Below, one piece after another: positions 1-64,000 of a DNA stretch of 64,000 bases. Below the pieces are notes generated by a model. That model had not been told where the DNA came from, did no database searches, and was given only the letters and a program-made list of their open reading frames with translations. The stretch spans positions 1 through 64,000 of the forward strand of contig JAPLLG010000003.1 of the NCBI GenBank assembly GCA_026387665.1. Reading direction: 5' to 3'. The translations under genes were made by a program, and so were the position numbers. The DNA is from Nitrospirota bacterium. GTDB lineage: Bacteria; Nitrospirota; Nitrospiria; Nitrospirales; Nitrospiraceae. How positions within the stretch are numbered: the first letter of the stretch is position 1; each line of letters opens with the position of its first letter.

Positions 1-1398
1 ATCACTCAAGGCGAGACCATCACGACGTTCGTCTATGACGGGGATGGGGGCCGAGTGAAGAAGATCGTCGGCAGCACCACGACGCGCTATATCAGCAAGC
101 TCTACGAGTGCGACAACACGAACTGCACGCGCTTTATCTGGGCGGGGAGCATCCGCATTGCGACCATCGCCAGCAACGGCACCATCAACTACTGGCATGG
201 GGATCATCTCGGCTCCAGCAGTGTGATTACCGACGCAACGGGCAACAAGGTCCAGACGGTCACGTACTATCCCTACGGCGGGACCAACAGGAACCAGAGT
301 CCGGGCAATCCCGCGATCGATGTGCCCTACAAGTACACGGGCAAAGAACTCGACAGCACCGGCCTCTATTACTACGAAGCTCGGTACTACGATCCCACGC
401 TGGGCCGGTTCATCAGCGCAGATACGATCGTGCCGAACCCGCGAGATCCGCAGAGTCTGAATCGGTACTCTTACGTCGAAAATAATCCGCTCAGATATAC
501 GGACCCAACGGGACATTTTAGTATTGGGAAAATCTTCAGAAGTGTGACCCAGAGCATCACTAAGAGCGTATTTGCCAGAGTCGCAGGCTGGGCGATCTGT
601 CCCATGTGCATGCAGTATGTGGATCAGGCCACGCAAAGGTATGCAATTACTGGAACTGCGATTATGGGCTCGATTGCAGTTCCTCCTGTAGTGTCAGGCT
701 GGGCAGGAGGGGGCGTTTTTGGAGGAATACTCGGTGGTGCAGTGGGAGGTGCCGTGGGGTCGGCTTCAGGCGGAGAGATCTCACTGGAAGGTATTGGGAA
801 GGGCGCGCTTTCTGGATCGCTGGCTGGAGGAATTCAGGGATATTATGGTAACACGTGGAGTGCACAAAGAGTTCTAGCATCAACATTGGCAGGAGGAGCC
901 TCTTCAGCCCTAAGAGGCAAGTCGTTTATCGAGGGAGCGGCTATAAGCCTGGCAACGTCAGGTACAGCTATGGCTGCGGCGGGAATGCGTGTTGAGATGA
1001 TCGCATCGTCTATGAAGAATGTAGATAACGCGAGCGGCGTCAGTGTGGGCTACCTTGGAGATGGATTTAAGCTGGGAGGAGGGCGTTGGGTTGAAGGCCT
1101 GCTGTCAGCTGACCAGCCTCTAAGTCCATTAGGTGGTATGCAAGGACAAGAAGGCTCACTCTTATGGTTTTCATACTCACCCGGCTCAATAGCAGACCGT
1201 GCGGTCGAAGCCTATGCAGGACCTCACGATTGGTTCAATTCTGGTTACTGGTACAACGAATCAGGAAATGCAATCAATCCCCAAGGGATTCATGCGGTTT
1301 TTGGGGAGGTACTCAACGCAGCGAATGTATTGGTTGTGACTCCAATCGTCGCCGGTTCAGTCATATCAAACTATGCGCCATATATTCCGCTACGCTAA
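1..1398 (+). CDS. RHS repeat-associated core protein with variable C-terminal tip, 5' truncated
   Basis: The frame is open from base 1, so this is the 3' end of a larger gene; 465 residues are visible. Visible residues about 64-171 form the conserved RHS core end (WHGDHLGSS, then YKYTGKELDSTGLYYYEARY, then GRFISAD and DPTGH). In RHS/polymorphic toxin proteins this core forms a shell and a variable C-terminal domain is the cargo. Here the roughly 295 residues after DPTGH hold a strong glycine-zipper stretch (encoded at about 700-775) that could insert in membranes, and a late GPHDWFN motif. I do not recognise a nuclease or deaminase fold in the tip. The tip is less GC-rich and has more mixed codon use than the core, as expected for a swapped module. 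A lipoprotein gene follows at once. The RHS call is certain; a toxin role is inferred. Confidence 0.9.
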   Translation: MTQGETITTFVYDGDGGRVKKIVGSTTTRYISKLYECDNTNCTRFIWAGSIRIATIASNGTINYWHGDHLGSSSVITDATGNKVQTVTYYPYGGTNRNQSPGNPAIDVPYKYTGKELDSTGLYYYEARYYDPTLGRFISADTIVPNPRDPQSLNRYSYVENNPLRYTDPTGHFSIGKIFRSVTQSITKSVFARVAGWAICPMCMQYVDQATQRYAITGTAIMGSIAVPPVVSGWAGGGVFGGILGGAVGGAVGSASGGEISLEGIGKGALSGSLAGGIQGYYGNTWSAQRVLASTLAGGASSALRGKSFIEGAAISLATSGTAMAAAGMRVEMIASSMKNVDNASGVSVGYLGDGFKLGGGRWVEGLLSADQPLSPLGGMQGQEGSLLWFSYSPGSIADRAVEAYAGPHDWFNSGYWYNESGNAINPQGIHAVFGEVLNAANVLVVTPIVAGSVISNYAPYIPLR

Positions 1399-1425
1399 AA
1401 CATGATGGCGGGTGAGCTGTTTTGC

Positions 1426-2028
1426 ATGAAGCGATTTCCACGAGTCGGGAGTCTGGCTGCAGCTCTGCTCCTCGCTCACTACTTGCTGATGCTGGGAGCT
1501 TGCCTTCAAAGCTCAGATGGAAAGTATTCTATGGCCATGGAGGACACTAACTTTACCGATTCGGCACAGTGCCCAACCCTTGGTGGAAGATACCTGGCAA
1601 TAGGAATCGCAACGCCAGGGATGCCGGATTACTTCAGGGTAAGATCGCGAAAGCTAGGTCTTGATACGATGCTCGCAATAGACCTTACCGTCGATCAACA
1701 GAGGCGCATCGAATATGTCGAGCTCATTCAGAATGATGGAGAGTTAGAGTTTGTCTTCCATGATCAGGAGGGGAATGAAATTCGCAAGCGTCCCAGCACC
1801 CAGGCGGCCCGTATTAGCTGCGCGAGGGAGGCTGTAATTATCGCGAGATCGCGAGCCGTGACTGGTGAAGGGGTCCGGGCCAACATGCTCACTCACCATT
1901 GGGTCAGGATACTCAAAAATGGGGACCTTCTTGTGAGGGTGGAAATCGCCGGAAACAGCAAAAGCTTCATATTCAGTTGGCAAAACAAACCAGAGCAATA
2001 CGAAGCTATTTTCCAGCGATACAAGTGA
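1426..2028 (+). CDS. Putative lipoprotein following the RHS gene
   Basis: A 200-residue protein of unrecognised family. The ATG at 1426 is preferred over 1402 and 1405 because it follows a purine-rich GGTGAG about 9 bases upstream and gives a proper signal peptide: MKRFPRVG, a hydrophobic stretch, then a lipobox LGAC with the lipidated cysteine at residue 26. The mature part is polar, of mixed alpha/beta character, with no motif I know. It starts 27 bases after the RHS stop codon on the same strand, the usual place for an immunity protein to a polymorphic toxin. An envelope-anchored immunity protein would suit a membrane-active tip, but this is inference from position only. Confidence 0.6.
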   Translation: MKRFPRVGSLAAALLLAHYLLMLGACLQSSDGKYSMAMEDTNFTDSAQCPTLGGRYLAIGIATPGMPDYFRVRSRKLGLDTMLAIDLTVDQQRRIEYVELIQNDGELEFVFHDQEGNEIRKRPSTQAARISCAREAVIIARSRAVTGEGVRANMLTHHWVRILKNGDLLVRVEIAGNSKSFIFSWQNKPEQYEAIFQRYK

Positions 2029-2128
2029 AGCAGATCGAACGGCGGTCCAACCGGAGGGCGGGTCCTAGAATAGGGCTGAAACCCTGGACGTAAAGAACCG
2101 GGGTGGGATCTTGCAATCGTACATTAGG

Positions 2129-3183
2129 TGTATGATTCGCACACATCGTTTCAATTAAACTAGGGCGATGGACTCCGAAATTCGTAGGCGACTTCGTTGG
2201 GTACAGCTCTATCAGCAAACAGGCAACGCAGGCCTGGTGTGTCGACGGTGCGGAGTCTCCCGCCCCACACTCCGGAAGTGGGTACGCCGGTTTCATGAGG
2301 CGGGGGAGGCGGGTCTCCTCAGTCACAATCGCCGCCCCGTACGGTCACCCAATCGACGTGTGTTCGAGAAGGAGCGCATGTTGATTCTCAGCTTATGAGC
2401 CGAGCGGAAGCTGGGGGCACGACGCATTCAGAGTGAACTACGGCGCCATCATGACCTCAGGCTCTCGTTAGACTCGATTCACAAAGTCCTGGCCATCAGT
2501 CAGGTACCCCCGCTGGTGCGCCCGGCTCGCCGGAAGCCACTACTTCGGTACGTTCGGCCCATTCCCGGGGACCGCGTGCAACTCGACACCTGCAAGATTG
2601 CTCCGGGATGCTATCAGTACACCGCGGTTGACGATTGTACGCGTTGTCGGGTGCTGGCGATCTTTCGTCGACGCACGGCGGCCAGTACGCTGGCATTCTT
2701 GGAGCGCGTCCTGGAGGAGATGCCGTTTCCTGTGCAGCGGGTTCAAACCGACCGAGGCCGGGAATTATTCGCGGTGTCGGTCCAACAGTGGCTGATGGAC
2801 CATTGCATCAAATTCCGTCCCATCAAGCCCGCCTCACCGCACCTGAATGGCAAAGTGGAGCGCTCCCAGAAGACCGATCGAGAAGAATTCTGGGTGGTTG
2901 CTGATCTGAACAGCCCTGGACTGGAATTGCGATTGGCCGAGTGGCAACACTACTACATACAACTGGGATCGGCCTCACGGATCGCTGAACGGCCAGACAC
3001 CTATCGAGAGGTTACACGCGAAGAGTGAGGACACGCCGTTTTAGAATGAAGTTGAAGCCAAGTACGATCCTGGTATCGAGCGATTCCAGGTGGCTCACTA
3101 CCAGACAGATTTGGCGCTCCGGCGACACGCCCAAGCGCAACGCCAGGTCGGAACAAAGTGAAAGGATGTCTACGAATCACACA
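2129..3183 (+). mobile_element. IS481-family-like insertion sequence, decayed
   Basis: About 1055 bp bounded by imperfect 18-bp terminal inverted repeats: TGTATGATTCGCACACAT at 2129-2146 and the reverse complement of TGTGTGATTCGTAGACAT at 3166-3183 (15 of 18 match). It encloses one transposase reading frame at 2168-3161 with the order helix-turn-helix then DDE integrase core, typical of IS481. I could not find a convincing target-site duplication beside the repeats, so the exact ends may be a few bases off. The transposase is broken in three places (see its own entry), so the copy cannot transpose by itself. It sits between the RHS locus and the pseudopilin genes, marking this corner as recombination-prone. 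Confidence 0.75.
2168..3161 (+). pseudogene. IS481-type transposase with two stop codons and one frameshift
   Basis: The N-terminus carries a helix-turn-helix (CRRCGVSRPTLRKWVRRFHE). The integrase core follows with all three acidic residues: D in QLDTCK, D in QTDRGRE and E in HLNGKVERS. Three lesions break it. (1) An in-frame TGA at 2396-2398 stands where CGA is likely ancestral (SLRAERKLGARRIQ). (2) A tandem duplication of TACA at 2954-2961 shifts the frame; removing four bases restores HYYNWDRPHGSLNG, the family's C-terminal signature. (3) A TAG at 3042-3044 replaces a tryptophan codon (TPF-W-NEVEAKYD); the restored frame then runs to the TGA at 3159-3161. The intact DDE core suggests fairly recent inactivation. 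Each broken piece can look like a separate short ORF and should not be annotated as one. Confidence 0.85.
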
Positions 3184-3434
3184 CAGGGTCCCCTTCCGAG
3201 TGGATCGTGCGTCCACCACATGGCCGGGAATCTTCAGCCTGCTTGCAGTATCACCACCTAGGCATTATGATCGCCAGTCGCAATGCCTATCAGGAACAGT
3301 GCCAAGATCTGATGATTCGGACGGTCCCTTTGTCTCAGGCCCAAGCGAAAAGCATGCTGAATTTCGTTGGCGGAACCTGCCATGGAATCATTTATGGTTT
3401 CGTCCCAAGAAGGAAGCTGCATTGTGAGAAGCTG

Positions 3435-3941
3435 GTGAAAGAATCAGGCGTGACGCTCTTGGAGCTCATGATCACGCTGACCATTGTGATGGTCCTCGCC
3501 TCTGTTGCGATGCCGCTCAGCCGCGTGTCGGCGAAACGGACTCACGAAATAGAACTGCGGCAGCACTTGAGGATCATGCGGGCTGCCATCGACACCTTTA
3601 AGCTCGAGTGGAATCGCGATGGCGATCTCTTATTGGGGCCAGTCTGCGTGAAGAATAAGCTCACGTGCAAAGATGTGACGAGTGTTTACGGCTATCCGAA
3701 GTCGTTGGATATGCTGTTGGGCGTCACGCTAGGTAGTGAGGAGGCGGCGGTCAGGGGGACGACGACGAGGCGCTATCTGAGGCATCTTCCCCTTGATCCC
3801 TTGACCGGCAAGGCTGATTGGCTGTTCCGATGTTATAAGGATGCGCCGAACACATTGAGTTGGTGTGGGGAGGACGTGTACGACGTTATGACGCAAAGTC
3901 AGGACACGGCATTAGATGGAACGAAGTATCGAGATTGGTAA
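3435..3941 (+). CDS. Type II secretion / type IV pilus-like pseudopilin (GspG-like)
   Basis: A 168-residue protein starting at GTG 3435, giving a five-residue leader MKESG before a prepilin-peptidase site and the mature N-terminus VTLLELMITLTIVMVLASVA. Glutamate is at +5 and a long hydrophobic helix follows, as in major pseudopilins. The rest resembles GspG-type proteins: an amphipathic helix (HLRIMRAAIDTFKLEWNRDG) and a short C-terminal domain with four cysteines that may pair. The frame stays open upstream to 3207, but that extension has no signal or conserved motif, so a longer start is unlikely. A second pseudopilin-like gene follows after a decayed pilin fragment. No secretion ATPase or secretin is in this window, so the machine it serves is unknown. 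Confidence 0.75.
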   Translation: MKESGVTLLELMITLTIVMVLASVAMPLSRVSAKRTHEIELRQHLRIMRAAIDTFKLEWNRDGDLLLGPVCVKNKLTCKDVTSVYGYPKSLDMLLGVTLGSEEAAVRGTTTRRYLRHLPLDPLTGKADWLFRCYKDAPNTLSWCGEDVYDVMTQSQDTALDGTKYRDW

Positions 3942-3948
3942 GCGTGGA

Positions 3949-4050
3949 GTGCAGGGCTCCGAGAAGTTCACGCTGATCGACCCGATGATTGTCGTCTCGA
4001 TCAACGGGAGTCTCGGTGCCGGTGTCGCCATATGTTGGTATGCTCATTAG
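3949..4050 (+). pseudogene. Remnant of a type IV pilin/pseudopilin N-terminus
   Basis: Between the two pseudopilin genes, the frame from GTG 3949 reads VQGSEKFTLIDPMIVVSI then NGSLGAGVAI and stops at TAG 4048-4050. This aligns plainly with the pilin N-terminal consensus G-FTLIE-LMIVV-I-G-LAA-AIP. Key positions have decayed: the glycine before the cleavage site is lysine, +5 glutamate is aspartate and the next residue is proline. The downstream part of the gene is missing. The next ORF starts inside or just after this segment in another frame. I read it as a pilin gene left over from deletion or recombination among tandem pilin genes. Chance similarity is unlikely because both the FTLI block and the MIVVSI helix are kept in register. 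Confidence 0.6.
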
Positions 4051-4066
4051 CCGCCAGCAACGAGTC

Positions 4067-4534
4067 ATGAACGAGCGGGGGGTGACCTACCTCATGCTCA
4101 TGTTCGCGATCGTCCTCATCGGTATTGCTACGACCGCTGCGGCAAAGCAGTGGAAGGTTATCGTCCAGCGGGAGCTTGAGGCGGATCTCTTGGCCAAAGG
4201 GATCGAGATTCAGAATGCCCTCGCATTCTATTCCGCGGCGACCAAGGCAGGCCGCGTGATGCCGGGAGAGGTCTACCCCCAGACATTAGCTGATCTCACG
4301 AGATTGCCCAAGCCCTTCTTGCGCAAGGTCTATCTTGACCCCATGGGGCATAGAGAATGGGAATATCTTCGCGCGCCGACCGGCGGCATCATGGGGGTCC
4401 GAAGCAAGAGCCACGCAAAGCCATTCCGGCAGCATGACTTTCCTCCTGCGGTCCGTCATTTCGAGGGACGTGCCACCTATCATGATTGGGTCTTCCAATA
4501 CCCGAATCCCTCTTCAGCTGCAGTCGCCCCGTAA
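4067..4534 (+). CDS. Pseudopilin-like protein lacking Glu+5
   Basis: A 155-residue protein. ATG 4067 gives the leader MNERG followed by VTYLMLMFAIVLIGIATTAA, a class III-type leader and pilin transmembrane helix; the frame also allows ATG 4040 or an upstream start near 3989. Position +5 is methionine instead of the usual glutamate, a change known from GspK-type minor pseudopilins that cap the fibre. The body has an amphipathic helix (ELEADLLAKGIEIQNALAFY) and a DPMGHREWEYLR segment resembling the conserved DPWG of GspG-like proteins. It lies 125 bp after the GspG-like gene, with the pilin remnant between them. It probably works with that gene in a fibre or secretion system whose other parts lie elsewhere. 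Confidence 0.65.
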   Translation: MNERGVTYLMLMFAIVLIGIATTAAAKQWKVIVQRELEADLLAKGIEIQNALAFYSAATKAGRVMPGEVYPQTLADLTRLPKPFLRKVYLDPMGHREWEYLRAPTGGIMGVRSKSHAKPFRQHDFPPAVRHFEGRATYHDWVFQYPNPSSAAVAP

Positions 4535-4767
4535 GGGGTAGCGGTGGCCTCGGTTGTTTGCCGATGCGGACTTGTGTCGCCGTGACCGCTAACGGATCCG
4601 TTCCGCGATTCTACGCGAACTACCCCGCGGACAACCCCTCATCCCCAATGGACGCCCCTAGGTGTGTCGTGGTGCCGACAATGGAGATCCTCTAAAAACG
4701 TTGCTTCACCCCTTCTGTTCCCGCGCCAATCCCGCGTTCTTCGCCAGTCTTGCTCATCTCGCGTTTT

Positions 4768-5202
4768 TCAGAGCCGGTCCTCGTCGAGTTCAATCAAGTC
4801 AGACCAGGCGGTCACGTGCGGGAGCGTTGCTACCGGTACGCCTCGTTTCTTTGCCACGTCTTCGAGCCGTTGCTGAAATCTGGCCTTGCCTGCCTCATCC
4901 GTCGGTCCGCTGGTCTCGATTCGTTGGTTCCACTGGGTGAGTTCTTCAGGGGGGAGGTTTCGCATGTGCGCCCGCACCCAGTCCAGAATTTCCGCGTCGG
5001 TTCCTCCCTCACGCACCCGTTGTTCGAATGCCGAGGCATCGAGCTTGAGGAGGTCGAGCAGGTAGTGGTCGAACCCCACGGTTAAGTAGTTATAGTCTTG
5101 AATCTGGCCAGCCTGACGGAGCCGGACCTTGTCGATCATGCGCCCCAAATGGGCGATGTCTCCCAGGCGAATCTTCGGACTCCTCGGATATGGTGCGCTC
5201 AT
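4768..5202 (-). CDS. DUF5069 domain-containing protein
   Basis: A 144-residue cytoplasmic protein matching the DUF5069 pattern as I know it: N-terminal YPRSPKIRLGDIAHLGRMIDK, then RQAGQIQDYNYLTVGFDHYLLDLL, then ILDWVRAHM. The start at 5202 is fixed by a strong GAGGAGG ribosome site ending 8 bases upstream; the longer frame reaching 5640 has no such site. The function of DUF5069 is unknown; members are small, soluble and common in Nitrospira-like and planctomycete genomes. It is transcribed away from the peroxiredoxin gene, with about 100 bp between the two starts that must hold both promoters. No signal peptide or membrane segment is seen. Confidence 0.8.
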   Translation of the reverse strand: MSAPYPRSPKIRLGDIAHLGRMIDKVRLRQAGQIQDYNYLTVGFDHYLLDLLKLDASAFEQRVREGGTDAEILDWVRAHMRNLPPEELTQWNQRIETSGPTDEAGKARFQQRLEDVAKKRGVPVATLPHVTAWSDLIELDEDRL

Positions 5203-5304
5203 TTTGTATTCCTCCTCATCCCTCTTGCACTTCGTCCAGAAAGGACAGTATCGTATTAGAGTTTGCGCTGTCGAGTCATTGGCTTGAATATAAAGGAGGC
5301 GACT

Positions 5305-5940
5305 ATGGCAATACGATTGGGAGATGAGGCACCAAATTTTACGGCAGAGACCACCGAAGGGACCATCAACTTTCATGAGTGGCTGGGCGGCGGGTGGGGG
5401 ATCCTCTTCTCGCACCCCAAGGACTATACCCCTGTCTGCACCACCGAATTGGGGACCGTCGCCAAGATTACGCCGGAGTTCAAGAAGCGGGGCGTGAAGG
5501 TCATCGCCGTCAGCGTCGATCCGCTGGATTCGCACAAGGGCTGGATCAACGACATCAATGAGACGCAGCACACCACGATGAACTATCCGATCATTGCGGA
5601 CCCGGACAAGAAAGTTGCAACCCTCTACGACATGATCCATCCGAACGCCCTGGACAATATGACGGTGCGTTCGGTCTTCATTGTCGGGCCGGACAAGAAG
5701 GTGAAGTTAACCTTGACCTATCCTGCCTCATGTGGCCGGAACTTCGATGAACTGCTGCGCGTGATCGATTCGCTGCAGCTGACCTCGAAGTTCAAAGTTG
5801 CCACGCCTGCCAACTGGAAGGATGGAGAGGATTGCATTATCACTCCGGCAGTGAACGATGCTGAAGCGAAGACGCTTTTCCCGAAGGGCTTCAAGACTGT
5901 GAAGCCGTACCTGCGCTATACCCCGCAGCCGAACAAGTAA
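5305..5940 (+). CDS. Peroxiredoxin, 1-Cys (Prx6-like)
   Basis: A 211-residue thiol peroxidase that reduces hydrogen peroxide and organic hydroperoxides. The ATG at 5305 has an ideal AAAGGAGG site seven bases upstream. The peroxidatic motif is YTPVCTTE, with Cys45, Thr42 and Pro43; the downstream arginine lies in MTVRSVFIV. The C-terminal domain (FKVATPANWKDGEDC, then PYLRYTPQP) is that of the Prx6 group, which has no resolving cysteine at the 2-Cys position. Two further cysteines occur (YPASCGRNFDE and GEDCIITP), where Prx6 proteins more often have Thr and Val. They might resolve or modulate the active site, though that is a guess. It lies divergent from the DUF5069 gene and is followed by a strong hairpin terminator, so it is probably monocistronic. 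Confidence 0.92.
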   Translation: MAIRLGDEAPNFTAETTEGTINFHEWLGGGWGILFSHPKDYTPVCTTELGTVAKITPEFKKRGVKVIAVSVDPLDSHKGWINDINETQHTTMNYPIIADPDKKVATLYDMIHPNALDNMTVRSVFIVGPDKKVKLTLTYPASCGRNFDELLRVIDSLQLTSKFKVATPANWKDGEDCIITPAVNDAEAKTLFPKGFKTVKPYLRYTPQPNK

Positions 5941-5962
5941 CGAACGGTTCGATTATCTTCGT

Positions 5963-5993
5963 GGGCGGGAGAGGCGCAGTGCTTCTCCCGCCC
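5963..5993 (+). terminator. Intrinsic terminator after the peroxiredoxin gene
   Basis: A perfect 10-bp stem: GGGCGGGAGA at 5963-5972 pairs with TCTCCCGCCC at 5984-5993 around an 11-base loop, followed by a T-rich stretch (TTGCTGTTTCT). It lies 22 bases after the stop codon. Confidence 0.8.
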
Positions 5994-6063
5994 TTGCTGT
6001 TTCTAGCGAAAAGAGGCCGGCGGATTGCTGAGGGAGGCGAACTGTGCTAGGGTTTCGGTACTC

Positions 6064-6543
6064 ATGAAACAGATAGGTGTTAAACCCTCTTGCTCCCGCC
6101 TGCTGGTCCTACTCTGGGCGTCCCTTTGGATGCTCATCGTTCCACTCGTCCATGTCCATCCCGAGGCGGATCATGCTCATGGGGGTGAGCGCCATGTGCA
6201 TGGCGGCACCATCCATACGGTGTTCTCCCAGGACCTTGAGTGCGAATATGAGGATGCAGTCCACGACTTGACCTGTCCCGATGCCACGCATCAACATTTA
6301 CAGTCTTTGGTCCATCCTGGTCATGGACTCAATCATCCTGAGATCGAATTCGCACTGCTGACCGTTCCGGTCGATCGTCCGTTGCCCAAGCCAGGAGTCA
6401 TGGTTCCAGGATTGCCGATCGTCGAGAACCCCATGGTCCAACCAGCCCTGGTCCTCGATTCGTTCCATCCGGATAGCTCGCACACCATTCTGTTTCTCTC
6501 CACTGCGCTGCCTCTACGCGCTCCTCCCTTTCTGTCCCTCTAA
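6064..6543 (+). CDS. His-rich exported protein at the head of a metal-efflux operon
   Basis: A 159-residue protein that I cannot assign to a named family. ATG 6064 gives an N-terminal hydrophobic segment (LLVLLWASLWMLIVPLV), a signal peptide or membrane anchor. A histidine-rich mature part follows (HVHPEADHAHGGERHVHGG), with later clusters near THQHLQSLVHPGHGLNHPE. A TTG at 6025 could extend it by 13 residues. Small His-rich periplasmic proteins often sit beside Czc/Cus-type genes, where they bind metal ions or help expression. The position directly upstream of the outer-membrane factor, adaptor and pump genes supports this. A metal-binding role is inferred from composition and context, and the metal is unknown. 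Confidence 0.6.
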   Translation: MKQIGVKPSCSRLLVLLWASLWMLIVPLVHVHPEADHAHGGERHVHGGTIHTVFSQDLECEYEDAVHDLTCPDATHQHLQSLVHPGHGLNHPEIEFALLTVPVDRPLPKPGVMVPGLPIVENPMVQPALVLDSFHPDSSHTILFLSTALPLRAPPFLSL

Positions 6544-6681
6544 TCCATTTTCTCGTTTCGTGACGACTCAATAACGCAGGCGATTTCCGGCAGATGCCGG
6601 TGAGGCTGTGCCGTTCCGTATTTTCGACCGGAGGTCGGAGGTCAGGAAGGCCGCTTTAGCCTGCGAAGGGAGGGGCAAGCG

Positions 6682-7920
6682 ATGATTCGTCAACTGATCG
6701 GGTGGCTGGGGATTCTGGCTCTGAGTACGTCCGGCCTTGCAGTGGCCGGCGAGCCCAGTTCCACTCATACATTAAGCACCGTGCTGGAATTGGCCCTTGC
6801 GCACAATCCGGCCATGGCAGGGGCTCAGGGAACGATGAGCCAAAGTCGCGGCCAGCAAGTCGCAGCTGGGGCCTATCTCAATCCGTCGATTTCAGGCGCA
6901 GCAGGGCGAGGGGCCATTCGAGACCCAAGCAATGGGGTCAAGATGACAGAGCGAACGGTGACGGTTGAGCAGCCGCTGGAATGGCAGGGGAAACGCCGCG
7001 CCAGACAGCAGGCGGCGGATGCAGGAGCGGCAGGGGCCAGCGCCGCGATGGAGGAAACGCGCCTCAACGTGATTGCCGAGGCGAAGATCGCCTTTTACCA
7101 GGTGTTGCTTGCGCAACGGGATGTCGAGTTGGCAGGCCAGCATCTGACGATGGTCGAAGAGGTCTTGAAAGCCGTAAAGGCTCGTGCTGCTGCGGGCGAT
7201 GCCACAGTCTTTGAAACGATGAAGGCCACCGTCGAGGTGCAGAAGGCCAAAAAAGAGGTCGCCCGTGCCCAGAATGCCTTGGTGGTGGTGAGGGCCAAGT
7301 TAGATATGGTGACGGCCGGCATGTTGGGCAATCAATTTTCCATCCAGGGCGATTTCGAACCGGTCCGGCAGGGGCTTGATCTGGACGTGCTGGCAGCTCG
7401 TGCGATGGAGCAACATCCAACGCTTCGACGGCTGAGCAAGCTGGTCGAGCAGGCGCAGTTCAGTGCGACGTTCGAGCGGGAGTCGAGGGTGCCGAACGTC
7501 ACGGTGCAAGGGAGCTATCATCGTGAAGCAGGGGATGAGTCGGTCACAGCGGGGCTCAGCGTTCCCCTGCCTCTCTGGTATCAGCGTCAGGGAGAGATCG
7601 AGAGCGCGCTCGGGGCCAGGCATCGCGCCGAGGCAGAGCGGCTGCGGGCTCAAAACGAAATTACCCAGGCCATCACGCAACATGTGCAGGATGTCCGCAC
7701 CGCGAACGAGCAACTACAAGTATTCGAGACCGGGTTATTGAAACAGGCGGAACAGACGCTCCGGGTCGCGCGGGTCAGTTTTCAGCAGGGAGCCGCGAGC
7801 CTTCTGGACCTGCTCGATTCCCAGCGGGTCTACAGACAAACATTGCTGGAGTACGTTCAGGCCCGTGCGGACCTCTCTATCGCCCTCGCCAGGCTTGAGC
7901 GGGCTGTCGGTGGCGTGTGA
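6682..7920 (+). CDS. czcC: TolC-family outer membrane factor of metal RND efflux (CzcC-like)
   Basis: A 412-residue protein with a cleavable signal peptide (LIGWLGILALSTSGLAVA) and the TolC-fold halves that build the trans-periplasmic tunnel. The two repeats are seen at LSTVLELALAHNPAM and, in the second half, LDVLAARAMEQHPTLRRL. Long coiled-coil helices (AKIAFYQVLLAQRDVELAG; RVARVSFQQGAASLLDLLDSQ) match OEP domains. The ATG at 6682 has a GGGAGG site nine bases upstream. It is followed 20 bp later by the adaptor gene and then the pump, the usual czcCBA order. It carries ions across the outer membrane. The czc name reflects family similarity; the substrate could equally be copper/silver or another divalent metal. 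Confidence 0.85.
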   Translation: MIRQLIGWLGILALSTSGLAVAGEPSSTHTLSTVLELALAHNPAMAGAQGTMSQSRGQQVAAGAYLNPSISGAAGRGAIRDPSNGVKMTERTVTVEQPLEWQGKRRARQQAADAGAAGASAAMEETRLNVIAEAKIAFYQVLLAQRDVELAGQHLTMVEEVLKAVKARAAAGDATVFETMKATVEVQKAKKEVARAQNALVVVRAKLDMVTAGMLGNQFSIQGDFEPVRQGLDLDVLAARAMEQHPTLRRLSKLVEQAQFSATFERESRVPNVTVQGSYHREAGDESVTAGLSVPLPLWYQRQGEIESALGARHRAEAERLRAQNEITQAITQHVQDVRTANEQLQVFETGLLKQAEQTLRVARVSFQQGAASLLDLLDSQRVYRQTLLEYVQARADLSIALARLERAVGGV

Positions 7921-7940
7921 CGATTCAGAAGGAGCCAGAC

Positions 7941-9122
7941 ATGAGCGTTAAATGGATAGCAGAGACCGCCTGTATGTTGGCGCTAGGCCTGCTCGTCGCG
8001 GCCTGCGGCGATCGAGGAACTGAGCCGACGATTCAGCAGTCAAAAGCGAGTCCGCAGGCAAGCGTTCCTCGCAGCAATATTATTCAGGCTCCGGCATCCG
8101 TGCAGGACCGGTTGCGGACCGAGAAGGCGGCAGCCCATGTGGTGCCGGAAGTGGTGACGGCTCCGGGAGAAGTGTCGCTGGACCTGAAACAGGTCGCCAA
8201 GATTACGTCCAGGCTGGAAGGGCAGGTCCAGTCCGTCCAGGTTCAGCTGGGCGATCGCGTCACGCGGGATCAGCCCCTGCTGGCCATCGAGAGTATGCGC
8301 TTGGATGAATTGGTACAGGAATATCTCGTGACTAAAGCCCAGGCTGATGTCGCAGAGAGCGGGTACAAGCGGACGAAGAAGTTGTGGGCCGATCAGATCG
8401 TGACGGAGCGACGATTGGTTGAAGAGCGAGGCCGTTCGATCGAAGCGCAGGCTCGCCATCAACATGTGCGCGAGAAACTGCTGAACATGGGCATGACGAC
8501 AGAGGAGCTCCATCAGTTGGAACATGGAAGCCATCAAGAAGGCCATCGCTACACCCTCAAGTCGCCGATCGCCGGCACAGTGGTCGCACAGAATGTGGTG
8601 CTGGGGCAGGGAGTCACGCCGGGCAATGAACTATTCGAGATCGTCGATACGAGCCGCGTCTGGGTCTTTGCCAACCTGCCAATCGAACAGGCCCGCAAGT
8701 TCAAAGAGGGAGATGTGGGGACCATCCTGTCCAGGGGCGGGGAGCCGGTGACGGCTCCGCTCACCTATCTTGCGCCGGTTGCGGACGAGACCACCCGTAC
8801 GATCCGTGTCCGCTTCGAAGTCGCGAACCGGCAACAGCATCTGAAACCCCGCGAATATGTGGAGGTGCAGCTGGCCATCGCGAGCGCGCCGGTCTTGGCC
8901 GTTCCTGTGTCGGCCCTGACGATGGTGGAGAATGTGCGCGCCGTCTTCGTGCAGCGCGAAACTGGCTATGCCTTCGTGCCGGTCGAAGTCGGCCGCGAAG
9001 GAGGGGGCTGGGCTGAAGTGAAGAAAGGGCTGACGGGAGGCGAGCTGGTCGTGGTGGATGGGGTCTTCGATCTGAAGAACGTGTTATTGAAAGAACATAT
9101 CGGGTCCGGAGAGGGAGGGTAA
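7941..9122 (+). CDS. czcB: RND efflux periplasmic adaptor, lipoprotein (CzcB-like)
   Basis: A 393-residue membrane-fusion protein linking the inner-membrane pump to the outer-membrane channel. The ATG at 7941 has an AGAAGGAG site; a GTG at 7917 overlapping the upstream stop is less likely. The signal peptide ends in a lipobox VAAC with Cys22. The order is a barrel-sandwich first half (VTSRLEGQVQSVQVQLGD), an alpha-hairpin (ESMRLDELVQEYLVTKAQAD to about HQHVREKLLNMG), a second lipoyl half (YTLKSPIAGTVVAQNVVLGQ), then beta-barrel and membrane-proximal domains. The gene ends one base before the pump start, so the two are tightly coupled in translation. I see no extra metal-binding domain such as a CusF-like or His-rich extension. 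Confidence 0.88.
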   Translation: MSVKWIAETACMLALGLLVAACGDRGTEPTIQQSKASPQASVPRSNIIQAPASVQDRLRTEKAAAHVVPEVVTAPGEVSLDLKQVAKITSRLEGQVQSVQVQLGDRVTRDQPLLAIESMRLDELVQEYLVTKAQADVAESGYKRTKKLWADQIVTERRLVEERGRSIEAQARHQHVREKLLNMGMTTEELHQLEHGSHQEGHRYTLKSPIAGTVVAQNVVLGQGVTPGNELFEIVDTSRVWVFANLPIEQARKFKEGDVGTILSRGGEPVTAPLTYLAPVADETTRTIRVRFEVANRQQHLKPREYVEVQLAIASAPVLAVPVSALTMVENVRAVFVQRETGYAFVPVEVGREGGGWAEVKKGLTGGELVVVDGVFDLKNVLLKEHIGSGEGG

Positions 9123-9123
9123 G

Positions 9124-12100
9124 ATGGAACGGCTCTTCACGCTCTCGCTGCGCTATCGGTTCTTCACCCTGGTGGCGATGGGTCTCGTCATCGTCATCGG
9201 CCTCTGGTCCTTCATGCACCTCACTATCGATGCCATGCCGGATCTGACGCCGGTGCAGGTCCAGATCCTGACCCGTTCCCCAGCGCTTGGTCCGGTTGAA
9301 GTGGAACAGTTCATCACCTTTCCCATCGAAGCGTCGCTGAGCGGACTGCCTGCTTTGCGTGAGCTCCGTTCCGTGTCGCGCTACGGCCTCTCGGTGGTGA
9401 CGGCGATTTTCGACGATCGGACGGACGTTTACCGGGCGAGACAGTTGGTCTCGGAGCGGCTGACCCGCGCGATGGAACGGATCCCTGCCGAGTATGGCCG
9501 CCCGATCATCGGACCTCTGACGACCGGATTGGGCGAGGTCTATCAGTTCACGTTGAAAGGCAAGGGCTACAGTCCCATGGCGCTCAGGACGCTCCTCGAA
9601 TGGGAGATCGGGATGAGGCTGCGGGCTGTGCCTGGCGTGGTGGAAGTGAATATTTGGGGAGGAGAACCCCAACAGTTTCAAGTCGTGCTGGACCCGGCAA
9701 AGCTTCAGTCCTTCAACCTGTCGCTGCGGCAGGTGTTCGAGGCGCTCGAACGGAACAATGCCATCGCGGGTGGCGGCTATATCGAACGTCAGAGGGAGCA
9801 GTTGCTCATTCGCGGCGAAGCCTTGGCGACACAGGTCTCGGACCTTGCGAGGATCGTGGTGGCGCATGGGCCTGGGGGAGTCCCGATCTACATTGCAGAC
9901 CTCGCCGAGGTGAAGGAAGCCTCGGCGCTCCGCATCGGCGCTGCGACGGTGATGGGCGAGGGAGAAACCGTCATCGGGATGGTGCAGATGCTGGCGGGCG
10001 AGAATGCGCAGCAGGTTGTCGAGCTGGTGAAGACCAGAGTGAAGGAGATTGAAGCGACTCTGCCTCCCGGCGTGACCGTTGAACCCTACTATGACCGAAC
10101 CCTGTTGGTCTCGAAGGTGATCCAGACGGTCCGGAATAATCTGTTCGAGGGAGGACTCCTTGTCATTGCCGTGCTGTTTCTTTTTCTCGGCGATCTTCGC
10201 GCCGGCGTGATCGTGGCCTCCGCTATCCCCCTGTCGATGTTGATCGCATTCAGCGGGATGATGCAGGCGGGGCTCTCCGGCAATTTGATGAGCCTCGGCG
10301 CCATCGACTTCGGTTTGCTCGTGGATGGTTCGGTCGTGATGGTGGACAATATCCTCCGGCGATTGGCGAAGAAGGGCGTGATGAGCCAGGAGGAACGGTT
10401 GAACGAGATTTTAGCGGCAGGCCGCGAGGTCCTACGCCCCATGGCCCTCGCCGTGGGCATCATTATTCTTGTCTATGTGCCGATCCTGACTCTGACCGGC
10501 ATCGAGGGAAAGATGTTCCGTCCCATGGCCTTGACCGTCATCCTGGCCCTGGCAGGTTCGCTGCTCCTCGCTGTGACTGTCACTCCGCTGCTCGCCTTTT
10601 GGTTTGTGCGGGCGAGGCCTGGACAGGAGTCTACGCCTCTGATCGGCAAGCTCTGCCGGGTCTACGAGCCCTGTCTCAGGTGGGCGATGGCTCGCCCGGC
10701 TCTGGTGGTGACGCCGACGGTCGGTCTGTTTGTCGTGAGCCTCGGATTGAGCGCCTGGCTCGGCATCGAGTTCGTGCCTCGCCTCGACGAAGGGGATATG
10801 GCGATTCAACTCTGGCGATTGCCCAGCGCGTCTCTGAGCGAATCGGTCAAGGGAGCGTTAGACGTTGAGCGGGCGCTGCGCAAATTTCCCGAGGTCGTGA
10901 ATGTCGTGACCAGAACAGGAAGTCCTGAGGTGGCGACCGACGTGATGGGCGTGGAGTTGTCGGACGTCTTCGTGATTCTCAAACCGCAGCAGGAATGGAC
11001 GACGGCTGGGACGCGCGAAGACCTGATCGCTAAGATGAAGCCGGCCATTCTGGATGCGGTGCCTGGCGTCGGTCTCGGATTTACGCAACCGATCGAGATG
11101 CGTTTCAACGAGTTGATTGCCGGGACTCGCTCCGATCTTGCGGTCAAGATTTTCGGTCCGGATCTGGAGGTCCTCAAGCAACAGGCTGAGGCAGTGGCCC
11201 GCGTGCTGGAAACCGTGCGGGGCGCAGCGGACGTCAAGGTCGAGCAGGTGGCGGGGCTGCCTCTTTTGCGAGTGATTGTGGACCGGGAACAGATCGCCCG
11301 GTATGGACTCACGGCAGACGAAGTGCTGACCCTCGTGCAGACCACCCGTGTGGGCCATGTTGTCGGCACAGTGGTTCAGGGCCCCAGGCGGTTCGATCTT
11401 GTCGTGCGGTTAGCCGATAGCGCCTCGGCCGATCCTGCCTCGTTGGGCAATCTGCTCCTCCCCACCGCTCATGGTGAGCTTGTGCCGCTGTCCCGCGTGG
11501 CAACTATTCGAGTCGATACGGGACCGGCTCAGATCAGCAGGGAACATGTGCAGCGACGGATCGTGGTGGAGAACAACATCCGTGGAAGGGACTTGGGTAG
11601 CTTCGTGGCCGAGGCTCAGAAAGCCGTGGTACGGGAGATCTCTCTCCCGACCGGGTACGAACTGACGTGGGGAGGACAGTTTCAGCATCTTCAGGAGGCG
11701 ACCAGCCGGTTGGCCTTGGTCGTGCCGGTCACGCTCCTCCTGATTCTGGGGGTCCTGTCGGTCATCTTCGGAGCCATGCGTCCGGCTCTGCTGATTTTCC
11801 TCAACGTCCCCTTGGCCCTCTCCGGAGGCATCGTGGCCCTATGGCTGCGGGGTTTGCCTCTCAGTATTTCAGCGGTCATCGGATTTATTGCCCTGTTTGG
11901 CATTGCCGTGCTCAATGGGGTGGTGCTGGTCAGTCACATTAGGCAGCTTGAAGCAGAAGGGCTTCCGACCGATCAGGCTGTCATGCAGGGGTCTATGGAT
12001 CGGCTCCGGCCTGTGTTGATGACGGCGCTGGTCGCCAGCCTTGGCTTTCTCCCCATGGCGGTGGCCACCAGTATGGGAGCAGAGGTTCAGCGGCCCCTCG

Positions 12101-12213
12101 CCACAGTCGTGATCGGAGGCCTCTTCACCTCGACGATCTTGACCTTGCTGGTCATCCCGGCTCTCTACGGTCGGATCACTCGCAATGGGTCAGGTGTGAT
12201 GTCAGACGAGTAG
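9124..12213 (+). CDS. czcA: Heavy-metal RND efflux pump, CzcA/CusA type
   Basis: A 1029-residue inner-membrane, proton-driven pump with the RND topology: TM1 near residues 12-32, a large periplasmic loop, TM2-6 (residues about 335-480), a second loop, and TM7-12 ending at 1020. The HME-RND motif is clear at residues 395-409 (DFGLLVDGSVVMVDN). In CzcA the matching acidic residues are Asp402, Asp408 and Glu415; here the third is Asp, a conservative change in the proton path. The start is two bases after the adaptor's stop. Its last 12 bases overlap the convergent radical-SAM gene. The exact metal cannot be read from the sequence; I did not find the methionine pattern that would argue firmly for Cu/Ag. 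Confidence 0.9.
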   Translation: MERLFTLSLRYRFFTLVAMGLVIVIGLWSFMHLTIDAMPDLTPVQVQILTRSPALGPVEVEQFITFPIEASLSGLPALRELRSVSRYGLSVVTAIFDDRTDVYRARQLVSERLTRAMERIPAEYGRPIIGPLTTGLGEVYQFTLKGKGYSPMALRTLLEWEIGMRLRAVPGVVEVNIWGGEPQQFQVVLDPAKLQSFNLSLRQVFEALERNNAIAGGGYIERQREQLLIRGEALATQVSDLARIVVAHGPGGVPIYIADLAEVKEASALRIGAATVMGEGETVIGMVQMLAGENAQQVVELVKTRVKEIEATLPPGVTVEPYYDRTLLVSKVIQTVRNNLFEGGLLVIAVLFLFLGDLRAGVIVASAIPLSMLIAFSGMMQAGLSGNLMSLGAIDFGLLVDGSVVMVDNILRRLAKKGVMSQEERLNEILAAGREVLRPMALAVGIIILVYVPILTLTGIEGKMFRPMALTVILALAGSLLLAVTVTPLLAFWFVRARPGQESTPLIGKLCRVYEPCLRWAMARPALVVTPTVGLFVVSLGLSAWLGIEFVPRLDEGDMAIQLWRLPSASLSESVKGALDVERALRKFPEVVNVVTRTGSPEVATDVMGVELSDVFVILKPQQEWTTAGTREDLIAKMKPAILDAVPGVGLGFTQPIEMRFNELIAGTRSDLAVKIFGPDLEVLKQQAEAVARVLETVRGAADVKVEQVAGLPLLRVIVDREQIARYGLTADEVLTLVQTTRVGHVVGTVVQGPRRFDLVVRLADSASADPASLGNLLLPTAHGELVPLSRVATIRVDTGPAQISREHVQRRIVVENNIRGRDLGSFVAEAQKAVVREISLPTGYELTWGGQFQHLQEATSRLALVVPVTLLLILGVLSVIFGAMRPALLIFLNVPLALSGGIVALWLRGLPLSISAVIGFIALFGIAVLNGVVLVSHIRQLEAEGLPTDQAVMQGSMDRLRPVLMTALVASLGFLPMAVATSMGAEVQRPLATVVIGGLFTSTILTLLVIPALYGRITRNGSGVMSDE

Positions 12214-14388
12214 TAGGCCAGCGGTCCGGACTTTTTCCCAGGAGGCTGTGCCGAGGAAGGCTTCAAACTCTTTTGCTGTCCCTGGAAATGTCGCTCTCTC
12301 TTCCTTGAGCAATGGGTAGGGGCGAGAGGGGTTGTTGTGAGGGGTGGAGCGCCGAATCAGATCCTCAAGCCACTGGGCCTGTTGGGTGGAGAGGGTGAGG
12401 GCCTGATCGCTGGTCCGGCCCGGCAAAATGATCCTCGTTTTTCTTCCAATCGGTTCACAGACCGGTTGGCCTCCTAGCCAGACGAATCGTCGTTCTGCCT
12501 GCGGGTTGTCTTCGATGATTCTGCTCTTGAGGAGCTTTTGTATCCAGGTGGGGGAGACTCGTGGCTTTGGCACGGAATGGTCGAACCATTGGCGCAGGTC
12601 GAGGGTGAGACCGCGTCCTTCCAGATAATTGAGCATCGACCGTCGGAGCCCCTCTCCGAGCCATTCCGGCGTCTTACTCCGTCGATCCTCATGTTGGAGA
12701 TCGTTCTCCGCAAAACCCTGAAACTCCGGTCCGAGAATACGCAGACCATGGGCGGCAGGCTGGAGGCCGATCGGGCTATGGGCCGTGGCGGTAAAGCGAT
12801 GCCAAAAAGCGGACTGAATGAGGCCCGCTTTCACCAACTGCCTCACTCGCTCCAACGAGTCCACCGTTTCCTGAACCGTCTCAGAGGGGCAGCCGTACAT
12901 GAGGTAGGCATGGATGAGTATGCCCGCCTCTTTGAACGAGGTTGCGACTAGCGCGGTCTGATCGACGGTAATGCCTTTTTTGATTTTCTCCAGCAGACGG
13001 TCTGAGGCTGCTTCGAGTCCTGCCGTCACGGCGATGCAGCCTGAGGCGGCCAGGAGACGGCAGAGGTCTGGCGAGAAGGCTTCTTCAAAGCGAATATTGC
13101 CCCACCATGAAATTGTGATGCCCCGTTCCAGCAGCGCCAAGGCCAACGATTTTAAGGCAGCGGGAGGGGCAGCCTCGTCGACGAAGTGGAATCCCCGGCA
13201 GCCTGTCTCGGCAATCAGTTGTTCGATCTGCTGGATGAGCCGGTCGGTCGGCGTCATTTCGTAGCGGCTGATGTAAGTGAGCCCGACGTCACAAAACGTA
13301 CATTGCTTCCAGTAACAGCCATGGGCGACCGTGAGTTTGTTCCAATGACCTTCCGACCAGAGACGATGCATCGGGTTCGTGCTGTCCAGGATCGTGAGGT
13401 ATCGACTCAAGTCCAGGCCACGATAGGTTGGACAGCCGACCTCACCCATGCTGAATTCCGGATCAGATGTCTTATTCGCAAAAATCACGCGATCCTTCTC
13501 CCGATAGAAGGTCCGGCAGAGTTGCTGTCGTGACCTGGCGCCTGCCAGATGTTCGATCAACGACAGCAGCGGCCGTTCCCCGTCGTCGAGCGTGACGTAA
13601 TCGACATAGTCGAACACGCGGGGATCTGACAAACGACGTAGCTCCGTGTTGGCATAGCCTCCGCCCAGGGCAATGGCGAGATTCGGCCTCCGGCTCTTGA
13701 TCGAGTGGGCGATGCGAAAGGCCCCATAGAGGTTTCCGGGAAAGGGGACTGTGAGGGCGATGAGGGTTGGATTGAAACGGTCGAGATGTTGCCATAAGGA
13801 TTCGAGCATGAATCGATCCGTCAGAGTCGGAGGGATGGCGATCGCGTCGATGACGGTCTCGAACGATGAGGCGGCTCTGGCGATATGTTCGGCGTAGCGG
13901 CTCAGGGCAAAATGCGGAGAGACAGTCGCCTGGATCAGATCGGAAAGGTCTTCGAGGTAGAGGGTGGCATATCGTTTGGCGCGATCCTGCTCCGGCAAAG
14001 CTCGCAAAGACGACGTTCGTCCTCGATGGCCGGCGAATCGAGGGCCTTGGGGCAGAAAACCTGGACGGGCCAGGAGTAAGGCCAGAGAAGGATTGCGTCC
14101 CTGGAGGAATTCGATGACCGGTTCGATCGTGTTCAGATAGGCAGGCTCGATCGCGAGCATCTGTCTGGCTTCACCTGGCAGCTCATCCTCACGCTGGCGT
14201 ACCTGATCAAATACCGATTGGAGTCCCGATCGACTGAAGATCCGGAGCACCATGTCGATGCCGAGGTCTGCCTGATCGGCGTCAATCCCGCGGCTGCGGA
14301 GAAACCCCGTGAGATAGGCCGTGGCCGGGTAGGGCGTATTCAGCTGAGTGAGCGGAGGAATGAGCAGGAGAACGTGTGGGCCAGCCAT
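12202..14388 (-). CDS. B12-binding-domain radical SAM protein, unusual cluster motif
   Basis: A 728-residue protein. The N-terminus (HVLLLIPPLTQLNTPYPATA, then FLRSRGIDADQADLGID) and the LALGGGYANTELR region resemble the cobalamin-binding domain of class B radical SAM enzymes. The radical SAM domain starts near residue 350 with GCYWKQCTFCD. Its three cysteines are spaced CX4CX2C instead of the standard CX3CX2C; the DNA reads TGT TAC TGG AAG CAA TGT, so this is not an ORF artefact. Later segments (FVDEAAPPAALK; CIAVTAGLEAASDRLLEKIKKG) fit the Elp3-like barrel. Such proteins often methylate or rearrange unactivated carbons, but the substrate is unknown. The gene is convergent with the czcA-like gene. 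A role in lipid or peptide modification is possible but unsupported here. Confidence 0.8.
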   Translation of the reverse strand: MAGPHVLLLIPPLTQLNTPYPATAYLTGFLRSRGIDADQADLGIDMVLRIFSRSGLQSVFDQVRQREDELPGEARQMLAIEPAYLNTIEPVIEFLQGRNPSLALLLARPGFLPQGPRFAGHRGRTSSLRALPEQDRAKRYATLYLEDLSDLIQATVSPHFALSRYAEHIARAASSFETVIDAIAIPPTLTDRFMLESLWQHLDRFNPTLIALTVPFPGNLYGAFRIAHSIKSRRPNLAIALGGGYANTELRRLSDPRVFDYVDYVTLDDGERPLLSLIEHLAGARSRQQLCRTFYREKDRVIFANKTSDPEFSMGEVGCPTYRGLDLSRYLTILDSTNPMHRLWSEGHWNKLTVAHGCYWKQCTFCDVGLTYISRYEMTPTDRLIQQIEQLIAETGCRGFHFVDEAAPPAALKSLALALLERGITISWWGNIRFEEAFSPDLCRLLAASGCIAVTAGLEAASDRLLEKIKKGITVDQTALVATSFKEAGILIHAYLMYGCPSETVQETVDSLERVRQLVKAGLIQSAFWHRFTATAHSPIGLQPAAHGLRILGPEFQGFAENDLQHEDRRSKTPEWLGEGLRRSMLNYLEGRGLTLDLRQWFDHSVPKPRVSPTWIQKLLKSRIIEDNPQAERRFVWLGGQPVCEPIGRKTRIILPGRTSDQALTLSTQQAQWLEDLIRRSTPHNNPSRPYPLLKEERATFPGTAKEFEAFLGTASWEKVRTAGLLLV

Positions 14389-14463
14389 GGGCTCGACATA
14401 CCATACTGCCTGAGGGAATGCTACGAGACATTCCCTCGCTGGCTGGCCCTCGCGTTGAAGGGG

Positions 14464-14817
14464 TTATCGCTTCATGTCCAGAATCGTCCCCAGCATGTCG
14501 TCTGCCGTCCTCAGGGTACTGATATTCGCCTCGAATCCACGCTGGGCGATGATCTGGGTGACGGCTTCGTCTGCGAGATTGACGTTCGACAATTCCACCT
14601 GGGTGGGACCATGACCGCGGTCGCTCAGGACGGTCGGGCCGGCGGAGTCGTCTTTCCGAACGACGGGACGCACCCCCCCGTTGCTTCCCTCGACAAGATC
14701 CGTCTGCGATTTTTTGAATCCGTCGGTGTTGACGTTGGCCACATTATGAGCCGAGACCTCGATTTGTTTCGCATAGGCCGCGACTCCGGACAGGGCAGAA
14801 TGCATGGCGGATATCAT
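14464..14817 (-). CDS. Flagellar basal-body rod-like protein, orphan
   Basis: A 117-residue protein with both halves of the FlgB/FlgC family. The N-terminus (MISAMHSALSGVAAYAKQIEVSAHNVANVNTDGFKK) carries the rod ANxNTxG motif, and the C-terminal helix (VNLADEAVTQIIAQRGFEAN then TADDMLGTILDMKR) is the Flg_bbr_C domain. It is shorter than FlgC (about 140-150 residues) and lies alone, with no other flagellar gene in the window. The ATG at 14817 is fixed by a GGAGGT site. It lies about 110 bp downstream of a c-di-GMP-I riboswitch on the same strand, so its expression probably responds to c-di-GMP. It may be a true rod component from a scattered flagellar regulon, or a rod-like protein used elsewhere. 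Confidence 0.8.
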   Translation of the reverse strand: MISAMHSALSGVAAYAKQIEVSAHNVANVNTDGFKKSQTDLVEGSNGGVRPVVRKDDSAGPTVLSDRGHGPTQVELSNVNLADEAVTQIIAQRGFEANISTLRTADDMLGTILDMKR

Positions 14818-14886
14818 ACTGGCACCTCCATGATGAGTCTGAGTAGAACATCAGGTGGCCGCGGGAGAGGAAAGAAGTGAGGGGGT

Positions 14887-14928
14887 TAGCCGTACAGTTG
14901 CGCAGTGCAACCGGTCATGTGGCGGCTA
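14887..14928 (-). promoter_or_regulatory. Hairpin between the c-di-GMP riboswitch and the rod-like gene
   Basis: Nested inverted repeats: TAGCCG (14887-14892) pairs with CGGCTA (14923-14928), and GTTGC (14897-14901) with GCAAC (14907-14911). No T-run follows in the direction of transcription, so it is not a classical terminator. It may be part of the riboswitch expression platform. Confidence 0.4.
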
Positions 14929-14929
14929 G

Positions 14930-15015
14930 GCTGACCCTGGAACAACTTCGTTCCTGCTTAGGTCCCTTGGCTTTGCGTCCCACCCTCTCGGATGGTTTGC
15001 CCTTTTCACCTGGCG
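14930..15015 (-). promoter_or_regulatory. Cyclic di-GMP-I (GEMM) riboswitch aptamer
   Basis: On the minus strand the GEMM-I core reads GAAAAGGGCAAACC, then the P2 hairpin CCATCC-GAGA-GGGTGG closed by a GNRA tetraloop, then GGGACGCAAAGCC, then AAGGGACCTAAG with the tetraloop-receptor CCTAA, and a P3-side hairpin GGAAC/GTTCC. The conserved core maps to 14959-15003; the outer limits are approximate. All hallmark bases are present in order. The only gene downstream on this strand within reach is the flagellar-rod-like gene starting at 14817. In this family, c-di-GMP binding alters transcription termination or translation; which direction applies here cannot be read with confidence. Confidence 0.9.
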
Positions 15016-15153
15016 AGTGCTTCCGATAGATCGTGAAGCGCCCGTCTTTTTGCTAGTCCGAGTATAGCACCGATTGGGGTTCAGCACTCGCGGTGAACGG
15101 CATGCAATGGTCACCAATGAGATGCAACCAGCACTTGCAAGAGAAGAATTTGC

Positions 15154-16308
15154 CTAGTCGCTAGGGAGGGTCTGTTGCGCGAGATCGTCGTCGAGGGTTG
15201 CCCAGGTGATGCTCTTGGCGACGGTGGCGAAGAGGCGGTGCAGCCAGGGGTGCCGGTGCTGGCAGTAGTTATTGAGAGGAACGAGGCGATGTTCGAGGTC
15301 GAGCTTTGCGCGATAGCCGGTTTGGCCGCTTTGAAAGTCGGTTGCGCCGACAGAGGAGGCCCAGATGACCGCTTGCTCCCAAAGGCGAAAGTAGAGGAAC
15401 CAGGGACCGCTCAATTCATAATCCAGACCGATGAATTTATTGATCACGCGGGGTCCGATGCGAAAACAGAGCATGAAGGCCACGAGCTTCCCTGTCTGTT
15501 GGTTCCGCAGCAGGACAAAGTAGGACGTGTCTTCCGCTGCGATGAGTTCGAAAAACTTTGGCGTCAGGTGTTCGAACTTCGTCTTGCCCTTTTCATAGGT
15601 CTGCAAGAAAAGCGGGAAGATTTCTTCGAGGAGCGCAGGGCTGGGATGCTGAAGTATCGTCGCGTGAAGTTCGCCGAGCTCTTTGCTGCGCCGGAGCTTC
15701 TTGCGAAGGTTGTGGCGGTGGGAGGAGGTGAGGGCCTGCAGATAGGCTTCGAAGCCGCCTGCAGGCAAGGGAAGGCGAGTGCCGGGATAGCTGACCAGTT
15801 TGAAGAGGCCCCGGCTGGCGCATAAGGGATCCAGCGCGGCGGACATCGTGTCCGGGAAATCCTTCCAGACGATCATCGGCGCGCCAGCCTGGCGAGCTCG
15901 GACCGTGAGTGCGTCATGGAGGATCGGCGCCACGTCAGCCAGCTCTGCTCCAGGGAGCAAGCCGATCGTGCCTTCATCGCTGCAGGGGGAGCCGACGAAG
16001 AGGGTCCGTTGATAGCGCAGGCGAGGGATCACCGCTCCGGCGATACGGAGGATCTTGGCAATCGCGGGAGGCGCGACAAGATCGATCGGGACATCCATCA
16101 GGAAGGCGGGGGCGATGCCGACCGGCAGGGCGCCTCGCTCAAGAATGGCGTAGGCGAAGGTGAATTGCGATTCCAGGCCGCTCCGCTCGAGCGCCCGATA
16201 CCACCAGAGTCCCTCAAGGGGCGGGGGGAAACAGCGGTCCCAGAGATCAGAGGGGATCTCCTCTACCGAGGAAACCCAGCGTATGGTTACGGACTCAGTC
16301 GGCTGCAT
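15154..16308 (-). CDS. GNAT/FemAB-like acyl- or aminoacyl-transferase family protein
   Basis: A 384-residue soluble protein resembling the FemAB/GNAT proteins annotated as peptidoglycan biosynthesis/recognition or DUF482-like. The features are an N-terminal WDRCFPPPLEGLWWYRALE segment, a central basic helix (SSHRHNLRKKLRRSKELGEL) typical of the acyl-CoA or tRNA-binding core of these duplicated GNAT folds, and a second GNAT half (YFVLLRNQQTGKLVAFMLCF; GLDYELSGPWFLYFRLWEQA; TDFQSGQTGYRAKLDLEHRL). No signal peptide is visible. It starts 10 bp after the msrB stop codon on the same strand, so the two are co-transcribed. The donor and acceptor are unknown; some relatives modify lipids or exopolysaccharide. 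Confidence 0.65.
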   Translation of the reverse strand: MQPTESVTIRWVSSVEEIPSDLWDRCFPPPLEGLWWYRALERSGLESQFTFAYAILERGALPVGIAPAFLMDVPIDLVAPPAIAKILRIAGAVIPRLRYQRTLFVGSPCSDEGTIGLLPGAELADVAPILHDALTVRARQAGAPMIVWKDFPDTMSAALDPLCASRGLFKLVSYPGTRLPLPAGGFEAYLQALTSSHRHNLRKKLRRSKELGELHATILQHPSPALLEEIFPLFLQTYEKGKTKFEHLTPKFFELIAAEDTSYFVLLRNQQTGKLVAFMLCFRIGPRVINKFIGLDYELSGPWFLYFRLWEQAVIWASSVGATDFQSGQTGYRAKLDLEHRLVPLNNYCQHRHPWLHRLFATVAKSITWATLDDDLAQQTLPSD

Positions 16309-16318
16309 CAGCTCTGTC

Positions 16319-16744
16319 TCATTGCTGCCCTGGGATAAACTTCAACGCCACCCCGTTGATGCAGTAGCGCAGCCCCGTCGGCTTGGGTCCGTCCTTGAAG
16401 AGGTGCCCTTGATGTCCTTCGCAGCGGGCGCAGTGGACTTCGGTCCTTGGGAGAATCAATTTGTAATCGGTCGTGGTCTCGATGGCTTCCGGCGCGATCG
16501 GTTGCCAGAAGCTGGGCCAGCCAGTGCCGCTGTCGAACTTATGCTCGGATGAAAACAGCGGCAGATCGCATCCGGCGCAGAAATAGATGCCGGCTGTCTT
16601 GTTGTCGTGAAAGTTGTTGCTGAAGGGCCGCTCGGTGTTTTCATGCCTTAGGACCCGGTAGGCCTCCGGCGCGAGGAGCTTCTTCCAGTCTTCGTCGGTC
16701 TTCACCACTTTGGCAATTGGACCGATGTCAATTTTTTGTGGCAT
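16319..16744 (-). CDS. msrB: Peptide-methionine (R)-S-oxide reductase MsrB
   Basis: A 141-residue repair enzyme that reduces methionine-R-sulfoxide in proteins. The zinc-binding pairs are Cys56/Cys59 (CAGC) and Cys105/Cys108 (CARC); the catalytic Cys128 lies in RYCINGVALKF. Substrate-pocket residues are in GTGWPSFW and HCARCEGHQGHLF. The ATG at 16744 has an AAGGGAG site; the ten-residue extension upstream lacks one. It has no signal peptide and is therefore cytoplasmic. I see no second recycling cysteine near the N-terminus, so it may use thioredoxin directly or a one-Cys mechanism. The acyltransferase-like gene follows in the same operon. Confidence 0.93.
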   Translation of the reverse strand: MPQKIDIGPIAKVVKTDEDWKKLLAPEAYRVLRHENTERPFSNNFHDNKTAGIYFCAGCDLPLFSSEHKFDSGTGWPSFWQPIAPEAIETTTDYKLILPRTEVHCARCEGHQGHLFKDGPKPTGLRYCINGVALKFIPGQQ

Positions 16745-16842
16745 GGGGATTCTCCCTTTCTCGTAGGCCTGCATGGCAAATCAGTCGAATCGCGCGGGCA
16801 ATCCTTACATAAGGCGTTACGGAAGGGCAAGATGAGGATGCG

Positions 16843-17059
16843 TGCGGTGGAGACGGTTGCCCCACCGGCTCCGGCACTTCGGCGTGACCACACTACGTTG
16901 CTCATCTGCTCGATGCCGAAACTTGTTCCGTTCCTCGCTTCGAGGAAAACGGAACTTCGAACATCGGCATCGCCAGCCGGAGGCTGGTCGCATCTGATCA
17001 ACAAGTGTGGTGCCCGCGCCTTCGTGCAAGTCGCAGATGGGGCAACCGTCTTCACCGCA
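16843..17059. repeat. 217-bp long palindrome
   Basis: A long imperfect inverted repeat. The outer arms are 16843-16864 and 17038-17059 (TGCGGTG-x-AGACGGTTGCCCCA against its complement, 21 of 22 match). Inside, ACCACACT pairs with AGTGTGGT. At the core, CGATGCCGA (16911-16919) pairs with TCGGCATCG (16964-16972), GTTCCGTT (16925-16932) with AACGGAAC (16948-16955), and CCTCG with CGAGG at the tip. It has no ORF of its own that looks coding. A partial third copy of the outer arm (GCAAGTCGCAG then GGGGCAACCGTCT) occurs at 17170-17195. It lies upstream of msrB and may be a MITE-like or REP-like element. Confidence 0.75.
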
Positions 17060-17305
17060 CTGGGAATGGAGGGAGGAAGGGACCGTGGGTCTCCGCTTCT
17101 CCTATGACGTTCGCGCTGAGCCCCAGCCCCGCACTGGGAGAGAGGGTTTCAGAGATCTATCGTGCTCGCGCAAGTCGCAGGCGGGGCAACCGTCTCTGCG
17201 CTCGCATGGAAAAGGCGGACTAAAACTAGCAGGGTGTTGAGAAACGATTTGGGACTCAAGGAAACGTGGTGTTCAAGTGGTTGCGAACGGTCCCCCCACT
17301 GCCCC

Positions 17306-17431
17306 GCAGGCTGTTCAAAAAGGCTGTCCAGCAAGGCCGCAGCGAGCGAAGGGGCGAAGCGTACTCTCCGCTGTACGTTGAGCTTCTGAGCGACGCGAGA
17401 ACGACGCTGGCGGTCTTTTTCAACAGCCTGC
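17306..17431 (-). repeat. 3'-end near-palindromic element, copy A (diverged)
   Basis: A 126-bp element with termini GCAGGCTGTTCAAAAA (17306-17321) and TTTTTCAACAGCCTGC (17416-17431). The internal blocks CCAGCAAGGCCGCAGCGAG and CGAGAACGACGCTGGCGG are shared with copies B-E at 30425, 34533, 54915 and 57227. It touches the stop codon of the DUF1810 gene and, read on that gene's strand, has the same orientation as the other copies have to their genes. This is the most diverged copy; the central GTAC stem is altered. Confidence 0.85.
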
Positions 17432-17859
17432 TAGTGATGTGCCAGGAGATCAAGGGTCAGTTGGTCGGGCTTGCCGTCGAAGTACTTGAGCAGGGCATCT
17501 TTGAAGACCTTGTTGTCGGTGGTCGCGGTCATGAACAGGGTCATGCAGGACCGGAATTTCAGATGGTCCGGATAGCCGAAGATCTCTTCAGCGCTGCGCC
17601 CTTCCACATCGAGAACAAGCTGTGTGCAGGCTCTGAGCCTTGGACCTAGGATGGGGTGTTCCAGATAGGCCTTGGCCTCATCGAGAGAGGTGATGGCGAA
17701 CTTCTGTGCCGTTCCGCTGTGACCGAGACCTTTGATCTGCGGAAAGATGAACCACATCCAGTGACTGGACTTTCTCCCGGCCCGCAGCTCATCAAGGACT
17801 GCATCATAGACGTGGTCTTGCTCTTCAAGAAAGCGTTGTAGCTTATAATCGTCAGTCAT
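17431..17859 (-). CDS. DUF1810 family protein
   Basis: A 142-residue soluble protein. The family signature is plain: LQRFLEEQDHVYDAVLDELR, then SHWMWFIFPQIKGLGHS, then YLEHPILGPRLRACTQLVL and KFRSCMTLFMTA near the C-terminus. The function of DUF1810 is not established; it has been linked by fold to calpastatin-like or ADP-ribose-related proteins without firm proof. It is a lone gene with palindromic repeats on its 3' side and a repeat-rich gap of about 510 bp on its 5' side. The stop codon is directly against repeat copy A. Confidence 0.88.
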   Translation of the reverse strand: MTDDYKLQRFLEEQDHVYDAVLDELRAGRKSSHWMWFIFPQIKGLGHSGTAQKFAITSLDEAKAYLEHPILGPRLRACTQLVLDVEGRSAEEIFGYPDHLKFRSCMTLFMTATTDNKVFKDALLKYFDGKPDQLTLDLLAHH

Positions 17860-18372
17860 GGCTCTGCCCGCGCCCCTTTGTCTTCTTCCCTGAGACTGCC
17901 ACGCGCCGAGAAAGTCAGAATGTCCCCGTTTTTCTCGCCGCGGGGTAGGGAGTTAGGGGCTGAGGAGCTATTTTTGCTCACGGAGCGCGGCGCCCTAGGA
18001 AGGAATGAGGAAGGAGCGGCCAGGTGCCCTTCTTGCTCGCGGAACCGAGGAGGGAATGGAGCCTGATGATCTTCTGTGCTCGCGCAACGCGCGGCCTCGG
18101 AAGGCCCTCGTTGGACGCGCGCAGTGGAAGATCAATCAGCCCCCCATCCCTAAAGAGATAACAGCAAGGTTGGATGGAGCATGTTTAGCGTTCGACGCGC
18201 GCAATCGAGGATCTACCAGTCTCCCTCTAAAGGAGGTAGAGTGAGTACGAATTCGCAACTAAATTAACTGAAGAGGCTATAGAACCCAGATTTCTGTTAC
18301 ACGCTGCGAAATGCTCTGTTGCAGCCCTCCCCCACGTTTCTATTAGAAATTCAGCCCGTTCCTAATCTGATT
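17860..18372. other. Gene-free stretch between DUF1810 and the defence-like locus
   Basis: No convincing gene is seen. It holds the left copy of the flanking repeat (18013-18123) and a partial third copy of its end (GTTCGACGCGCGCA near 18190). The rest has mixed composition with no clear hairpin terminator for the gene ending at 18373. The DUF1810 promoter must lie near its right edge relative to 17859. Confidence 0.5.
18013..18123 (+). repeat. Left inverted repeat flanking the Avs-like locus
   Basis: Two blocks are shared, in the opposite strand sense, with 25753-25906. Block 1 (18013-18051) starts GGAGCGGCCAGGTGCCC and includes TTGCTCGC. Block 2 (18076-18123) starts GTGCTCGCGCAACGCGCGG and ends CTCGTTGGACGCGCGCA; 43 of 48 bases match the right copy. 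The spacing between blocks is 24 bp here against 67 bp on the right. The inverted pair encloses about 7.6 kb with the STAND gene and its partner. It may be a general intergenic repeat rather than a true island end. Confidence 0.75.
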
Positions 18373-19137
18373 TTATTTTCGTGCCTTCTTTTTCTTCCCT
18401 GATACTTGAGCTTGCGGAACTTCCTTTCGCAACTCAGAGACCACTGCCATAGCCATCTTCACGAATGACTCTAGTTTATCGATGCGATCCTCGATGCGCT
18501 TCCTTTCTATCTTGCTCGGGTCAGATGCTTGCAATTCAGCGTCCTCTTGAATAATGACGCGAACTAGAGGGAATTCGGCGCTTTCGTCAACACCAGCGGC
18601 GCTAGCAAGGGCGACCCACTCCACGGACTTATTGAGCGAATTTTGTGCGGCCTGTGTTAGGCAATAGCGAATGAGTATTTTTGCCGAATAGTCCAAGCCA
18701 TCAATAAGCTTTAACCAGGATTTCGTTTCGCTATTGTCTTCAGCATTTTCAGCAGCAGCTCTTACCGAGCTAAAATATCTTGATGTGGTGTTTTCAGGGT
18801 CGAGGCTCGCAAGAGTTCTTAGCAGTGGTTCGATTTCCTCAAATGGACGTTTGCCATCTTGCAAGCTGTGCCGATGCTTCCAAAGGTTTAAGATTGCGTC
18901 ACAACAGACTCGCATCTTCTCTGGTCGCTCCTCAGCGCTGGCTTTCTCCGCATCCTGAATTAGCTCCGCAATGTAATGAGCCATCCATCGGCCGAGAGTA
19001 TCCACAGACTGATCGATGCCAAGCTCATTCGTCAGTTTTCTGCCAAGTTGAACCGTCGCTTCACAGCGATCTAATAGTACCGTCGACCTTGATGAGGAAG
19101 AGCCGTGTGCTTCGCGGGATATATCTGGTGTCGTCAT
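18373..19137 (-). CDS. Unknown partner protein of the Avs-like STAND NTPase
   Basis: A 254-residue protein that I do not recognise. The start at 19137 is chosen because GGAG lies five bases before it and the next ATG upstream (19140) is too close to that site. The gene begins 77 bp inside the end of the STAND gene in another frame, so translation is probably coupled. It is predicted soluble and mainly helical. An acidic middle (DAEKASAEERPEKMRVCCDA; AAENAEDNSETKSWLKLIDG) is followed by a charged coiled-coil-like segment (RKRIEDRIDKLESFVKMAMA) and a lysine-rich tail (SGKKKKARK). There is no catalytic motif, signal peptide or membrane span. It could be an accessory, regulatory or immunity factor for the large protein; the link rests on overlap only. 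Confidence 0.75.
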   Translation of the reverse strand: MTTPDISREAHGSSSSRSTVLLDRCEATVQLGRKLTNELGIDQSVDTLGRWMAHYIAELIQDAEKASAEERPEKMRVCCDAILNLWKHRHSLQDGKRPFEEIEPLLRTLASLDPENTTSRYFSSVRAAAENAEDNSETKSWLKLIDGLDYSAKILIRYCLTQAAQNSLNKSVEWVALASAAGVDESAEFPLVRVIIQEDAELQASDPSKIERKRIEDRIDKLESFVKMAMAVVSELRKEVPQAQVSGKKKKARK

Positions 19138-22100
19138 CATTACTCCTTTCCCATCGGGTATATGGCCGGCGACGTTCAATCTCTACTGAGACGATCAGAT
19201 CCATTCTCAGATGCGACAGGAGCGCTACAGTGAATCCACGAGATGCTTGAAAACGAGATCCGCTTTCGTGACTCGTTTCTTCATCGTCTTTTTCCTGGAA
19301 CTGCCCCCAAGTTAACGACCACGCTACATCAGTGCATTCACCCTGGATGAACCATCGCCGACGCTCCGTGTCAGAGTTAAGTTTCATAAGGCGCAAGACA
19401 TAATCGGCAGGTTCAGGAGGGGGATATCTGATATCTCCAGCCCATGTGTCTCGTTCATCTATCCCCCGGTCGCGGGATCGGTCCACAATCCATCCCTTTA
19501 GCTGAAACCCATCCTCATCGATTTGCAGTTCATCCTCGGCGTCAGGAATTCGATAGTCATGTGGATTGCCCGCGTTCTGTAAGGCCCTCAGTAAAGCTGC
19601 AGAGCGATTAGGCGAAACCAGCGCGCTGCAAACGCTAATGGATTCTTCTCGACGTTCCGACCTCCATATCCAATGGCCCCAAAGATTCATCCGACCGTCA
19701 GGCGTGATAAGAATTCGATCAAAGTCTTTCCTCGCGATCGACCAACGCCATTCCTCCGTGTCCTTCGTATCCTTCCACTCTGGCCTTTCAAGTGGCGTCG
19801 GATCGCGACGGTCTGCTAGCCATCCCCCGTCCAGACGAGAAAGATCATGGCGTGCGATCCAATTCTGAAACTCATCTTTCGACTCGTCGGGGTCATGATG
19901 TACGGGCGTTGTTGCTAGGAGTGTTCCTGCTACCACCATCATCGCATGGTAGGAATGATAGAAGCGCAGGTCGTCTACACGTGGATATGAGCCGTGAGAG
20001 TGATAGGCCTCCATATCTCTAAAAATTTTGCGCCGGTGGCGCTCATCTTCATCCCAGCGATTCCCCCCAGATATCTGCCAATCGCTTCTAATTACGCGTA
20101 ATGCTTCACGTTCGATACTGGTTTGCGACTTGGCAAAACAGCTTCCAAGAGAAGCAAACCAGTACGGCCCCATGTCGATACCGAAATAGAACCGATCTTC
20201 CTTGCCTTCGGTATCGTTCTTATCTTTGTCATTGGTTTCCTCGATTTCATGGCGACGATAAGATTTCGATTGGACAGCCGAAAACAGTGATGTGTTGATG
20301 GCCGACAGGCGCCGACGCAGGTCAGTCTGCGATGTCAAGAATCCGGCATCCAACAAAGTAAGGAGGGTCCTCTTGGTAAACTCCTGAATGAGGACGTGAG
20401 GTTCATTGGCGAACACTAGCTCGATCAAAAAGTCAGCATGTGGGGCGACAAGATCCGGACGATCTTTTACGGCGCGGGTCAATCCGATGAGCAACCATTG
20501 CCGTGCGTGCAGTTTATAGAAATGCAATCGGGCGTCATGAAAGGCGTCGGGTGATGCTCCCTTCGCCAGAGTGATGAGATGCTCGAGTACGTTCGCTTGT
20601 CCTAACGTGCAAAGTGCTCGGACTACATGTGCAGCTTCCCAGCGCAAACTTGCCCGCGGAGCTGCGAGGCAGCCCCAGATATAGCCAGCTACTGAGCCTT
20701 CAATCTCGCTGGGAGGCTCAAGTCTGGGTGCCCACGGCCCATCGCCATCTGTGTCCTCTAGAGCGGGGGCAAATAGATCAAGCCCGAACGAAAGGGCCTC
20801 CGACGCTTCATTTTCAGCCAGTTTTGAGGCAAGAAGTCCCACCAGCGTGAACAAGCGGCTCGCATCAGCGATTTCGGCTGTTTCTCCTATGGCGAGAAGA
20901 ACCACATCGACCACGTCCCCTTCAGGAATTCCAGATAGCTCGCAGGCAGTTTTGAAAGGAAGCATCTCATAGTACCGGCTCTTCGTAATGGCCATGCAGA
21001 ATCGTCGGCAAAATGTCCTCAGGGTCTGGGCAAGGGCCGCTTTGACTGCGAGCCGGCCTCTCCAGTTCTCGGGGAGCTGTTCAAGAATGTTACGGAAATG
21101 AAAGAGGTCGAAATTGGCTACATTCGCAACAGCAGCGATGAATTCGACCTCTTTGCCAACATGCACTCGGCGGCACGCTTCTTTAAAGAAATTCTCATGG
21201 TAGTACGGTGGGTCTAAGTCCTTGAATCGCTGATAGGCCTGGGAAATACCATTGACGGTGCTTAGATCAACACCCTCAAAGATTGCGTTCCAATCGCGCT
21301 CATCTTTACTTCCTTGACCTATGTGGTAACCGTTCTCTGTCAATTTCCTGGATTGTTCCTCGCGCTCACTCAAAGCGATTCTAGCATCAAGGTCAGGGAG
21401 TGTAATGCCGTGCCCGGTTAAGACCTTCTTGAGCTCGCGCCATGTTCCAACACTCTGTTGGTCCAGTGTCATGTAACGGTAGGCGAGCCCAGTCGCCGTC
21501 TCCTTTTCAGTCTTGTTTGCGCAGGTCGCCAGGACATTTTTGAGCAAGAGTGGCTCATTCCAGTCCACACGGAAGGTTATCAATGCCAGTGCAATATTTG
21601 GGTCGAGGTCGCCACGTGAGAGAAGGAAGTTGACCGCGATTGGCAATATTCGTCCCGCCCACCCGAAACCTCGGTCCCGCCAACGACTGAGGATCGCCAG
21701 AGAGGACTTTCCGCATAGACAGGAAATCGCCTCGACAGTGGCTTCCCAGTCAAAATGTTTGTCACGATCGACATAGTCGTAAGTCAGTTCGGCACAACGA
21801 GCGAGTCGATATGCCAAAATTGGCTTCGAGGTATTTCGAGAGGCAGCACGATCGGCCAAGTCCAAAAGTGCCCCCCACCGCTCTAAATTTTCGTCACCGA
21901 TCTTGCTTGCGACTTCCACGGCTTGATTAAAATAAGCAGCGGCTTCTGACCGGCTTACCGTCAAGATTGCTCTGGACAGCTCGACATAGCTGCCCGACTT
22001 CGACTCTGCATCTTCGCGCGCACCTTGGATTAGGCCGAAGGCCTTCCCAGCATAGTCGAGCGCGCGCGCTTCCAGCGAGGGGGATCGGGCTGCCAATCGT

Positions 22101-25100
22101 GCCAGGTGTGTGAGCGTCTTCGTGAACAATGGCCGCTTAAGGCTGCTGATCCACTGCTCGAATTCATCGACCGATGTAGCATCAACGCTATTCGCGGTCA
22201 GCAAGGTATCAAACCAGACTCGAGCAATTTCATCGGATGTTTCCGACTGCTCCCGGTAGCTGATCCCTTCTGCCTTCTCATACGAGGCCTTCCGTTCGGC
22301 GATAGCATCTGCAAGTTCCGTAGGCGACATCCGACCGACCAAGGTTGCTGCCCATAAACAGTGCCAGGGTAAGAGAGCTCCGATATCTTCTTTGAAGTTC
22401 CGGGCATCCTGAGAATCTGAGTGCGACTTTTGGGTTCCCAGTTCTTTTCGGAGCTCGTCATGCGCTAAATCGATCAATTGTATTGATTGTCTGCCAAGTT
22501 CTGCTCGCAGTGCGAACGCACGAAGTAGCGGAAACCGCTGCTGGCCATGTCGAGACGAGAGACCTCGTGGAGGTGACGCGGGCAAATAGCGTGTCAGAAG
22601 TGCGATCAGCTCGTCGGTTGTGCCAATCGATAGCTTATGTGCAGCTTCTACCAGTGCGGTCACTGCCCGGATAACGTTTTCCTCACTATTCCAGCCACCA
22701 CTGTCCTTTAGCCTGATGCGTGGATTCATGACCAAGCGGAGAGCACGTTCCACAACTCTCTTGGGAGGTGCTCTATGGACCACATGTAATTCCAATGTAA
22801 TCGCAAGTACAAGAAACAGGTCGTTCTTAGCGGCTAGCGCCAGCTCATCGAGGTCCTGATATCGGCCATGATCAATAAACCGGCTGGCCAAAGTTCGTCC
22901 GACGCGAAACGAGACCTCACGGGGCCGCCATATTCGGAGATCGCGGGCACAGCTACTAGCGCCATGAATGTTGAAAAAGGCGGTCGCCATCTCAAGGATG
23001 TCGTTATCAGATAATTCCTCTTTTTGTCGCTCCTCTTTTGAAAGCCTGCTCCAGTTTCGTAGCCATTCGCGGGCCATCCGCAATCTAGACCGTGCGTCAC
23101 CCAACAGTTCGCTCCGTCCGGACAGCAGCCCAGCTTCATAGGCGTGGTGGGAACCAACCCAACCCGAACCAAATGTCTTTCGCGAAACGAGTTCGTGAAT
23201 TCGGTCACTCTCCATGAAGACCGCAGCCAAGTCTGTATTCGCTTGAAGAAGCTTGCGCTGCCGTTCATCACCGGCACTTTCGCCGCCAGCCTTCAGTGCT
23301 AGCTTAGCTGCATCAGTGTAGCGCTTCGCCCGCAAGCTTGCCTTGAGGGCAAATTGAAGCCGCTGAAGTTCAACATCTCGCCTCTCAACGGGGCTGGTGC
23401 TCGGTAGGGCTTGGGAAGACAGCGCGAGCGCCACAAGCTCCGTGAATTGCCCCGCCTCCAGCATGAGTTGCGGTAAAGTGGATGCCACATATGAACTGGT
23501 TGAGGCGAGTGGTTTCAGGGTCGCCACAAAAGCCACAAGATCGCCTGTGGTGGGCTTGAACTTATCTCTGAACCACGTCTCGGCGGGCTCATCAAAGAAT
23601 TGGATCGTGTCACCCGTGACAAGGAGTGGACGCCCGAGATCGAATGCGAAACTCTTGATCGCAGCCTCATGGACCCCCGAGATTGAGGCTAGAACAGACA
23701 AAGGAATCAAAGGCCGGAGCGCGGCCAAGCCAGCGCAGATTCTGTTTATTTGTGTCTTCTCGACAGTCCCTACCGCGTCGCGCAGTTTTGCAACGGAAGC
23801 ATTGAGGAGATTTCCGATCGTGTCTTCGACTGTAGTCGGATTAGGACCGAGAGCGCGGAGAGTATCGTTTAACAGGGCTTTCCACGAAAGCGCCAGCGCT
23901 TGAACGCGAGGGTTTTGAGAACTCAAACGATGGAATTCGTCGACATCTTGTTCGGAGGCGTCGATGAAAGCCTGCCGCAAAAGTGTCGCAGTTTCGATGC
24001 GACTGAAAGGGTGAAGTTCAAGCCGTAGTGCGTCAGGCGGAGGATCAAGATATTCCTGCCGATGGGTTCTGCACAGTGCGACCAAACGCACCCCCTCTGG
24101 CATTTGCTCTCGGAGCAAGTCACGCACGAAAGATCGCACTTCGCCGAATTCTTCTGCCGCCATCTGAGCATTATCCGCGGCGTCGATTATGATGGACAGA
24201 AGAGCTTGCGGGTTCTTTGATCTAAGCGAGGCGATGCTTTGCTTTAGACGATAAATGAAAGCTCTCACGTAGTCCGACGGTTCGGCATGAGGGGTGGGAA
24301 TGAGGAGGTGGCATAGCCCTTTGGCGGCCAGTTCGTTTGCGATTTGAACCAGAGCATCCTTGTGGCGATGCCGATAGCCGCTGGGATTACGGTACTGACC
24401 ATTGCCAAAGCAGTCATAAAGAACGCTTGATGAGCCAATGGGCAATCCCGATTTGATACGTGTTGCAAAAACCGATTTCCCAACCCCACCGGCAGCGTGA
24501 ACGATGATGGGAATACCACTCGCTTGCAGGATCGCTTGGAGAAGCTCTGATTCCTGCTCACGCGGCACCGCCTTTTCGAGATCTCTGATAAGGCATGGAG
24601 TAGGAAATAGGCGCTTCTCCTCGGTCTTGAGCGCCCGAAGCACATCCAATCTGGTGATCGACGGATTATTGGCACTTCTGGAGAGCGCCTTCTGGGTCAC
24701 CAATTCCTTCAGTTGAACGGGAGCGTCCACGTCCGCATCGACGAGGTAGCAGCTGATATCTTGGGCCAGTAGGTTCTGTTGATCCCACAGCCCTTCCTGA
24801 CTTCCTTCAAGTCGAAGAAGCTTGCAAAAGGATGCGAGTGCTGTGCCACTGAGGCATGTGAACCGCTCAAGCTTCTGGAGATTTTTGACGTGTCGTGCCG
24901 GAATACCTCCAGCGGCGTCATATATAGCCTCTAGAAATTCGGTATTGATCGGCCGATTCGAAACGAACCAAAACTCCAACTTGCCATTCAGGTCTATTGT
25001 ATTAGGGTGCTCTTGAAGTGCCTTGTACCGTTCAGCAAATCCCGTTAACGTTTTCTCCAACCCGCTCGGTGTCCACGCCTCATTCGCCCTCAGTGTTGAA

Positions 25101-25354
25101 TGCTTAAGCTGGATGTAGCGGATCAGTGTTGCTCGTTCACGATGCTCACTCCCGTAATACTCACCGACGTCAATTAGCTCTTCGCCGGTTGTGATGCGAT
25201 CTTCCGCCGCTTCCTCAGATGGCGATGCGCCCTCGATCGTAATCGCTTTCAAGCTGGCAACGGGCGAAAGGAGAAGCAGGCAACGGCGGGCGGCCCACCA
25301 ATAGTGGAACTGATCACCGTCTCGGCTTGGACCGACTAGATTAATTTTGGCCAT
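19061..25354 (-). CDS. Avs-like STAND NTPase with N-terminal PD-(D/E)XK (Cap4-like) nuclease domain
   Basis: A 2097-residue protein. Residues about 10-150 look like a Cap4/DUF4297-type nuclease: GDQFHYWWAARR, Glu41, Asp62 in EELIDVGEYYG and Gln82-x-Lys84 in YIQLKHS. A STAND NTPase follows, with Walker A HAAGGVGKS (Lys293), Walker B SIIIDAADN (Asp391) and an arginine-bearing sensor LCRTHR (428-432), then a helical arm LHPFSRIETATLLRQAF. The remaining roughly 1550 residues are helix-rich and repeat-like, as in the TPR-like sensors of antiviral STAND (Avs) proteins, ending in a less helical conserved region. In that family the sensor binds a phage protein such as terminase or portal, the ATPase tetramerises and the nuclease cuts DNA. 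At 2097 residues it is at the large end. GC looks lower than in the flanks. The class is confident; the Avs subtype and phage target are unknown. Confidence 0.85.
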   Translation of the reverse strand: MAKINLVGPSRDGDQFHYWWAARRCLLLLSPVASLKAITIEGASPSEEAAEDRITTGEELIDVGEYYGSEHRERATLIRYIQLKHSTLRANEAWTPSGLEKTLTGFAERYKALQEHPNTIDLNGKLEFWFVSNRPINTEFLEAIYDAAGGIPARHVKNLQKLERFTCLSGTALASFCKLLRLEGSQEGLWDQQNLLAQDISCYLVDADVDAPVQLKELVTQKALSRSANNPSITRLDVLRALKTEEKRLFPTPCLIRDLEKAVPREQESELLQAILQASGIPIIVHAAGGVGKSVFATRIKSGLPIGSSSVLYDCFGNGQYRNPSGYRHRHKDALVQIANELAAKGLCHLLIPTPHAEPSDYVRAFIYRLKQSIASLRSKNPQALLSIIIDAADNAQMAAEEFGEVRSFVRDLLREQMPEGVRLVALCRTHRQEYLDPPPDALRLELHPFSRIETATLLRQAFIDASEQDVDEFHRLSSQNPRVQALALSWKALLNDTLRALGPNPTTVEDTIGNLLNASVAKLRDAVGTVEKTQINRICAGLAALRPLIPLSVLASISGVHEAAIKSFAFDLGRPLLVTGDTIQFFDEPAETWFRDKFKPTTGDLVAFVATLKPLASTSSYVASTLPQLMLEAGQFTELVALALSSQALPSTSPVERRDVELQRLQFALKASLRAKRYTDAAKLALKAGGESAGDERQRKLLQANTDLAAVFMESDRIHELVSRKTFGSGWVGSHHAYEAGLLSGRSELLGDARSRLRMAREWLRNWSRLSKEERQKEELSDNDILEMATAFFNIHGASSCARDLRIWRPREVSFRVGRTLASRFIDHGRYQDLDELALAAKNDLFLVLAITLELHVVHRAPPKRVVERALRLVMNPRIRLKDSGGWNSEENVIRAVTALVEAAHKLSIGTTDELIALLTRYLPASPPRGLSSRHGQQRFPLLRAFALRAELGRQSIQLIDLAHDELRKELGTQKSHSDSQDARNFKEDIGALLPWHCLWAATLVGRMSPTELADAIAERKASYEKAEGISYREQSETSDEIARVWFDTLLTANSVDATSVDEFEQWISSLKRPLFTKTLTHLARLAARSPSLEARALDYAGKAFGLIQGAREDAESKSGSYVELSRAILTVSRSEAAAYFNQAVEVASKIGDENLERWGALLDLADRAASRNTSKPILAYRLARCAELTYDYVDRDKHFDWEATVEAISCLCGKSSLAILSRWRDRGFGWAGRILPIAVNFLLSRGDLDPNIALALITFRVDWNEPLLLKNVLATCANKTEKETATGLAYRYMTLDQQSVGTWRELKKVLTGHGITLPDLDARIALSEREEQSRKLTENGYHIGQGSKDERDWNAIFEGVDLSTVNGISQAYQRFKDLDPPYYHENFFKEACRRVHVGKEVEFIAAVANVANFDLFHFRNILEQLPENWRGRLAVKAALAQTLRTFCRRFCMAITKSRYYEMLPFKTACELSGIPEGDVVDVVLLAIGETAEIADASRLFTLVGLLASKLAENEASEALSFGLDLFAPALEDTDGDGPWAPRLEPPSEIEGSVAGYIWGCLAAPRASLRWEAAHVVRALCTLGQANVLEHLITLAKGASPDAFHDARLHFYKLHARQWLLIGLTRAVKDRPDLVAPHADFLIELVFANEPHVLIQEFTKRTLLTLLDAGFLTSQTDLRRRLSAINTSLFSAVQSKSYRRHEIEETNDKDKNDTEGKEDRFYFGIDMGPYWFASLGSCFAKSQTSIEREALRVIRSDWQISGGNRWDEDERHRRKIFRDMEAYHSHGSYPRVDDLRFYHSYHAMMVVAGTLLATTPVHHDPDESKDEFQNWIARHDLSRLDGGWLADRRDPTPLERPEWKDTKDTEEWRWSIARKDFDRILITPDGRMNLWGHWIWRSERREESISVCSALVSPNRSAALLRALQNAGNPHDYRIPDAEDELQIDEDGFQLKGWIVDRSRDRGIDERDTWAGDIRYPPPEPADYVLRLMKLNSDTERRRWFIQGECTDVAWSLTWGQFQEKDDEETSHESGSRFQASRGFTVALLSHLRMDLIVSVEIERRRPYTRWERSNDDDTRYIPRSTRLFLIKVDGTIRSL

Positions 25355-25752
25355 CTGAAGTCACTCTTCTCACAAGTAGTACCACCCGCGTGATATTTAT
25401 CTACCAATCTGTAACGCATAACGATTAAAGACCCGCCGAGGCATCGCTGTCTTCTGGCGGCCGATCTCGTGTGGGTGCTCATCCAGAAATTCGAACAAGC
25501 TACCGGAATGTCCGTTGCTGGGAAAGGGGGCAGAAGCCTTTTATAATACGCCTTTGTGACGGTCGCGCGACCGAAGCGTGGGGGCATTGTAAGAAGGTTA
25601 GAGGAAAAGACGCAAGGGTTGCTATGGTTGCATGTCAATACATTAGAAAATTTACGGGGCAAATTTCCCTCAGCGAGCACAAAGTACAGTTAGCCTCTTC
25701 CTTTCTCTACTCCCTACCGGTATTGGAAGGGCGGCCTAGCGGGCTCCCATCG
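25355..25752. other. Gene-free stretch upstream of the Avs-like gene
   Basis: No convincing gene is seen. It is more AT-rich than the flanks. A TATAAT-like sequence lies at 25542-25547 and TTGACA occurs on the minus strand at 25638-25633, but neither has a well-spaced partner. The promoter of the Avs-like gene should be here; it cannot be fixed by eye. Confidence 0.45.
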
Positions 25753-25906
25753 TGCGCGCGTCCAACGAGGGGAGTCCGCGACCGCGCGTTGCGCGAGCAC
25801 AGGGAATTACCAGGCCGGTATTCTCTGTCCTTTCCCCCAACCATATAAAGGGGAGTGGCCAAGGTTGTCCTCTGTTCTGCGAGCAAGGTGGGCACCTGGC
25901 CGCTCC
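25753..25906 (-). repeat. Right inverted repeat flanking the Avs-like locus
   Basis: The reverse-complement counterpart of 18013-18123. On the minus strand, block 1 (25906-25868) reads GGAGCGGCCAGGTGCCCACC with TTGCTCGC, and block 2 (25800-25753) reads GTGCTCGCGCAACGCGCGG and ends CTCGTTGGACGCGCGCA. A 67-bp spacer holds an extra segment not present on the left. Between this copy and lon there is only the lon terminator. Confidence 0.75.
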
Positions 25907-25975
25907 CCACCATTGCTTGAATTGAGCGGGGAATACGGAAGGAAAGTTGAGGGGGAGCACCTAAGCTAATGGATG

Positions 25976-26000
25976 AGGCCCCGGCGGTGCGCCGGGGCCT
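25976..26000 (-). terminator. Hairpin terminator after lon
   Basis: A perfect 10-bp GC-rich stem: AGGCCCCGGC (25976-25985) pairs with GCCGGGGCCT (25991-26000) around a five-base loop. It starts 8 bases past the lon stop codon on the minus strand. The U-tract on that side is weak. Confidence 0.7.
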
Positions 26001-26008
26001 CCTACGGG

Positions 26009-28405
26009 TTAGGACGCAGTCGAGGTGGCGAGCGGTTCGTCCCGCTCTGCTCTCGCGGATGCCGGTGTATCCTGGTTGAATGCGGCCGGGAGCACTTCTT
26101 CGATCCGCTCGGCCAGGATGAAGGTCAGCTCATTCCGCACTTCCTGCGGGACCTCTTTCAGGTCCTTCTCGTTCGCCTTTGGCAGGATGATGCGTCGGAT
26201 GCCGGCGCGATGCGCGGCCAGCACCTTTTCTTTGATCCCGCCGACCGGTAATACCAGCCCGCTCAGGCTGATTTCGCCGGTCATGGCGGTATCGCTCCGC
26301 ACCGCTTTCCCGCTATAGGACGATGCGAGCGCGGTGGCCATGGTGATACCGGCCGATGGTCCGTCTTTCGGGATGGCACCGGATGGCACATGGATATGCA
26401 ACCCATTCCGTTTGAAGCGGGAAATATCGAGCCCCATGCTTTCCGCGTGCGACCAGAGGTAGCTTCGCGCAGCCCTGGCAGACTCCTGCATGACGTCTCC
26501 CAACTGACCGGTGATTGTCAGTTCGTGGCTGCCGGGGAGCAGGGTGGTTTCGATATAGAGCACATCCCCGCCACTTGGGGTCCAGGCGAGCCCTGTGGCC
26601 ACGCCAGGAGGCAAGACTTTGCGTGCCTCCTCCGGCATGAAGCGCTCGGAGCCGAGCCAGTCTTCGAGGACCTCGGCATGGATGGTGACGGGCTGCCGCT
26701 CCTGGCCCTCCGGAAGTTCCGCGAAAGTCAGGGCGACTTTTCTGGTCAGCCGTCCCAGCATCTGTTCCAGTTGCCGTACGCCCGCTTCCCGCGTGTAGCG
26801 GCTGATGACGAGATTCAATACCTCATCCGACAGCAGCGCTTGGCTTGCGTCGAGACCTGCTTCTTTGAGCCGTCTCGGCCACAAGTAGCGGCGGGCGATC
26901 TCTGCTTTTTCCCCTTCGCTATAGCCTTGCAGGCGAATGATTTCCATACGGTCCAACAGGGGTTGGCTGATCGTATCCAGCGTGTTGGCGGTCGTGATGA
27001 AGAAGACCTTCGACAGATCGAACGGAAGATCCAGATAGTGGTCGCGGAACGTGTGGTTCTGCGCCGGATCCAGGATCTCTAAGAGGGCCGAAGCCGGATC
27101 GCCACGGAAGTCGCGGCCCATCTTGTCGACCTCGTCCAACATCAAGACGGGATTATTCACGTTGGCGCGACGCATGGCCTGAATGATCCGTCCAGGCAGG
27201 GCTCCGACGTAGGTCCGGCGGTGACCGCGCAATTCCGCTTCATCATGCACGCCTCCCAGGCTCAACCGTTCGAAGGTCCGTCCCATGGATCTGGCAATCG
27301 ACTGGCCCAGGCTGGTCTTGCCGACGCCAGGAGGTCCGAGCAGGCAGAGGATGGGCGCCTTGGCTGTGGGATTTAGTTTCAGCACTGCCAGATGTTCGAC
27401 GATCCGTTCCTTCACTTCTTTGATGCCGTAGTGGTCCTCTTCCAGCACCTGGCGAACCTTGCTCAACTCCAGCCGGTCTTCCGAGGATTTCTTCCAGGGG
27501 AGCTCCAGTACCAACTCAAGATACGTCCTCAGGACCTGATGCTCAGGCGAGGAGGGCGGTACTTTCGCTAACTTGGCAATCTCCCGCTCCACTTCCTTGC
27601 GCACAGAATCCGGAAGCTCGGCTTCTTGAATCTTCTTTTTGAGCTCGGTGATCTCGCTCTCTTCTCCCTTGCCCTCACCCAGTTCCTCTTGAATCGCCTT
27701 CAATTGTTCACGGAGGACATATTCTCGCTGGGTCTTGCCGATCTTGGCTGAAGCCTCGCTGGTGATTTTATCTCGCAACTGTAGTATCTGGATTTCTTTC
27801 GAGAGCGCGCCGTAGAGCGATCGCAGCAGTTCGATTGTGGAGGAACTTTCGAGCAGTTTTTGCTCGTCCTGCACCGTGAGATTGAGGAGCGAGGCCACGC
27901 GATAGGCCAAGGAGACGGGATTGTCCTCGTTACTGAAGGCCGCTGCTGCTTCCTGAATGCCGGGGGCCTGAATTAATCGAGGTAGATCTGTGACCAACCC
28001 CTGGATGGCTCGGTGGAGGGCTTGGACTTCTGTGCCCTCGTCCGCCGGACTATCGAGTCGCCTGGCTTCGACGAGAAGAAACGGCTTTGTCTGTTCGACT
28101 TTGAGTAGCGCAACCCGTTCGAGTCCCTGCACGAGCGCATGGATCGTGCCGTCCTCCGACCGCCCAACCTGTTTCACGATGGCCTTGGTGCCGATTGTAT
28201 AGAGCTCTTCGAGCCCCGGCTCATCCGTTTGGGGGTCGCGTTGCGCGACCACCAGAATCATCTTCTCTTCTGTTTTCATCGCCGCCTCTACGGCAGCGAC
28301 CGATCGTGCACGTCCGACGGTCAAGGGCATCATGACCCCGGGAAATAGCACGGTGCGCTTAATCGGGAGGACCGGTAGTTTTATGGCGAGAGTCTCGATA
28401 TTCAT
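26009..28405 (-). CDS. lon: ATP-dependent protease La (Lon)
   Basis: A 798-residue cytosolic AAA+ serine protease that degrades misfolded and regulatory proteins. The domain order is standard: an N-terminal LON substrate domain (LPVLPIKRTVLFPGVMMPL), a coiled coil (about residues 200-290), the AAA+ module with Walker A GPPGVGKTSL (Lys363) and Walker B NPVLMLDEVDK, then the protease domain with catalytic Ser684 in KDGPSAGITM and a lysine in LPVGGIKEKVLAAHRAG. The length matches typical LonA (about 780-820). It is a single gene ending at a strong hairpin. It lies next to the defence-like island; I infer no functional link. Confidence 0.97.
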   Translation of the reverse strand: MNIETLAIKLPVLPIKRTVLFPGVMMPLTVGRARSVAAVEAAMKTEEKMILVVAQRDPQTDEPGLEELYTIGTKAIVKQVGRSEDGTIHALVQGLERVALLKVEQTKPFLLVEARRLDSPADEGTEVQALHRAIQGLVTDLPRLIQAPGIQEAAAAFSNEDNPVSLAYRVASLLNLTVQDEQKLLESSSTIELLRSLYGALSKEIQILQLRDKITSEASAKIGKTQREYVLREQLKAIQEELGEGKGEESEITELKKKIQEAELPDSVRKEVEREIAKLAKVPPSSPEHQVLRTYLELVLELPWKKSSEDRLELSKVRQVLEEDHYGIKEVKERIVEHLAVLKLNPTAKAPILCLLGPPGVGKTSLGQSIARSMGRTFERLSLGGVHDEAELRGHRRTYVGALPGRIIQAMRRANVNNPVLMLDEVDKMGRDFRGDPASALLEILDPAQNHTFRDHYLDLPFDLSKVFFITTANTLDTISQPLLDRMEIIRLQGYSEGEKAEIARRYLWPRRLKEAGLDASQALLSDEVLNLVISRYTREAGVRQLEQMLGRLTRKVALTFAELPEGQERQPVTIHAEVLEDWLGSERFMPEEARKVLPPGVATGLAWTPSGGDVLYIETTLLPGSHELTITGQLGDVMQESARAARSYLWSHAESMGLDISRFKRNGLHIHVPSGAIPKDGPSAGITMATALASSYSGKAVRSDTAMTGEISLSGLVLPVGGIKEKVLAAHRAGIRRIILPKANEKDLKEVPQEVRNELTFILAERIEEVLPAAFNQDTPASARAERDEPLATSTAS

Positions 28406-28606
28406 GTGGAAGCACCCCTTCGCTCGGTCGGTGAGAAGACGCGAGATATACGTTGTAAGACGTAGATAACTTCCGTCGGGCAGAAGTCAAGGGGAGGGAT
28501 GAAGGAGTTGAGGCAACTACTTGTAATCGCGGGAGTGGGAGGTCATTGCGCCTAGCGATCTTCTTGCAGTTTTCACTGCCGGAAGTCGCCTGTTGATGAA
28601 GAGACG

Positions 28607-29785
28607 TTACTCCGTACTATCGGGCGGGGCAATCGTCTTGCGCATCGATCCTGACATAATCAAAAATTCATACAGGCGACATTCCAGCGGGCCATTGAAG
28701 AGGGGAATGCGTTTCGATGGAGCGAGACCGATCAGTTTGGGGACCCGCAAATCTCCGGTAAAGATATAGGCCCGCCACCCGCTGAACCGCTGCTTTAGCC
28801 AGTCGCCTAGTTTGGGGTAGAAGTCATCCAGTTCCTCCGGCTTGCTGAGTCTGACTCCGTAGGGAGGGTTGATCATGATCACGCCCTGTTCAGCTGGAGC
28901 TTCGAGGTCGAGCACGTCGCTTTGTCTCAGGCGAATATCGATTCCGACTCCCGCCCCCTGAAATATCCGCTGCGCGATCTTGACCGCGGCAGGATCCCGG
29001 TCGGAGGCATAGATGGCAGCCGGTACTGTGGCCAGTTGTTTGATCCTGGAGGCCTCTCGCAGATGGCCCCAGCGTTTGGGATCGTGGACGATCAACCGTT
29101 CAAACCCGAATGAGCGGGACTGTCCCGGCGCGATTTTTCGCGCCATCAGCGCGGCTTCGAGCGGGATTGTGCCGCTGCCGCACATGGGATCGAGCAGGAC
29201 CTCATTGGGAGCCCAGCCAGCCAATCGCAGCAAGCCAGCCGCCAGGTTTTCGCGCAAGGGCGCCTCGACGGATAGGACTCGATGGCCTCGCTTAAAGAGG
29301 GGTTCGCCGGAGGTGTCCAGATAGAAGGTGACGGTGGACTCATCGAGGAAGGCGTCGATCCGGATGTTCGGGCGCTTTGTGTCCACGTCCGGTCGCTTAT
29401 GGCGCACCGCCATGAACTTATCGCAGACCGCGTCTTTAATGCGCAGCGTAATAAAATCCAGGCTGGTAAGGGGGCAACGGCGCGCACTGACCTTCACTTT
29501 AATAGTCTGTGACGAGGTGAACCAGTCAGGCCAGGGGAGGCTATAGGCCGCGCGGTAGACATCGTCTTCCGAGAGGTAGGGGGCCTGTCCGACTTCCCAG
29601 AGGACGCGGCTGGCAATGTGACTCTTGAGGTTGACCCAATACATCGTGGCCCAAGGAGCCAGGAAGGCGATCCCTCCGTCCGTCTTCGTGGTCATCGGCA
29701 CGCCCAGGTCGTGGAGCTCCTGTTCGAGCACCCCCTCCAGCCCCTGCGGACAGGGTGCAAAGAATCGTAGTTTTGTGCTATCCAT
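28607..29785 (-). CDS. THUMP-domain SAM-dependent RNA methyltransferase (RlmL N-half/Trm14-like)
   Basis: A 392-residue enzyme that probably methylates guanine N2 in rRNA or tRNA. The N-terminal ferredoxin-like and THUMP region (FFAPCPQGLEGVLEQELHDL to about residue 160) binds RNA. The Rossmann methyltransferase follows: LLDPMCGSGTIPLEAALMAR (SAM motif I), YASDRDPAAV (motif II) and MINPPYGVRLS, the NPPY motif of N-methyltransferases acting on exocyclic amines. It is the size of the RlmL N-terminal half or of archaeal/Thermus Trm14/TrmN and lacks the RlmK half. It is divergent from the NUDIX gene, with about 100 bp between the starts. The exact target base cannot be assigned. Confidence 0.88.
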   Translation of the reverse strand: MDSTKLRFFAPCPQGLEGVLEQELHDLGVPMTTKTDGGIAFLAPWATMYWVNLKSHIASRVLWEVGQAPYLSEDDVYRAAYSLPWPDWFTSSQTIKVKVSARRCPLTSLDFITLRIKDAVCDKFMAVRHKRPDVDTKRPNIRIDAFLDESTVTFYLDTSGEPLFKRGHRVLSVEAPLRENLAAGLLRLAGWAPNEVLLDPMCGSGTIPLEAALMARKIAPGQSRSFGFERLIVHDPKRWGHLREASRIKQLATVPAAIYASDRDPAAVKIAQRIFQGAGVGIDIRLRQSDVLDLEAPAEQGVIMINPPYGVRLSKPEELDDFYPKLGDWLKQRFSGWRAYIFTGDLRVPKLIGLAPSKRIPLFNGPLECRLYEFLIMSGSMRKTIAPPDSTE

Positions 29786-29882
29786 ATTTATACAACGCCT
29801 CGCAAGACGTGCGGGACAGGCGAGACGCGCGAACCATCCTTTTTTCGCTCGTCACCCTTCACTCATCACCCGTCACTATCCT

Positions 29883-30422
29883 ATGAATTATTGCAGCGTG
29901 TGCGCCACGCCTGTCACCCAGCAAATTCCCGCCGGCGATAATCGTCTGCGGTTTGTCTGCGGCTCCTGCCAGACTATTCATTACCATAATCCGAAAATCG
30001 TCGCAGGCTGCATTCCGGAATGGGATGGACAAATTCTTCTTTGTCGGCGCGCCATCGAGCCCAAGTCCGGTCTCTGGACCTTTCCTGCCGGTTTTATGGA
30101 GATCGGCGAAAGCACCGAGCAGGCAGCCGTTCGCGAGACCTTCGAGGAGGCGCAGGCTCAGGTGGAGCGGATCTGCCTGTTTGCGGTCTTGAGTTTGCCG
30201 CACATCGGTCAGGCCTACCTGGTATTCCGCGGGCCGATGCACTCGCCGGACTTCGGGGTCGGTGAGGAAAGCCTTGAGGTGCAGCTCTTCTCCCTCTCTG
30301 CCATTCCCTGGGACGAGATCGCCTTTCCCGTGGTCAAGGACGTGTTGCGCCGTTATGTCGAGGATGTGGCGCGGGGCGAGTTTCAGGTGCATGTCGCGAC
30401 ATTGTCTGATCGATTGATCTAA
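29883..30422 (+). CDS. NUDIX hydrolase with N-terminal zinc ribbon
   Basis: A 179-residue protein. ATG 29883 gives MNYCSVCATPV; the frame is open upstream but that part has no conserved motif. Cysteines 4 and 7 with the later CGSCQ form a zinc ribbon of the Nudix_N_2 type. The Nudix box is GFMEIGESTEQAAVRETFEE then AQ; the last glycine of the consensus is replaced. Family members hydrolyse NADH, ADP-ribose or related dinucleotides, and the zinc-ribbon group is often annotated as ADP-ribose/NADH pyrophosphatase-like. It is followed two bases after its stop by repeat copy B. The substrate is unproven. Confidence 0.85.
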   Translation: MNYCSVCATPVTQQIPAGDNRLRFVCGSCQTIHYHNPKIVAGCIPEWDGQILLCRRAIEPKSGLWTFPAGFMEIGESTEQAAVRETFEEAQAQVERICLFAVLSLPHIGQAYLVFRGPMHSPDFGVGEESLEVQLFSLSAIPWDEIAFPVVKDVLRRYVEDVARGEFQVHVATLSDRLI

Positions 30423-30424
30423 CC

Positions 30425-30543
30425 GGATGCTGAAAAAGTCCGCCAGCGGCGTTCTCGCTTCACGAAGAGGCTCAACGTACCGCAAGGGTACGCCTCGCCT
30501 CTTCGCTCGCTGCGGCCTTGCTGGACGGACTTTTTGAGCATCC
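30425..30543 (+). repeat. 3'-end near-palindromic element, copy B
   Basis: A 119-bp element beginning GGATGCTGAAAAAGTCC and ending GACTTTTTGAGCATCC. The arms include CGCCAGCG with GTTCTCGC on the left and GCTCGCTGCGGCCTTGCTGG on the right, with a central GTACCG/GGGTAC stem. It starts two bases after the NUDIX stop codon. Confidence 0.9.
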
Positions 30544-30640
30544 TGAGGGTATTCTCACCCTAACACCTTACGGAATATTTTGGCCATGCTTTCCGTATTA
30601 ACTGAGTTTTCCCGCAGTCTGCCAGGGGCGGCCCCTTCCA

Positions 30641-30955
30641 TTAATTGAGCGTGGGAATCGTGAGCAGCGGCAGGCTTCGGCCCTCGCCTTCATGCAGAAA
30701 ACGAAACCCCTCTGCTTCCGTATAGTCTACCGTCACACCTTCCATCCGTGGCGTACTCTGCCGGTCAACTGCGATCGTCAGGCCATCGATCGGCTGCACG
30801 TCGTCGTCGGGCTGACTGTTTTCTTCCAACGTGATGCTGAAGCTCAAGCGTGATTCGTCCAGATCGCGCACGGCAATTCTGACGACCGGATCCTCGGGAT
30901 GCTCGAGTTGAATCGCTTTGAGCTTCGCAATGGCGGACACAGTAATGGCAATCAT
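30641..30955 (-). CDS. IscA/HesB-like protein lacking the cluster cysteines
   Basis: A 104-residue protein starting at ATG 30955, whose ATGA overlaps the stop of the upstream toxin gene. The pattern matches A-type iron-sulfur carriers: ITVSAIAKLKAIQ, then VRIAVRDLDESRLSFSITLE, then QPIDGLTIAVDRQSTPRMEG, then VDYTEAEGFRFLH. It contains no cysteine at all, whereas IscA/ErpA proteins use three to hold a cluster. It is therefore probably a fold relative that cannot carry Fe-S clusters in the usual way. Translational coupling to a RelE-type toxin gene is unusual. A structural, regulatory or unknown role is possible. Confidence 0.7.
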   Translation of the reverse strand: MIAITVSAIAKLKAIQLEHPEDPVVRIAVRDLDESRLSFSITLEENSQPDDDVQPIDGLTIAVDRQSTPRMEGVTVDYTEAEGFRFLHEGEGRSLPLLTIPTLN

Positions 30956-31215
30956 GAGCCAAGCTCTTTCCGGCTGATGATATGGTGAATATCCACCAGG
31001 TGCTCCTCGCGATCGATGGAATAAAAAATCCGCCAATCTTCGACGGCATATTTGAAGAGGCCTGCCAGGTCAGGCGCAATAGGTTCGTGGCGCAAGTTCT
31101 CGGCGTTCGAGGCGAGCCATTTAGTCTTGTCGAACAGCCTCTGAGCCAGGGCAGGCTCCAGGCCTGCAAGATCTTGGAGGATGGCTGGGCGATAGGCGAG
31201 GCGATACCAGGCCAT
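30952..31215 (-). CDS. RelE/ParE-family toxin of a type II toxin-antitoxin pair
   Basis: An 87-residue protein with the compact RelE fold pattern: YRLAYRPAILQDLAGLEPAL, then AQRLFDKTKWLASNAENLRH, then DLAGLFKYAVEDWRIFYSID and a basic C-terminal strand DIHHIISRKEL. RelE-type members cut mRNA on ribosomes; ParE-type members poison gyrase. The sequence alone does not decide which, though KYAVEDWRIFY with a C-terminal basic/histidine cluster is the RelE-like style. It starts 6 bp after the antitoxin stop, and its own stop overlaps the next start. Expression is therefore likely autoregulated with the antitoxin. Confidence 0.82.
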   Translation of the reverse strand: MAWYRLAYRPAILQDLAGLEPALAQRLFDKTKWLASNAENLRHEPIAPDLAGLFKYAVEDWRIFYSIDREEHLVDIHHIISRKELGS

Positions 31216-31221
31216 GGGTCC

Positions 31222-31425
31222 TTACCAGCGGAGTCCGAGCTGGTCCGCAATGTCTTCACCGGACAGCCGCTCTGTATTGGATAACGATGCTTTCAGCCTG
31301 GTTCGTAGGTCTTCGTCCAGCTGCAGTCCGAGGTCCGGGTCGCCCAGCAACTCGCGCAGGCGATCGTCGACGATCCCGCGCACAAGGTCTTTCAGTTGCT
31401 CCGGCGACAGAGAGGAAAGTTCCAT
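31222..31425 (-). CDS. Antitoxin partner of the RelE/ParE-family toxin
   Basis: A 67-residue acidic, helical protein (MELSSLSPEQLKDLVRGIVD, then DRLRELLGDPDLGLQLDEDL) directly upstream of the toxin. ATG 31425 is preferred; a TTG at 31464 would add 13 residues but has no better ribosome site. I see no ribbon-helix-helix or Phd/YefM motif that would name the antitoxin class. The assignment comes from size, charge and gene order. It presumably wraps the toxin and may repress the operon. The PilZ gene lies 54 bp upstream on the same strand. Confidence 0.65.
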   Translation of the reverse strand: MELSSLSPEQLKDLVRGIVDDRLRELLGDPDLGLQLDEDLRTRLKASLSNTERLSGEDIADQLGLRW

Positions 31426-31479
31426 AATGATAGGAGGATACGGAGGCGAGGGCCTGAAATGCAACTCACGAGAGGGCGC

Positions 31480-31806
31480 CTACTGCAGCCCTGCTGCTGG
31501 TTGGAGTTGCTGGATCATGCGGTTCAGGCGGTCTTGATGAGGGGGGGCAATCGCCAGAAACTCGATGCCGATGCCGGCGGACCCGGACCAGCGTACCGTG
31601 GCATTGTCGATCATAATCGGCTGAGGTTCGCCTGGGACATGCAACTGCATGGCCAGCTGCATGCCGGTAAAGGGGTTGAAGATGCTCTCCACGCGGCAGC
31701 CCTTGGCCGAAAGGTCCCGGACCGATCCCTCATGGCGGGTGCGGCTTTGGTGCACCAGGGTGCTGGAGAGCGACACAGGGAACCGGGGATGTTTTCTCGT
31801 AACCAT
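31480..31806 (-). CDS. PilZ domain protein (c-di-GMP receptor)
   Basis: A 108-residue single-domain protein. The PilZ signature is complete: RKHPR near residue 4 (RxxxR) and VRDLSAKGCRVE (D/NxSxxG), followed by the beta-barrel strands MQLAMQLHVPGEPQPIMIDN and ATVRWSGSAGIGIEF. It should bind c-di-GMP and act on an unknown partner in motility, adhesion or secretion. It is probably transcribed ahead of the toxin-antitoxin pair. Together with the c-di-GMP-I riboswitch near 15 kb, it shows that the organism uses this messenger. No strong ribosome site is visible before the start. Confidence 0.88.
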   Translation of the reverse strand: MVTRKHPRFPVSLSSTLVHQSRTRHEGSVRDLSAKGCRVESIFNPFTGMQLAMQLHVPGEPQPIMIDNATVRWSGSAGIGIEFLAIAPPHQDRLNRMIQQLQPAAGLQ

Positions 31807-32172
31807 AACTGTAACTGTGCTCCGATTGGCTCTTCTGCAATGATAGTTTTCTGGCGTAGATCGCCTCTGAAAGGCTACCCCGCGCCTGGGGGGCTGTCAA
31901 CGCAATCCACCCGCGCAGCAGGGTCCTGGCTGATATATTCACGGGCAGATGCATCAATGAGCAGCAACGGGAAGATTCTGGCATCGGGCTGCGAAGGGCA
32001 ATTGGTGGCAGGGGATCGGCCGGGCCATCCTGCCAGGTTTGGAAAGGGGCTCTGGACTGTGGTACATATCCCCTCGTTTTGAGTCGCTGGAATCGATCGC
32101 TAGGCTGCCCCTTTCCTGCCGCGGTGTTTCCAGCAGGACCCTGTTCATAGAATCGTATGGAGGATTTGAGCG
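31807..32172. other. Gene-free stretch between divergent PilZ and FKBP genes
   Basis: No gene is seen in 366 bp. A perfect TTGACA lies on the minus strand at 31900-31895 facing the PilZ gene, but the -10 at 17 bp spacing (TAGCCT) is poor. GGAGG before 32173 serves the FKBP gene. Nothing else stands out. Confidence 0.4.
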
Positions 32173-32724
32173 ATGACACCATTGTCACTTTTGCGAGGAG
32201 TCTGTTCCAGCTGCCTGATGTTCTGTCTGTTCCTGGTTTCACCGGTCAATGCCGAGTCTCCTGTATCTGACGAGAATGTGACTGTGTCAGCCGGAAGCGC
32301 CGTCTCGTTGGAATATACCTTGACCCTCGACGATCAATCCGTGCTGGAATCCAACGTCGGCAAGGAACCCATGACCTATGTGCAGGGAGCGCATGAGATC
32401 GTTCCCGGCTTGGAAGCGGCGTTGGCAGGGATGAAGAAGGGCGAGCGCAAGCACATCGCCGTTGCCCCGATGGACGGCTATGGACCGATTGATCCGCAAG
32501 GGATTCAAGAGGTGAAGAAGGAGCTCATTCCGCCTGCCGCGCAGAAGGTCGGCGCGCAGCTTCAGGGGCGATCTGCCGATGGATCGACCGCGTTTCCCAT
32601 CGTGAAGGAAGTCAAAGAGGAGACGGTGGTGCTGGACTTCAACCATCCGCTCGCAGGAAAGACTCTGCACTTTGATGTGACGGTTCTGGCGGTTAAGGCG
32701 GGGCAGCTCCCCCCGCAGCCTTAG
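32173..32724 (+). CDS. Exported FKBP-type peptidyl-prolyl isomerase (SlyD-like)
   Basis: A 183-residue protein with an N-terminal signal peptide (LLRGVCSSCLMFCLFLVSPVNA). The mature FKBP domain is of the SlyD/FkpB layout. The FKBP strands (VSLEYTLTLDDQSVLESN; EIVPGLEAALAGMKKGERKH) are interrupted by an insert-in-flap domain (about residues 95-150: VKKELIPPAAQKVGAQLQGR). It then closes with VVLDFNHPLAGKTLHFDV, the standard SlyD ending. There is no His-rich metal tail. It should speed prolyl isomerisation and chaperone folding in the periplasm. The ATG at 32173 has GGAGG upstream. It lies three bases before the adenine glycosylase-like gene, so the two are co-transcribed although their roles differ. 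Confidence 0.9.
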   Translation: MTPLSLLRGVCSSCLMFCLFLVSPVNAESPVSDENVTVSAGSAVSLEYTLTLDDQSVLESNVGKEPMTYVQGAHEIVPGLEAALAGMKKGERKHIAVAPMDGYGPIDPQGIQEVKKELIPPAAQKVGAQLQGRSADGSTAFPIVKEVKEETVVLDFNHPLAGKTLHFDVTVLAVKAGQLPPQP

Positions 32725-32727
32725 CGG

Positions 32728-33408
32728 ATGAAGAAGGGCGCGAAGAAACCGCTCCGGCTCGATCCCTCCTCGAAGCGCCGTTTTCAGACGCGGCTGCTAA
32801 AGTGGTATGCCACGCATGGCCGCGATCTGCCTTGGCGCAAGACCTCCGATCCCTACCACATTCTGGTCTCTGAAGTGATGTTGCAGCAGACTCAGGTCGA
32901 TCGGGTGATTCCGAAGTACCATGAGTTCCTGGACCGCTATCCCAGCTTCGAGGAACTGGCCGATGCGCGGGTTTCTGATGTGAAGAAGACCTGGTATCCG
33001 CTGGGCTACAATATCCGGCCTGAGCGGCTGCATAGCATTGCCTGTGAGACGGTGGAGCGGTACGGGGGACAGCTCCCGAGCGATGCGGAGGAGCTGCTGT
33101 CGTTCAAGGGAATCGGACGTTATACGGCCGGCGCGATCCGGTCCTTTGCCTTCAACGAGGATGCGCCGATCCTGGATACGAACGTGATTCGGGTCCTGCA
33201 TCGGGTGTTTGTGGCCAAGGGCGATCCCAAGACGCAGAAGCCGAAACTCTGGCAATTGTCGGAAGCCTTGATCCCGCGCGGAAAGGGCTATGACTTCAAT
33301 CAGGCGATCATGGACTTCGGGGCGACCTGTTGCTCGGCGAGAAATCCATCCTGCCAGCAATGTCCGATGAAGTCGTTCTGCAAAACGTACCCCTTCGTTC
33401 GGAAGTAG
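32728..33408 (+). CDS. MutY-like A/G-specific adenine glycosylase, catalytic domain only
   Basis: A 226-residue HhH-GPD DNA glycosylase. The catalytic landmarks are Glu in SEVMLQQTQVDRV, the hairpin GIGRYTAGAI and Asp in ILDTNVIRVL. The 4Fe-4S loop is CX6CX2CX5C (CSARNPSCQQCPMKSFC). Standard MutY is about 350 residues, with a NUDIX-like C-terminal domain that recognises 8-oxoG; that domain is absent here. The aspartate motif is DTNV rather than the usual DGNV. A NUDIX (MutT-like) gene follows 17 bp later, so the two activities may act side by side. It might instead be a Mig-type thymine-mismatch glycosylase; the glutamate in the QQTQ helix favours MutY. Confidence 0.82.
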   Translation: MKKGAKKPLRLDPSSKRRFQTRLLKWYATHGRDLPWRKTSDPYHILVSEVMLQQTQVDRVIPKYHEFLDRYPSFEELADARVSDVKKTWYPLGYNIRPERLHSIACETVERYGGQLPSDAEELLSFKGIGRYTAGAIRSFAFNEDAPILDTNVIRVLHRVFVAKGDPKTQKPKLWQLSEALIPRGKGYDFNQAIMDFGATCCSARNPSCQQCPMKSFCKTYPFVRK

Positions 33409-33425
33409 CCGGAGCATCGGGCGCT

Positions 33426-33818
33426 ATGAAGGTCGTTGAAGTCGCGGCAGGTCTGGTCTATCGTGAAGGCCGGTACTTGATCGCCAGGCGGAAAGCCGAC
33501 GTGCATTTGGCTGGCTTCTGGGAGTTTCCTGGCGGCAAGCGAGAGCCTGGGGAAACCTTCGAAGAATGTCTGGAGCGGGAGCTGTTCGAGGAATTGAATA
33601 TTCGCATCGACGCGCCAGTGCCCTTTCAGATCGTTCGGCACCAATATCCTGAGAAAACCGTGGAGCTGCATTTCTTTCGTTGCGGGATCGAATCGGGTCA
33701 GGCCACTGCGGTCGACTGCGCAGAGATTCGCTGGGTCTGGCCGCACGAATTGGCTGACTTTGAGTTTCCGCCAGCGGACCGTCCGATCATTGAAGCGTTA
33801 CGGAGGCAGGCTGTATGA
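33426..33818 (+). CDS. mutT: MutT-type NUDIX hydrolase (8-oxo-dGTP diphosphatase-like)
   Basis: A 130-residue protein starting at ATG 33426 (MKVVEVAAGLVYREGRYLIA). The Nudix box is complete: GGKREPGETFEECLERELFE then EL. The neighbouring residues (RRKADVHLAGFWEFPGGK; IVRHQYPEKTVELHFF; WVWPHELADFEFPPADRPII) match MutT and the MutY C-terminal domain very well. It removes 8-oxo-dGTP from the nucleotide pool. It lies between the MutY-like glycosylase and an exonuclease gene whose start overlaps its stop by four bases (ATGA), a small oxidative-damage repair operon. Because the glycosylase lacks its own NUDIX-like domain, this gene may be an evolutionarily split form, but that is speculative. Confidence 0.88.
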   Translation: MKVVEVAAGLVYREGRYLIARRKADVHLAGFWEFPGGKREPGETFEECLERELFEELNIRIDAPVPFQIVRHQYPEKTVELHFFRCGIESGQATAVDCAEIRWVWPHELADFEFPPADRPIIEALRRQAV

Positions 33819-34528
33819 AAGTCGTTCTGGACATTGAAACGGTTCAAGCGCCTCGGGAGGAATGGGCTCGTCTCGCGGGCAAACTGCCAGCCAGCGACGA
33901 ATCTGCGCCGGCAGAGGGCTATGATTTGTTTGCGGCAGGGGCAGCCGATGAGCAGCGACGAGTCGAGGATGAACAGTATGCGAAGTCCTCGTTCGACGGC
34001 ACGTTCAGCCGGATCGTCTGTATCGGCCTCTTGGAGTTCTCCGACCAGCTGGAGCCTCGCGGTGCCGTGGCCTGGTATGGCGGAAATGAGCGGGAGTTGC
34101 TGCAACAATTCTGGAACCGTTTGGCGCAGAGCCGCCCGTCGCTCTTTATCACCCATAACGGTTTGGGTTTCGACCTGCCGTTCATTAAGAAGCGATCGAT
34201 TATCCATCAGGTCAAGCCGAGCCTGGATATCAACCTTGCCAAATTCCGCACGGAACCGGTCTACGATACGATGGCGGTCTGGAGCAATTGGGATACGCGG
34301 GGCTGGGTGAAGCTCGATGTGCTGGCGCGGGCGTTGAACGTCGAAACCAAATCGGGGAGCGGATCGCAGGTGGCTGAGATGTGGGAGAAGGGGCAGGGAG
34401 CCGAGTTGGCTCGGTACTGTCTACAAGATACCTATGTGACCTACGCCTGTTACTCGCGGATGACTTTTCGGCAGCCTCTGTCTAGCGATGTCATGTTGCT
34501 CCATCCGGAGTTGCTGGACGTCGGCTGA
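33815..34528 (+). CDS. Predicted 3'-5' exonuclease (PolB-like, DEDD superfamily)
   Basis: A 237-residue RNase H-fold protein with the DEDD residues visible: Asp and Glu in VVLDIETVQ, Asp in THNGLGFDLPFIKKR and Asp in YCLQDTYVTY with tyrosine four residues earlier (DEDDy). It matches proteins annotated as predicted 3'-5' exonuclease related to PolB. It overlaps mutT by four bases (ATGA), so it is coupled with the mutY/mutT repair genes and may trim ends or act in proofreading. No polymerase domain is attached. Repeat copy C follows four bases after the stop. Confidence 0.85.
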   Translation: MKVVLDIETVQAPREEWARLAGKLPASDESAPAEGYDLFAAGAADEQRRVEDEQYAKSSFDGTFSRIVCIGLLEFSDQLEPRGAVAWYGGNERELLQQFWNRLAQSRPSLFITHNGLGFDLPFIKKRSIIHQVKPSLDINLAKFRTEPVYDTMAVWSNWDTRGWVKLDVLARALNVETKSGSGSQVAEMWEKGQGAELARYCLQDTYVTYACYSRMTFRQPLSSDVMLLHPELLDVG

Positions 34529-34532
34529 GCAG

Positions 34533-34658
34533 GCAGGATGCTGAAAAAATCCGCCAGCGTCGTTCTCGCATCGTTCAGGCCCTCAACGTACCCTCCAGGG
34601 TACGCCTCGGTCCTTCACTCGCTGCGGCCTTGCTGGACAGACTTTTTGAGCATCCTGC
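34533..34658 (+). repeat. 3'-end near-palindromic element, copy C
   Basis: A 126-bp element with termini GCAGGATGCTGAAAAAATCC and GACTTTTTGAGCATCCTGC. It contains CGCCAGCGTCGTTCTCGCAT and, on the right, CTCGCTGCGGCCTTGCTGG, with a central GTACCC-TCCA-GGGTAC hairpin. It begins four bases after the exonuclease stop codon. Confidence 0.92.
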
Positions 34659-34703
34659 GATCCTCGAAGAAGGCCCCGTTCGATATAGCAGGGCTCCGTC
34701 TGG

Positions 34704-35651
34704 TTAGTGTGTCTTGGTGACTTTCGCCTGTTTCTTTTTTTGCGCCGGTTTATCCGATACCTTGGTCTGCAAGGCCGGTTTGGTAGGGGCTACGATAGCC
34801 TGCGCAACCGGTTGAGGCGGTATCACGGTAGGCAGTGCCGCTGTTCGCTTGATCGCTTTGATCTCTTCGTCTCGCTCCCGCAGCTCTCGCTTCATCCAAT
34901 CTGATTCCCTGCGCAGCATGGTGACTTCAATGTTTTTCCTGGCGAGTTCTTGATTCGCGTTGGATAGCTCGTCGAGCTGCTGCTGGGTGAGGGCTCCCTC
35001 TCCTGTTTCCTGGGCTTTGGCTAGAGATGCTGCCTTCGTGGGCGCAGGCTGTTCTGCCTCTGCCTTGGCCAATGCCTGATAGTCGATGATCATCGTGGTG
35101 GCATCGAGTGTGCCGCCGGCGACATAGGCCGGGGCCGGCTCAGTGCGCACGGCAGATTTGGGCAGGAATCCTGTGGGCTTGCTGCCTTTGCCGATCGTTA
35201 AATAGATCGATCCATGCTGCACATATAGACTGCCTCGAATAGATTCTGCGCCTGATTCAGGCAGTGGGGTGAGGCGGAAGCCAACTAGCTGGTTGGGGGT
35301 CGCCTGAGATAAACTTTTTGCGAGCAGGGGAGCCAGAAGCGCTGTTTCCTCATCGCTGAAGACTGTCAGCGGCTTGCTGCCTGACGCGGGCGTTTTTGAG
35401 GATCTGCTCTGGCCGTCCATGCGATAGAGTCCCAGTAGAACTTTTCCGATGGTCGGTTGGTCGATCACAACGGGATGGCTGGTTTCAAATGACCAATCGG
35501 TCACCTCTTCCACGTGAACGCTGACCGTTGCATGCGGGGCGGTCCTTGCTCCGCCTGCGCAGCCGGTGCTGACGAGGGTCAGGGCTGCGATCCCGAGAAG
35601 GCTGTGCAGGACCTGGCGCAGCAAGTTCGTTGGTGTGACAGAGCTCTTCAT
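34704..35651 (-). CDS. Hypothetical lipoprotein with C-terminal coiled coil
   Basis: A 315-residue protein that I do not recognise. The signal peptide ends at a lipobox-like VSTGC with Cys31. The middle region (SVHVEEVTDWSFETSHPVVI to about residue 200) is mixed alpha/beta with low-complexity breaks. Residues about 225-270 form a charged coiled coil (LSNANQELARKNIEVTMLRR; RDEEIKAIKR), and the tail is lysine-rich (KPAQKKKQAKVTKTH). It is likely a periplasmic, outer-membrane-anchored structural protein. A 43-residue membrane protein gene lies upstream on the same strand, 73 bp away. Confidence 0.7.
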   Translation of the reverse strand: MKSSVTPTNLLRQVLHSLLGIAALTLVSTGCAGGARTAPHATVSVHVEEVTDWSFETSHPVVIDQPTIGKVLLGLYRMDGQSRSSKTPASGSKPLTVFSDEETALLAPLLAKSLSQATPNQLVGFRLTPLPESGAESIRGSLYVQHGSIYLTIGKGSKPTGFLPKSAVRTEPAPAYVAGGTLDATTMIIDYQALAKAEAEQPAPTKAASLAKAQETGEGALTQQQLDELSNANQELARKNIEVTMLRRESDWMKRELRERDEEIKAIKRTAALPTVIPPQPVAQAIVAPTKPALQTKVSDKPAQKKKQAKVTKTH

Positions 35652-35724
35652 CGGGGCACTCCTTTGTCAGGGCGGACCGGTACGGACGATTCGTGGTGCG
35701 ATGCAGAGGGGTGAGTCTGAGTGA

Positions 35725-35856
35725 CTACCAGATTCCCAGTCCCATCATGGTCATGCTGAGGGCGATCCATCCAAAAATTCCCATCGCGATGACGGTCTCC
35801 AAGCTCATGGAGCTATCCGCCTGTTCCTTCACGCGGTGATCTCGATTCTCGCTCAT
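35725..35856 (-). CDS. Small single-pass membrane protein (43 aa)
   Basis: A short ORF starting at ATG 35856 behind a good GGAGG site six bases upstream. The sequence is a charged N-terminus (MSENRDHRVKEQADSSM) and one hydrophobic helix (SLETVIAMGIFGWIALSMTM then MGLGIW). It is co-oriented with the lipoprotein gene downstream. The ribosome site and clean membrane helix make it a plausible real gene; the function is unknown. Confidence 0.6.
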   Translation of the reverse strand: MSENRDHRVKEQADSSMSLETVIAMGIFGWIALSMTMMGLGIW

Positions 35857-36262
35857 GCCTGCCTCCGGGAGTGAATGTGAAAGTGTGGTCAGTGATTCCT
35901 CTTCAAGCAAAGACTGTGCCTTTAGAAGGAGGGAGGCTTGGTCGAGCTATTTCGATGATTTTCGACTTAGTGGTTGTGTGAGGTTGTTGGTGACAGGAAG
36001 GTCAATGGGTTATCTTTTGATTGATATAATATACATAACATATTGATTGTAATGAGTATGTTGTCGAGCAATATCATCTTAAATTCGCAGGTCCAGGATG
36101 GAAGGCTATGAGATTTTTGTGAGGTGAGGAGAGTGCTGGGTAATATTTTCCCGTGATCGAGAAGTGTTTTGCCGCATCTGGAGCGGCAAATCTCGTGCAG
36201 AGCTGTTCGTTTTTTGGCGCGAACCAGGCAGAAATGGCTTGAGGCAACTGGCTGACGACGAG
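35857..36262. other. AT-rich gene-free stretch between miaB and the small membrane protein gene
   Basis: About 400 bp without a gene. A very AT-rich run at about 36017-36055 (contains GATATAATATACATAACAT) could hold promoters, most usefully for the minus-strand small-protein/lipoprotein pair. A perfect hairpin lies at 36168-36190. Nothing else is recognised. Confidence 0.5.
36168..36190 (-). terminator. Hairpin downstream of miaB
   Basis: A perfect 8-bp stem: TTTGCCGC (36168-36175) pairs with GCGGCAAA (36183-36190) around a seven-base loop, 72 bp past the miaB stop. It lacks a U-run on the minus strand, so termination strength is doubtful. Confidence 0.5.
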
Positions 36263-37633
36263 TTAATGAACTGACGACGGTTCCGCGTAGAGGGTCGTGG
36301 AGGAGGCGTCGTAGATGGCGAGGGAGAGCAGATCTCCCGGTTGCGAGGGGACTGCTTGCTTGTCCCAGATGACGGTGATGTTGCCGTCGCTTTTCCCCAT
36401 GCCCTGGGCTGCTGATCGCTTGGCATCCCCTTCGACTAAAACAGGGAGCACGGCCTTGAGATATTCCCGATTGCGCCCGTAGGAAATATTCCGTTGGAGG
36501 TCGAAGAGCCTGGTGACCCGTTCGGTTTTGACCTCCTCGGATACATCGTCGGGAAACTTGCGGGCGGCGATGGTGTTCTTCCGCTCGGAGTATTTGAAGA
36601 TAAAGGCCGAGTGAAATCGCATCTCCTCGACACGCCGGTAGGTTTCCTCAAAGTCCTCGTCACGTTCCCCCGCGAAACCGCAAATGATATCAGTGCTGAG
36701 GACAATGTCGGACCGCAGGGCGCGGATGCGGTCGACCAAGGCGCGGTATTCGCGAATGGTATAGGCGCGATTCATCAATCCGAGGATCCGGTCGCTGCCT
36801 GATTGAAGCGGCAAGTGAATCTGTTTGCAGATATGGGGATGAGACACGACGGCTTCCAGCAACGGCATGGGGAAATCTTTGGGATGCGGGGAAGTGAAGC
36901 GCACCCGTTCGATGCCTGGCACATCTGCGACGGCCAGGATCAATCGCGCAAAATCCCAGTCGCCGAATCGGTAGGAGTTCACGTTTTGTCCGAGGAGCGT
37001 GATCTGTTTGAATCCCTGCTCGGCGATCCGGTGCGCTTCCAGAATAATGCCGTCTGCGTCGCGGGAGCGCTCACGCCCGCGTGTGTAGGGGACCACGCAG
37101 AAACTGCAGAAGTTGTCGCAGCCCCTCATGACGGCGATCCAGGCATTCACTCCGTCGTGTCTGTCCGGCACTATATCGTGGTAAGTCTCATATTCCGAGA
37201 GGTCGACCGCGAGCCCCTTCTCATCCAGCCCTTCTTCCTGTGAGAGCAGGGCCTTGCGGATCAACATCGGCAGCTGGCGGTAGGAGTCAGGGCCGGCCAG
37301 CACATCGACCAGCGGCTGGATCTCCGTAAGCTCTTCTTTCAGGTTTTGGGCCATGCAGCCCAAGACGCCGACGACCAAGGGGCGTTGCCGTTTGATCTTT
37401 TTCAGCTCCGACAGGTGCTTATAGACTTTATTATGGGCATTCTCGCGAATGGCGCAGGTGTTCATCAGGATGACGTCGGCCCGCTCCTGCTCGTCGGTAA
37501 AGACAAATCCATCCTGTTTCATGAGCGAACGCACGAGTTCCGAGTCGTACTCGTTCATCTGGCAGCCGAAGGTCTCAAGGTGGACGTGAGTCGGTGTGGC
37601 TGTGGTCTGTGTGGAGTCGGTGCGTTTCATCAT
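36263..37633 (-). CDS. miaB: tRNA-2-methylthio-N6-dimethylallyladenosine synthase MiaB
   Basis: A 456-residue radical SAM methylthiotransferase that adds a thiomethyl group to i6A37 of tRNAs reading UNN codons. The N-terminal UPF0004 domain has the second-cluster cysteines (TFGCQMNEYDSE; LMNTCAIRENA; GVLGCMAQ). The radical SAM motif is RGCDNFCSFCVVPYTRGRE (CX3CX2C). The C-terminal TRAM region ends the protein (VLVEGDAKRSAAQGMGKSDG, then NITVIWD). ATG 37633 is chosen because longer starts to 37783 add 50 residues without family similarity and would run into the divergent gene. The length fits MiaB. The ribosome site is weak. Confidence 0.95.
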   Translation of the reverse strand: MMKRTDSTQTTATPTHVHLETFGCQMNEYDSELVRSLMKQDGFVFTDEQERADVILMNTCAIRENAHNKVYKHLSELKKIKRQRPLVVGVLGCMAQNLKEELTEIQPLVDVLAGPDSYRQLPMLIRKALLSQEEGLDEKGLAVDLSEYETYHDIVPDRHDGVNAWIAVMRGCDNFCSFCVVPYTRGRERSRDADGIILEAHRIAEQGFKQITLLGQNVNSYRFGDWDFARLILAVADVPGIERVRFTSPHPKDFPMPLLEAVVSHPHICKQIHLPLQSGSDRILGLMNRAYTIREYRALVDRIRALRSDIVLSTDIICGFAGERDEDFEETYRRVEEMRFHSAFIFKYSERKNTIAARKFPDDVSEEVKTERVTRLFDLQRNISYGRNREYLKAVLPVLVEGDAKRSAAQGMGKSDGNITVIWDKQAVPSQPGDLLSLAIYDASSTTLYAEPSSVH

Positions 37634-37682
37634 AGCGGTGCCATTATAGGAAGATCTTTCTAGCAGGAGCAAGGAGCTCAGT

Positions 37683-38159
37683 GTGGCTGTACGTGGCGCG
37701 TGGTTTCGATTGAAGGTCTTCGGAGGCCGTGGTAGGCTCTCGCCTGTTGTGACACCTTCGCCATTTCCCGCTTCTATCCTCACGTGCTTCCTTCTCCTCC
37801 TCCTTCCACTGTCAGGTGGGTGGGCGAAGGATAGTCTTCCGGTCGAGCCGGACCTTGCGACCAGGATCGACGAACATTACGATCACGAGGCGCGGCTCTT
37901 CTTGATGTTGTACTCACTTCATGGCGACGGTCATGTCGATTACGTCACAGGCCGGTTGGTCCACGAATATGCAAGGAACAGCTACGGGAATCCCGTGTAC
38001 CAGACTGAGGCCTATCCCTTGTTCTATTGGTGGAACCACACCATGTACAACGATCCGGAGCAGGATGGTGTGAATGGCAATGAACGGGTCTACCAGGAGA
38101 ATATGGAGTTCGATCTATCCCGCTATAGGCCCTGCGGTTTCGATAGCAAGCCCTGCTAA
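37683..38159 (+). CDS. Hypothetical exported protein
   Basis: A 158-residue protein of no family known to me. GTG 37683 has GGAG seven bases upstream. A signal peptide is clear (ASILTCFLLLLLPLSGGWA). The mature part of about 110 residues is rich in Tyr, Asp and Asn (YDHEARLFLMLYSLHGDGHV; YPLFYWWNHTMYNDPEQDGV) and ends with two cysteines (RYRPCGFDSKPC) that may form a disulfide. It lies divergent from miaB with about 50 bp between the starts. It looks like a small periplasmic protein; the role is unknown. Confidence 0.65.
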   Translation: MAVRGAWFRLKVFGGRGRLSPVVTPSPFPASILTCFLLLLLPLSGGWAKDSLPVEPDLATRIDEHYDHEARLFLMLYSLHGDGHVDYVTGRLVHEYARNSYGNPVYQTEAYPLFYWWNHTMYNDPEQDGVNGNERVYQENMEFDLSRYRPCGFDSKPC

Positions 38160-38304
38160 GTTTCAGCCTGCGCTTTTGTAATGGGTTGTCCAGCGGCTCT
38201 TCGACTTACTCACTCCTTTTTCTCCCGATCGATTTCAAGAATGTCCTGAGTCTCCCCTCCCTTTCGATGGTATGCTACGACCCCATGCAGGCAGAACCGG
38301 CTCA

Positions 38305-39573
38305 ATGAAAAATTCGTCGCTCATCCAGACTCTTGCAAACCGACGTATCGGTATCATGCTGCCATTGGGGTTCGCCTCGGGGCTGCCGCTGGCGCTCACA
38401 GCCGGTACGTTGCAGGCCTGGCTGACCGTCGTCGGGCTCGACTTGAAGACCATCGGCATCTTTACGCTGGTCGGGCTTCCCTACGCGTTGAAATTTCTCT
38501 GGGCGCCGCTGATGGATCGCGTAGTGCCTCCCTGGCTGGGCCGCCGCCGCGGATGGATGCTCGTGATGCAGCTTGGCGTTGCGATCGGGTTGGCTGCCAT
38601 GGCCGTGACCGGCCCTGGTGATCGCCCGGAGATCCTCGGAATGCTGGCCCTCGTGGTGGCCTTTCTCTCTGCGTCACTCGACATCGTCTTCGACGCCTAT
38701 CGAACTGATTTGTTATTGCGGCCTGAACGGGGATTCGGCGCAGCCGTCTGGGTGAATGGCTATCGCTGTGCCTTGTTGCTGGCGAGTGCTGGCGCCTTGC
38801 TGCTCGCCGGCCATATCGGATGGCAAAATACCTATTTGCTGCTGGCGGGGCTCATGGCGACAGGAGTCGTCACGATTATTCTGAGTCCGGAGCCGTCAGA
38901 GCCCTGTGCCACGCCTGCCAGCCTGGCCGAAGCAGTCGGCGGACCGCTGAAGGAACTCTTTTCCCGTCCCGGAGTACTCGGACTTCTCGCCCTCATCGTC
39001 TTCTACAAAATAGGAGACGCAGTTGCCGCCTCCCTGCAAACAGCATTTCTCATCGGAGGGCTGGGCTTCTCCGTCAGCGAGGTCGGGTATGTGAAGGGTC
39101 TGGGGCTCGCAGCTACCCTCATCGGGGCATTGGCAGGGGGCGTCGCCATGGCTAAGCTCGGGATGGTTCGGTCGTTATTGATCTTCGGGCTCCTGCAAGC
39201 GGTCTCAAATTTAGGATTTATGTGGCTTGCCTGGATGGGGAAGAGCTACGCGGCGCTCACCACTTCGATTCTCATCGAGAATGTGACAGGCGGGATGGGC
39301 ACTGCGGCCTTTGTCGCTTTGATTATGTCGCTGTGCGACCATCGCTATACGGCAACCCAGTTTGCCTTGCTCTCGTCCCTGGAAGCGCTCGGTCGCGTGT
39401 TTTCTGGTCGTCCGTCGGCCGATTTGGTCGAGTTGGTCGGGTGGGCGCAGTTTTTCTTCTGGTCGTTTCTAATCGCCCTACCAGGCATCTGGCTGGTGTG
39501 GGCGCTTCGGGCACAGCTGCATCAGGAAGCCGGGCGCGATGCAGCTGCCAGAGCTGGTTCAGCCGATCTATGA
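38305..39573 (+). CDS. AmpG-like MFS transporter (muropeptide permease family)
   Basis: A 422-residue membrane protein with about 12 transmembrane helices. The AmpG hallmarks are GFASGLPLALTAGTLQAWLT near the N-terminus, GLPYALKFLWAPLMDRVVPP and RRRGWMLVMQLG, then SASLDIVFDAYRTDLL. AmpG imports anhydro-muropeptides for cell-wall recycling and can feed beta-lactamase induction. It is shorter than E. coli AmpG (491), like many AmpG homologues. The start at ATG 38305 is preferred over 38272, which adds a polar run; neither has a strong ribosome site. Its last six bases overlap the convergent small membrane protein gene. Confidence 0.85.
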   Translation: MKNSSLIQTLANRRIGIMLPLGFASGLPLALTAGTLQAWLTVVGLDLKTIGIFTLVGLPYALKFLWAPLMDRVVPPWLGRRRGWMLVMQLGVAIGLAAMAVTGPGDRPEILGMLALVVAFLSASLDIVFDAYRTDLLLRPERGFGAAVWVNGYRCALLLASAGALLLAGHIGWQNTYLLLAGLMATGVVTIILSPEPSEPCATPASLAEAVGGPLKELFSRPGVLGLLALIVFYKIGDAVAASLQTAFLIGGLGFSVSEVGYVKGLGLAATLIGALAGGVAMAKLGMVRSLLIFGLLQAVSNLGFMWLAWMGKSYAALTTSILIENVTGGMGTAAFVALIMSLCDHRYTATQFALLSSLEALGRVFSGRPSADLVELVGWAQFFFWSFLIALPGIWLVWALRAQLHQEAGRDAAARAGSADL

Positions 39574-39864
39574 CGGCTGGATGCGCCGCTGGAGAAACAA
39601 GACAAACAGCATAAGGGTCGGAAGGGGCGCCAGGACAAAGGGGACGAGCCAGACCCAGACATTTTTCCCGCGCATCCTGGCTTGATCGATCATCCAGACG
39701 AAGACCCAGACAATCAAGCCGACATAGTTGAGGGCCATCCAGCGGGTTGTATGAATCTTGAGGCCGCTTGTGCTGTCCGGAGCTGCATTGAAGAGAAAGA
39801 CTCCCAGCATGAGCACAAATAATCCCAGCAAGGTTGCGACAAGGCGTTTACTCCAAACGAACAT
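39568..39864 (-). CDS. Small membrane protein with three predicted helices
   Basis: A 98-residue protein starting at ATG 39864, fixed by a GGAGGAG site seven bases upstream. Three hydrophobic helices are clear (LVATLLGLFVLMLGVFLF; MALNYVGLIVWVFVWMI; VWLVPFVLAPLPTLMLFVLF), separated by short polar loops. The function is unknown and I do not recognise the family. It is convergent with the AmpG-like gene and overlaps its end by six bases. Confidence 0.7.
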   Translation of the reverse strand: MFVWSKRLVATLLGLFVLMLGVFLFNAAPDSTSGLKIHTTRWMALNYVGLIVWVFVWMIDQARMRGKNVWVWLVPFVLAPLPTLMLFVLFLQRRIQPS

Positions 39865-40030
39865 AGTGATTCTCCTCCTGCGGGCAATCTGAGCGGCACA
39901 ATTGCCGCAACAGCCCAATCGAGTGTAGGCTAATCATGCGGCGCTTGTTTGTCAAAGAAAGACGCCATCGCTGCGTTCCCTCGGAGCCTGGTGCGCGTTC
40001 AATCCGGTTTCAATCAATCTAAGGATCAGG

Positions 40031-40402
40031 ATGAGCCTTCTGCGTTTGAGTCTGGTTGTGGCGGTATTGGCCGCAAATGTCGTATTGGCTCTGACGAACC
40101 CCACTACGGATCAGTATCTAAACTTTATTCAAGCAGAGCTCACTAAGGCCATGGATCGAATGGATCAGTCCACCCCGGAACGGGAGGGGTCGGTGGTGAG
40201 GAGCATCCTTCGCAGACATAGCCAGGAACTGCTCAATAGCATGGTCCGTCCTCACACGGTTCGTCGCAACTTTGGCATGCTCAGTCGGTTTGAAACCACG
40301 GTGCTGGGTACTCGGGTGGTGGTCATCGGAATCTATGGCCGATTCATTCCTATTGAGGGGGTGGATGAGGTTATTGTGGCCATAGGGCATCGGGCCCTGT
40401 AG
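40031..40402 (+). CDS. Hypothetical exported protein, possibly DUF4359-like
   Basis: A 123-residue protein with a signal peptide (LLRLSLVVAVLAANVVLALT). The segment directly after it (NPTTDQYLNFIQAELTKAMD) and the later RRNFGMLSRFETTVLGTRVV, then IGIYGRFIPIEG, recall the DUF4359 pattern (NPTxxxY near the start and an F-S-x-Y-x-T block near the end). I hold this loosely. A purine-rich AAGGATCAGG precedes the ATG. It lies upstream of nrdJ but is separated by a 340-bp regulatory gap, so it is probably a separate unit. Confidence 0.6.
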   Translation: MSLLRLSLVVAVLAANVVLALTNPTTDQYLNFIQAELTKAMDRMDQSTPEREGSVVRSILRRHSQELLNSMVRPHTVRRNFGMLSRFETTVLGTRVVVIGIYGRFIPIEGVDEVIVAIGHRAL

Positions 40403-40460
40403 TTTTTTTCCAACTGGGAATCCATTGGACCCTAAAACAGGGTCTATTTGCGTTCAAAAA

Positions 40461-40527
40461 GCTGTGGATAAGTTGGTCTAAATATCTGAGAAATGGCTGC
40501 CAGTAAGCTGTTTTAGTTATCCACAGC
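40461..40527. promoter_or_regulatory. Pair of inverted perfect DnaA boxes upstream of nrdJ
   Basis: TGTGGATAA at 40463-40471 and TTATCCACA at 40517-40525 are both exact 9-mer DnaA boxes in inverted orientation. They extend to an 11-bp inverted repeat (GCTGTGGATAA / TTATCCACAGC). A weaker TTTCCACA follows near 40538. DnaA binding upstream of ribonucleotide reductase genes is known from E. coli nrdAB, where it ties dNTP supply to replication. Confidence 0.75.
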
Positions 40528-40550
40528 ATGTCCTCCATTTCCACAGTCAA

Positions 40551-40598
40551 CCACTACATTTAGTGTTGACAATTTTTCATGATAGCTATATGTAGTTG
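40551..40598 (+). promoter_or_regulatory. Tandem NrdR-like boxes overlapping a promoter
   Basis: Box 1 at 40551-40566 (CCACTACATTTAGTGT) matches an NrdR palindrome of the form ACACTATATATAGTGT at 13 of 16 positions. Box 2 at 40583-40598 (TAGCTATATGTAGTTG) matches at 10. Their starts are 32 bp apart, three helical turns, the spacing expected of NrdR box pairs. TTGACA (40566-40571) lies at the edge of box 1, and a -10-like TATATG (40587-40592) falls in box 2, so NrdR binding would block RNA polymerase. Confidence 0.7.
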
Positions 40599-40743
40599 TT
40601 CGTTAGGTGAGCAGATCAACTAAAGAGCGAAATCAGAACATATCGAGTCGATCGCATTTTGTTCATAATATTGATGCCGGGTTATTCCTGTTTGGGATAG
40701 AGAGCCGTCTCATACCAACCGTGCAGACTGGGGAGGGGAAATC

Positions 40744-43700
40744 GTGAGAATAGAACGTCGATTTACACGTCGCGGACAAAGTCCCTATGAAGGCCTACCG
40801 TTCGTGAAGCGTTCGTCGGAAATTCGTAATCCCGACGGGTCGACCGTGTTCAAGCTGGACAACATCGATATTCCAGAACCCTGGTCCCAGTTGGCGATCG
40901 ACATTCTCGCGCAAAAATATTTTCGGAAAGCCGGAGTGCCCCAGCGAGATGAGCAGGGCAATCCGATCATCGGAGCAGACGGCAAGCCGCAGTTGGGAGG
41001 AGAGCGTGACTCCCGGCAGGTGTTTGAGCGCCTCGCCGGTTGCTGGACCTCGTGGGGCAAAAACTTCGGCTATTTCAAGACGCCCGAAGATAGCGATGCC
41101 TTCCACGATGAGCTCTGTTACATGCTCGCGCATCAGATGGTCGCGCCGAACTCCCCTCAGTGGTTTAACACGGGCCTCCATTATGCCTATGGCCTGTCGG
41201 GTCCTGCTCAGGGGCATTACTACGTCGATCCCAAGACCTGCGAAGTGGTCAAAGCCACCAACGCCTTCGAGCATCCGCAGCCGCATGCCTGTTTCATTCA
41301 ATCCGTTGACGACGACTTAGTCGGCGAGGGCGGCATCATGGATCTCTGGGTGCGAGAGGCGCGCCTGTTCAAATACGGATCGGGAACCGGCACCAACTTC
41401 TCCAAGCTTCGCGGCGATGCCGAGCCCTTGTCCGGCGGCGGACGCTCGTCCGGTTTGATGTCCTTCCTGCGCATCGGCGATCGCGCAGCCGGCGCCATTA
41501 AATCAGGCGGGACGACCAGACGGGCCGCCAAAATGGTCTGCCTGGATTTGGATCACCCCGACATCGAAGAATTTATCAATTGGAAGGTGGTCGAAGAGCA
41601 AAAGGTCGCCGCGATGGTGACCGGCTCGAAGATCTGCGCTCAACGCCTCAATGCCGTGTTAAAGGCCTGCCACGTCGTCGATGGCGCCGGTCAGATGAAA
41701 ATTGAGACCGATGCCAAGCAGAATCCCATTCTCAAGGAAGCCCTGGCCGCAGCCAGGCGGGATATGGTTCCGGAAGCCTATGTCCATCGGATGTTTTCCT
41801 ATGCACAGCAGGGGTTCACGCATTTTACGTTTCATGAGTACGATACGAATTGGGACGGCAAGGCCTACCAGACTGTGTCCGGACAGAACTCCAACAACAG
41901 CGTACGCATTCCCAACGAGTTCTTTGCCGCCTTGGAGACAGACGGGGATTGGCAGCTCAAGCGTCGGATCGACGGGAAAGTCTCCAAAACCCTCAAAGCG
42001 CGGGACCTCTGGGATCAGATCGCTTGGGCCGCCTGGATTTGCGCGGATCCCGGCACGCAATACGACACCACCATCAATGAATGGCATACCTGTCCTGAGG
42101 ATGGCCGTATCAATGCCTCCAATCCCTGCTCGGAATATATGTTCCTGGACGATACGGCGTGCAATTTGGCCTCGCTCAACCTCGGCCAATTTTTCACGAC
42201 TGAGGCCCAGCTGGAGCTGGAGAATTTTCGCCATGCCGTGCGTCTCTGGACGGTCGTCCTGGAGATCAGCGTGCTGATGGCCTCCTTTCCCAGCCGTGCC
42301 ATTGCCGAGAAGAGTTATCAGTTCCGCACACTGGGGCTTGGCTATGCCAATATGGGGACGGTGTTGATGCGGCAGGGGATCCCCTACGATTCGCCCAAAG
42401 CACTGGCGATCTGCGGCGCGCTGACCGCCATCATGACCGGCGAATCCTATGCCACGTCGGCGGAAATGGCCGCAGAACTGTCGCCCTTCCCTGGCTATGC
42501 CAAAAACCGCGAGGCCATGTTGCGCGTCATCCGCAATCATCGGCGCGCTTCGTACAATGCCGCTCCGGAAGAATATGAACAATTGACGATTCCTCCGATC
42601 GGAATCCAGCCGGAACATTGCCCGCCCGAGCTGCTCATGGCGGCGCGCCGCGCCTGGGACCGGGCTCTCGAATTGGGCACGGCCTACGGGTATCGCAATG
42701 CGCAGGTCACGGTGATCGCCCCGACCGGGACGATTGGCCTCGTGATGGATTGCGACACGACCGGTATCGAGCCGGACTTCGCGCTGGTGAAATTCAAGAA
42801 GCTGGCGGGTGGAGGCTATTTCAAGATCATCAATCAAAGCATCCCCGCCGCCCTCAGAACGTTGGAATATACCGAGGCTCAGATCCAGGACATCGTGAAC
42901 TATTGCGCCGGCCGCCAAACTCTGCAGACTGCGCCGTTCATCAACCATGAGATGCTGCGGCAGAAGGGCTTCGACGATGCCGCGCTCGCGCGTATGGAAA
43001 GCGGATTGGCCCAGGCTTTCGAGATCCAATTTGTCTTTAATAAATATGCGCTAGGCGAGGACTTCTGCCGGGAGAAGTTGGGATTGACCGACACGCAATT
43101 GAACGAATCCAATTTCAATATGCTGAAGGCACTGGGGTTCACCCAGGAAGAAGTCGCTGCGGCCAACGATTATTGCTGCGGCACCATGACGGTGGAGGGG
43201 GCGCCCCACCTCAAGGCCGAGCACCTGCCGATCTTCGATTGCGCCAACCGGTGCGGCCGGATCGGCCAGCGATATATCGCCGTGGATGCGCATATCCGCA
43301 TGATGGCGGCGGCTCAGCCCTTCATCAGCGGCGCGATCAGCAAAACGATCAACATGCCGGCCGATGCGACGCTGGACGAGGTCAAGTCCTCCTACCTTCT
43401 TGCTTGGAAGAGCATGGTCAAGGCCGTGGCCCTCTATCGAGACGGCTCGAAGTTGAGCCAGCCCCTGTCGGCGTCCACGGACAGCGGCAAGACGATCGAA
43501 GCCACGTCGGAAGTGTTGACGATGGCGGAAAAAGTCACAGAGCGAGTGCTGGTGCGGTACTTGGCGAAACGCCGTCCTCTCCCTGGCCGGCGCAACGGGT
43601 ACACGCAGAAAGCCGTCGTCGGAGGGCACAAGCTCTATCTCCGCACGGGCGAGTATGAAGATGGTACTTGTGGCGAAATCTTCCTGGACATGCATAAGGA

Positions 43701-44283
43701 AGGGGCCGCCTTCCGCAGCCTCATGAACTGCTTCGCCATCGCCATCTCGCTCGGACTTCAACATGGCGTGCCGCTGGAGGAGTTCGTCGAAGCCTTTGTC
43801 TTTACCCGCTTCGAGCCGAACGGCCCGGTCAAGTTGAACGACCGGATCAAGATGTCCACGTCGATCATCGATTACATTTTCCGTGAGCTGGCCGTGACCT
43901 ATCTCGATCGCTACGACTTGGCGCAGGTCAAGGAAGAGGATCTGCGAATGGATTCGGTCAAGAAGGACGAGCAGGATCCTGAATGTGTCGAGGAGGAAGC
44001 CACGCCTGAAACACTCGCGGCGACGTCCATCAGCACCGACATATTTCCTGCGCGACGGGGAGCGGCGCCGCGCCATAAGAGCAACGGCCATGGCAATGGC
44101 CATGCGAGCGTCACCCATACAGTCGAGCTGAAGCGCGAAACCGTGACGATGACCGCCATTCAAATGGCTCGTCAAAAGGGCTACGAGGGAGATCCCTGTT
44201 CCCAGTGCAAGCAGTTCACCATGGTGCGGAACGGAACCTGTCTCAAGTGTGAGACCTGTGGCGAAACGAGCGGCTGCTCCTAA
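40744..44283 (+). CDS. nrdJ: Adenosylcobalamin-dependent (class II) ribonucleoside-diphosphate reductase
   Basis: An 1179-residue enzyme converting ribonucleotides to deoxyribonucleotides using B12 instead of oxygen-dependent iron. The landmarks are [14 protein letters not shown], the first redox cysteine in [26 protein letters not shown], the thiyl-radical cysteine region [39 protein letters not shown], and the C-terminal redox/zinc tail CSQCKQF then [20 protein letters not shown]-type segment ([20 protein letters not shown]) is present, as in long NrdJ proteins. The start is GTG with GAGGGGAA upstream. It works in any oxygen state and needs cobalamin. Regulation probably involves NrdR and DnaA through the sites upstream; no B12 riboswitch is seen. 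Confidence 0.95.
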
Positions 44284-44296
44284 TTGCGAGGGTTCC

Positions 44297-44704
44297 ATGG
44301 GGACGACGTTTCGGGAACAGGGCATCGAGACCGTTCATGATCAGGTGGTCAGTCTGGTCGCGCAGCGATGGGCGAAGGCCTTTCAGTGCAAGGTCACGAT
44401 CCACACCAGTCTGGAGCAGAATCCCTGGGCTGATCCCGAGCAACAGTGCGACATCGTCGGGTGGCAGGTGAGTTCATCCGGCAATCGGATGGAGTGGATG
44501 GCTGAGGTAGAAACCTCCGACTCGATCGGGGATCCTGAGATCCTGTCGAGGTGGAAGCGGGCGATGGTTCCCGGCATTCCCTTCTATCTGCTCGTGCCAC
44601 GCGGATGGAAAGAATCGGCGCAGAAACTGGCAGAGGAGGCCTCTGTTCCGTTCAGCTCTGTGTATGAATATGAGTTTGTGAATGATCTCTGTCATGTGCT
44701 TTAA
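44297..44704 (+). CDS. Hypothetical protein, possible PD-(D/E)XK-like fold
   Basis: A 135-residue protein with ATG 44297 behind a GAGGG site, 13 bp after nrdJ. The sequence pattern DIVGWQVSSSG then MEWMAEVETSD, followed by a helix and FYLLVPRGW, resembles the D...ExE(K) core of small restriction-endonuclease-like proteins of unknown role. The lysine of the motif is replaced (VET), so nuclease activity is doubtful. It is likely co-transcribed with nrdJ and the ACT gene. No named family is recognised. Confidence 0.6.
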   Translation: MGTTFREQGIETVHDQVVSLVAQRWAKAFQCKVTIHTSLEQNPWADPEQQCDIVGWQVSSSGNRMEWMAEVETSDSIGDPEILSRWKRAMVPGIPFYLLVPRGWKESAQKLAEEASVPFSSVYEYEFVNDLCHVL

Positions 44705-44736
44705 ATCATGCGTCTCTTGGTTACGGAGTAACGGTC

Positions 44737-45147
44737 ATGCCTACCACGACACAATTGGTCATCAGCGGACTGAGTAAGCCTGGCGTCATGGCTCAAGTGG
44801 CCCAGGTCCTTGGGGAGGCGAAGGTCAACATCAAGGCTTTTTCCGCTCCGGAAGTGACTGGAACGGGAAAGCTGAGACTCTTAGTTGCGGACCTGGATGG
44901 AGCCAGAGCCGCGCTGAAGGCTGCGAAGATCAAGTTCACAGAGGAAACGGCCTTGCTGTTGAGCCTGGAGAACAAGCCTGGCGCGTTGAAGGAAGTGGCG
45001 GATCTCTTGACCAAGGCCCGTATCAATATTAAATGCGGCTACTGTACCCCTTCCCGTGAGGGAAAGCGGGCGATCGTCGTCCTCACGGTTTCGAATACGG
45101 CAAAAGCGCTCACCATCCTGCAGGATCAATCGCTCGACGAGTTCTAG
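44737..45147 (+). CDS. Tandem ACT-domain protein
   Basis: A 136-residue protein made of two ACT folds. The first starts TTQLVISGLSKPGVMAQVAQ; the second starts TALLLSLENKPGALKEVADL and carries INIKCGYCTPSREGKRAIVV. ACT pairs bind amino acids or similar ligands and act as allosteric regulators. This stand-alone form is common in Nitrospira-type and delta-proteobacterial genomes. There is no enzyme domain attached. The next gene starts two bases after its stop. The ligand is unknown. Confidence 0.85.
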   Translation: MPTTTQLVISGLSKPGVMAQVAQVLGEAKVNIKAFSAPEVTGTGKLRLLVADLDGARAALKAAKIKFTEETALLLSLENKPGALKEVADLLTKARINIKCGYCTPSREGKRAIVVLTVSNTAKALTILQDQSLDEF

Positions 45148-45149
45148 CC

Positions 45150-45827
45150 ATGGCTTCTCAGGGGCTTTGCTCCTATCAGTTTCTCCGGCTGATTCTACTG
45201 TTCTCCTTCTTTGCCGCGACCCTGACTGCTTGTAGCGGCCCTTTCACGCCTGCCTATTTCCCTGGCTACCCTGTCGGCTTCGTGGAGCGGGGTGTCGCTT
45301 CCTGGTATGGGCCTGGATTTCACGGGAACAAGACGGCCAGCGGTGAACGGTACGACATGCATCAGTTGACGGCTGCTCACCGGACCCTGCCGCTTGGCTC
45401 CATTGCGGTCGTTCGATCGATGAGTAGCGGACGGGAGGTGACGGTCCGCATTAACGATCGGGGGCCCTTCGCCAAAGGGAGGGTGCTGGACCTTTCACTT
45501 GCCGGGGCTCAGGCGCTCGGGATGACCGGGCCTGGCACAGACCAGATCGAGTTGCGGGTCGTGGGCTATCAAGGCAGGACTGCCGATATGGGGGTCTTAC
45601 GAGTCCAGGTCGGGTCCTTTTCCGATCAGCAGAATGCTTTGAGCCTGTTAGAGCGGGCCAACCATTTCTACTCGGGAGGCAGAGTCCAGGCTGTCGATCT
45701 GCCGGAAGGCAAGCGCTATCGGGTTCAGATCGGTCAGTTTGCAACAGAAGCTCAAGCTGAAGCAGCAGCGTCCCGTCTTGAATCATCTCTTTCGCTCCAC
45801 CCATTTATCTTTCGAGACGATTCTTAG
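45150..45827 (+). CDS. rlpA: RlpA-like septal ring lipoprotein with SPOR domain
   Basis: A 225-residue lipoprotein: signal peptide, lipobox LTAC with Cys28, then a double-psi beta-barrel. The RlpA signature is complete (GVASWYGPGFHGNKTASGER; LTAAHRTLPLGSIAVV; VRINDRGPF; LDLSLAGAQALGM). A C-terminal SPOR domain (LRVQVGSFSDQQNALSLLER to VQIGQF) binds denuded glycan strands at the division site. RlpA acts as a lytic transglycosylase in some species. It lies two bases after the ACT gene, suggesting the same transcript, though no functional tie is known. Confidence 0.9.
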   Translation: MASQGLCSYQFLRLILLFSFFAATLTACSGPFTPAYFPGYPVGFVERGVASWYGPGFHGNKTASGERYDMHQLTAAHRTLPLGSIAVVRSMSSGREVTVRINDRGPFAKGRVLDLSLAGAQALGMTGPGTDQIELRVVGYQGRTADMGVLRVQVGSFSDQQNALSLLERANHFYSGGRVQAVDLPEGKRYRVQIGQFATEAQAEAAASRLESSLSLHPFIFRDDS

Positions 45828-45881
45828 GGCTTCCGCCATCGAGTCATGCTATCCCCTCAATTCAGTCGTTATTCTGCGGCC

Positions 45882-45983
45882 ATGAAGCACAACCATATGA
45901 TTTTGTGGTTAGTTTTCATCGTATGCTTGCTCGCGAGCTTATCCTGTGATACATCTACTAGCCAATGGATACAGGTCCTATAG
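45882..45983 (+). CDS. Possible 33-residue lipopeptide
   Basis: A very short ORF with an N-terminal MKHNHMILWLVFIVCLLASL, then SC and a ten-residue tail. It resembles a minimal lipoprotein signal, but the lipobox (SLSC) is atypical and no ribosome site is seen. It fills part of a gap of about 285 bp between RlpA and the CorC-like gene. Weak support. Confidence 0.25.
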   Translation: MKHNHMILWLVFIVCLLASLSCDTSTSQWIQVL

Positions 45984-46112
45984 GTTCCTATCACGTCACG
46001 CTGTTCCGCCAAAGCTCTCATTGCCGGCCCAAGGCAATAGGGGATAGCCCCTTGGCCTGCGGCCATTTTCATTTAACCGACAGAGTCGGTCCCCTCAAGT
46101 AAATTGCAATCT

Positions 46113-47393
46113 ATGGATGTGCTAATTCTCTTAGCCCTTATCGTTATTTCAGCCGTGATATCGACGGCCGAGATCGGCTTCTTTGCGGTCAACGACACAA
46201 AACTACGGGCGCTCGCCCAAACCGGCAGTGCCAGAGCGAAGTTGGCCCTCCATCTCCGCAGCGATCCGCAAAAGCTTCTGTCGACCATTCTGGTCGGCGA
46301 TCGTCTGGTCGGCGTGGCGACGCCGATGTATGCCACATTTTTAACGCTGAACATCTATGGGGGCCGCAACTTTTTCGACGAGGCGATGGCCGTCATGGTC
46401 GGCCTCTTGACCTTTGTCCTTCTGGTCGCCGTCGATGTGATCCCCAAAACGTTGGCCGCCAAGTTTGCTGTGCCGGTCACGCTGAACATGGCCTACCCGG
46501 TCTACGGGGTGCAACTATTCCTCAAGCCCTTCTTGTTTGTGATCGTGCCGTTGATCCACAAATTGACGGGCGGAAAGGGTTTGACGCTGCCCCTCGTGAC
46601 CGAGGAAGAGCTGAAGATCATGCTGGATGAGGGGGGGAAGACCGGGACGATCGAGTTTGAGAAGGTGCAGATGATCAAGAACGTCTTTCAGCTCAAAGAC
46701 ATCACAGCTGAAGACGCGATGACCCCTCGTCTCTATGTTTTTTCATTGGATGGAAATCTACGCCTGAAAGAGGCCCAAGAACTCCTCTATAACTCGAAAT
46801 ACTCCAGGATTCCGGTGTATGACGGATCGCTCGATAACATCACGGGCATTCTCTATAAGACGAGGGCCCTGACCGAACTCGCCAAGGGGCAGAATGAGGC
46901 CAAACTCAAGGACATTGCCTATCCTCCGTTGTTCGTTCCCTCAGGCAAGACGGCGGATGATCTTATGAAGCAGTTTCAGCAGGAAAAGCGGCATATGGCC
47001 GTCGTGGTCAACGAATTTGGCGGCGTGATGGGGATCGTGACGCTGGAGGATCTTCTCGAAGAAGTAGTCGGGGAGATCATGGACGAAACAGATATTACAG
47101 AAGAACTCATCAAGCGGTTAGGGAAGAACCATATCCTGGTGCATGGTAGAACCGAAGTCCGCAAGATCAACGACTTCCTGAAAGTCGATCTCGGAGATGA
47201 AGCGGTGACGATCGGCGGACTGATTCAGCAGGAAATCGGCCGGATCCCCAAGGTGGGAGAAGAAGTGCGGATCGCCAATTGCCGAATTCTCATCCATGAA
47301 GCAGAGCCTCGATCTATCCGGAGTGTCCAAATCTATCGAGACGAGAAATCGCCTGCGCACTTCGAAACTCCCAACCTCGACCTCGTCAGCTAA
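46113..47393 (+). CDS. CNNM/CorC-family membrane transporter (hemolysin-like, CBS pair)
   Basis: A 426-residue protein. A DUF21/CNNM transmembrane domain fills residues about 1-180 (VLILLALIVISAVISTAEIG; STILVGDRLVGVATPMYATF; VGLLTFVLLVAVDVIPKTLA). A CBS pair follows (AMTPRLYVFSLDGNLRLKEA; YPPLFVPSGKTADDLMKQFQ; GGVMGIVTLEDLLEEVVGEI), then a CorC_HlyC domain ending FETPNLDLVS. Members export or regulate magnesium or cobalt. ATG 46113 is taken over TTG 46104. The last eight bases overlap the convergent ligA end. Confidence 0.9.
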   Translation: MDVLILLALIVISAVISTAEIGFFAVNDTKLRALAQTGSARAKLALHLRSDPQKLLSTILVGDRLVGVATPMYATFLTLNIYGGRNFFDEAMAVMVGLLTFVLLVAVDVIPKTLAAKFAVPVTLNMAYPVYGVQLFLKPFLFVIVPLIHKLTGGKGLTLPLVTEEELKIMLDEGGKTGTIEFEKVQMIKNVFQLKDITAEDAMTPRLYVFSLDGNLRLKEAQELLYNSKYSRIPVYDGSLDNITGILYKTRALTELAKGQNEAKLKDIAYPPLFVPSGKTADDLMKQFQQEKRHMAVVVNEFGGVMGIVTLEDLLEEVVGEIMDETDITEELIKRLGKNHILVHGRTEVRKINDFLKVDLGDEAVTIGGLIQQEIGRIPKVGEEVRIANCRILIHEAEPRSIRSVQIYRDEKSPAHFETPNLDLVS

Positions 47394-49413
47394 GTTCTTT
47401 TCCCTCTTCCCCGATCAGGGCTGCAAACTCCTGCTCCGTCAGAATCGTCACCTCCAGGGTTTTAGCCTGCTCAAGTTTGGACCCTGGGTCCCGTCCCGCC
47501 ACGACATAGGACGTTTTCTTACTCACGCTGGAGGAGACGCGTCCTCCTACTGTTTCGACCGCCCGTTGCGCCTCGTCTCGCGTGAAGCGGTCCAGCCCCC
47601 CGGTGAAGACAAAGGTCTTGCCTGCGAGGGGAGATGTCGCTCTATCCCCCCTCGCCATACCAGGAGCAATCTGGACGCCTGATTTCTGGAGTTGTGCGAT
47701 GACCTCACGGTTGCGCGGCTCTGAGCAATAGGCGACCAGGCTGTCTGAAATTTCAGGACCGATCTCCCTGATCTGCTGCAGCCGTTCCCGGTCAGCCGAC
47801 ATGATTTCATCGAGCGACTTGAACTCGCGGGCCAGGACCTTGGCGATATGTTGTCCGACTTGTCGTATGCCTAGTCCCATCAGAAACCGATCAAGAGACA
47901 CGGTTTTGCTGCCAGCTATCGACTCCAGGAGGAGGGTGGCGGATCGGTCGGCAAATCCATCGAGTGTGATGAGGTCGTCTTTGGTCAGGCGATAGAGATC
48001 GGCGAGCGATCGCACCAGCCCCTCGTCGACCAGCTGCGCCACGGTCTTCTTCCCCAAGCCTTCGATGTTGAGGGCATGTTTGGACGCAAAATGTTCGATC
48101 GCCCCCTTCAATTGTGCGCCACAGACCGATTGGCCTGTGCAGTAGAAATAGGCGCCCTCGCGAGCGACGCTCGATCCGCAGACCGGGCAATGATCCGGCA
48201 TGCAAAAGGGGGCCTTGCGCTGTTCTCCTGGAATGGGAACCCGTTCGGCGATCGCAGGAATCACATCGCCGGCCCGTTCCACCTTGACCGTGTCGCCGAT
48301 TCGAATGTCCTTCCGCGCCACTTCATCGGCATTGTGCAGGGTGGCGCGGCTGATGGTGACGCCACCGACCTCCACCGGTTTCAAGAGGGCGACCGGCGTG
48401 AGGGTTCCGGTTCTCCCGACGGAGACGGCGATATCCTGCACGACGGTGATTTCCTTGCGCGGCGTAAATTTGTAGGCGATGGCCCAGCGGGGACTGCGGG
48501 ATTTCATGCCCAGGCGGTCCTGCCAGTCCCGGCGATTGACCTTCACGACCACGCCATCGATCTCATAGGGCAGCTGATCCCTGATCGATTCCGTTTCACG
48601 GTGGAAGTCCATTGCCTCATCGATCGAAGCACAGAGTCGTCGATGCGTCGGGACTGGGAGACCCCATTGGGCCATGCGTTCCAGTTCATCCCAATGAGTC
48701 GGCGGGACCGGTGAGGATTGGGCCATGATTTCGTAACAGGTCACGACCAAGGGACGGGTTGCCGTAATCGTGGAGTCCAACTGTCTGAGTGAACCGGAGG
48801 CGGCATTGCGCGGATTGGCAAAGGCGTCGTCGCCTCGCTCCGTGATCCGCCGATTCAAGGCTTGGAAATCGGCGAGGGGCATATAGACTTCGCCCCGCAC
48901 GACAAGATGACCGGGGAGTCCTGGTTGGGCGTGCAACTGCAATGGCAGCGAACGAATCGTGCGGAGGTTGACCGTGACATCCTCTCCGGTGGTTCCGTCT
49001 CCTCTGGTCGCGCCACGGGTAAAGACTCCATGGTCGTACACGAGCTCAACAGACAAACCATCGAACTTTGGTTCCGCGCTGTATTCGATTGACTGGGTTT
49101 CCAGCTCGCGCTTCATCCGTTGATCGAAGGCCTGCACCTCACCCGGCTCGACGATCGAGTCCAGGCTGAGCATGGGTTGTTCGTGGGGAACCTTGGTGAG
49201 TGATTCGAGCGGCGGCGCCCCGACCCGCTGAGTCGGAGAATCGGGCGTGACGAGTTCCGGATGCTGTCGCTCCAGATCGATCAGCTCGCGGAAGAGGCGA
49301 TCGTATTCCGTATCTGAAATCTCCGGCCGGTCTTTGGCATAGTACAGATTGTCGTGGCGACGGATTTCGTCCTTGAGGTCAGTCAGTTTGGCAAGGATAT
49401 CGGCGTGGGTCAT
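47386..49413 (-). CDS. ligA: NAD-dependent DNA ligase LigA
   Basis: A 675-residue enzyme that seals nicks in replication and repair using NAD. Domain Ia binds NMN (LYYAKDRPEISDTEYDRLFR). The adenylated lysine is Lys116 in AEPKFDGLSVEL. The OB fold, the four-cysteine zinc finger (CPVCGS, then YFYCTGQSVCGAQ), helix-hairpin-helix repeats and a C-terminal BRCT domain (LAGKTFVFTGGLDRFTRDEA) follow in order. ATG 49413 matches the usual N-terminus; a longer frame to 49482 is not supported. It is divergent from the LysM/trp operon with about 220 bp between. Confidence 0.97.
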   Translation of the reverse strand: MTHADILAKLTDLKDEIRRHDNLYYAKDRPEISDTEYDRLFRELIDLERQHPELVTPDSPTQRVGAPPLESLTKVPHEQPMLSLDSIVEPGEVQAFDQRMKRELETQSIEYSAEPKFDGLSVELVYDHGVFTRGATRGDGTTGEDVTVNLRTIRSLPLQLHAQPGLPGHLVVRGEVYMPLADFQALNRRITERGDDAFANPRNAASGSLRQLDSTITATRPLVVTCYEIMAQSSPVPPTHWDELERMAQWGLPVPTHRRLCASIDEAMDFHRETESIRDQLPYEIDGVVVKVNRRDWQDRLGMKSRSPRWAIAYKFTPRKEITVVQDIAVSVGRTGTLTPVALLKPVEVGGVTISRATLHNADEVARKDIRIGDTVKVERAGDVIPAIAERVPIPGEQRKAPFCMPDHCPVCGSSVAREGAYFYCTGQSVCGAQLKGAIEHFASKHALNIEGLGKKTVAQLVDEGLVRSLADLYRLTKDDLITLDGFADRSATLLLESIAGSKTVSLDRFLMGLGIRQVGQHIAKVLAREFKSLDEIMSADRERLQQIREIGPEISDSLVAYCSEPRNREVIAQLQKSGVQIAPGMARGDRATSPLAGKTFVFTGGLDRFTRDEAQRAVETVGGRVSSSVSKKTSYVVAGRDPGSKLEQAKTLEVTILTEQEFAALIGEEGKELS

Positions 49414-49505
49414 AGGGGCTGGATGGCGACGAACACAAGATGTGACGGCCCGACCGTACCATAGGGGCGGGGAGTGGGTCAAACGGAGTATGATCCATAT
49501 TCGCT

Positions 49506-49534
49506 TTGACTTTCGCCGCGTTAGACACTATTCT
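49506..49534 (+). promoter_or_regulatory. Sigma-70-type promoter for the LysM-trp operon
   Basis: TTGACT (49506-49511), a 17-bp spacer and TATTCT (49529-49534) form a good sigma-70-like promoter about 95 bp upstream of the LysM gene. No trp attenuator (Trp-rich leader peptide with alternative hairpins) is evident between it and the first gene. Confidence 0.6.
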
Positions 49535-49631
49535 ACCTGTTCGATTTGGGTCGATTTCCCGTTGCTTGCAGCGGGTGCCCGCTCCTTACTGCGAGAGGGA
49601 CCTTCCCTCGCGACCGTCATAGGAGGTATCC

Positions 49632-50282
49632 ATGAAAGAGGAGAATCGCATGAATAAGTTGATGTCCAGATTCAGCTATCGAATCGTCCCCGTCATCTGC
49701 GTGGGACTGTTGTTGAGCGGCTGTGTCATGGCGGAGAAATACGAGGCGGAAAAGGCGCGCAGCCTGAACTTCCAGCGCCTCCTGGCTCAGGAAGAAAAGC
49801 GAACCAGCGAGCTGGATAATGAGGCCAGACGGAGCAAGAGCGAACTGATGGAGTTTGAAGCCAGGAACCGTGAGCTCACGGCGCAGATCCAGGCCGTGCG
49901 GGAGCAAGCGGCCCGTGCGCAGGAGGAAGCAGAGGCGATGAAGGAATCGGCGCTGCTGGAACGTAAGGCCAAGGCCGATATGAAGCGCCCGGTTGCGCCT
50001 GGACGCAAGGCAAGAGCAGTTGAGCCCCCTGTTGATATTACTGACACAGTGGATCTGAGTGCCTCGGATCTCGGGCTCCCTCCCGAGTCTTCTTCCCTGT
50101 CAGGCTTGGCCGAGTCATCGCAGGGAGGCCTGGGAGCTCCCACGACCCATGTCGTGAAGGCAGGCGAAACGCTCTATCGGATCAGCCGCCAATATGGCGT
50201 GTCCGTCGACAAGGTCAAAAAGTGGAATAAGCTGCAGGACAATACCATCGAGATCGGACAGAAACTCATCGTAGGCCAATAA
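49632..50282 (+). CDS. LysM-domain lipoprotein with coiled coil
   Basis: A 216-residue protein. The signal peptide ends in lipobox LSGC with Cys31. A long charged coiled coil spans residues about 38-125 (AEKYEAEKARSLNFQRLLAQ; ELTAQIQAVREQAARAQEEA), then a Pro/Ser-rich linker and a single C-terminal LysM domain (THVVKAGETLYRISRQYGVS, then IEIGQKLIVG). It should bind peptidoglycan from an outer-membrane anchor. ATG 49632 has a near-perfect AGGAGG; an ATG at 49650 also has a site. trpE starts 15 bp after its stop, so this envelope gene appears to be the first gene of the trp transcript. Confidence 0.85.
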   Translation: MKEENRMNKLMSRFSYRIVPVICVGLLLSGCVMAEKYEAEKARSLNFQRLLAQEEKRTSELDNEARRSKSELMEFEARNRELTAQIQAVREQAARAQEEAEAMKESALLERKAKADMKRPVAPGRKARAVEPPVDITDTVDLSASDLGLPPESSSLSGLAESSQGGLGAPTTHVVKAGETLYRISRQYGVSVDKVKKWNKLQDNTIEIGQKLIVGQ

Positions 50283-50297
50283 TAATAGGACGATACA

Positions 50298-51794
50298 GTG
50301 GCGCCGCCGCAATACTCACTCAGTCTTGACCAATTTCGGCAGTATGCAGGGCAGGGGAACCTCATTCCGCTCTATCGGGAGATCCTTGCGGACTATGAGA
50401 CCCCTGTCTCTGCCTTTGCCAAAATCGATCATGGCCCTTCTGCCTACCTCCTGGAGTCCATCGAGGGGGGCGAGAAATGGGCGCGCTATTCCTTCCTTGG
50501 CAGTGGCACTCCCGTCGTCGTCTACGAAGATAAGGGCGACCTCCTGGTCGTGCAGGGCTCCAAGAAAAAACGTATCCCCAGCCGCGGGAACCCCCTCGAA
50601 CGTCTGAGAGAGATGATGGAGGGCTACCGTCCTGTGACCGTGCCAGGCCTGCCCCCTTTCGTGGGAGGCGCGGTCGGCTATCTGAGCTACGATATGGTGC
50701 GTACGTTCGAGGACCTGGCTGCCAGACAGAAGGACCAGCTCAACCTGCCTGACTTTGCTTTTCTCCTCACCGACACGATGTTGATCTTCGACAATGTCGC
50801 CCAGAAGATCAAAGTCGTGGCCACCGCCCATATCACGGCGAAAGGGGAGCGTGGCATCAAGGCTGCCTACCGTTCTGCCACGGAACGGATCGAGCGCATG
50901 ATCGCGCGGCTCAAACGTCCCCTTCGCCGCACGAAGCCTCATCGCCGCCGCAAGCCCGTGACCTTCACCTCGAACATGAGCAAGGCGGACTTCGAGAAGA
51001 TGGTCGTGCGGACGAAGGAATACATCAAGGCCGGCGACATCGTGCAAACGGTGGTCTCTCAGCGGTGGGAGGCCAATGTGCAGGCGCCGTCCCTCCAGCT
51101 CTATCGTGCCTTGCGGGTGGTGAATCCCTCTCCCTATATGTATTACCTGCGTATCGCGGGGGTTGAACTGGTCGGCTCCTCACCCGAGACGCTCGTGCGC
51201 TGTGAGAACGGTGTCATTTCCGTCCGTCCGATCGCCGGTACGCGCCGCCGAGGCGCTACGCCGGAAGAAGACCAGCAGATGGAGCGGCGGCTCTTGGCGG
51301 ACGAGAAGGAACGGGCCGAGCATGTGATGCTGGTGGATCTGGGGCGGAACGATGTCGGACGTGTGGCCAAGCCTGGATCGGTCACAGTGGACTCGCTCAT
51401 GCACGTCGAGCGTTATTCGCATGTGATGCATATCGTCTCGAATGTGACGGGACAACTGGATGAGTCGAAGACGGCCTACGACGTGTTGCGGGCCTGCTTT
51501 CCCGCCGGCACGGTGTCGGGAGCGCCGAAGATTCGCGCGATGCAGATTATCGACGAATTGGAGCCAACCAGGCGCGGTCCCTATGCCGGCGCGGTGGGCT
51601 ACTTCAGTTTCTCCGGCAACATGGACATGTGCATCAATATCCGCACAGTTGTTGTGAAGAAGCACCAGGCCTTCATTCAAGCAGGGGCCGGCATCGTTGC
51701 CGACTCGAATCCTGAACATGAATATGAAGAGACCTGTAATAAGGCTCAGGCCATGATGAAGGCCGTAGAATTAGCCGAGCAGGGATTAGAATAA
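50298..51794 (+). CDS. trpE: Anthranilate synthase component I
   Basis: A 498-residue chorismate-using enzyme that makes anthranilate with glutamine- or ammonia-derived nitrogen, the first committed step of tryptophan synthesis. The N-terminal regulatory part holds LLESIEGGEKWARYSFLG, where ESxxxxxxxxRYS contributes to Trp feedback binding. The catalytic core includes VNPSPYMYYLRIAGVELVGS, PIAGTRRRGATPEED, VMLVDLGRNDVGRV, VSGAPKIRAMQIIDELEPTR and AGAGIVADSNPEHEYEET. The start is GTG at 50298. It is complete, and trpG follows 24 bp later. Confidence 0.96.
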   Translation: MAPPQYSLSLDQFRQYAGQGNLIPLYREILADYETPVSAFAKIDHGPSAYLLESIEGGEKWARYSFLGSGTPVVVYEDKGDLLVVQGSKKKRIPSRGNPLERLREMMEGYRPVTVPGLPPFVGGAVGYLSYDMVRTFEDLAARQKDQLNLPDFAFLLTDTMLIFDNVAQKIKVVATAHITAKGERGIKAAYRSATERIERMIARLKRPLRRTKPHRRRKPVTFTSNMSKADFEKMVVRTKEYIKAGDIVQTVVSQRWEANVQAPSLQLYRALRVVNPSPYMYYLRIAGVELVGSSPETLVRCENGVISVRPIAGTRRRGATPEEDQQMERRLLADEKERAEHVMLVDLGRNDVGRVAKPGSVTVDSLMHVERYSHVMHIVSNVTGQLDESKTAYDVLRACFPAGTVSGAPKIRAMQIIDELEPTRRGPYAGAVGYFSFSGNMDMCINIRTVVVKKHQAFIQAGAGIVADSNPEHEYEETCNKAQAMMKAVELAEQGLE

Positions 51795-51818
51795 CCGGCG
51801 CCACGCGCGAGTCAAGCC

Positions 51819-52382
51819 ATGCTATTGATGATCGACAACTACGACTCCTTTACCTACAACCTCGTGCAATATTTCGGGGAACTGGGTGAGGACGTGCGAG
51901 TCTTCCGTAACAATAAGATTACGGTCGCGCAGATCGAAGCGCTGAAGCCCAGCCGCATTGTCATTTCTCCGGGACCCTGCACCCCGATGGAAGCAGGCGT
52001 GTCGGTCGAGACGATCAAGCATTTCGGCGGGAAGCTTCCTCTCTTGGGCGTCTGCCTCGGTCATCAATCTCTGGCCGTGGCCTTTGGCGGTGACGTCGTT
52101 CGCGCCGAACGGTTAATGCACGGCAAGACCTCGAAGATCCGGCATGACGGGAAAACGATCTTCCAGGGCCTGCCTAATCCTTTCGACGCGACCCGCTACC
52201 ATTCGCTGATCGTGAAGCGGGAGACATTGCCCTCCTGTTTTGAGATCTCCGCCGAAACGGCCGAGGGGGAAATCATGGGATTGCGCCACCGGACCTTGGG
52301 CATCGAAGGGGTGCAGTTCCATCCGGAATCGATCCTCACAACGGCGGGGAAAGACCTCCTCCGTAACTTCCTGAAACTCTAG
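51819..52382 (+). CDS. trpG: Anthranilate synthase glutamine amidotransferase component II
   Basis: A 187-residue class I glutamine amidotransferase that supplies ammonia to TrpE. The catalytic cysteine lies in [17 protein letters not shown], and the His-Glu pair in GVQFHPESI. The N-terminus [20 protein letters not shown] is typical of TrpG/PabA. It may also serve p-aminobenzoate synthesis, as in many bacteria with one such subunit, but its place between trpE and trpD points to tryptophan. trpD follows after 23 bp. Confidence 0.96.
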
Positions 52383-52405
52383 CCAGACCACCTGGTTTCC
52401 CAGCC

Positions 52406-53419
52406 ATGATTAAAGACGCGATTGCCAAACTCGCCGACCGTTCCTCCCTCACCGAGCAAGAGGCAGAATCGGTGATGCTGGAAATTATGGAAGGGGCTGC
52501 GACGCCGGCCCAAATTGCTGCCTACTTGATGGGACTCAGACTCAAGGGAGAGACCGTCGAGGAAGTCGTCGGTTCCGTGCAAGCCATGAGAGCCAAGGCC
52601 GTTCGCATCGCAGTGGGAGATCCCCTGGTCGTGGATACCTGTGGCACAGGAGGGGACGGAGCCCATACGTTCAATATTTCCACCACGGCTGCATTCGTCG
52701 TGGCAGGAGCCGGGCTGACCGTCGCGAAACACGGCAACCGTTCCGTCTCATCCAAGTCAGGAAGTGCGGACGTCCTGTCGGCGCTCGGAGTCAAGATCGA
52801 CCTGCCGACCGAACGGGTGGCGGATTGTATCAATGAGGTCGGAATCGGGTTTCTCTTCGCTCCTCTCTATCATGGAGCCATGAAACATTGCGCCGCGCCA
52901 AGGCAGGAGCTGGGCATCAGGACGATACTGAATCTCTTGGGTCCCCTGACGAATCCTGCCGGAGCCACCATTCAAGTGCTCGGCGTCTATGAAAGTCGAT
53001 TGACCTCCTTGCTCGGAAATGTGCTCATGAGGCTGGGCTCGCAACATTGCTTCATCGTTCATGGGATGGACGGGCTGGATGAGATTACCCTCACGACGAA
53101 AACACAGATTTCAGAAGCGAAGGGGGGCGTACTGTCCAACTATCTCCTGGATCCGGCAGAGTTCGGCCTGGCGCTGGTTTCGGCCAAACAGTTGGCAGGA
53201 GGAACGCCGCAAGAGAATGCCGCGATCACCAGGGACATTCTCCAGGGACGGAAAGGGCCGAAGAGGGACATCGTTTGTTTGAATGTGGCTCCGGCCCTTG
53301 TCGCAGGCCGCAAGGCTGCGAACCTGCAAGAGGGATTCCGCCTGGCAGGCCAGGCTATCGATTCAGGCGCCGCCGCCGAAAAACTGGCCCGCCTCATCGC
53401 ATATACGAATAAGGGATAA
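52406..53419 (+). CDS. trpD: Anthranilate phosphoribosyltransferase
   Basis: A 337-residue enzyme joining anthranilate to PRPP. The PRPP/Mg loop is DTCGTGGDGAHTFNISTTAA, followed by VAKHGNRSVSSKSGSADVLS, both diagnostic. A second metal site is seen around GMDGLDEITL. The N-terminal helical domain (KLADRSSLTEQEAESVMLEI, then YLMGLRLKGETVEE) matches the family. It is not fused to trpG. trpC starts seven bases after the stop. Confidence 0.96.
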   Translation: MIKDAIAKLADRSSLTEQEAESVMLEIMEGAATPAQIAAYLMGLRLKGETVEEVVGSVQAMRAKAVRIAVGDPLVVDTCGTGGDGAHTFNISTTAAFVVAGAGLTVAKHGNRSVSSKSGSADVLSALGVKIDLPTERVADCINEVGIGFLFAPLYHGAMKHCAAPRQELGIRTILNLLGPLTNPAGATIQVLGVYESRLTSLLGNVLMRLGSQHCFIVHGMDGLDEITLTTKTQISEAKGGVLSNYLLDPAEFGLALVSAKQLAGGTPQENAAITRDILQGRKGPKRDIVCLNVAPALVAGRKAANLQEGFRLAGQAIDSGAAAEKLARLIAYTNKG

Positions 53420-53426
53420 GGGTATC

Positions 53427-54248
53427 GTGATCCTTGATCGCATTTTAGAGCATAAGAAAGCGGAACTCCGGCACAAGCAAAGCCGCGGGTACCTTTCCGA
53501 GTTGAAGAAGAGGATTCTGGATGCGCCAGGCCCGCTCGGTTTTGCCGTCACCCTCGAAGCGACGAAAATAGCCGGCAGCCCGTCGCTGATCGCCGAAGTC
53601 AAAAAGGCCTCTCCCAGTCTTGGCCTGCTCCGTCCGGAGTTTTCAGAACGGTTTGACTATCTGGAGATTGCCAAGACCTACCATGCCAATGGAGCCTCGG
53701 CCCTGTCCGTCTTGACCGACAAGGATTTCTTCCAGGGCAGCCTCGACTATCTGCGCGAGATCAAACAAGCGGTCCCGATGCCTGCCTTGAACAAAGAATT
53801 CATGGTCGAGGAAATCCAGTTTTACGAGGCGCGCGCCTATGGGGCCGACGCGGTCCTCTTGATCGTTGCGGCGCTCGAACGACAACAGTTGATCGATTTT
53901 CATGCCCTTGCTCGCGGATTGGGGTTGGATGTGCTCATCGAAACCCATCATGAACGCGAACTAGATAGAGTCTTGGAGCGAGTTCCTGAGGCGAGGCTGA
54001 TCGGCATCAATAATCGTGACCTCAAGACCTTTACGACCGATCTTGGCACCACGTTGCGTTTGGCGAAGCGGATTCCAGCGGACAAATTGATCGTCAGCGA
54101 AAGCGGCATCCATAAACGGGAGGACGTGGTGCGGTTGGTCGAAGCCGGCATCCATGCCATGCTGGTGGGAGAATCGCTCATTCGCGCAGACGACACGGCA
54201 GCCAAGATGCGGGAGTTGATGGGAGTTCCCTCACCGTCACATGCTTAA
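53427..54248 (+). CDS. trpC: Indole-3-glycerol phosphate synthase
   Basis: A 273-residue TIM-barrel enzyme that closes the indole ring. GTG 53427, behind a purine-rich AAGGG, gives VILDRILEHKKAELRHKQ; the open frame upstream to 53283 lies inside trpD. The catalytic signatures are SLIAEVKKASPSLGLLRPEF, ASALSVLTDKDFFQGSLDYL, LNKEFMVEEIQFYEARAYGA, IGINNRDLKTF and VSESGIHKREDV. Its end overlaps trpF by eight bases, so translation is coupled. Confidence 0.95.
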   Translation: MILDRILEHKKAELRHKQSRGYLSELKKRILDAPGPLGFAVTLEATKIAGSPSLIAEVKKASPSLGLLRPEFSERFDYLEIAKTYHANGASALSVLTDKDFFQGSLDYLREIKQAVPMPALNKEFMVEEIQFYEARAYGADAVLLIVAALERQQLIDFHALARGLGLDVLIETHHERELDRVLERVPEARLIGINNRDLKTFTTDLGTTLRLAKRIPADKLIVSESGIHKREDVVRLVEAGIHAMLVGESLIRADDTAAKMRELMGVPSPSHA

Positions 54249-54891
54249 GATGTCCATGCCAACCAAAGTTAAAATTTGCGGCATTACCAGTGCCGAGGAC
54301 GCAGCAGTGGCGGTCGAGGCAGGGGCCGATGCGTTGGGGTTCGTCTTGTATCGAAGGAGCCCCCGCTACATCCAACCCTCGTTGGCCAGGCAGATCATCA
54401 TGAGCCTGCCTCCCTTGGTCACGCCGGTTGGTGTGTTCGTCGATGAAGAACAACAAGTGGTCCGGAACCTGATGGACGATTGCGGGCTGGCGCTCGCCCA
54501 GTTGCATGGACACGAATCGGCTGCCTATTGCCAAGAGTTGGGCCGTCCTGTGCTCAAGGCATTGCGAGTGAAAGACCGGAGTTCCTTTCTGGCCTTGGCG
54601 GAGTTTCAAGGCAGGGCAGGCGTGCGAGGCTTCGTTCTGGATGCCTTTTCCGATCAAGCCTATGGAGGCACAGGCCAGGTCATCGATTGGCAGCTCGCCG
54701 CAGAGGTGGCCAGGGCTGCGCACATTCTCCTGGCCGGGGGGCTCACACCGGATAACGTTGCGAAGGCCGTTCAATCGGTGCAACCCTACGGAGTCGATGT
54801 GAGCAGCGGAGTCGAGCGGGAGCCAGGCAAAAAGGATCACGAAAAAGTGCGCGCCTTCATTCGCGCTGTCAGAGTTGTCTCTCTGGCATAA
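54241..54891 (+). CDS. trpF: Phosphoribosylanthranilate isomerase
   Basis: A 216-residue TIM-barrel isomerase acting between TrpD and TrpC. The catalytic cysteine is in VKICGITSAEDA; ADALGFVLYRRSPRYI, VGVFVDEE, LAQLHGHESAAYC, VLDAF and LLAGGLTPDNV follow in order, ending GVDVSSGVEREPGKKDHEK. The ATG at 54241 overlaps the trpC stop; 54250 or 54256 are also possible starts. Repeat copy D begins 23 bp after its stop and separates it from trpB. Confidence 0.95.
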   Translation: MLKMSMPTKVKICGITSAEDAAVAVEAGADALGFVLYRRSPRYIQPSLARQIIMSLPPLVTPVGVFVDEEQQVVRNLMDDCGLALAQLHGHESAAYCQELGRPVLKALRVKDRSSFLALAEFQGRAGVRGFVLDAFSDQAYGGTGQVIDWQLAAEVARAAHILLAGGLTPDNVAKAVQSVQPYGVDVSSGVEREPGKKDHEKVRAFIRAVRVVSLA

Positions 54892-54914
54892 GCCCGTCTA
54901 TACTGCGTCACTTG

Positions 54915-55040
54915 GCAGGATGCTGAAAAAGTCCGCCAGCGTCGTTCTCGCATCGTTCAGGCCCTCAACGTACCCTAACGGGTACGCCTCGGCCCTTCAC
55001 TCGCTGCGGCCTTGCTGGACGAACTTTTTGAGCATCCTGC
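54915..55040 (+). repeat. 3'-end near-palindromic element, copy D (inside the trp operon)
   Basis: A 126-bp element with termini GCAGGATGCTGAAAAAGTCC and GAACTTTTTGAGCATCCTGC and a central GTACCC-TAAC-GGGTAC hairpin. The internal blocks match copies B, C and E. It lies between trpF and trpB, so if it stops transcription even partly it would split the operon into trpEGDCF and trpBA. Confidence 0.93.
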
Positions 55041-55115
55041 GAGACAGGTTCATTTGTTCTAGATGTGTACGGTCGAAGTTCTGCTGCGCCATAGAGGTTT
55101 TTCACAGCCTACTAA

Positions 55116-56327
55116 ATGAGCAAGAGGACAGTTATGGGTTCTGTTCCTGACAAGCACGGTCGATTCGGTGAGTACGGCGGACGCTATGTCCCTGAAACAC
55201 TCATGCCGGCTCTGCTGGAGTTGGAGCAGGAATATGCTCGTGTCAAAAAAGACCGGCGCTTCCAATCGGAGCTGGCCTACTATTTGAAGCATTACGTCGG
55301 ACGTCCCACCTCTCTGTATTTTGCTGAACGGCTCACCAAACGGTTGGGCGGCGCGAAGATCTATTTGAAGCGTGAAGACCTCTGCCATACCGGCGCCCAT
55401 AAAATTAATAACGCGATCGGGCAGGGGCTGCTGGCCAAGCGCATGAAGAAGCCTCGCATCATCGCGGAGACCGGGGCTGGGCAGCACGGGGTCGCGACCG
55501 CGACTGTGGCGGCCATGTTCGGGCTGCAATGTGAAATTTACATGGGGACCGAAGACATGGAGCGCCAGGCGCTGAACGTCTTCCGGATGCGATTACTCGG
55601 CTCGACTGTTACGGGGGTTGATTCCGGAAGCCGTACGCTGAAGGATGCCATCAGTGAAGCCATGAGGGACTGGACGACGAATGTCCGCACGACCCACTAC
55701 ATCCTCGGGTCGGTGCTCGGCGCCCATCCCTATCCGATGATGATCCGTGATTTTCAATCCATCATCGGGCGAGAAACCAGGCGACAGATCCTGGCGGCGG
55801 AAGGCCGGCTGCCCGATTGTCTCATTGCCTGTGTCGGAGGCGGCAGCAATGCCATGGGACTCTTCTATGCCTTCATCAAGGACAAGAAGGTGCAGATGAT
55901 CGGCGTAGAAGCGGGAGGCCTGGGGGTCGCGAGCGGCAAACATGCAGCCCGCTTTGAAGGGGGAAAGCCAGGCGTCTTACAAGGCACCATGACCTATCTG
56001 CTCCAGGACGATGACGGACAAATCAAGCTGACCCATTCTGTGTCAGCCGGATTGGACTACGCAGCGGTCGGCCCAGAGCACAGTTATTTGCGGGATCAAG
56101 GACGGGCTTCCTATACCTCTGTGACCGATGACGAAGCCATGGCCGCGTTCGACTTGCTGGCCAGAGAAGAGGGGATCATGCCGGCCCTTGAAAGCGCCCA
56201 TGCCATTGCCCATACGATAAAAGTAGCGCCCACGATGAAGAAGAACCAGATTCTGGTCGTGAATCTCTCAGGCCGTGGAGATAAGGATGTTCAACAGGTC
56301 GCCAAGATGCGAGGGATCACACTGTGA
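55116..56327 (+). CDS. trpB: Tryptophan synthase beta chain
   Basis: A 403-residue PLP enzyme joining indole and serine. The PLP lysine is in [40 protein letters not shown], the glycine-rich phosphate loop [10 protein letters not shown] and [16 protein letters not shown] are all canonical (TrpB1 class). The ATG at 55116 starts [23 protein letters not shown] 55134 is an alternative start. It overlaps trpA by four bases (GTGA). A 75-bp gap to the repeat upstream could hold a second promoter, but none is obvious. Confidence 0.97.
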
Positions 56328-57142
56328 CATCCAGACTGGACCGTACATTTACAGAGCTCAAACGAAAAGGCGAGCAGGCGCTCATTGCCTATGTGATGGC
56401 AGGAGACCCTTCACTGCAAGTGACCGAAGAGCTGGTCGTGGAGCTGGAACGGGCCGGGGCCGATATCATCGAGCTGGGTGTCCCGTTTTCCGATCCCATT
56501 GCCGATGGTCCTGTGATCCAACAGGCGGCAGAACGGGCTTTACGCAGCAAGACCTCGCTGCGCACGATCCTCCCCATGGTCACGCGCCTTAGGACCAGGA
56601 CTCAGATCCCGCTGGTCTTGATGGCCTACTACAATAATATTCACGCCTTTGGCCCGGAACGGTTCTGCCATGAAGCGGCTCAGGCCGGTGTTGACGGGCT
56701 GATCGTGCCGGACATGCCGCCGGATGAAGCAGGCCCGCTCAGGGGACCAGCCGCTGCAGCAGGGCTGCAACTGATATTCCTGCTTGCTCCCACGAGCACG
56801 GCAGACAGACGGACATTTGTGGCCCGCCAGTCCCAGGGGTTCATCTATTACGTGTCCCTCACCGGGATTACCGGCGCGAAACTGCTGAACGTGGCAGATG
56901 TCGAGAAGAACGTCGAGAAGATCAGGAAGGTCACGAAGGTTCCTGTCGCAGTCGGATTTGGAGTTGCGACGCCGGAGGATGCGGCCAATGTCGCAGCTAT
57001 TGCCGATGGGGTGATCGTCGGGAGCGCGATCGTAAAAAAGATGGCAGCGTACCAGCAGAAACCTGAGATGGTGAAGCAGGTGGCAGAATTCGTCCGCTCA
57101 TTGAAAACTGCTATGAGAACCACTCCGGAAACTCCCCGCTAG
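56324..57142 (+). CDS. trpA: Tryptophan synthase alpha chain
   Basis: A 272-residue TIM-barrel enzyme that cleaves indole-3-glycerol phosphate and passes indole to TrpB. Catalytic Glu lies in [19 protein letters not shown] and Asp in [14 protein letters not shown]. The other strands ([44 protein letters not shown]) fit. The start is GTG, overlapping the trpB stop. It is the last gene of the operon, in the order E-G-D-C-F-B-A. Confidence 0.96.
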
Positions 57143-57226
57143 GTTTCTGGCTCAACCAGCCTCTCATTCCAATCAAGATCACTTTTCACTCATCAGCAGT
57201 TTCTGCATTTGCCGGGATAGTTTGCA

Positions 57227-57346
57227 GGGTGCTCAAAAAGTTCGTCCAGCAAGGCCGCAGCGAGTGAAGGGCCGAGGCGTACCCGTTAGGGTACGTTGAG
57301 GGCCTGAACGATGCGAGAACGACGCTGGCGGACTTTTTCAGCACCC
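57227..57346 (-). repeat. 3'-end near-palindromic element, copy E
   Basis: A 120-bp element, in plus-strand reading GGGTGCTCAAAAAGTTCG to GGACTTTTTCAGCACCC. It is inverted relative to copies B-D, but its left-to-right sense matches theirs when read along the lolD gene, whose stop codon lies two bases away. It sits between the convergent trpA and lolD ends. The central hairpin is GTACCC-GTTA-GGGTAC. Confidence 0.92.
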
Positions 57347-57348
57347 GA

Positions 57349-58011
57349 CTAGACGATCTGACCATCCTGCATGTGGATGATTCTGTCTGCCTGTGCCGAC
57401 AGCTTATCGTTATGGGTGACGATCACGAAGGTGGTGCCGCGGGCCTTGTTCAACGCCCGCATCATGGCGAAGAGCGCATCGCCTGTGTGACTATCCAGAT
57501 TTCCCGTCGGCTCATCGGCCAGCACAAGATCCGGTTTCTGCAAGAGGGCTCGCGCGACTGCCACTCGCTGTTGTTCGCCTCCCGACAATTCACCAGGCTT
57601 GTGATGCAAGCGAGCTCCCAGCCCGACCTCTTCCAGCAGCGCGATCGCTTCCGGTTCAATATCTGCCTTCTGTCTCCGCTGGATCAGGGCCGGCATACAG
57701 GCATTCTCAAGGGCGGTGAATTCCGGCAGGAGGTGATGAAATTGAAAGACGAATCCGATACGCCGGTTTCGGAATTCCGCCTGTTCGCCTTCCGACAGTT
57801 GGAACATATCCTGGCCGTCGAAATGGACTGTTCCCTTCGTGGGACGATCGAGCGTGCCGATAATATGAAGCAACGTGCTCTTGCCAGCCCCAGAGGCTCC
57901 GACCACGGCGATCAACTCGCCCCGTTGAATCTGGAGATTGACGCCTTTCAGTACCGTGAGGGACTGTCCTCCCATCGGAAACGATTTGTAGAGATCGGTG
58001 ACGGTGATCAC
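57349..58011 (-). CDS. lolD: Lipoprotein-releasing ABC transporter ATPase LolD
   Basis: A 220-residue ABC ATPase. GTG 58011 with GGAG nearby gives [20 protein letters not shown]; the longer frame to 58128 is not family-like and overlaps the permease gene. Walker A is [10 protein letters not shown], the signature [16 protein letters not shown], Walker [13 protein letters not shown]. The MacB/LolD group pattern ([20 protein letters not shown]) is clear. It energises release of outer-membrane lipoproteins from the inner membrane. The permease gene lies 46 bp upstream on the same strand. Confidence 0.92.
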
Positions 58012-58057
58012 GCCAGGGCTCCAGGATGAAAGGAAAATGTCGATTGGCTTTGCATGG

Positions 58058-59338
58058 TCATTCGTAGCGGAGCGCTGCCACCGGTTCGAGTTTGGCGGCC
58101 TGGAGTGAAGGATAAACCGTGGCGGCAAAGCTGATCACAATGGCGGAGCCAGCCACCAGAATGACATCCATCGCTTGGACATGGACGGGGATTCGCGAAA
58201 TGTAATAGACCGTGGGATCGAAGGTCCAAAAGGTCTGGATCAGCCAGAGAAAGGCGTAGCCGAGCGGAATCCCGATGGCGGTCCCGGACAGGCCGATGAT
58301 CAATCCGTTCAGCATGAAGATGCGGCGAATACTTTTACGCGTCGCCCCCATGGCCTTGAGGATCGCGATTTCTTTTTGCTTCTCGGTGACGATCATGGTG
58401 AGGGTGCTGACGATGTTGAAAGAGGCCACGATCGTGATCAGGACCAAGAGCAGGAACATCATCGTCTTCTCCAGCTTGAGCGCCGAGAAGAGATTGCGGT
58501 TCATCTGCATCCAGTCGCGCGCTCCATAGGCAAAGCCGAGTGACTGTTCTACGGCACGGGCCGTTTCTGTTGCGCGGAAGACGTCTGCTACTTTGATTTC
58601 AATGCCCGTCACGGTCTGCCCCATATTAAAAAACTTCTGCGCCTCGGTCAGGTCAATATAGGCCAGGGATGAATCGTACTCGTACATGCCAGATTGAAAG
58701 AGGGCGACGACGGCAAAGGTTCTAATCTTCGGCACCATCCCGATAGCGCTGACTGGCCCGGCTGGGGGGGAGACGACATTGATGGTGTCCCCGACAAAGG
58801 CGCCGAGTCGCAGCGCCAATTCCTTACCTAGGATAATGCCGGGTCTTTCCACTTCAATGGGCTGGCCAGTCGGGTCATCTACCGGAGCCTGTTTGATCTT
58901 GACTGGTCGCCCAAGGTCGGCCAATTGTCCCGCCGAGAGATTTTTGGCCAGCTCGGTGACCAGGCCCTCTCGGTGCGGATCGATACCGCGGAGGACGATG
59001 CCCTGCACGCCTGTTTGAGTCGTGAGCATGACTTGCTTGAGTACGAAGGGGGTGGCAGCCACGATACCAGGCACAGTCTCGATCTGTTTCGTGACAGGCT
59101 CGTAGTCGCTCATCCCATCCTTCATCCGGTCCTGGACGATGATGTGGGCCGTCGTGCCGAGGATCTTGGCCTGGATGTCCTCTTTGAAGCCGGTCATGAT
59201 CCCGACCGTCCCGATCAGGGCTGCTACGCCGAGGGTGATCCCGGCGATGGAGACCACTGTGTTCAAGGAAATCGTCCGATTCCGGCGCTTCGCGCGCAGG
59301 TAGCGCAATCCGACAAATATCTCGTAGGGAAGGGCCAC
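58058..59338 (-). CDS. lolC: Lipoprotein-releasing permease LolC/LolE
   Basis: A 426-residue inner-membrane permease with one N-terminal and three C-terminal helices around a periplasmic MacB-like domain (FtsX fold). The LolCE hallmark at the start is LPYEIFVGLRYLRAKRRNRT, then SIAGITLGVAALIGTVGIMT. The C-terminal helices carry LLLVLITIVASFNIVSTLTM and KQKEIAILKAMGATRKSIRR. Only one permease gene is present, so a homodimer with LolD (the LolF-type arrangement) is likely unless a second copy exists elsewhere. It lies two bases after the lysS stop in the same minus-strand operon. Confidence 0.9.
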   Translation of the reverse strand: MALPYEIFVGLRYLRAKRRNRTISLNTVVSIAGITLGVAALIGTVGIMTGFKEDIQAKILGTTAHIIVQDRMKDGMSDYEPVTKQIETVPGIVAATPFVLKQVMLTTQTGVQGIVLRGIDPHREGLVTELAKNLSAGQLADLGRPVKIKQAPVDDPTGQPIEVERPGIILGKELALRLGAFVGDTINVVSPPAGPVSAIGMVPKIRTFAVVALFQSGMYEYDSSLAYIDLTEAQKFFNMGQTVTGIEIKVADVFRATETARAVEQSLGFAYGARDWMQMNRNLFSALKLEKTMMFLLLVLITIVASFNIVSTLTMIVTEKQKEIAILKAMGATRKSIRRIFMLNGLIIGLSGTAIGIPLGYAFLWLIQTFWTFDPTVYYISRIPVHVQAMDVILVAGSAIVISFAATVYPSLQAAKLEPVAALRYE

Positions 59339-59340
59339 CG

Positions 59341-60822
59341 TTAGTTCTCCGGCCTGAGTTGTGGGAAGAGGACCACGTCGCGGATCGATGCTTGATTGGT
59401 AAAGAGCATGATCAGCCGGTCGATGCCGATGCCTTCTCCCGCGGTCGGCGGCATGCCGTACTCCAAGGCGCGCAGGAAGTCCTCATCGACCAGATGGGCT
59501 TCGTCGTCGCCCGCTGCCCGCTGCGCCGCTTGGCCTTCGAATCGTTCCCGTTGATCCAGCGGATCGTTCAACTCGGAAAAGGCATTGGCGATTTCTCTAC
59601 CGGCGATGTAGAGCTCGAAACGATCGGTCAGGGCCGGGTTCGAATCTTTGCGCCTGGCGAGCGGGGAAATTTCAATCGGGTAGTCGGTGATGAAGGTCGG
59701 CTGAATCAGGTTCGGCTCGACGGTCTCCTCGAAGATCTCATTGACGATATTGAAGAGCGGCCATTTCGGATCGACTGCGATGCCCAGTTTTTTGGCCGCC
59801 GCAATCGCTTGATCCTTATCCTGCAAGACGGAGGGTTCGAGATGGTTCACTTCCAGAATCGACTGATGGTAGGACCAGCGGCGCCAGGGGGCCGTGAGCG
59901 TGATCTCCTTGCCTTGATAGTCGATGACCGTCTTGCCGAGGATCTGCTGCGCCAGGGAGGAGACGAGTTCTTCCGTGAGGATGATCAGGTCCTGATAGTC
60001 GGCGTAGGAGACGTAGAACTCCAGCATCGTGAATTCAGGATTGTGAATCGTCGAGATGCCCTCGTTCCGGAAGTTGCGATTGATTTCGAACACGCGGGGG
60101 AAGCCGCCCACGATCAACCGTTTCAAATAGAGTTCCGGCGCAATTCTGAGATAGAGGTCGACGCCGAGGGCATTGTGGTGCGTGACGAAGGGTTTGGCTG
60201 CCGCGCCACCGGGAATCGGGTGCATCATCGGCGTTTCGACTTCCAGGAAGCCCCGCTCGATCAAGAAGGCACGAATGCCAGCGATGATTTTGCTGCGCGT
60301 GACGAAGATGGCATGGACTTCCGGATTGGCAATCAAGTCCACATACCGCTGGCGGTAGCGGGTCTCCACATCCGTTAACCCGTGCCACTTCTCCGGGAGC
60401 GGTCTCAGGGCTTTGCTCAGGAAGGTCAGCTCTGAAACCTCGACGGTGAATTCATTGGTCTTGGTGCGAAAGAGGATGCCGGTCACGCCGATCCAATCGC
60501 CCAGATCGAGCTGCTCTGCGACCAGATAGGCCTGTTCCGAGATGAGGTCTTTCTTGAGATAGACTTGCAGCCGGTCCGATCCATCTTGCAGCACGGCGAA
60601 ACCGGCCTTGCCGAATCGGCGCAGGGCGACGATGCGCCCCGCAAAGGTGCAGGAGATCTTCTGCTCATCCAGAACCTCTTTGGTCTTTTCAGAATGGAGC
60701 TTGATCAGTTGGCCGGCGCGGTCCTTCACTTCGAATCGCGTGCCGTAGGGCGCCACGCCCGCTGCGCGAAGGACGTCGAGCTTTTTAATACGTTGTTGTT
60801 GCTGTTCGGTTAGTTCTTCCAT
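59341..60822 (-). CDS. lysS: Lysyl-tRNA synthetase, class II
   Basis: A 493-residue class IIb synthetase charging tRNA-Lys. The N-terminal OB-fold anticodon domain (ISCTFAGRIVALRRFGKAGF) is followed by the catalytic motifs: motif 1 in FLEVETPMMHPIPGGAAAKP, motif 2 in RVFEINRNFRNEGISTIHNP, motif 3 in GIGIDRLIMLFTNQASIRDV. ATG 60822 has AAAGG upstream; a TTG at 60837 is less likely. It is in one minus-strand cluster with prfB (28 bp upstream) and the lol genes (2 bp downstream). Confidence 0.97.
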   Translation of the reverse strand: MEELTEQQQQRIKKLDVLRAAGVAPYGTRFEVKDRAGQLIKLHSEKTKEVLDEQKISCTFAGRIVALRRFGKAGFAVLQDGSDRLQVYLKKDLISEQAYLVAEQLDLGDWIGVTGILFRTKTNEFTVEVSELTFLSKALRPLPEKWHGLTDVETRYRQRYVDLIANPEVHAIFVTRSKIIAGIRAFLIERGFLEVETPMMHPIPGGAAAKPFVTHHNALGVDLYLRIAPELYLKRLIVGGFPRVFEINRNFRNEGISTIHNPEFTMLEFYVSYADYQDLIILTEELVSSLAQQILGKTVIDYQGKEITLTAPWRRWSYHQSILEVNHLEPSVLQDKDQAIAAAKKLGIAVDPKWPLFNIVNEIFEETVEPNLIQPTFITDYPIEISPLARRKDSNPALTDRFELYIAGREIANAFSELNDPLDQRERFEGQAAQRAAGDDEAHLVDEDFLRALEYGMPPTAGEGIGIDRLIMLFTNQASIRDVVLFPQLRPEN

Positions 60823-60850
60823 GTGCGCCTTTATCAATAGAGGGCTTCGG

Positions 60851-62000
60851 TCAGCTATCGAACTCGTCCGTGCCAGACTGTTGATAGCTGAGCGCGGTTT
60901 TTCCGAGCTGCTTCATCTTTAAATAGGCTTCGATGAATCCGTCCAGATCGCCGTCCATAACGGCGGCGACTTGGCCCACTTCATGGCCGGTCCTGTGATC
61001 CTTGACCATTTGATAGGGCTGGAACACATACGAGCGAATTTGGCTGCCCCAGGAAATGTCCTTCTTCTCGCCGACAATCGCATTGAACTCGGCCTCTTTC
61101 TTTTTCAGTTCCAGTTCGTAAAGGCGCGCCTTCAAGACCTTCATGGCGCCGTTGCGATTCTGGAGCTGGGACCGCTCGTTCTGACATTGCACCACGATCC
61201 CGGACGGCAGGTGGGTCATGCGAATGGCCGTCTCGACCTTGTTCACGTTCTGGCCGCCGGCGCCGCCGGCCCGAAAGGTATCGATTCGCAGGTCCTTGTC
61301 TTCGATCACGAGGTCGATCTCGTCATCCACCTCCGGATAGACGAACACCGAGGCAAAGGAGGTATGCCGCCGCTTGTTCGCATCGAAGGGTGAAATACGC
61401 ACCAGTCGGTGTACGCCAGCTTCGGCCTTGAGGTAGCCGTAGGCATAGGGTCCGGTCACAGACAGGGTCACACTCTTGATTCCCGCTTCTTCGCCTGGAA
61501 GCAGATCCAGCGTTTCGATCTTGAATTTCTTGCTCTCGGCCCACCGGACGTACATGCGGAGCAGCATCTGCGCCCAATCCTGCGATTCCGTTCCGCCGGC
61601 GCCAGGATGGATCGCCACGATCGCATTGTTGGGGTCCAGCTCGCCCGAGAGGAGCAGTTCCAGCCGCAGGGCTGCGAGCTTCGGTTCGAATTGATCCAGC
61701 TCGGCGCTCAGTTCCTTCAGGAGTCCGGCGTCGGCGCTTTCCTCCGCCAGCTCCAGCAACGCGCCCAGATCGCTCATCTTCCCGTCGATCTCACGCCACA
61801 GCTGCAGCTCGCGCTCGATCGAGGATTTCTTTCTGCTGATCTTGGCCGCTTTTTGCGCCTGGCTCCAAAAGTCCGGTTGCGAGGTCTGTTCGTCCAGATG
61901 GGCCAACTCGGTCGTCATGCGAGCGAAGTCAAAGATGCCCCCGTAGTTCCGCTACTTGCTCCGCGACGGCCCGAAGGCGAATCCGTACTTCATCCAACAT
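60851..62000 (-). CDS. prfB: Peptide chain release factor 2, programmed +1 frameshift
   Basis: RF2 recognises UGA and UAA stops. The gene starts at ATG 62000 with 23 codons ([20 protein letters not shown], then GHL), reaches an in-frame TGA at 61931-61929 and continues in the +1 frame at GAC 61930 for 359 residues, making 382 in total. The slippery site is CTT-TGA-C, preceded by an internal GGGGG in CTACGGGGGCAT, just like the E. coli RF2 site. The C-terminal part has the SPF tripeptide ([16 protein letters not shown]) that reads UGA and the GGQ loop ([10 protein letters not shown]). RF2 scarcity raises frameshifting, giving autoregulation. Annotating only 60851-61918 would lose the true N-terminus. 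Confidence 0.95.
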
Positions 62001-62016
62001 GCGCGACCCTTTCAGC

Positions 62017-63636
62017 TTAAATCGGTGTGGCAGCCACTGTGTCCGGTTCAGGTCCCTTGGTGCGGAAATAGCTGAACAGGCACAAAAGCGCGCAGATTAT
62101 AGCACAGCCGTAGGCAAAGACATCCCCGTGGCGGCTGTAAAACGTATGGGGGCGCCAGGCCTGCATCCTGGTTCGCACGGCCTGTTCCGTGAAGATCGGC
62201 GTCGCTTCGACGATACGTCCGAACGGATCGATGAAGCCGGAAATGCCGGTGTTCGCCGAACGGGCAAAGGCCAAATGATTCTCGACCGAGCGGAACACCA
62301 CCATCGCAAAATGCTGAGAGGGAGCGGCTGAGCGGCCGAACCAGGCATCGTTCGTAATGGTCACCATAAATTCCGCCCCGTTCGCGGCGAATTGCCTTAC
62401 CAGGTCTGGGAAGATCACTTCATAACAGATTGCGACGCCGAACTTGACCGGTCGCGGCTGCACGCCGGCTGTGCCGGGTTTCGGCGTCACCGTCATGATC
62501 GTCGGGCCGGGCCCTGCTTCGAAATCGCCGATGCCTTCGACCAATCGGTCGAGGAAAAATAGGAGTGAGGATTTCAACGGAATATATTCTCCGAAGGGCA
62601 CCAGATGTTGCTTGTCATAGCGGCCGAGGAGCTGGCCCTCCGGCGAGAGGAGATAGGCGCTGTTCAGGAGATAGGGCTTCCGATCCGGATAGAAACGCAG
62701 GGCGGGGCTACCGAACAGGATGGGCGATTGCGCGCGATTGGCCAGGGAGATAAGCTGCAGTTGATAGACCGGCTCCCGCTCAAAGATGAAGGGTGTTGCT
62801 GCTTCCGGCCAGATCACCAAGTCTGAGGCATGGCCAAGCTGTCCCGTCAGCCGGTCAAACCGCGCGAGGGTCTCCTCTCGATAAGCTGTGTCCCACTTCA
62901 CAGCCTGATCGATGTTCGGCTGGATCACCCCGACGCTGATGGACGAGCGGGGAATGTGAGCAAAGGGCGCCTCTGATAAGGTTCGAAGGCCGTATTCCCA
63001 GGACAGGCCCACCAGTAAGACCGCCACCGCGACGAGCTCCCAGGGGAGTCTGGCCGGACGGAATCTCCGGAGCAACGGCATCAGCCAGGAGAGGAGTTCG
63101 GCCACTGCGACATTGACGAGCACAATGAGAAACGAGACCCCATAAACTCCCAGATGATCCGCAATCTGAATCACTTCGATCTGGCGATATTGCGAATAGC
63201 CGAGGAGCCCCCAGGGCATTCCGCTCAAGGCATAGGTCCGGATCAGTTCCAAACTCACCCATAAGCAGGGAACCGCAAAGAGCCCGTAGCGGGGAATCAG
63301 GCTCCGAAACCAGACGGATCCGGCGGAATAGATGGCGACATAGAGACCCAGGTAGACGGTGAGCAGCAACATGATGCCGTAGCTGATCACCAGCGGAACC
63401 TTACCGTAGATACTCATGGTGGTGACCACCCAGGCCATCATACCGGTAAAGGCAATCGTGCCGGTCAGCCAGCCGATCCAGAACGCCTGTTGTTTGCTTT
63501 TGCCGTCCAGCGCCCAATGCAACGGCACAAGGGCGATCCAGGCCAAGAGACCGAGGTCGTAGTTCGGGAAGCTCAGCGGGAGGAACAGCCCGCTCGCGGC
63601 GGCGAGGACGAGCGAACGCGCGAGGGAATGGGTCAT
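62017..63636 (-). CDS. lnt: Apolipoprotein N-acyltransferase Lnt
   Basis: A 539-residue integral membrane enzyme that adds the third acyl chain to lipoproteins, required before Lol sorting. About six N-terminal helices precede a nitrilase-type periplasmic domain with the Glu-Lys-Cys triad: Glu in LVIWPEAATPF, Lys in RYDKQHLVPFGEYIP and Cys in VKFGVAICYEVIFPDL. A last helix lies at the C-terminus (VFAYGCAIICALLCLFSYF). ATG 63636 is preferred; a TTG at 63672 is possible. It is the first gene of lnt-prfB-lysS-lolC/E-lolD, placing lipoprotein maturation and release on one strand. Confidence 0.95.
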   Translation of the reverse strand: MTHSLARSLVLAAASGLFLPLSFPNYDLGLLAWIALVPLHWALDGKSKQQAFWIGWLTGTIAFTGMMAWVVTTMSIYGKVPLVISYGIMLLLTVYLGLYVAIYSAGSVWFRSLIPRYGLFAVPCLWVSLELIRTYALSGMPWGLLGYSQYRQIEVIQIADHLGVYGVSFLIVLVNVAVAELLSWLMPLLRRFRPARLPWELVAVAVLLVGLSWEYGLRTLSEAPFAHIPRSSISVGVIQPNIDQAVKWDTAYREETLARFDRLTGQLGHASDLVIWPEAATPFIFEREPVYQLQLISLANRAQSPILFGSPALRFYPDRKPYLLNSAYLLSPEGQLLGRYDKQHLVPFGEYIPLKSSLLFFLDRLVEGIGDFEAGPGPTIMTVTPKPGTAGVQPRPVKFGVAICYEVIFPDLVRQFAANGAEFMVTITNDAWFGRSAAPSQHFAMVVFRSVENHLAFARSANTGISGFIDPFGRIVEATPIFTEQAVRTRMQAWRPHTFYSRHGDVFAYGCAIICALLCLFSYFRTKGPEPDTVAATPI

Positions 63637-63766
63637 GCCCCGCACCTTATCGAAAGCCGTAGAGGGATGCAACTTCGAATCGACCAGATCGACTCAGAGC
63701 ATTACGTCGCATCTCGTTAATGCGCCAATGCTTGACTCATCCATATCTGAGGAATACCGTAGCCTT

Positions 63767-63918
63767 GTGGGGGGAGCTTAACGCCCCGAGGGAATATGGT
63801 TCATCAGGGGATCGAGTGTCGGGATGGTGTGCAAGCCCAGCTTGACTGGGAAGCCTGAAGTCCCGCCGAGATTTCCGCCGTACCTATGCTGTCCTCGGTA
63901 GGTGCGCGCTCCTCCCAC
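63767..63918 (+). ncRNA. Candidate structured RNA, 6S RNA-like architecture
   Basis: Nested long-range pairing is plain. P1 GTGGGGGGAGC (63767-63777) pairs with GCTCCTCCCAC (63908-63918) over 11 bp with one G-U. P2 CCGAGG (63786-63791) pairs with CCTCGG (63893-63898). P3 CGGGA (63820-63824) pairs with TCCCG (63861-63865). A terminal hairpin CCCAG-CTTGA-CTGGG lies at 63836-63850. The large unpaired stretches between P2 and P3 recall the central bubble of 6S RNA, as does the length of about 150 nt. TTGACT at 63732-63737 could be its -35, though the -10 is poor. No SRP, tmRNA or RNase P core motif is present. A cis-regulatory leader of the next gene (63975) is the main alternative. Confidence 0.5.
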
Positions 63919-63974
63919 CCTAATGGACGCTGAACGATTCTCCGGTTTCGTCACGTTAACCTGTGAGAGGATGA

Positions 63975-64000
63975 ATGGCCAAGTCTAAGTCTTCCGCATC
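63975..64000 (+). CDS. Start of a gene cut by the window end
   Basis: ATG 63975, preceded by GAGAGG, opens MAKSKSSA before the window ends. The ATG at 63971 stops after five codons. Too little is visible to name the product. Confidence 0.45.

Follow-up and report, generated by a model that had tools for sequence, protein, structure and literature searches.

Which gene is controlled by the c-di-GMP riboswitch of this locus, and in which direction? The DNA analysed, referred to as the window, is a stretch of 64,000 nucleotides from a Nitrospira, an organism whose closest named relative is the MAG Nitrospira lenta isolate ZH-03apr19-105 (L108; 96% protein identity). We favour the reading, at a probability of about 60%, that a single-gene unit carries a c-di-GMP-I (GGC) riboswitch in its 5' UTR, and that this riboswitch is a translational OFF switch acting on an accessory, late protein of the rod/hook family.

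The riboswitch and its ligand

The window contains a genuine c-di-GMP-I riboswitch:

14917 to 15010, minus strand: c-di-GMP-I-GGC riboswitch aptamer (P1 GUG/CAC; P2 with GAGA loop; P3 with CCUAA; RF03167, RF01051)

The Rfam model RF03167 (c-di-GMP-I-GGC) is matched over its full length at 15010-14917 on the minus strand with 64.0 bits (E 8.6e-13; gathering score 59 bits), the sole Rfam match over cut-offs in the 64-kb window. The initial annotation had recognized a GEMM-I core by its motifs and had proposed a covariance search with RF01051 (c-di-GMP-I) as the check. This search returns 58.9 bits (E 5.8e-11) against a gathering score of 35 bits, and nothing else in the 2.64-Mb genome exceeds that cut-off. 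Further c-di-GMP-I-like matches in this genome all score below 19 bits and were discarded as noise. The motifs quoted for the core are all present (GGGCAAACC, a GAGA (GNRA) loop on P2, GGGACGCAAAGCC and CCTAA). Membership in RF03167 agrees with the GGC core (G20-G21-C22) and the conserved AAACC...GGGACGC pairing, found in the sequence and in an alignment of 25 members; G20 and the GGC signature are retained in all 25 aligned riboswitch-bearing genomes. The aptamer class as such is not new, because RF03167 is widespread: 75 of 235 genomes of the order contain it, with up to nine copies each.

With respect to the ligand, position 15001 is what we take to be the equivalent of Vc2 G20, by a mapping based on the Vc2 structure. 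The G at this position predicts c-di-GMP, as does the presence of GGDEF proteins with ordinary GD motifs in the window genome. A switch for 3',3'-cGAMP, of the GEMM-Ib type, is hardly to be expected. A mere lead towards it is the similarity between the 3' half of the aptamer and Geobacter GEMM-Ib RNAs. Against it, the window genome has genes for at least six GGDEF proteins, and all five of the motifs read are GD, none being the cGAMP-type GS. Moreover, the G20 position of Vc2, one of those involved in selectivity (PMC9262584), is not occupied by the A of GEMM-Ib RNAs, but by G in the window and in all aligned relatives. The cGAMP specificity was rejected on these two grounds.

The mini-rod gene and its product

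The initial annotation placed a lone rod-like gene of 117 residues 3' of the riboswitch, and this gene is indeed present:

14464 to 14817, minus strand: mini-rod gene (117 aa), with rod/hook N- and C-terminal (D0-type) helices and a short beta-hairpin linker

The upstream position of the aptamer is thus as described, but the distance of about 110 bp needs correction, since 99 nt separate the aptamer 3' end from the ATG. The protein scores above the Pfam cut-offs for PF06429 (48.9 bits, cut-off 23) and PF00460 (29.2 bits, cut-off 20.7). Its description as FlgB/FlgC-like agrees, as regards FlgC, with the predicted fold, but not with the sequence, which is closer to FlgG/FlgE and falls short of both equivalog cut-offs (FlgC TIGR01395, 35.1 versus 102.1 bits; FlgB TIGR01396, 18.5 versus 59.05 bits). 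The AlphaFold2 model, of modest confidence (pLDDT 69.8), has its best Foldseek matches in Salmonella proximal-rod chains (7cg0 and 7bin_V, TM 0.75-0.81). 7bin_V is named FlgC, and it is FlgC that the predicted fold fits best.

Immediately 3' of the mini-rod gene, a B12-binding radical SAM protein of 728 amino acids is encoded (12202-14388, minus strand), which matches several methyltransferase-type models (RiPP, PhpK-type), all below their cut-offs. The two genes are separated by a perfect 9-bp inverted repeat (14412-14437, GAGGGAATG...CATTCCCTC) without a T run, which may be the end or an insulator of the single-gene unit. Elsewhere in the window, PADLOC detects a complete-looking Avs3 anti-phage system (18373-25354, minus strand), in which Avs3a (2097 aa, 3095 bits) precedes Avs3b (268 aa, 276 bits), and several copies of a short GC-rich repeat at 16702-17334 show as repeated peptide strings in overlapping open reading frames.

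Conservation in Nitrospira

A full-length ortholog of the mini-rod gene is found in 62 of the 147 genomes of the family. The same genomes contain about 34 riboswitch copies over the cut-off, and 25 of these lie 92-114 nt upstream of a mini-rod gene, as measured to the aptamer motif GGGTCAGCCTAG. The remaining copies precede other genes, which, where readable, encode surface-type proteins with BACON, fn3 or CBM6 domains. In other genera of the family (L050, L102, L107, L106), c-di-GMP-I riboswitches before BACON/fn3 surface-type genes are accompanied by a long helix (at least 12 bp) just before the start codon, a potential competitor for the aptamer tail.

The comparison of the window genome with G085, a genome with a 96% identical protein, is informative about constraint. 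The mini-rod genes differ in 5 amino-acid-changing and 11 silent codons (dN/dS 0.13-0.18, binomial p 2.6e-4). Nucleotide identity is 98.9% in the aptamer, 98.8% in the promoter region and 97.0% in the platform, versus 92.9% in the downstream flank and 93.2% further upstream. Judging from this pair of genomes, both the gene and its leader have been under purifying selection.

More distant mini-rod proteins of about 90-150 aa (L165, L167, L168-L187) apparently belong to an undescribed, widespread family. Two of them (L165 and L167) are from Nitrospirota and have near-perfect sigma-28 promoters; others occur in Desulfovibrio, Oxalobacteraceae and Chitinimonas.

Exchange of riboswitch and sigma-28 control

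The leaders of 82 orthologs and near homologs of the mini-rod gene were read. A riboswitch is present in 32 and a sigma-28 (FliA-type) promoter in 53 of them. Eighteen leaders, including that of the window, have the riboswitch alone, 14 have both elements, 39 the sigma-28 promoter alone and 7 a sigma-70 promoter alone (TGCTACACT; N. moscoviensis, L164, is among these), leaving 4 others. The sigma-28-only leaders carry TNAAGTTY-N11/12-CCGATA 45-110 nt before the ATG and no riboswitch; nearly all of their motif scores are equalled by at most 5 of 60 shuffles, the weak case being G074 (17 of 60). The motif matches the mapped FliA consensus of Bdellovibrio, TTAAG-N16-CCGATA (PMC3627812), and is also found 5' of fliD and fliC in the relative G009. 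In the window leader, no sigma-28 site was found: the best score, 9 of 16 matches, is reached by 57 of 60 shuffles.

In the 14 dual leaders, the FliA-type promoter immediately precedes the aptamer, at a distance of about 21 nt to the GGCAAAC core. The stretch that follows the -10 box (TCGACAGGGCG) is similar to that of the sigma-28-only leaders (TCGACRRGGCG), as would be expected if an aptamer cassette had been lost or gained behind a fixed promoter. On the gene tree, the leader classes require at least 8 changes, versus 33.9 in shuffles, and at least three riboswitch changes are forced by the starred branches. Since the root of the tree was not inferred, gains and losses of the aptamer are not told apart.

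The initial annotation saw in this locus a direct link from the second messenger to a basal-body component. The flagellar side of this claim finds indirect support, because orthologs in relatives carry FliA-type promoters, 39 instead of the riboswitch and 14 together with it, and this ties the gene to flagellar control despite the absence of such a site in the window. The identification as a basal-body component fares less well: the protein fails the FlgB and FlgC models, many flagellated relatives lack the gene, and an ordinary rod role is improbable for a late, FliA-dependent protein, which, in species where FliA drives it, would be made after completion of rod and hook. The mini-rod protein thus appears to be an accessory that flagella do not need. 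Our guess is that it acts at the finished axis, or elsewhere.

Does the window organism have flagella?

Presence of the mini-rod gene tracks that of FlhA (58 of 108 genomes with FlhA versus 4 of 39 without, p 1.2e-6, an optimistic value since the genomes are related). The window genome is one of the four carriers without FlhA, and FlhA, FliA and other rod/hook genes have no matches in its assembly, although one MCP is present. It could be argued that the organism has lost its flagellum and that gene and switch are decaying leftovers, as the ortholog in G070, where FlhA, FliA and MCPs were not found either, is broken. However, the window gene is intact and has been constrained since the split from G085. 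Furthermore, G085 has a flagellar cluster (FleSR-FlgBC-FliFGHIJK-FlgDE) on another contig, and contig C5 of the window genome, in synteny with the sequence to the left of the G009 flagellar cluster, begins at the very point where this cluster would be expected. In the window genome (L214:1-8610, the start of C5) as in G085 (L215), contigs break in or next to the gene to the left of the cluster, so that flagellar genes can easily escape notice in MAGs of this kind, and their absence from the assembly is not evidence for the absence of flagella. We therefore regard a relic as quite improbable, and the related idea that gene and switch were kept after flagellar loss was withdrawn on account of the cluster in the nearest relative, G085, and the C5 break.

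Alternatively, the mini-rod protein might work outside the flagellum, its rod fold reflecting ancestry only. The gene is located away from the flagellar cluster of its relatives, in keeping with such a role, and so is its absence from many flagellated genomes. G139 has an intact copy although FlhA, FliA and MCPs were not found, and may be a true non-flagellated carrier. We nevertheless consider a non-flagellar function unlikely in view of the FliA promoters on most orthologs and the co-occurrence with FlhA.

Leader elements and direction of the switch

Between promoter and start codon, the following elements were noted in addition to the aptamer:

15061 to 15069, minus strand: sigma-70-type promoter element (extended -10, TGCTATACT), about 50 nt 5' of the aptamer
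14897 to 14911, minus strand: nested hairpin GTTGC-ACTGC-GCAAC, described in the initial annotation and seen in the sequence
14887 to 14892, minus strand: CGGCTA, candidate anti-aptamer strand, with complementarity to UAGCCG at 14928-14923 in the aptamer tail
14821 to 14860, minus strand: candidate Shine-Dalgarno-sequestering hairpin GGCCACCTGATG...CATCATGGAGGTGCC (MFE -13.3 kcal/mol, z -0.89)
14823 to 14829, minus strand: Shine-Dalgarno sequence GGAGGTG, conserved in nearly all orthologs

The assignment of the extended -10 element rests on conservation (most relatives with the riboswitch have TGCTAYACT at this position), because a consensus scanner gave no full -35/-10 pair in the window leader. 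No terminator-like site was found in 14380-15200. Transcriptional control by an intrinsic terminator was rejected for this reason, which makes translational control the default guess.

The nested hairpin had been suggested as the expression platform. The hairpin itself exists, but it is no more than a candidate platform, as counterparts with changed bases recur solely within the window's clade, in several of its members, and other clades have different sequences there. A single conserved expression platform was also dismissed, since the sequences 3' of the aptamer differ between clades. Six of the seven members of the window's clade have the CGGCTA strand without any change; by itself, the pairing energy of this strand with the aptamer tail is no better than that of shuffles. 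The hairpin over the Shine-Dalgarno sequence is a plausible candidate that is not significant alone. Over its full length, the window leader is no more stably folded than shuffles (z -0.40).

When the aptamer helices are enforced, the predicted accessibility of the Shine-Dalgarno sequence falls in 29 of the 32 riboswitch leaders, by 0.10 on average versus 0.03 for shuffled platforms. For the window leader, the predicted drop is 0.07, which is matched by 9 of 25 shuffles. In clades such as G073/G135/G124, one segment can pair with either the aptamer tail or the Shine-Dalgarno sequence, an arrangement expected of an OFF switch. Covering of the Shine-Dalgarno sequence is significant in some clades only, and only the copies before surface proteins in other genera (both of those in G012, and those in G021 and G002; p <=0.01) show clear, strong pairing with the aptamer tail; in the window, neither reaches significance.

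In our model, the leader would be transcribed from the sigma-70-type promoter with the extended -10 at 15069-15061. At low c-di-GMP, the 3' tail of the aptamer would be free for downstream RNA, and the ribosome-binding site relatively open. At high c-di-GMP, the aptamer would hold its tail, a downstream strand could cover the Shine-Dalgarno sequence, and translation would go down. Motile cells would then be the main producers of the mini-rod protein, just as with FliA-driven expression in relatives. The OFF direction, which we infer from predicted folds, agrees with the FliA promoters because both would confine the protein to motile cells; they also suggest the accessory late flagellar role.

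It is conceivable that the same riboswitch is instead an ON switch, so that c-di-GMP would induce the protein during settling, when it might, for instance, cap or lock the axis of the flagellum or be a surface protein. Other copies in the family precede BACON/fn3/CBM6 surface-type proteins, whose expression is expected in sessile cells, and the window leader gives no readable direction. The ON direction would, however, oppose FliA, which acts in motile cells, and FliA promoters stand directly before the same aptamer in 14 relatives and alone in 39. As the folding also leans to OFF in 29 of 32 leaders, we think an ON switch rather unlikely. One could speculate, with a low expectation of being right, that in Nitrospira a late-made, D0-only rod-like protein of a kind not described before modifies the assembled flagellum (for example lock, plug or release), and that the choice between FliA and riboswitch has been exchanged repeatedly between close species.

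Comparison with known systems

The literature search retrieved no paper that deals with mini-rod proteins or with c-di-GMP riboswitches of Nitrospira. The aptamer resembles other members of RF03167 (in a clan with RF01051) in passing the full-model cut-off and in the GGC signature. It differs in its target, as no described member with a mini-rod gene was found. As far as the papers searched show, neither the mini-rod target nor the exchange with FliA control nor the dual leaders have been described before. A stand-alone rod-like gene that is run by sigma-28 in close relatives is an unusual target for a known riboswitch class. The presence of riboswitch, sigma-28 promoter, both or neither on one orthologous gene suggests that the mini-rod gene takes part in the decision between swimming and settling, and amounts to a natural experiment on how RNA can take the place of transcriptional control over this decision in nitrifiers. 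In addition, an unstudied family of tiny rod-like proteins becomes testable.

The mini-rod protein shares with FlgC and the rod/hook family (FlgG, FlgE) the N- and C-terminal rod helices and the match to proximal-rod folds (TM 0.75-0.81). In contrast to FlgC and FlgB, it is below the model cut-offs, stands alone, and is under late (FliA) or c-di-GMP control in many relatives. The merRNA of Bdellovibrio, also a c-di-GMP riboswitch RNA, is confined to the motile attack phase, and the attack-phase promoters of this organism have the same FliA motif (PMC3627812). However, merRNA has no downstream gene and is not listed with a FliA promoter, whereas the Nitrospira aptamer leads a conserved gene, with FliA directly before it in 14 relatives.

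A known parallel for a c-di-GMP class I aptamer before a flagellar rod-type gene is Cd1 (Cdi-1-3) of C. difficile, an OFF switch 5' of the flgB operon (PMC6366702). Cd1 acts through an intrinsic terminator on an early operon of 23 kb. In the window, no terminator was found between the aptamer and the one small orphan gene, and control is, unlike in Cd1, probably translational.

Follow-up and report, generated by a model that had tools for sequence, protein, structure and literature searches.

The Avs proteins Avs1 to Avs4 recognise the large terminase, the portal or the phage protein Ksap1, and cut both phage and host genomes (PMC12931631). The closest described system to the one reported here is SeAvs3 of Salmonella enterica, whose N-terminus is a PD-(D/E)xK nuclease and in which binding of the target to the sensor leads to tetramerisation, pairing the N-terminal nucleases and switching on DNA cleavage (PMC11291478). 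Within the window, by which we mean the whole stretch of 64,000 nucleotides that was analysed, we find a locus that, judged by its sequence, is a complete Avs3 (AVAST type 3) two-gene operon, a kind of system that has already been characterised. Its features are collected in Table 1.

Table 1. Positions in the window of the avs3 genes, the regions of the Avs3a protein and the flanking repeat arms.
Feature	Position	Strand	Description
avs3a	19061..25354	-	2097-aa Cap4-type nuclease / STAND (NACHT) ATPase / helical sensor
Cap4-type PD-(D/E)XK nuclease domain, residues about 1-180 (E41, D62, Q82, K84)	24815..25354, edge approximate	-	55% identity to SeAvs3
STAND/NACHT ATPase region, residues about 256-600 (GGVGKS, IIIDAADN, CRTHR)	23555..24589, edge approximate	-	PF05729; 64% identity to SeAvs3
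Helical sensor region, residues about 601-2097	19064..23554	-	Collinear alignment to SeAvs3 890-1379 and 1378-2081
avs3b	18373..19140	-	255-aa protein, predicted all-helical
Left flanking repeat arm	18013..18123	+	Inverted repeats I1 and I2; belongs to an intergenic repeat family dispersed in the genome
Right flanking repeat arm	25753..25906	-	Inverted relative to the left arm

The larger gene, avs3a, appears in the ORF listing as an uninterrupted frame of 2097 codons with an ATG start, and the first-pass annotation had reported a single 2097-residue protein with exactly these ends, leaving only its strand unstated. The product matches the NCBIfam equivalog model for Avs3a, NF041816, at 3224.6 bits (curated cut-off 2800 bits), with residues 7-2097 aligned to profile positions 1-2083 of 2083, and because of this match the frame cannot reasonably be taken for a chance ORF. 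The Avs3a model of PADLOC, PDLC02167, is likewise matched over its full length (3095.2 bits, residues 1-2097, profile positions 1-2090 of 2090), while a phmmer search of the PDB returned a single strong match, to SeAvs3 (8dgc_A, 2164 bits, residues 6-2097). The Pfam search placed NACHT (PF05729) at residues 284-465 with 27.2 bits against a cut-off of 26.7, and gave no model covering the sensor. We assign the protein to Avs3a, a known subtype and not a novel Avs clade. Its size had been described as lying at the upper end, yet the Avs3a models of NCBIfam and PADLOC span 2083 and 2090 positions and SeAvs3 has 2092 residues, so by family lengths 2097 residues is normal for Avs3a. An upstream ORF with a GTG start (25336-25680, minus strand) is without a family match and was dismissed as a chance frame.

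In outline, the architecture first proposed for this protein is borne out. The protein is a STAND NTPase of the Avs type that carries a Cap4/PD-(D/E)XK nuclease at its N-terminus and has a long helical sensor; Glu41, Asp62, Gln82-x-Lys84, GGVGKS, IIIDAADN and CRTHR each occur where they had been described and are aligned in Avs3a relatives. All 17 of the aligned Avs3a proteins, SeAvs3 among them, share the four nuclease residues E41, D62, Q82 and K84; GGVGKS (residues 289-294), IIIDAADN and CRTHR align with the same positions in the 16 other proteins, and both Walker A (GGVGKS) and Walker B (IIIDAADN) are intact. Against a SeAvs3 sequence (PDB 8DGC) that was assembled from printed alignments and may lack a few residues at the joins, the window Avs3a is 49% identical over 2068 aligned residues, with 55% (1-180), 56% (181-255) and 64% (256-600) in the N-terminal part and 51% (601-1000), 37% (1001-1400), 42% (1401-1700) and 47% (1701-2097) in the sensor. 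The sensor had been thought to resemble no named subtype. When its later parts were searched separately against the PDB, they matched 8dgc_A only (E 1.1e-106 and 2e-194), and the whole sensor aligns collinearly with that of SeAvs3, nearly without gaps from end to end. At the level of sequence, then, the two sensors are homologous over their full length.

The second gene, avs3b, overlaps the 3' end of avs3a by 80 nt and was absent from the first-pass annotation. Its product matches NF041817 at 297.4 bits (cut-off 200) and also PADLOC PDLC02168. The ORF list gives this frame as 18373-19179 from a TTG, and the likely start is the ATG at 19140, as indicated by the match to the family and by a preceding AAAGGAG that resembles a ribosome-binding site. 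A homologue of Avs3b lies downstream of avs3a in all 17 of the 17 relatives whose contig extends that far, and from this strict linkage we infer that Avs3b is an accessory or partner protein. Neither a phmmer search of the PDB nor a Pfam search gave a match for it. The AlphaFold model, built from 12 sequences, is all-helical, with a mean pLDDT of 71.5 and a pTM of 0.55; a structural lead from this model was dropped, the best Foldseek match in the PDB having an E value of 0.67 and a TM-score of 0.16. In Caenimonas koreensis, the gene directly downstream of avs3b (L016:16983-18884) matches the PADLOC candidate defence model PDC-S39 at 749.5 bits.

The nearest relatives of the window Avs3a are found in Candidatus Nitrotoga (L013), a Desulfuromonadales MAG (L009), Gelria (L015) and a Pelosinus fragment (L018), which belong to other phyla and offer other genomic settings; their proteins are 70-81% identical to that of the window, with the reservation that the closest copies are mostly metagenome bins or fragments and that some of the phylum assignments may reflect misbinning. 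Where the contig reaches the second gene (L013 and L015), Avs3b is 61-69% identical to the window protein, and the loci of L009 and L018 end at contig ends. A tree of 17 Avs3a proteins groups the window copy with those of the Desulfuromonadales MAG and Candidatus Nitrotoga (support 1.0), so that it is nested inside Avs3a amid sequences of other phyla. Among the 61 genomes searched, Avs3a occurs only in the window's own and is absent from the 60 relatives. The GC3 of avs3a is 0.54 and that of avs3b 0.48, compared to 0.66-0.74 in seven other genes of the window. Taken together, the closest copies at 70-81% in other phyla, the absence from 60 relatives and the low GC3 indicate that the avs3 operon was horizontally acquired. 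Carriage on a prophage was considered and rejected: the phage collection that was searched holds no Avs3 relative, and the host genome has no match to Terminase_6N, the one terminase family searched for.

The operon is located between lon (26009-28405) and the DUF1810 and msrB genes (17431-17859 and 16319-16774). In two genomes of the same genus, L048 and L049, lon lies almost next to msrB and the junction is empty, and in three others the interval is occupied by different genes: a defence reverse transcriptase of the UG5 type with a nitrilase in L044 (5200-10700), an HTH/M78 peptidase gene with matches to RmrA models together with a PIN-domain gene in L045 (3400-7300), and a 713-aa SEC-C protein in L043 (8000-11600). 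The lon-msrB junction is thus variable, and at least two sister genomes carry defence-like genes there; in this genus it looks like a defence hotspot. L044 also carries, downstream of its intact lon, a duplicate of the final 62 lon codons (9700-9885, 90% identical), which adjoins the reverse transcriptase cassette. This duplicate of the lon 3' end is possibly a trace of integration or recombination.

The repeat arms that flank the operon were considered as the terminal inverted repeats of a transposon, a reading that we rejected, because the arms belong to a repeat family found throughout the genome and are therefore not the unique ends of an element. The host genome contains at least 46 partial matches to this family, and a copy also lies directly downstream of lon, in the same place, in L042 and L043 of the same genus. 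A broader proposal, to which we give somewhat less than even weight, is that lon-msrB is a defence hotspot not described before, where dispersed intergenic repeats help to exchange defence cassettes. Another repeat family, with units of about 130 nt, is present in five copies in the 64 kb (17299-17434, 30410-30549, 34521-34660, 54903-55047 and 57224-57353); it is palindromic and MITE-like, with the ends GGATGCTGAAAAAGTCCG...GGACTTTTTGAGCATCC and a strong hairpin (z -6.05). Elsewhere in the window, a c-di-GMP-I-GGC riboswitch (14917-15010, minus strand, 64 bits) lies upstream of two genes, one for a 117-aa flagellar-rod-like protein (14464-14817) and one for a radical SAM protein of the B12 type (12202-14388). 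This riboswitch and the kinship with the Desulfuromonadales MAG copy hint only weakly, as a guess, at a deltaproteobacterial host.

In order to describe how the window Avs3a may work, we take its trigger, tetramer and nuclease activation over from SeAvs3 by analogy, and a SeAvs3-like mechanism is the best inference because E41, D62, Q82, K84, GGVGKS and IIIDAADN are intact. According to work on SeAvs3, Avs3 is said to sense the large terminase specifically. By that analogy, Avs3a would remain idle until a phage protein produced during infection, which would be the large terminase subunit, binds to its long helical sensor. After sensing, the ATP-bound STAND domains would tetramerise, and the tetramer would join the N-terminal Cap4-type nucleases into active dimers, which would then cleave phage and host DNA and cause the infection to be aborted.

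The trigger of Avs3a could nevertheless differ from that of SeAvs3, given the identity of 49% overall and 37% over residues 1001-1400, and the host genome, searched for Terminase_6N, yields no match that would hint at a target. One way to read the locus is that the protein is an Avs3a orthologue by descent whose diverged sensor recognises another phage protein, either the portal or something new. That residues 1001-1400 are the least conserved part of the sensor, at 37% identity to SeAvs3 where the STAND region reaches 64%, would fit such a change, as would the fact that Avs proteins collectively recognise several targets (PMC12931631), but the sensor aligns along its whole length with that of SeAvs3, collinearly and nearly gap-free, and the Avs3a equivalog cut-off is exceeded by a wide margin, and we regard a different trigger as unlikely. 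A far less probable reading, which had been raised at the outset, is that of a novel clade or subtype of Avs whose sensor is unrelated: the one point in its favour is that Pfam has no model for the sensor, and it is contradicted by full-length Avs3a matches in two curated libraries, by homology to SeAvs3 from end to end and by the position of the protein inside the Avs3a tree. Nor do we give appreciable weight to a non-defence STAND regulator, MalT-like or similar, which would have the STAND ATPase core in common with Avs3a; here an intact nuclease active site stands in place of a DNA-binding domain, the avs3b partner is present, and the junction is variable and holds defence cargo in relatives. 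We are highly confident that the locus is a complete, horizontally acquired avs3a-avs3b operon, and that Avs3a is most likely a terminase-sensing, tetramerising nuclease.

The locus contributes a complete Avs3 operon from a host lineage distant from the Enterobacteria, in which the system was characterised, and its nearest relatives, at 70-81% identity and spread across several phyla with some assignments perhaps misbinned, point to long-distance spread. The lon-msrB junction, with its changing cargo that includes defence genes, could be mined in the genus. The same gene order is annotated on the 10.4-kb plasmid pKPN692_2 of Klebsiella variicola (NZ_CP089387.1), where avs3a and avs3b overlap as they do in the window and where Avs3a is 49% identical to the window protein and 92% identical to SeAvs3. 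Compared to SeAvs3 itself, the window Avs3a has the same order of nuclease, STAND and sensor regions, the same catalytic residues and nearly the same length (2097 compared to 2092 aa), whereas about half of the residues differ, chiefly in the sensor at 1001-1400, and the two proteins come from different host lineages.
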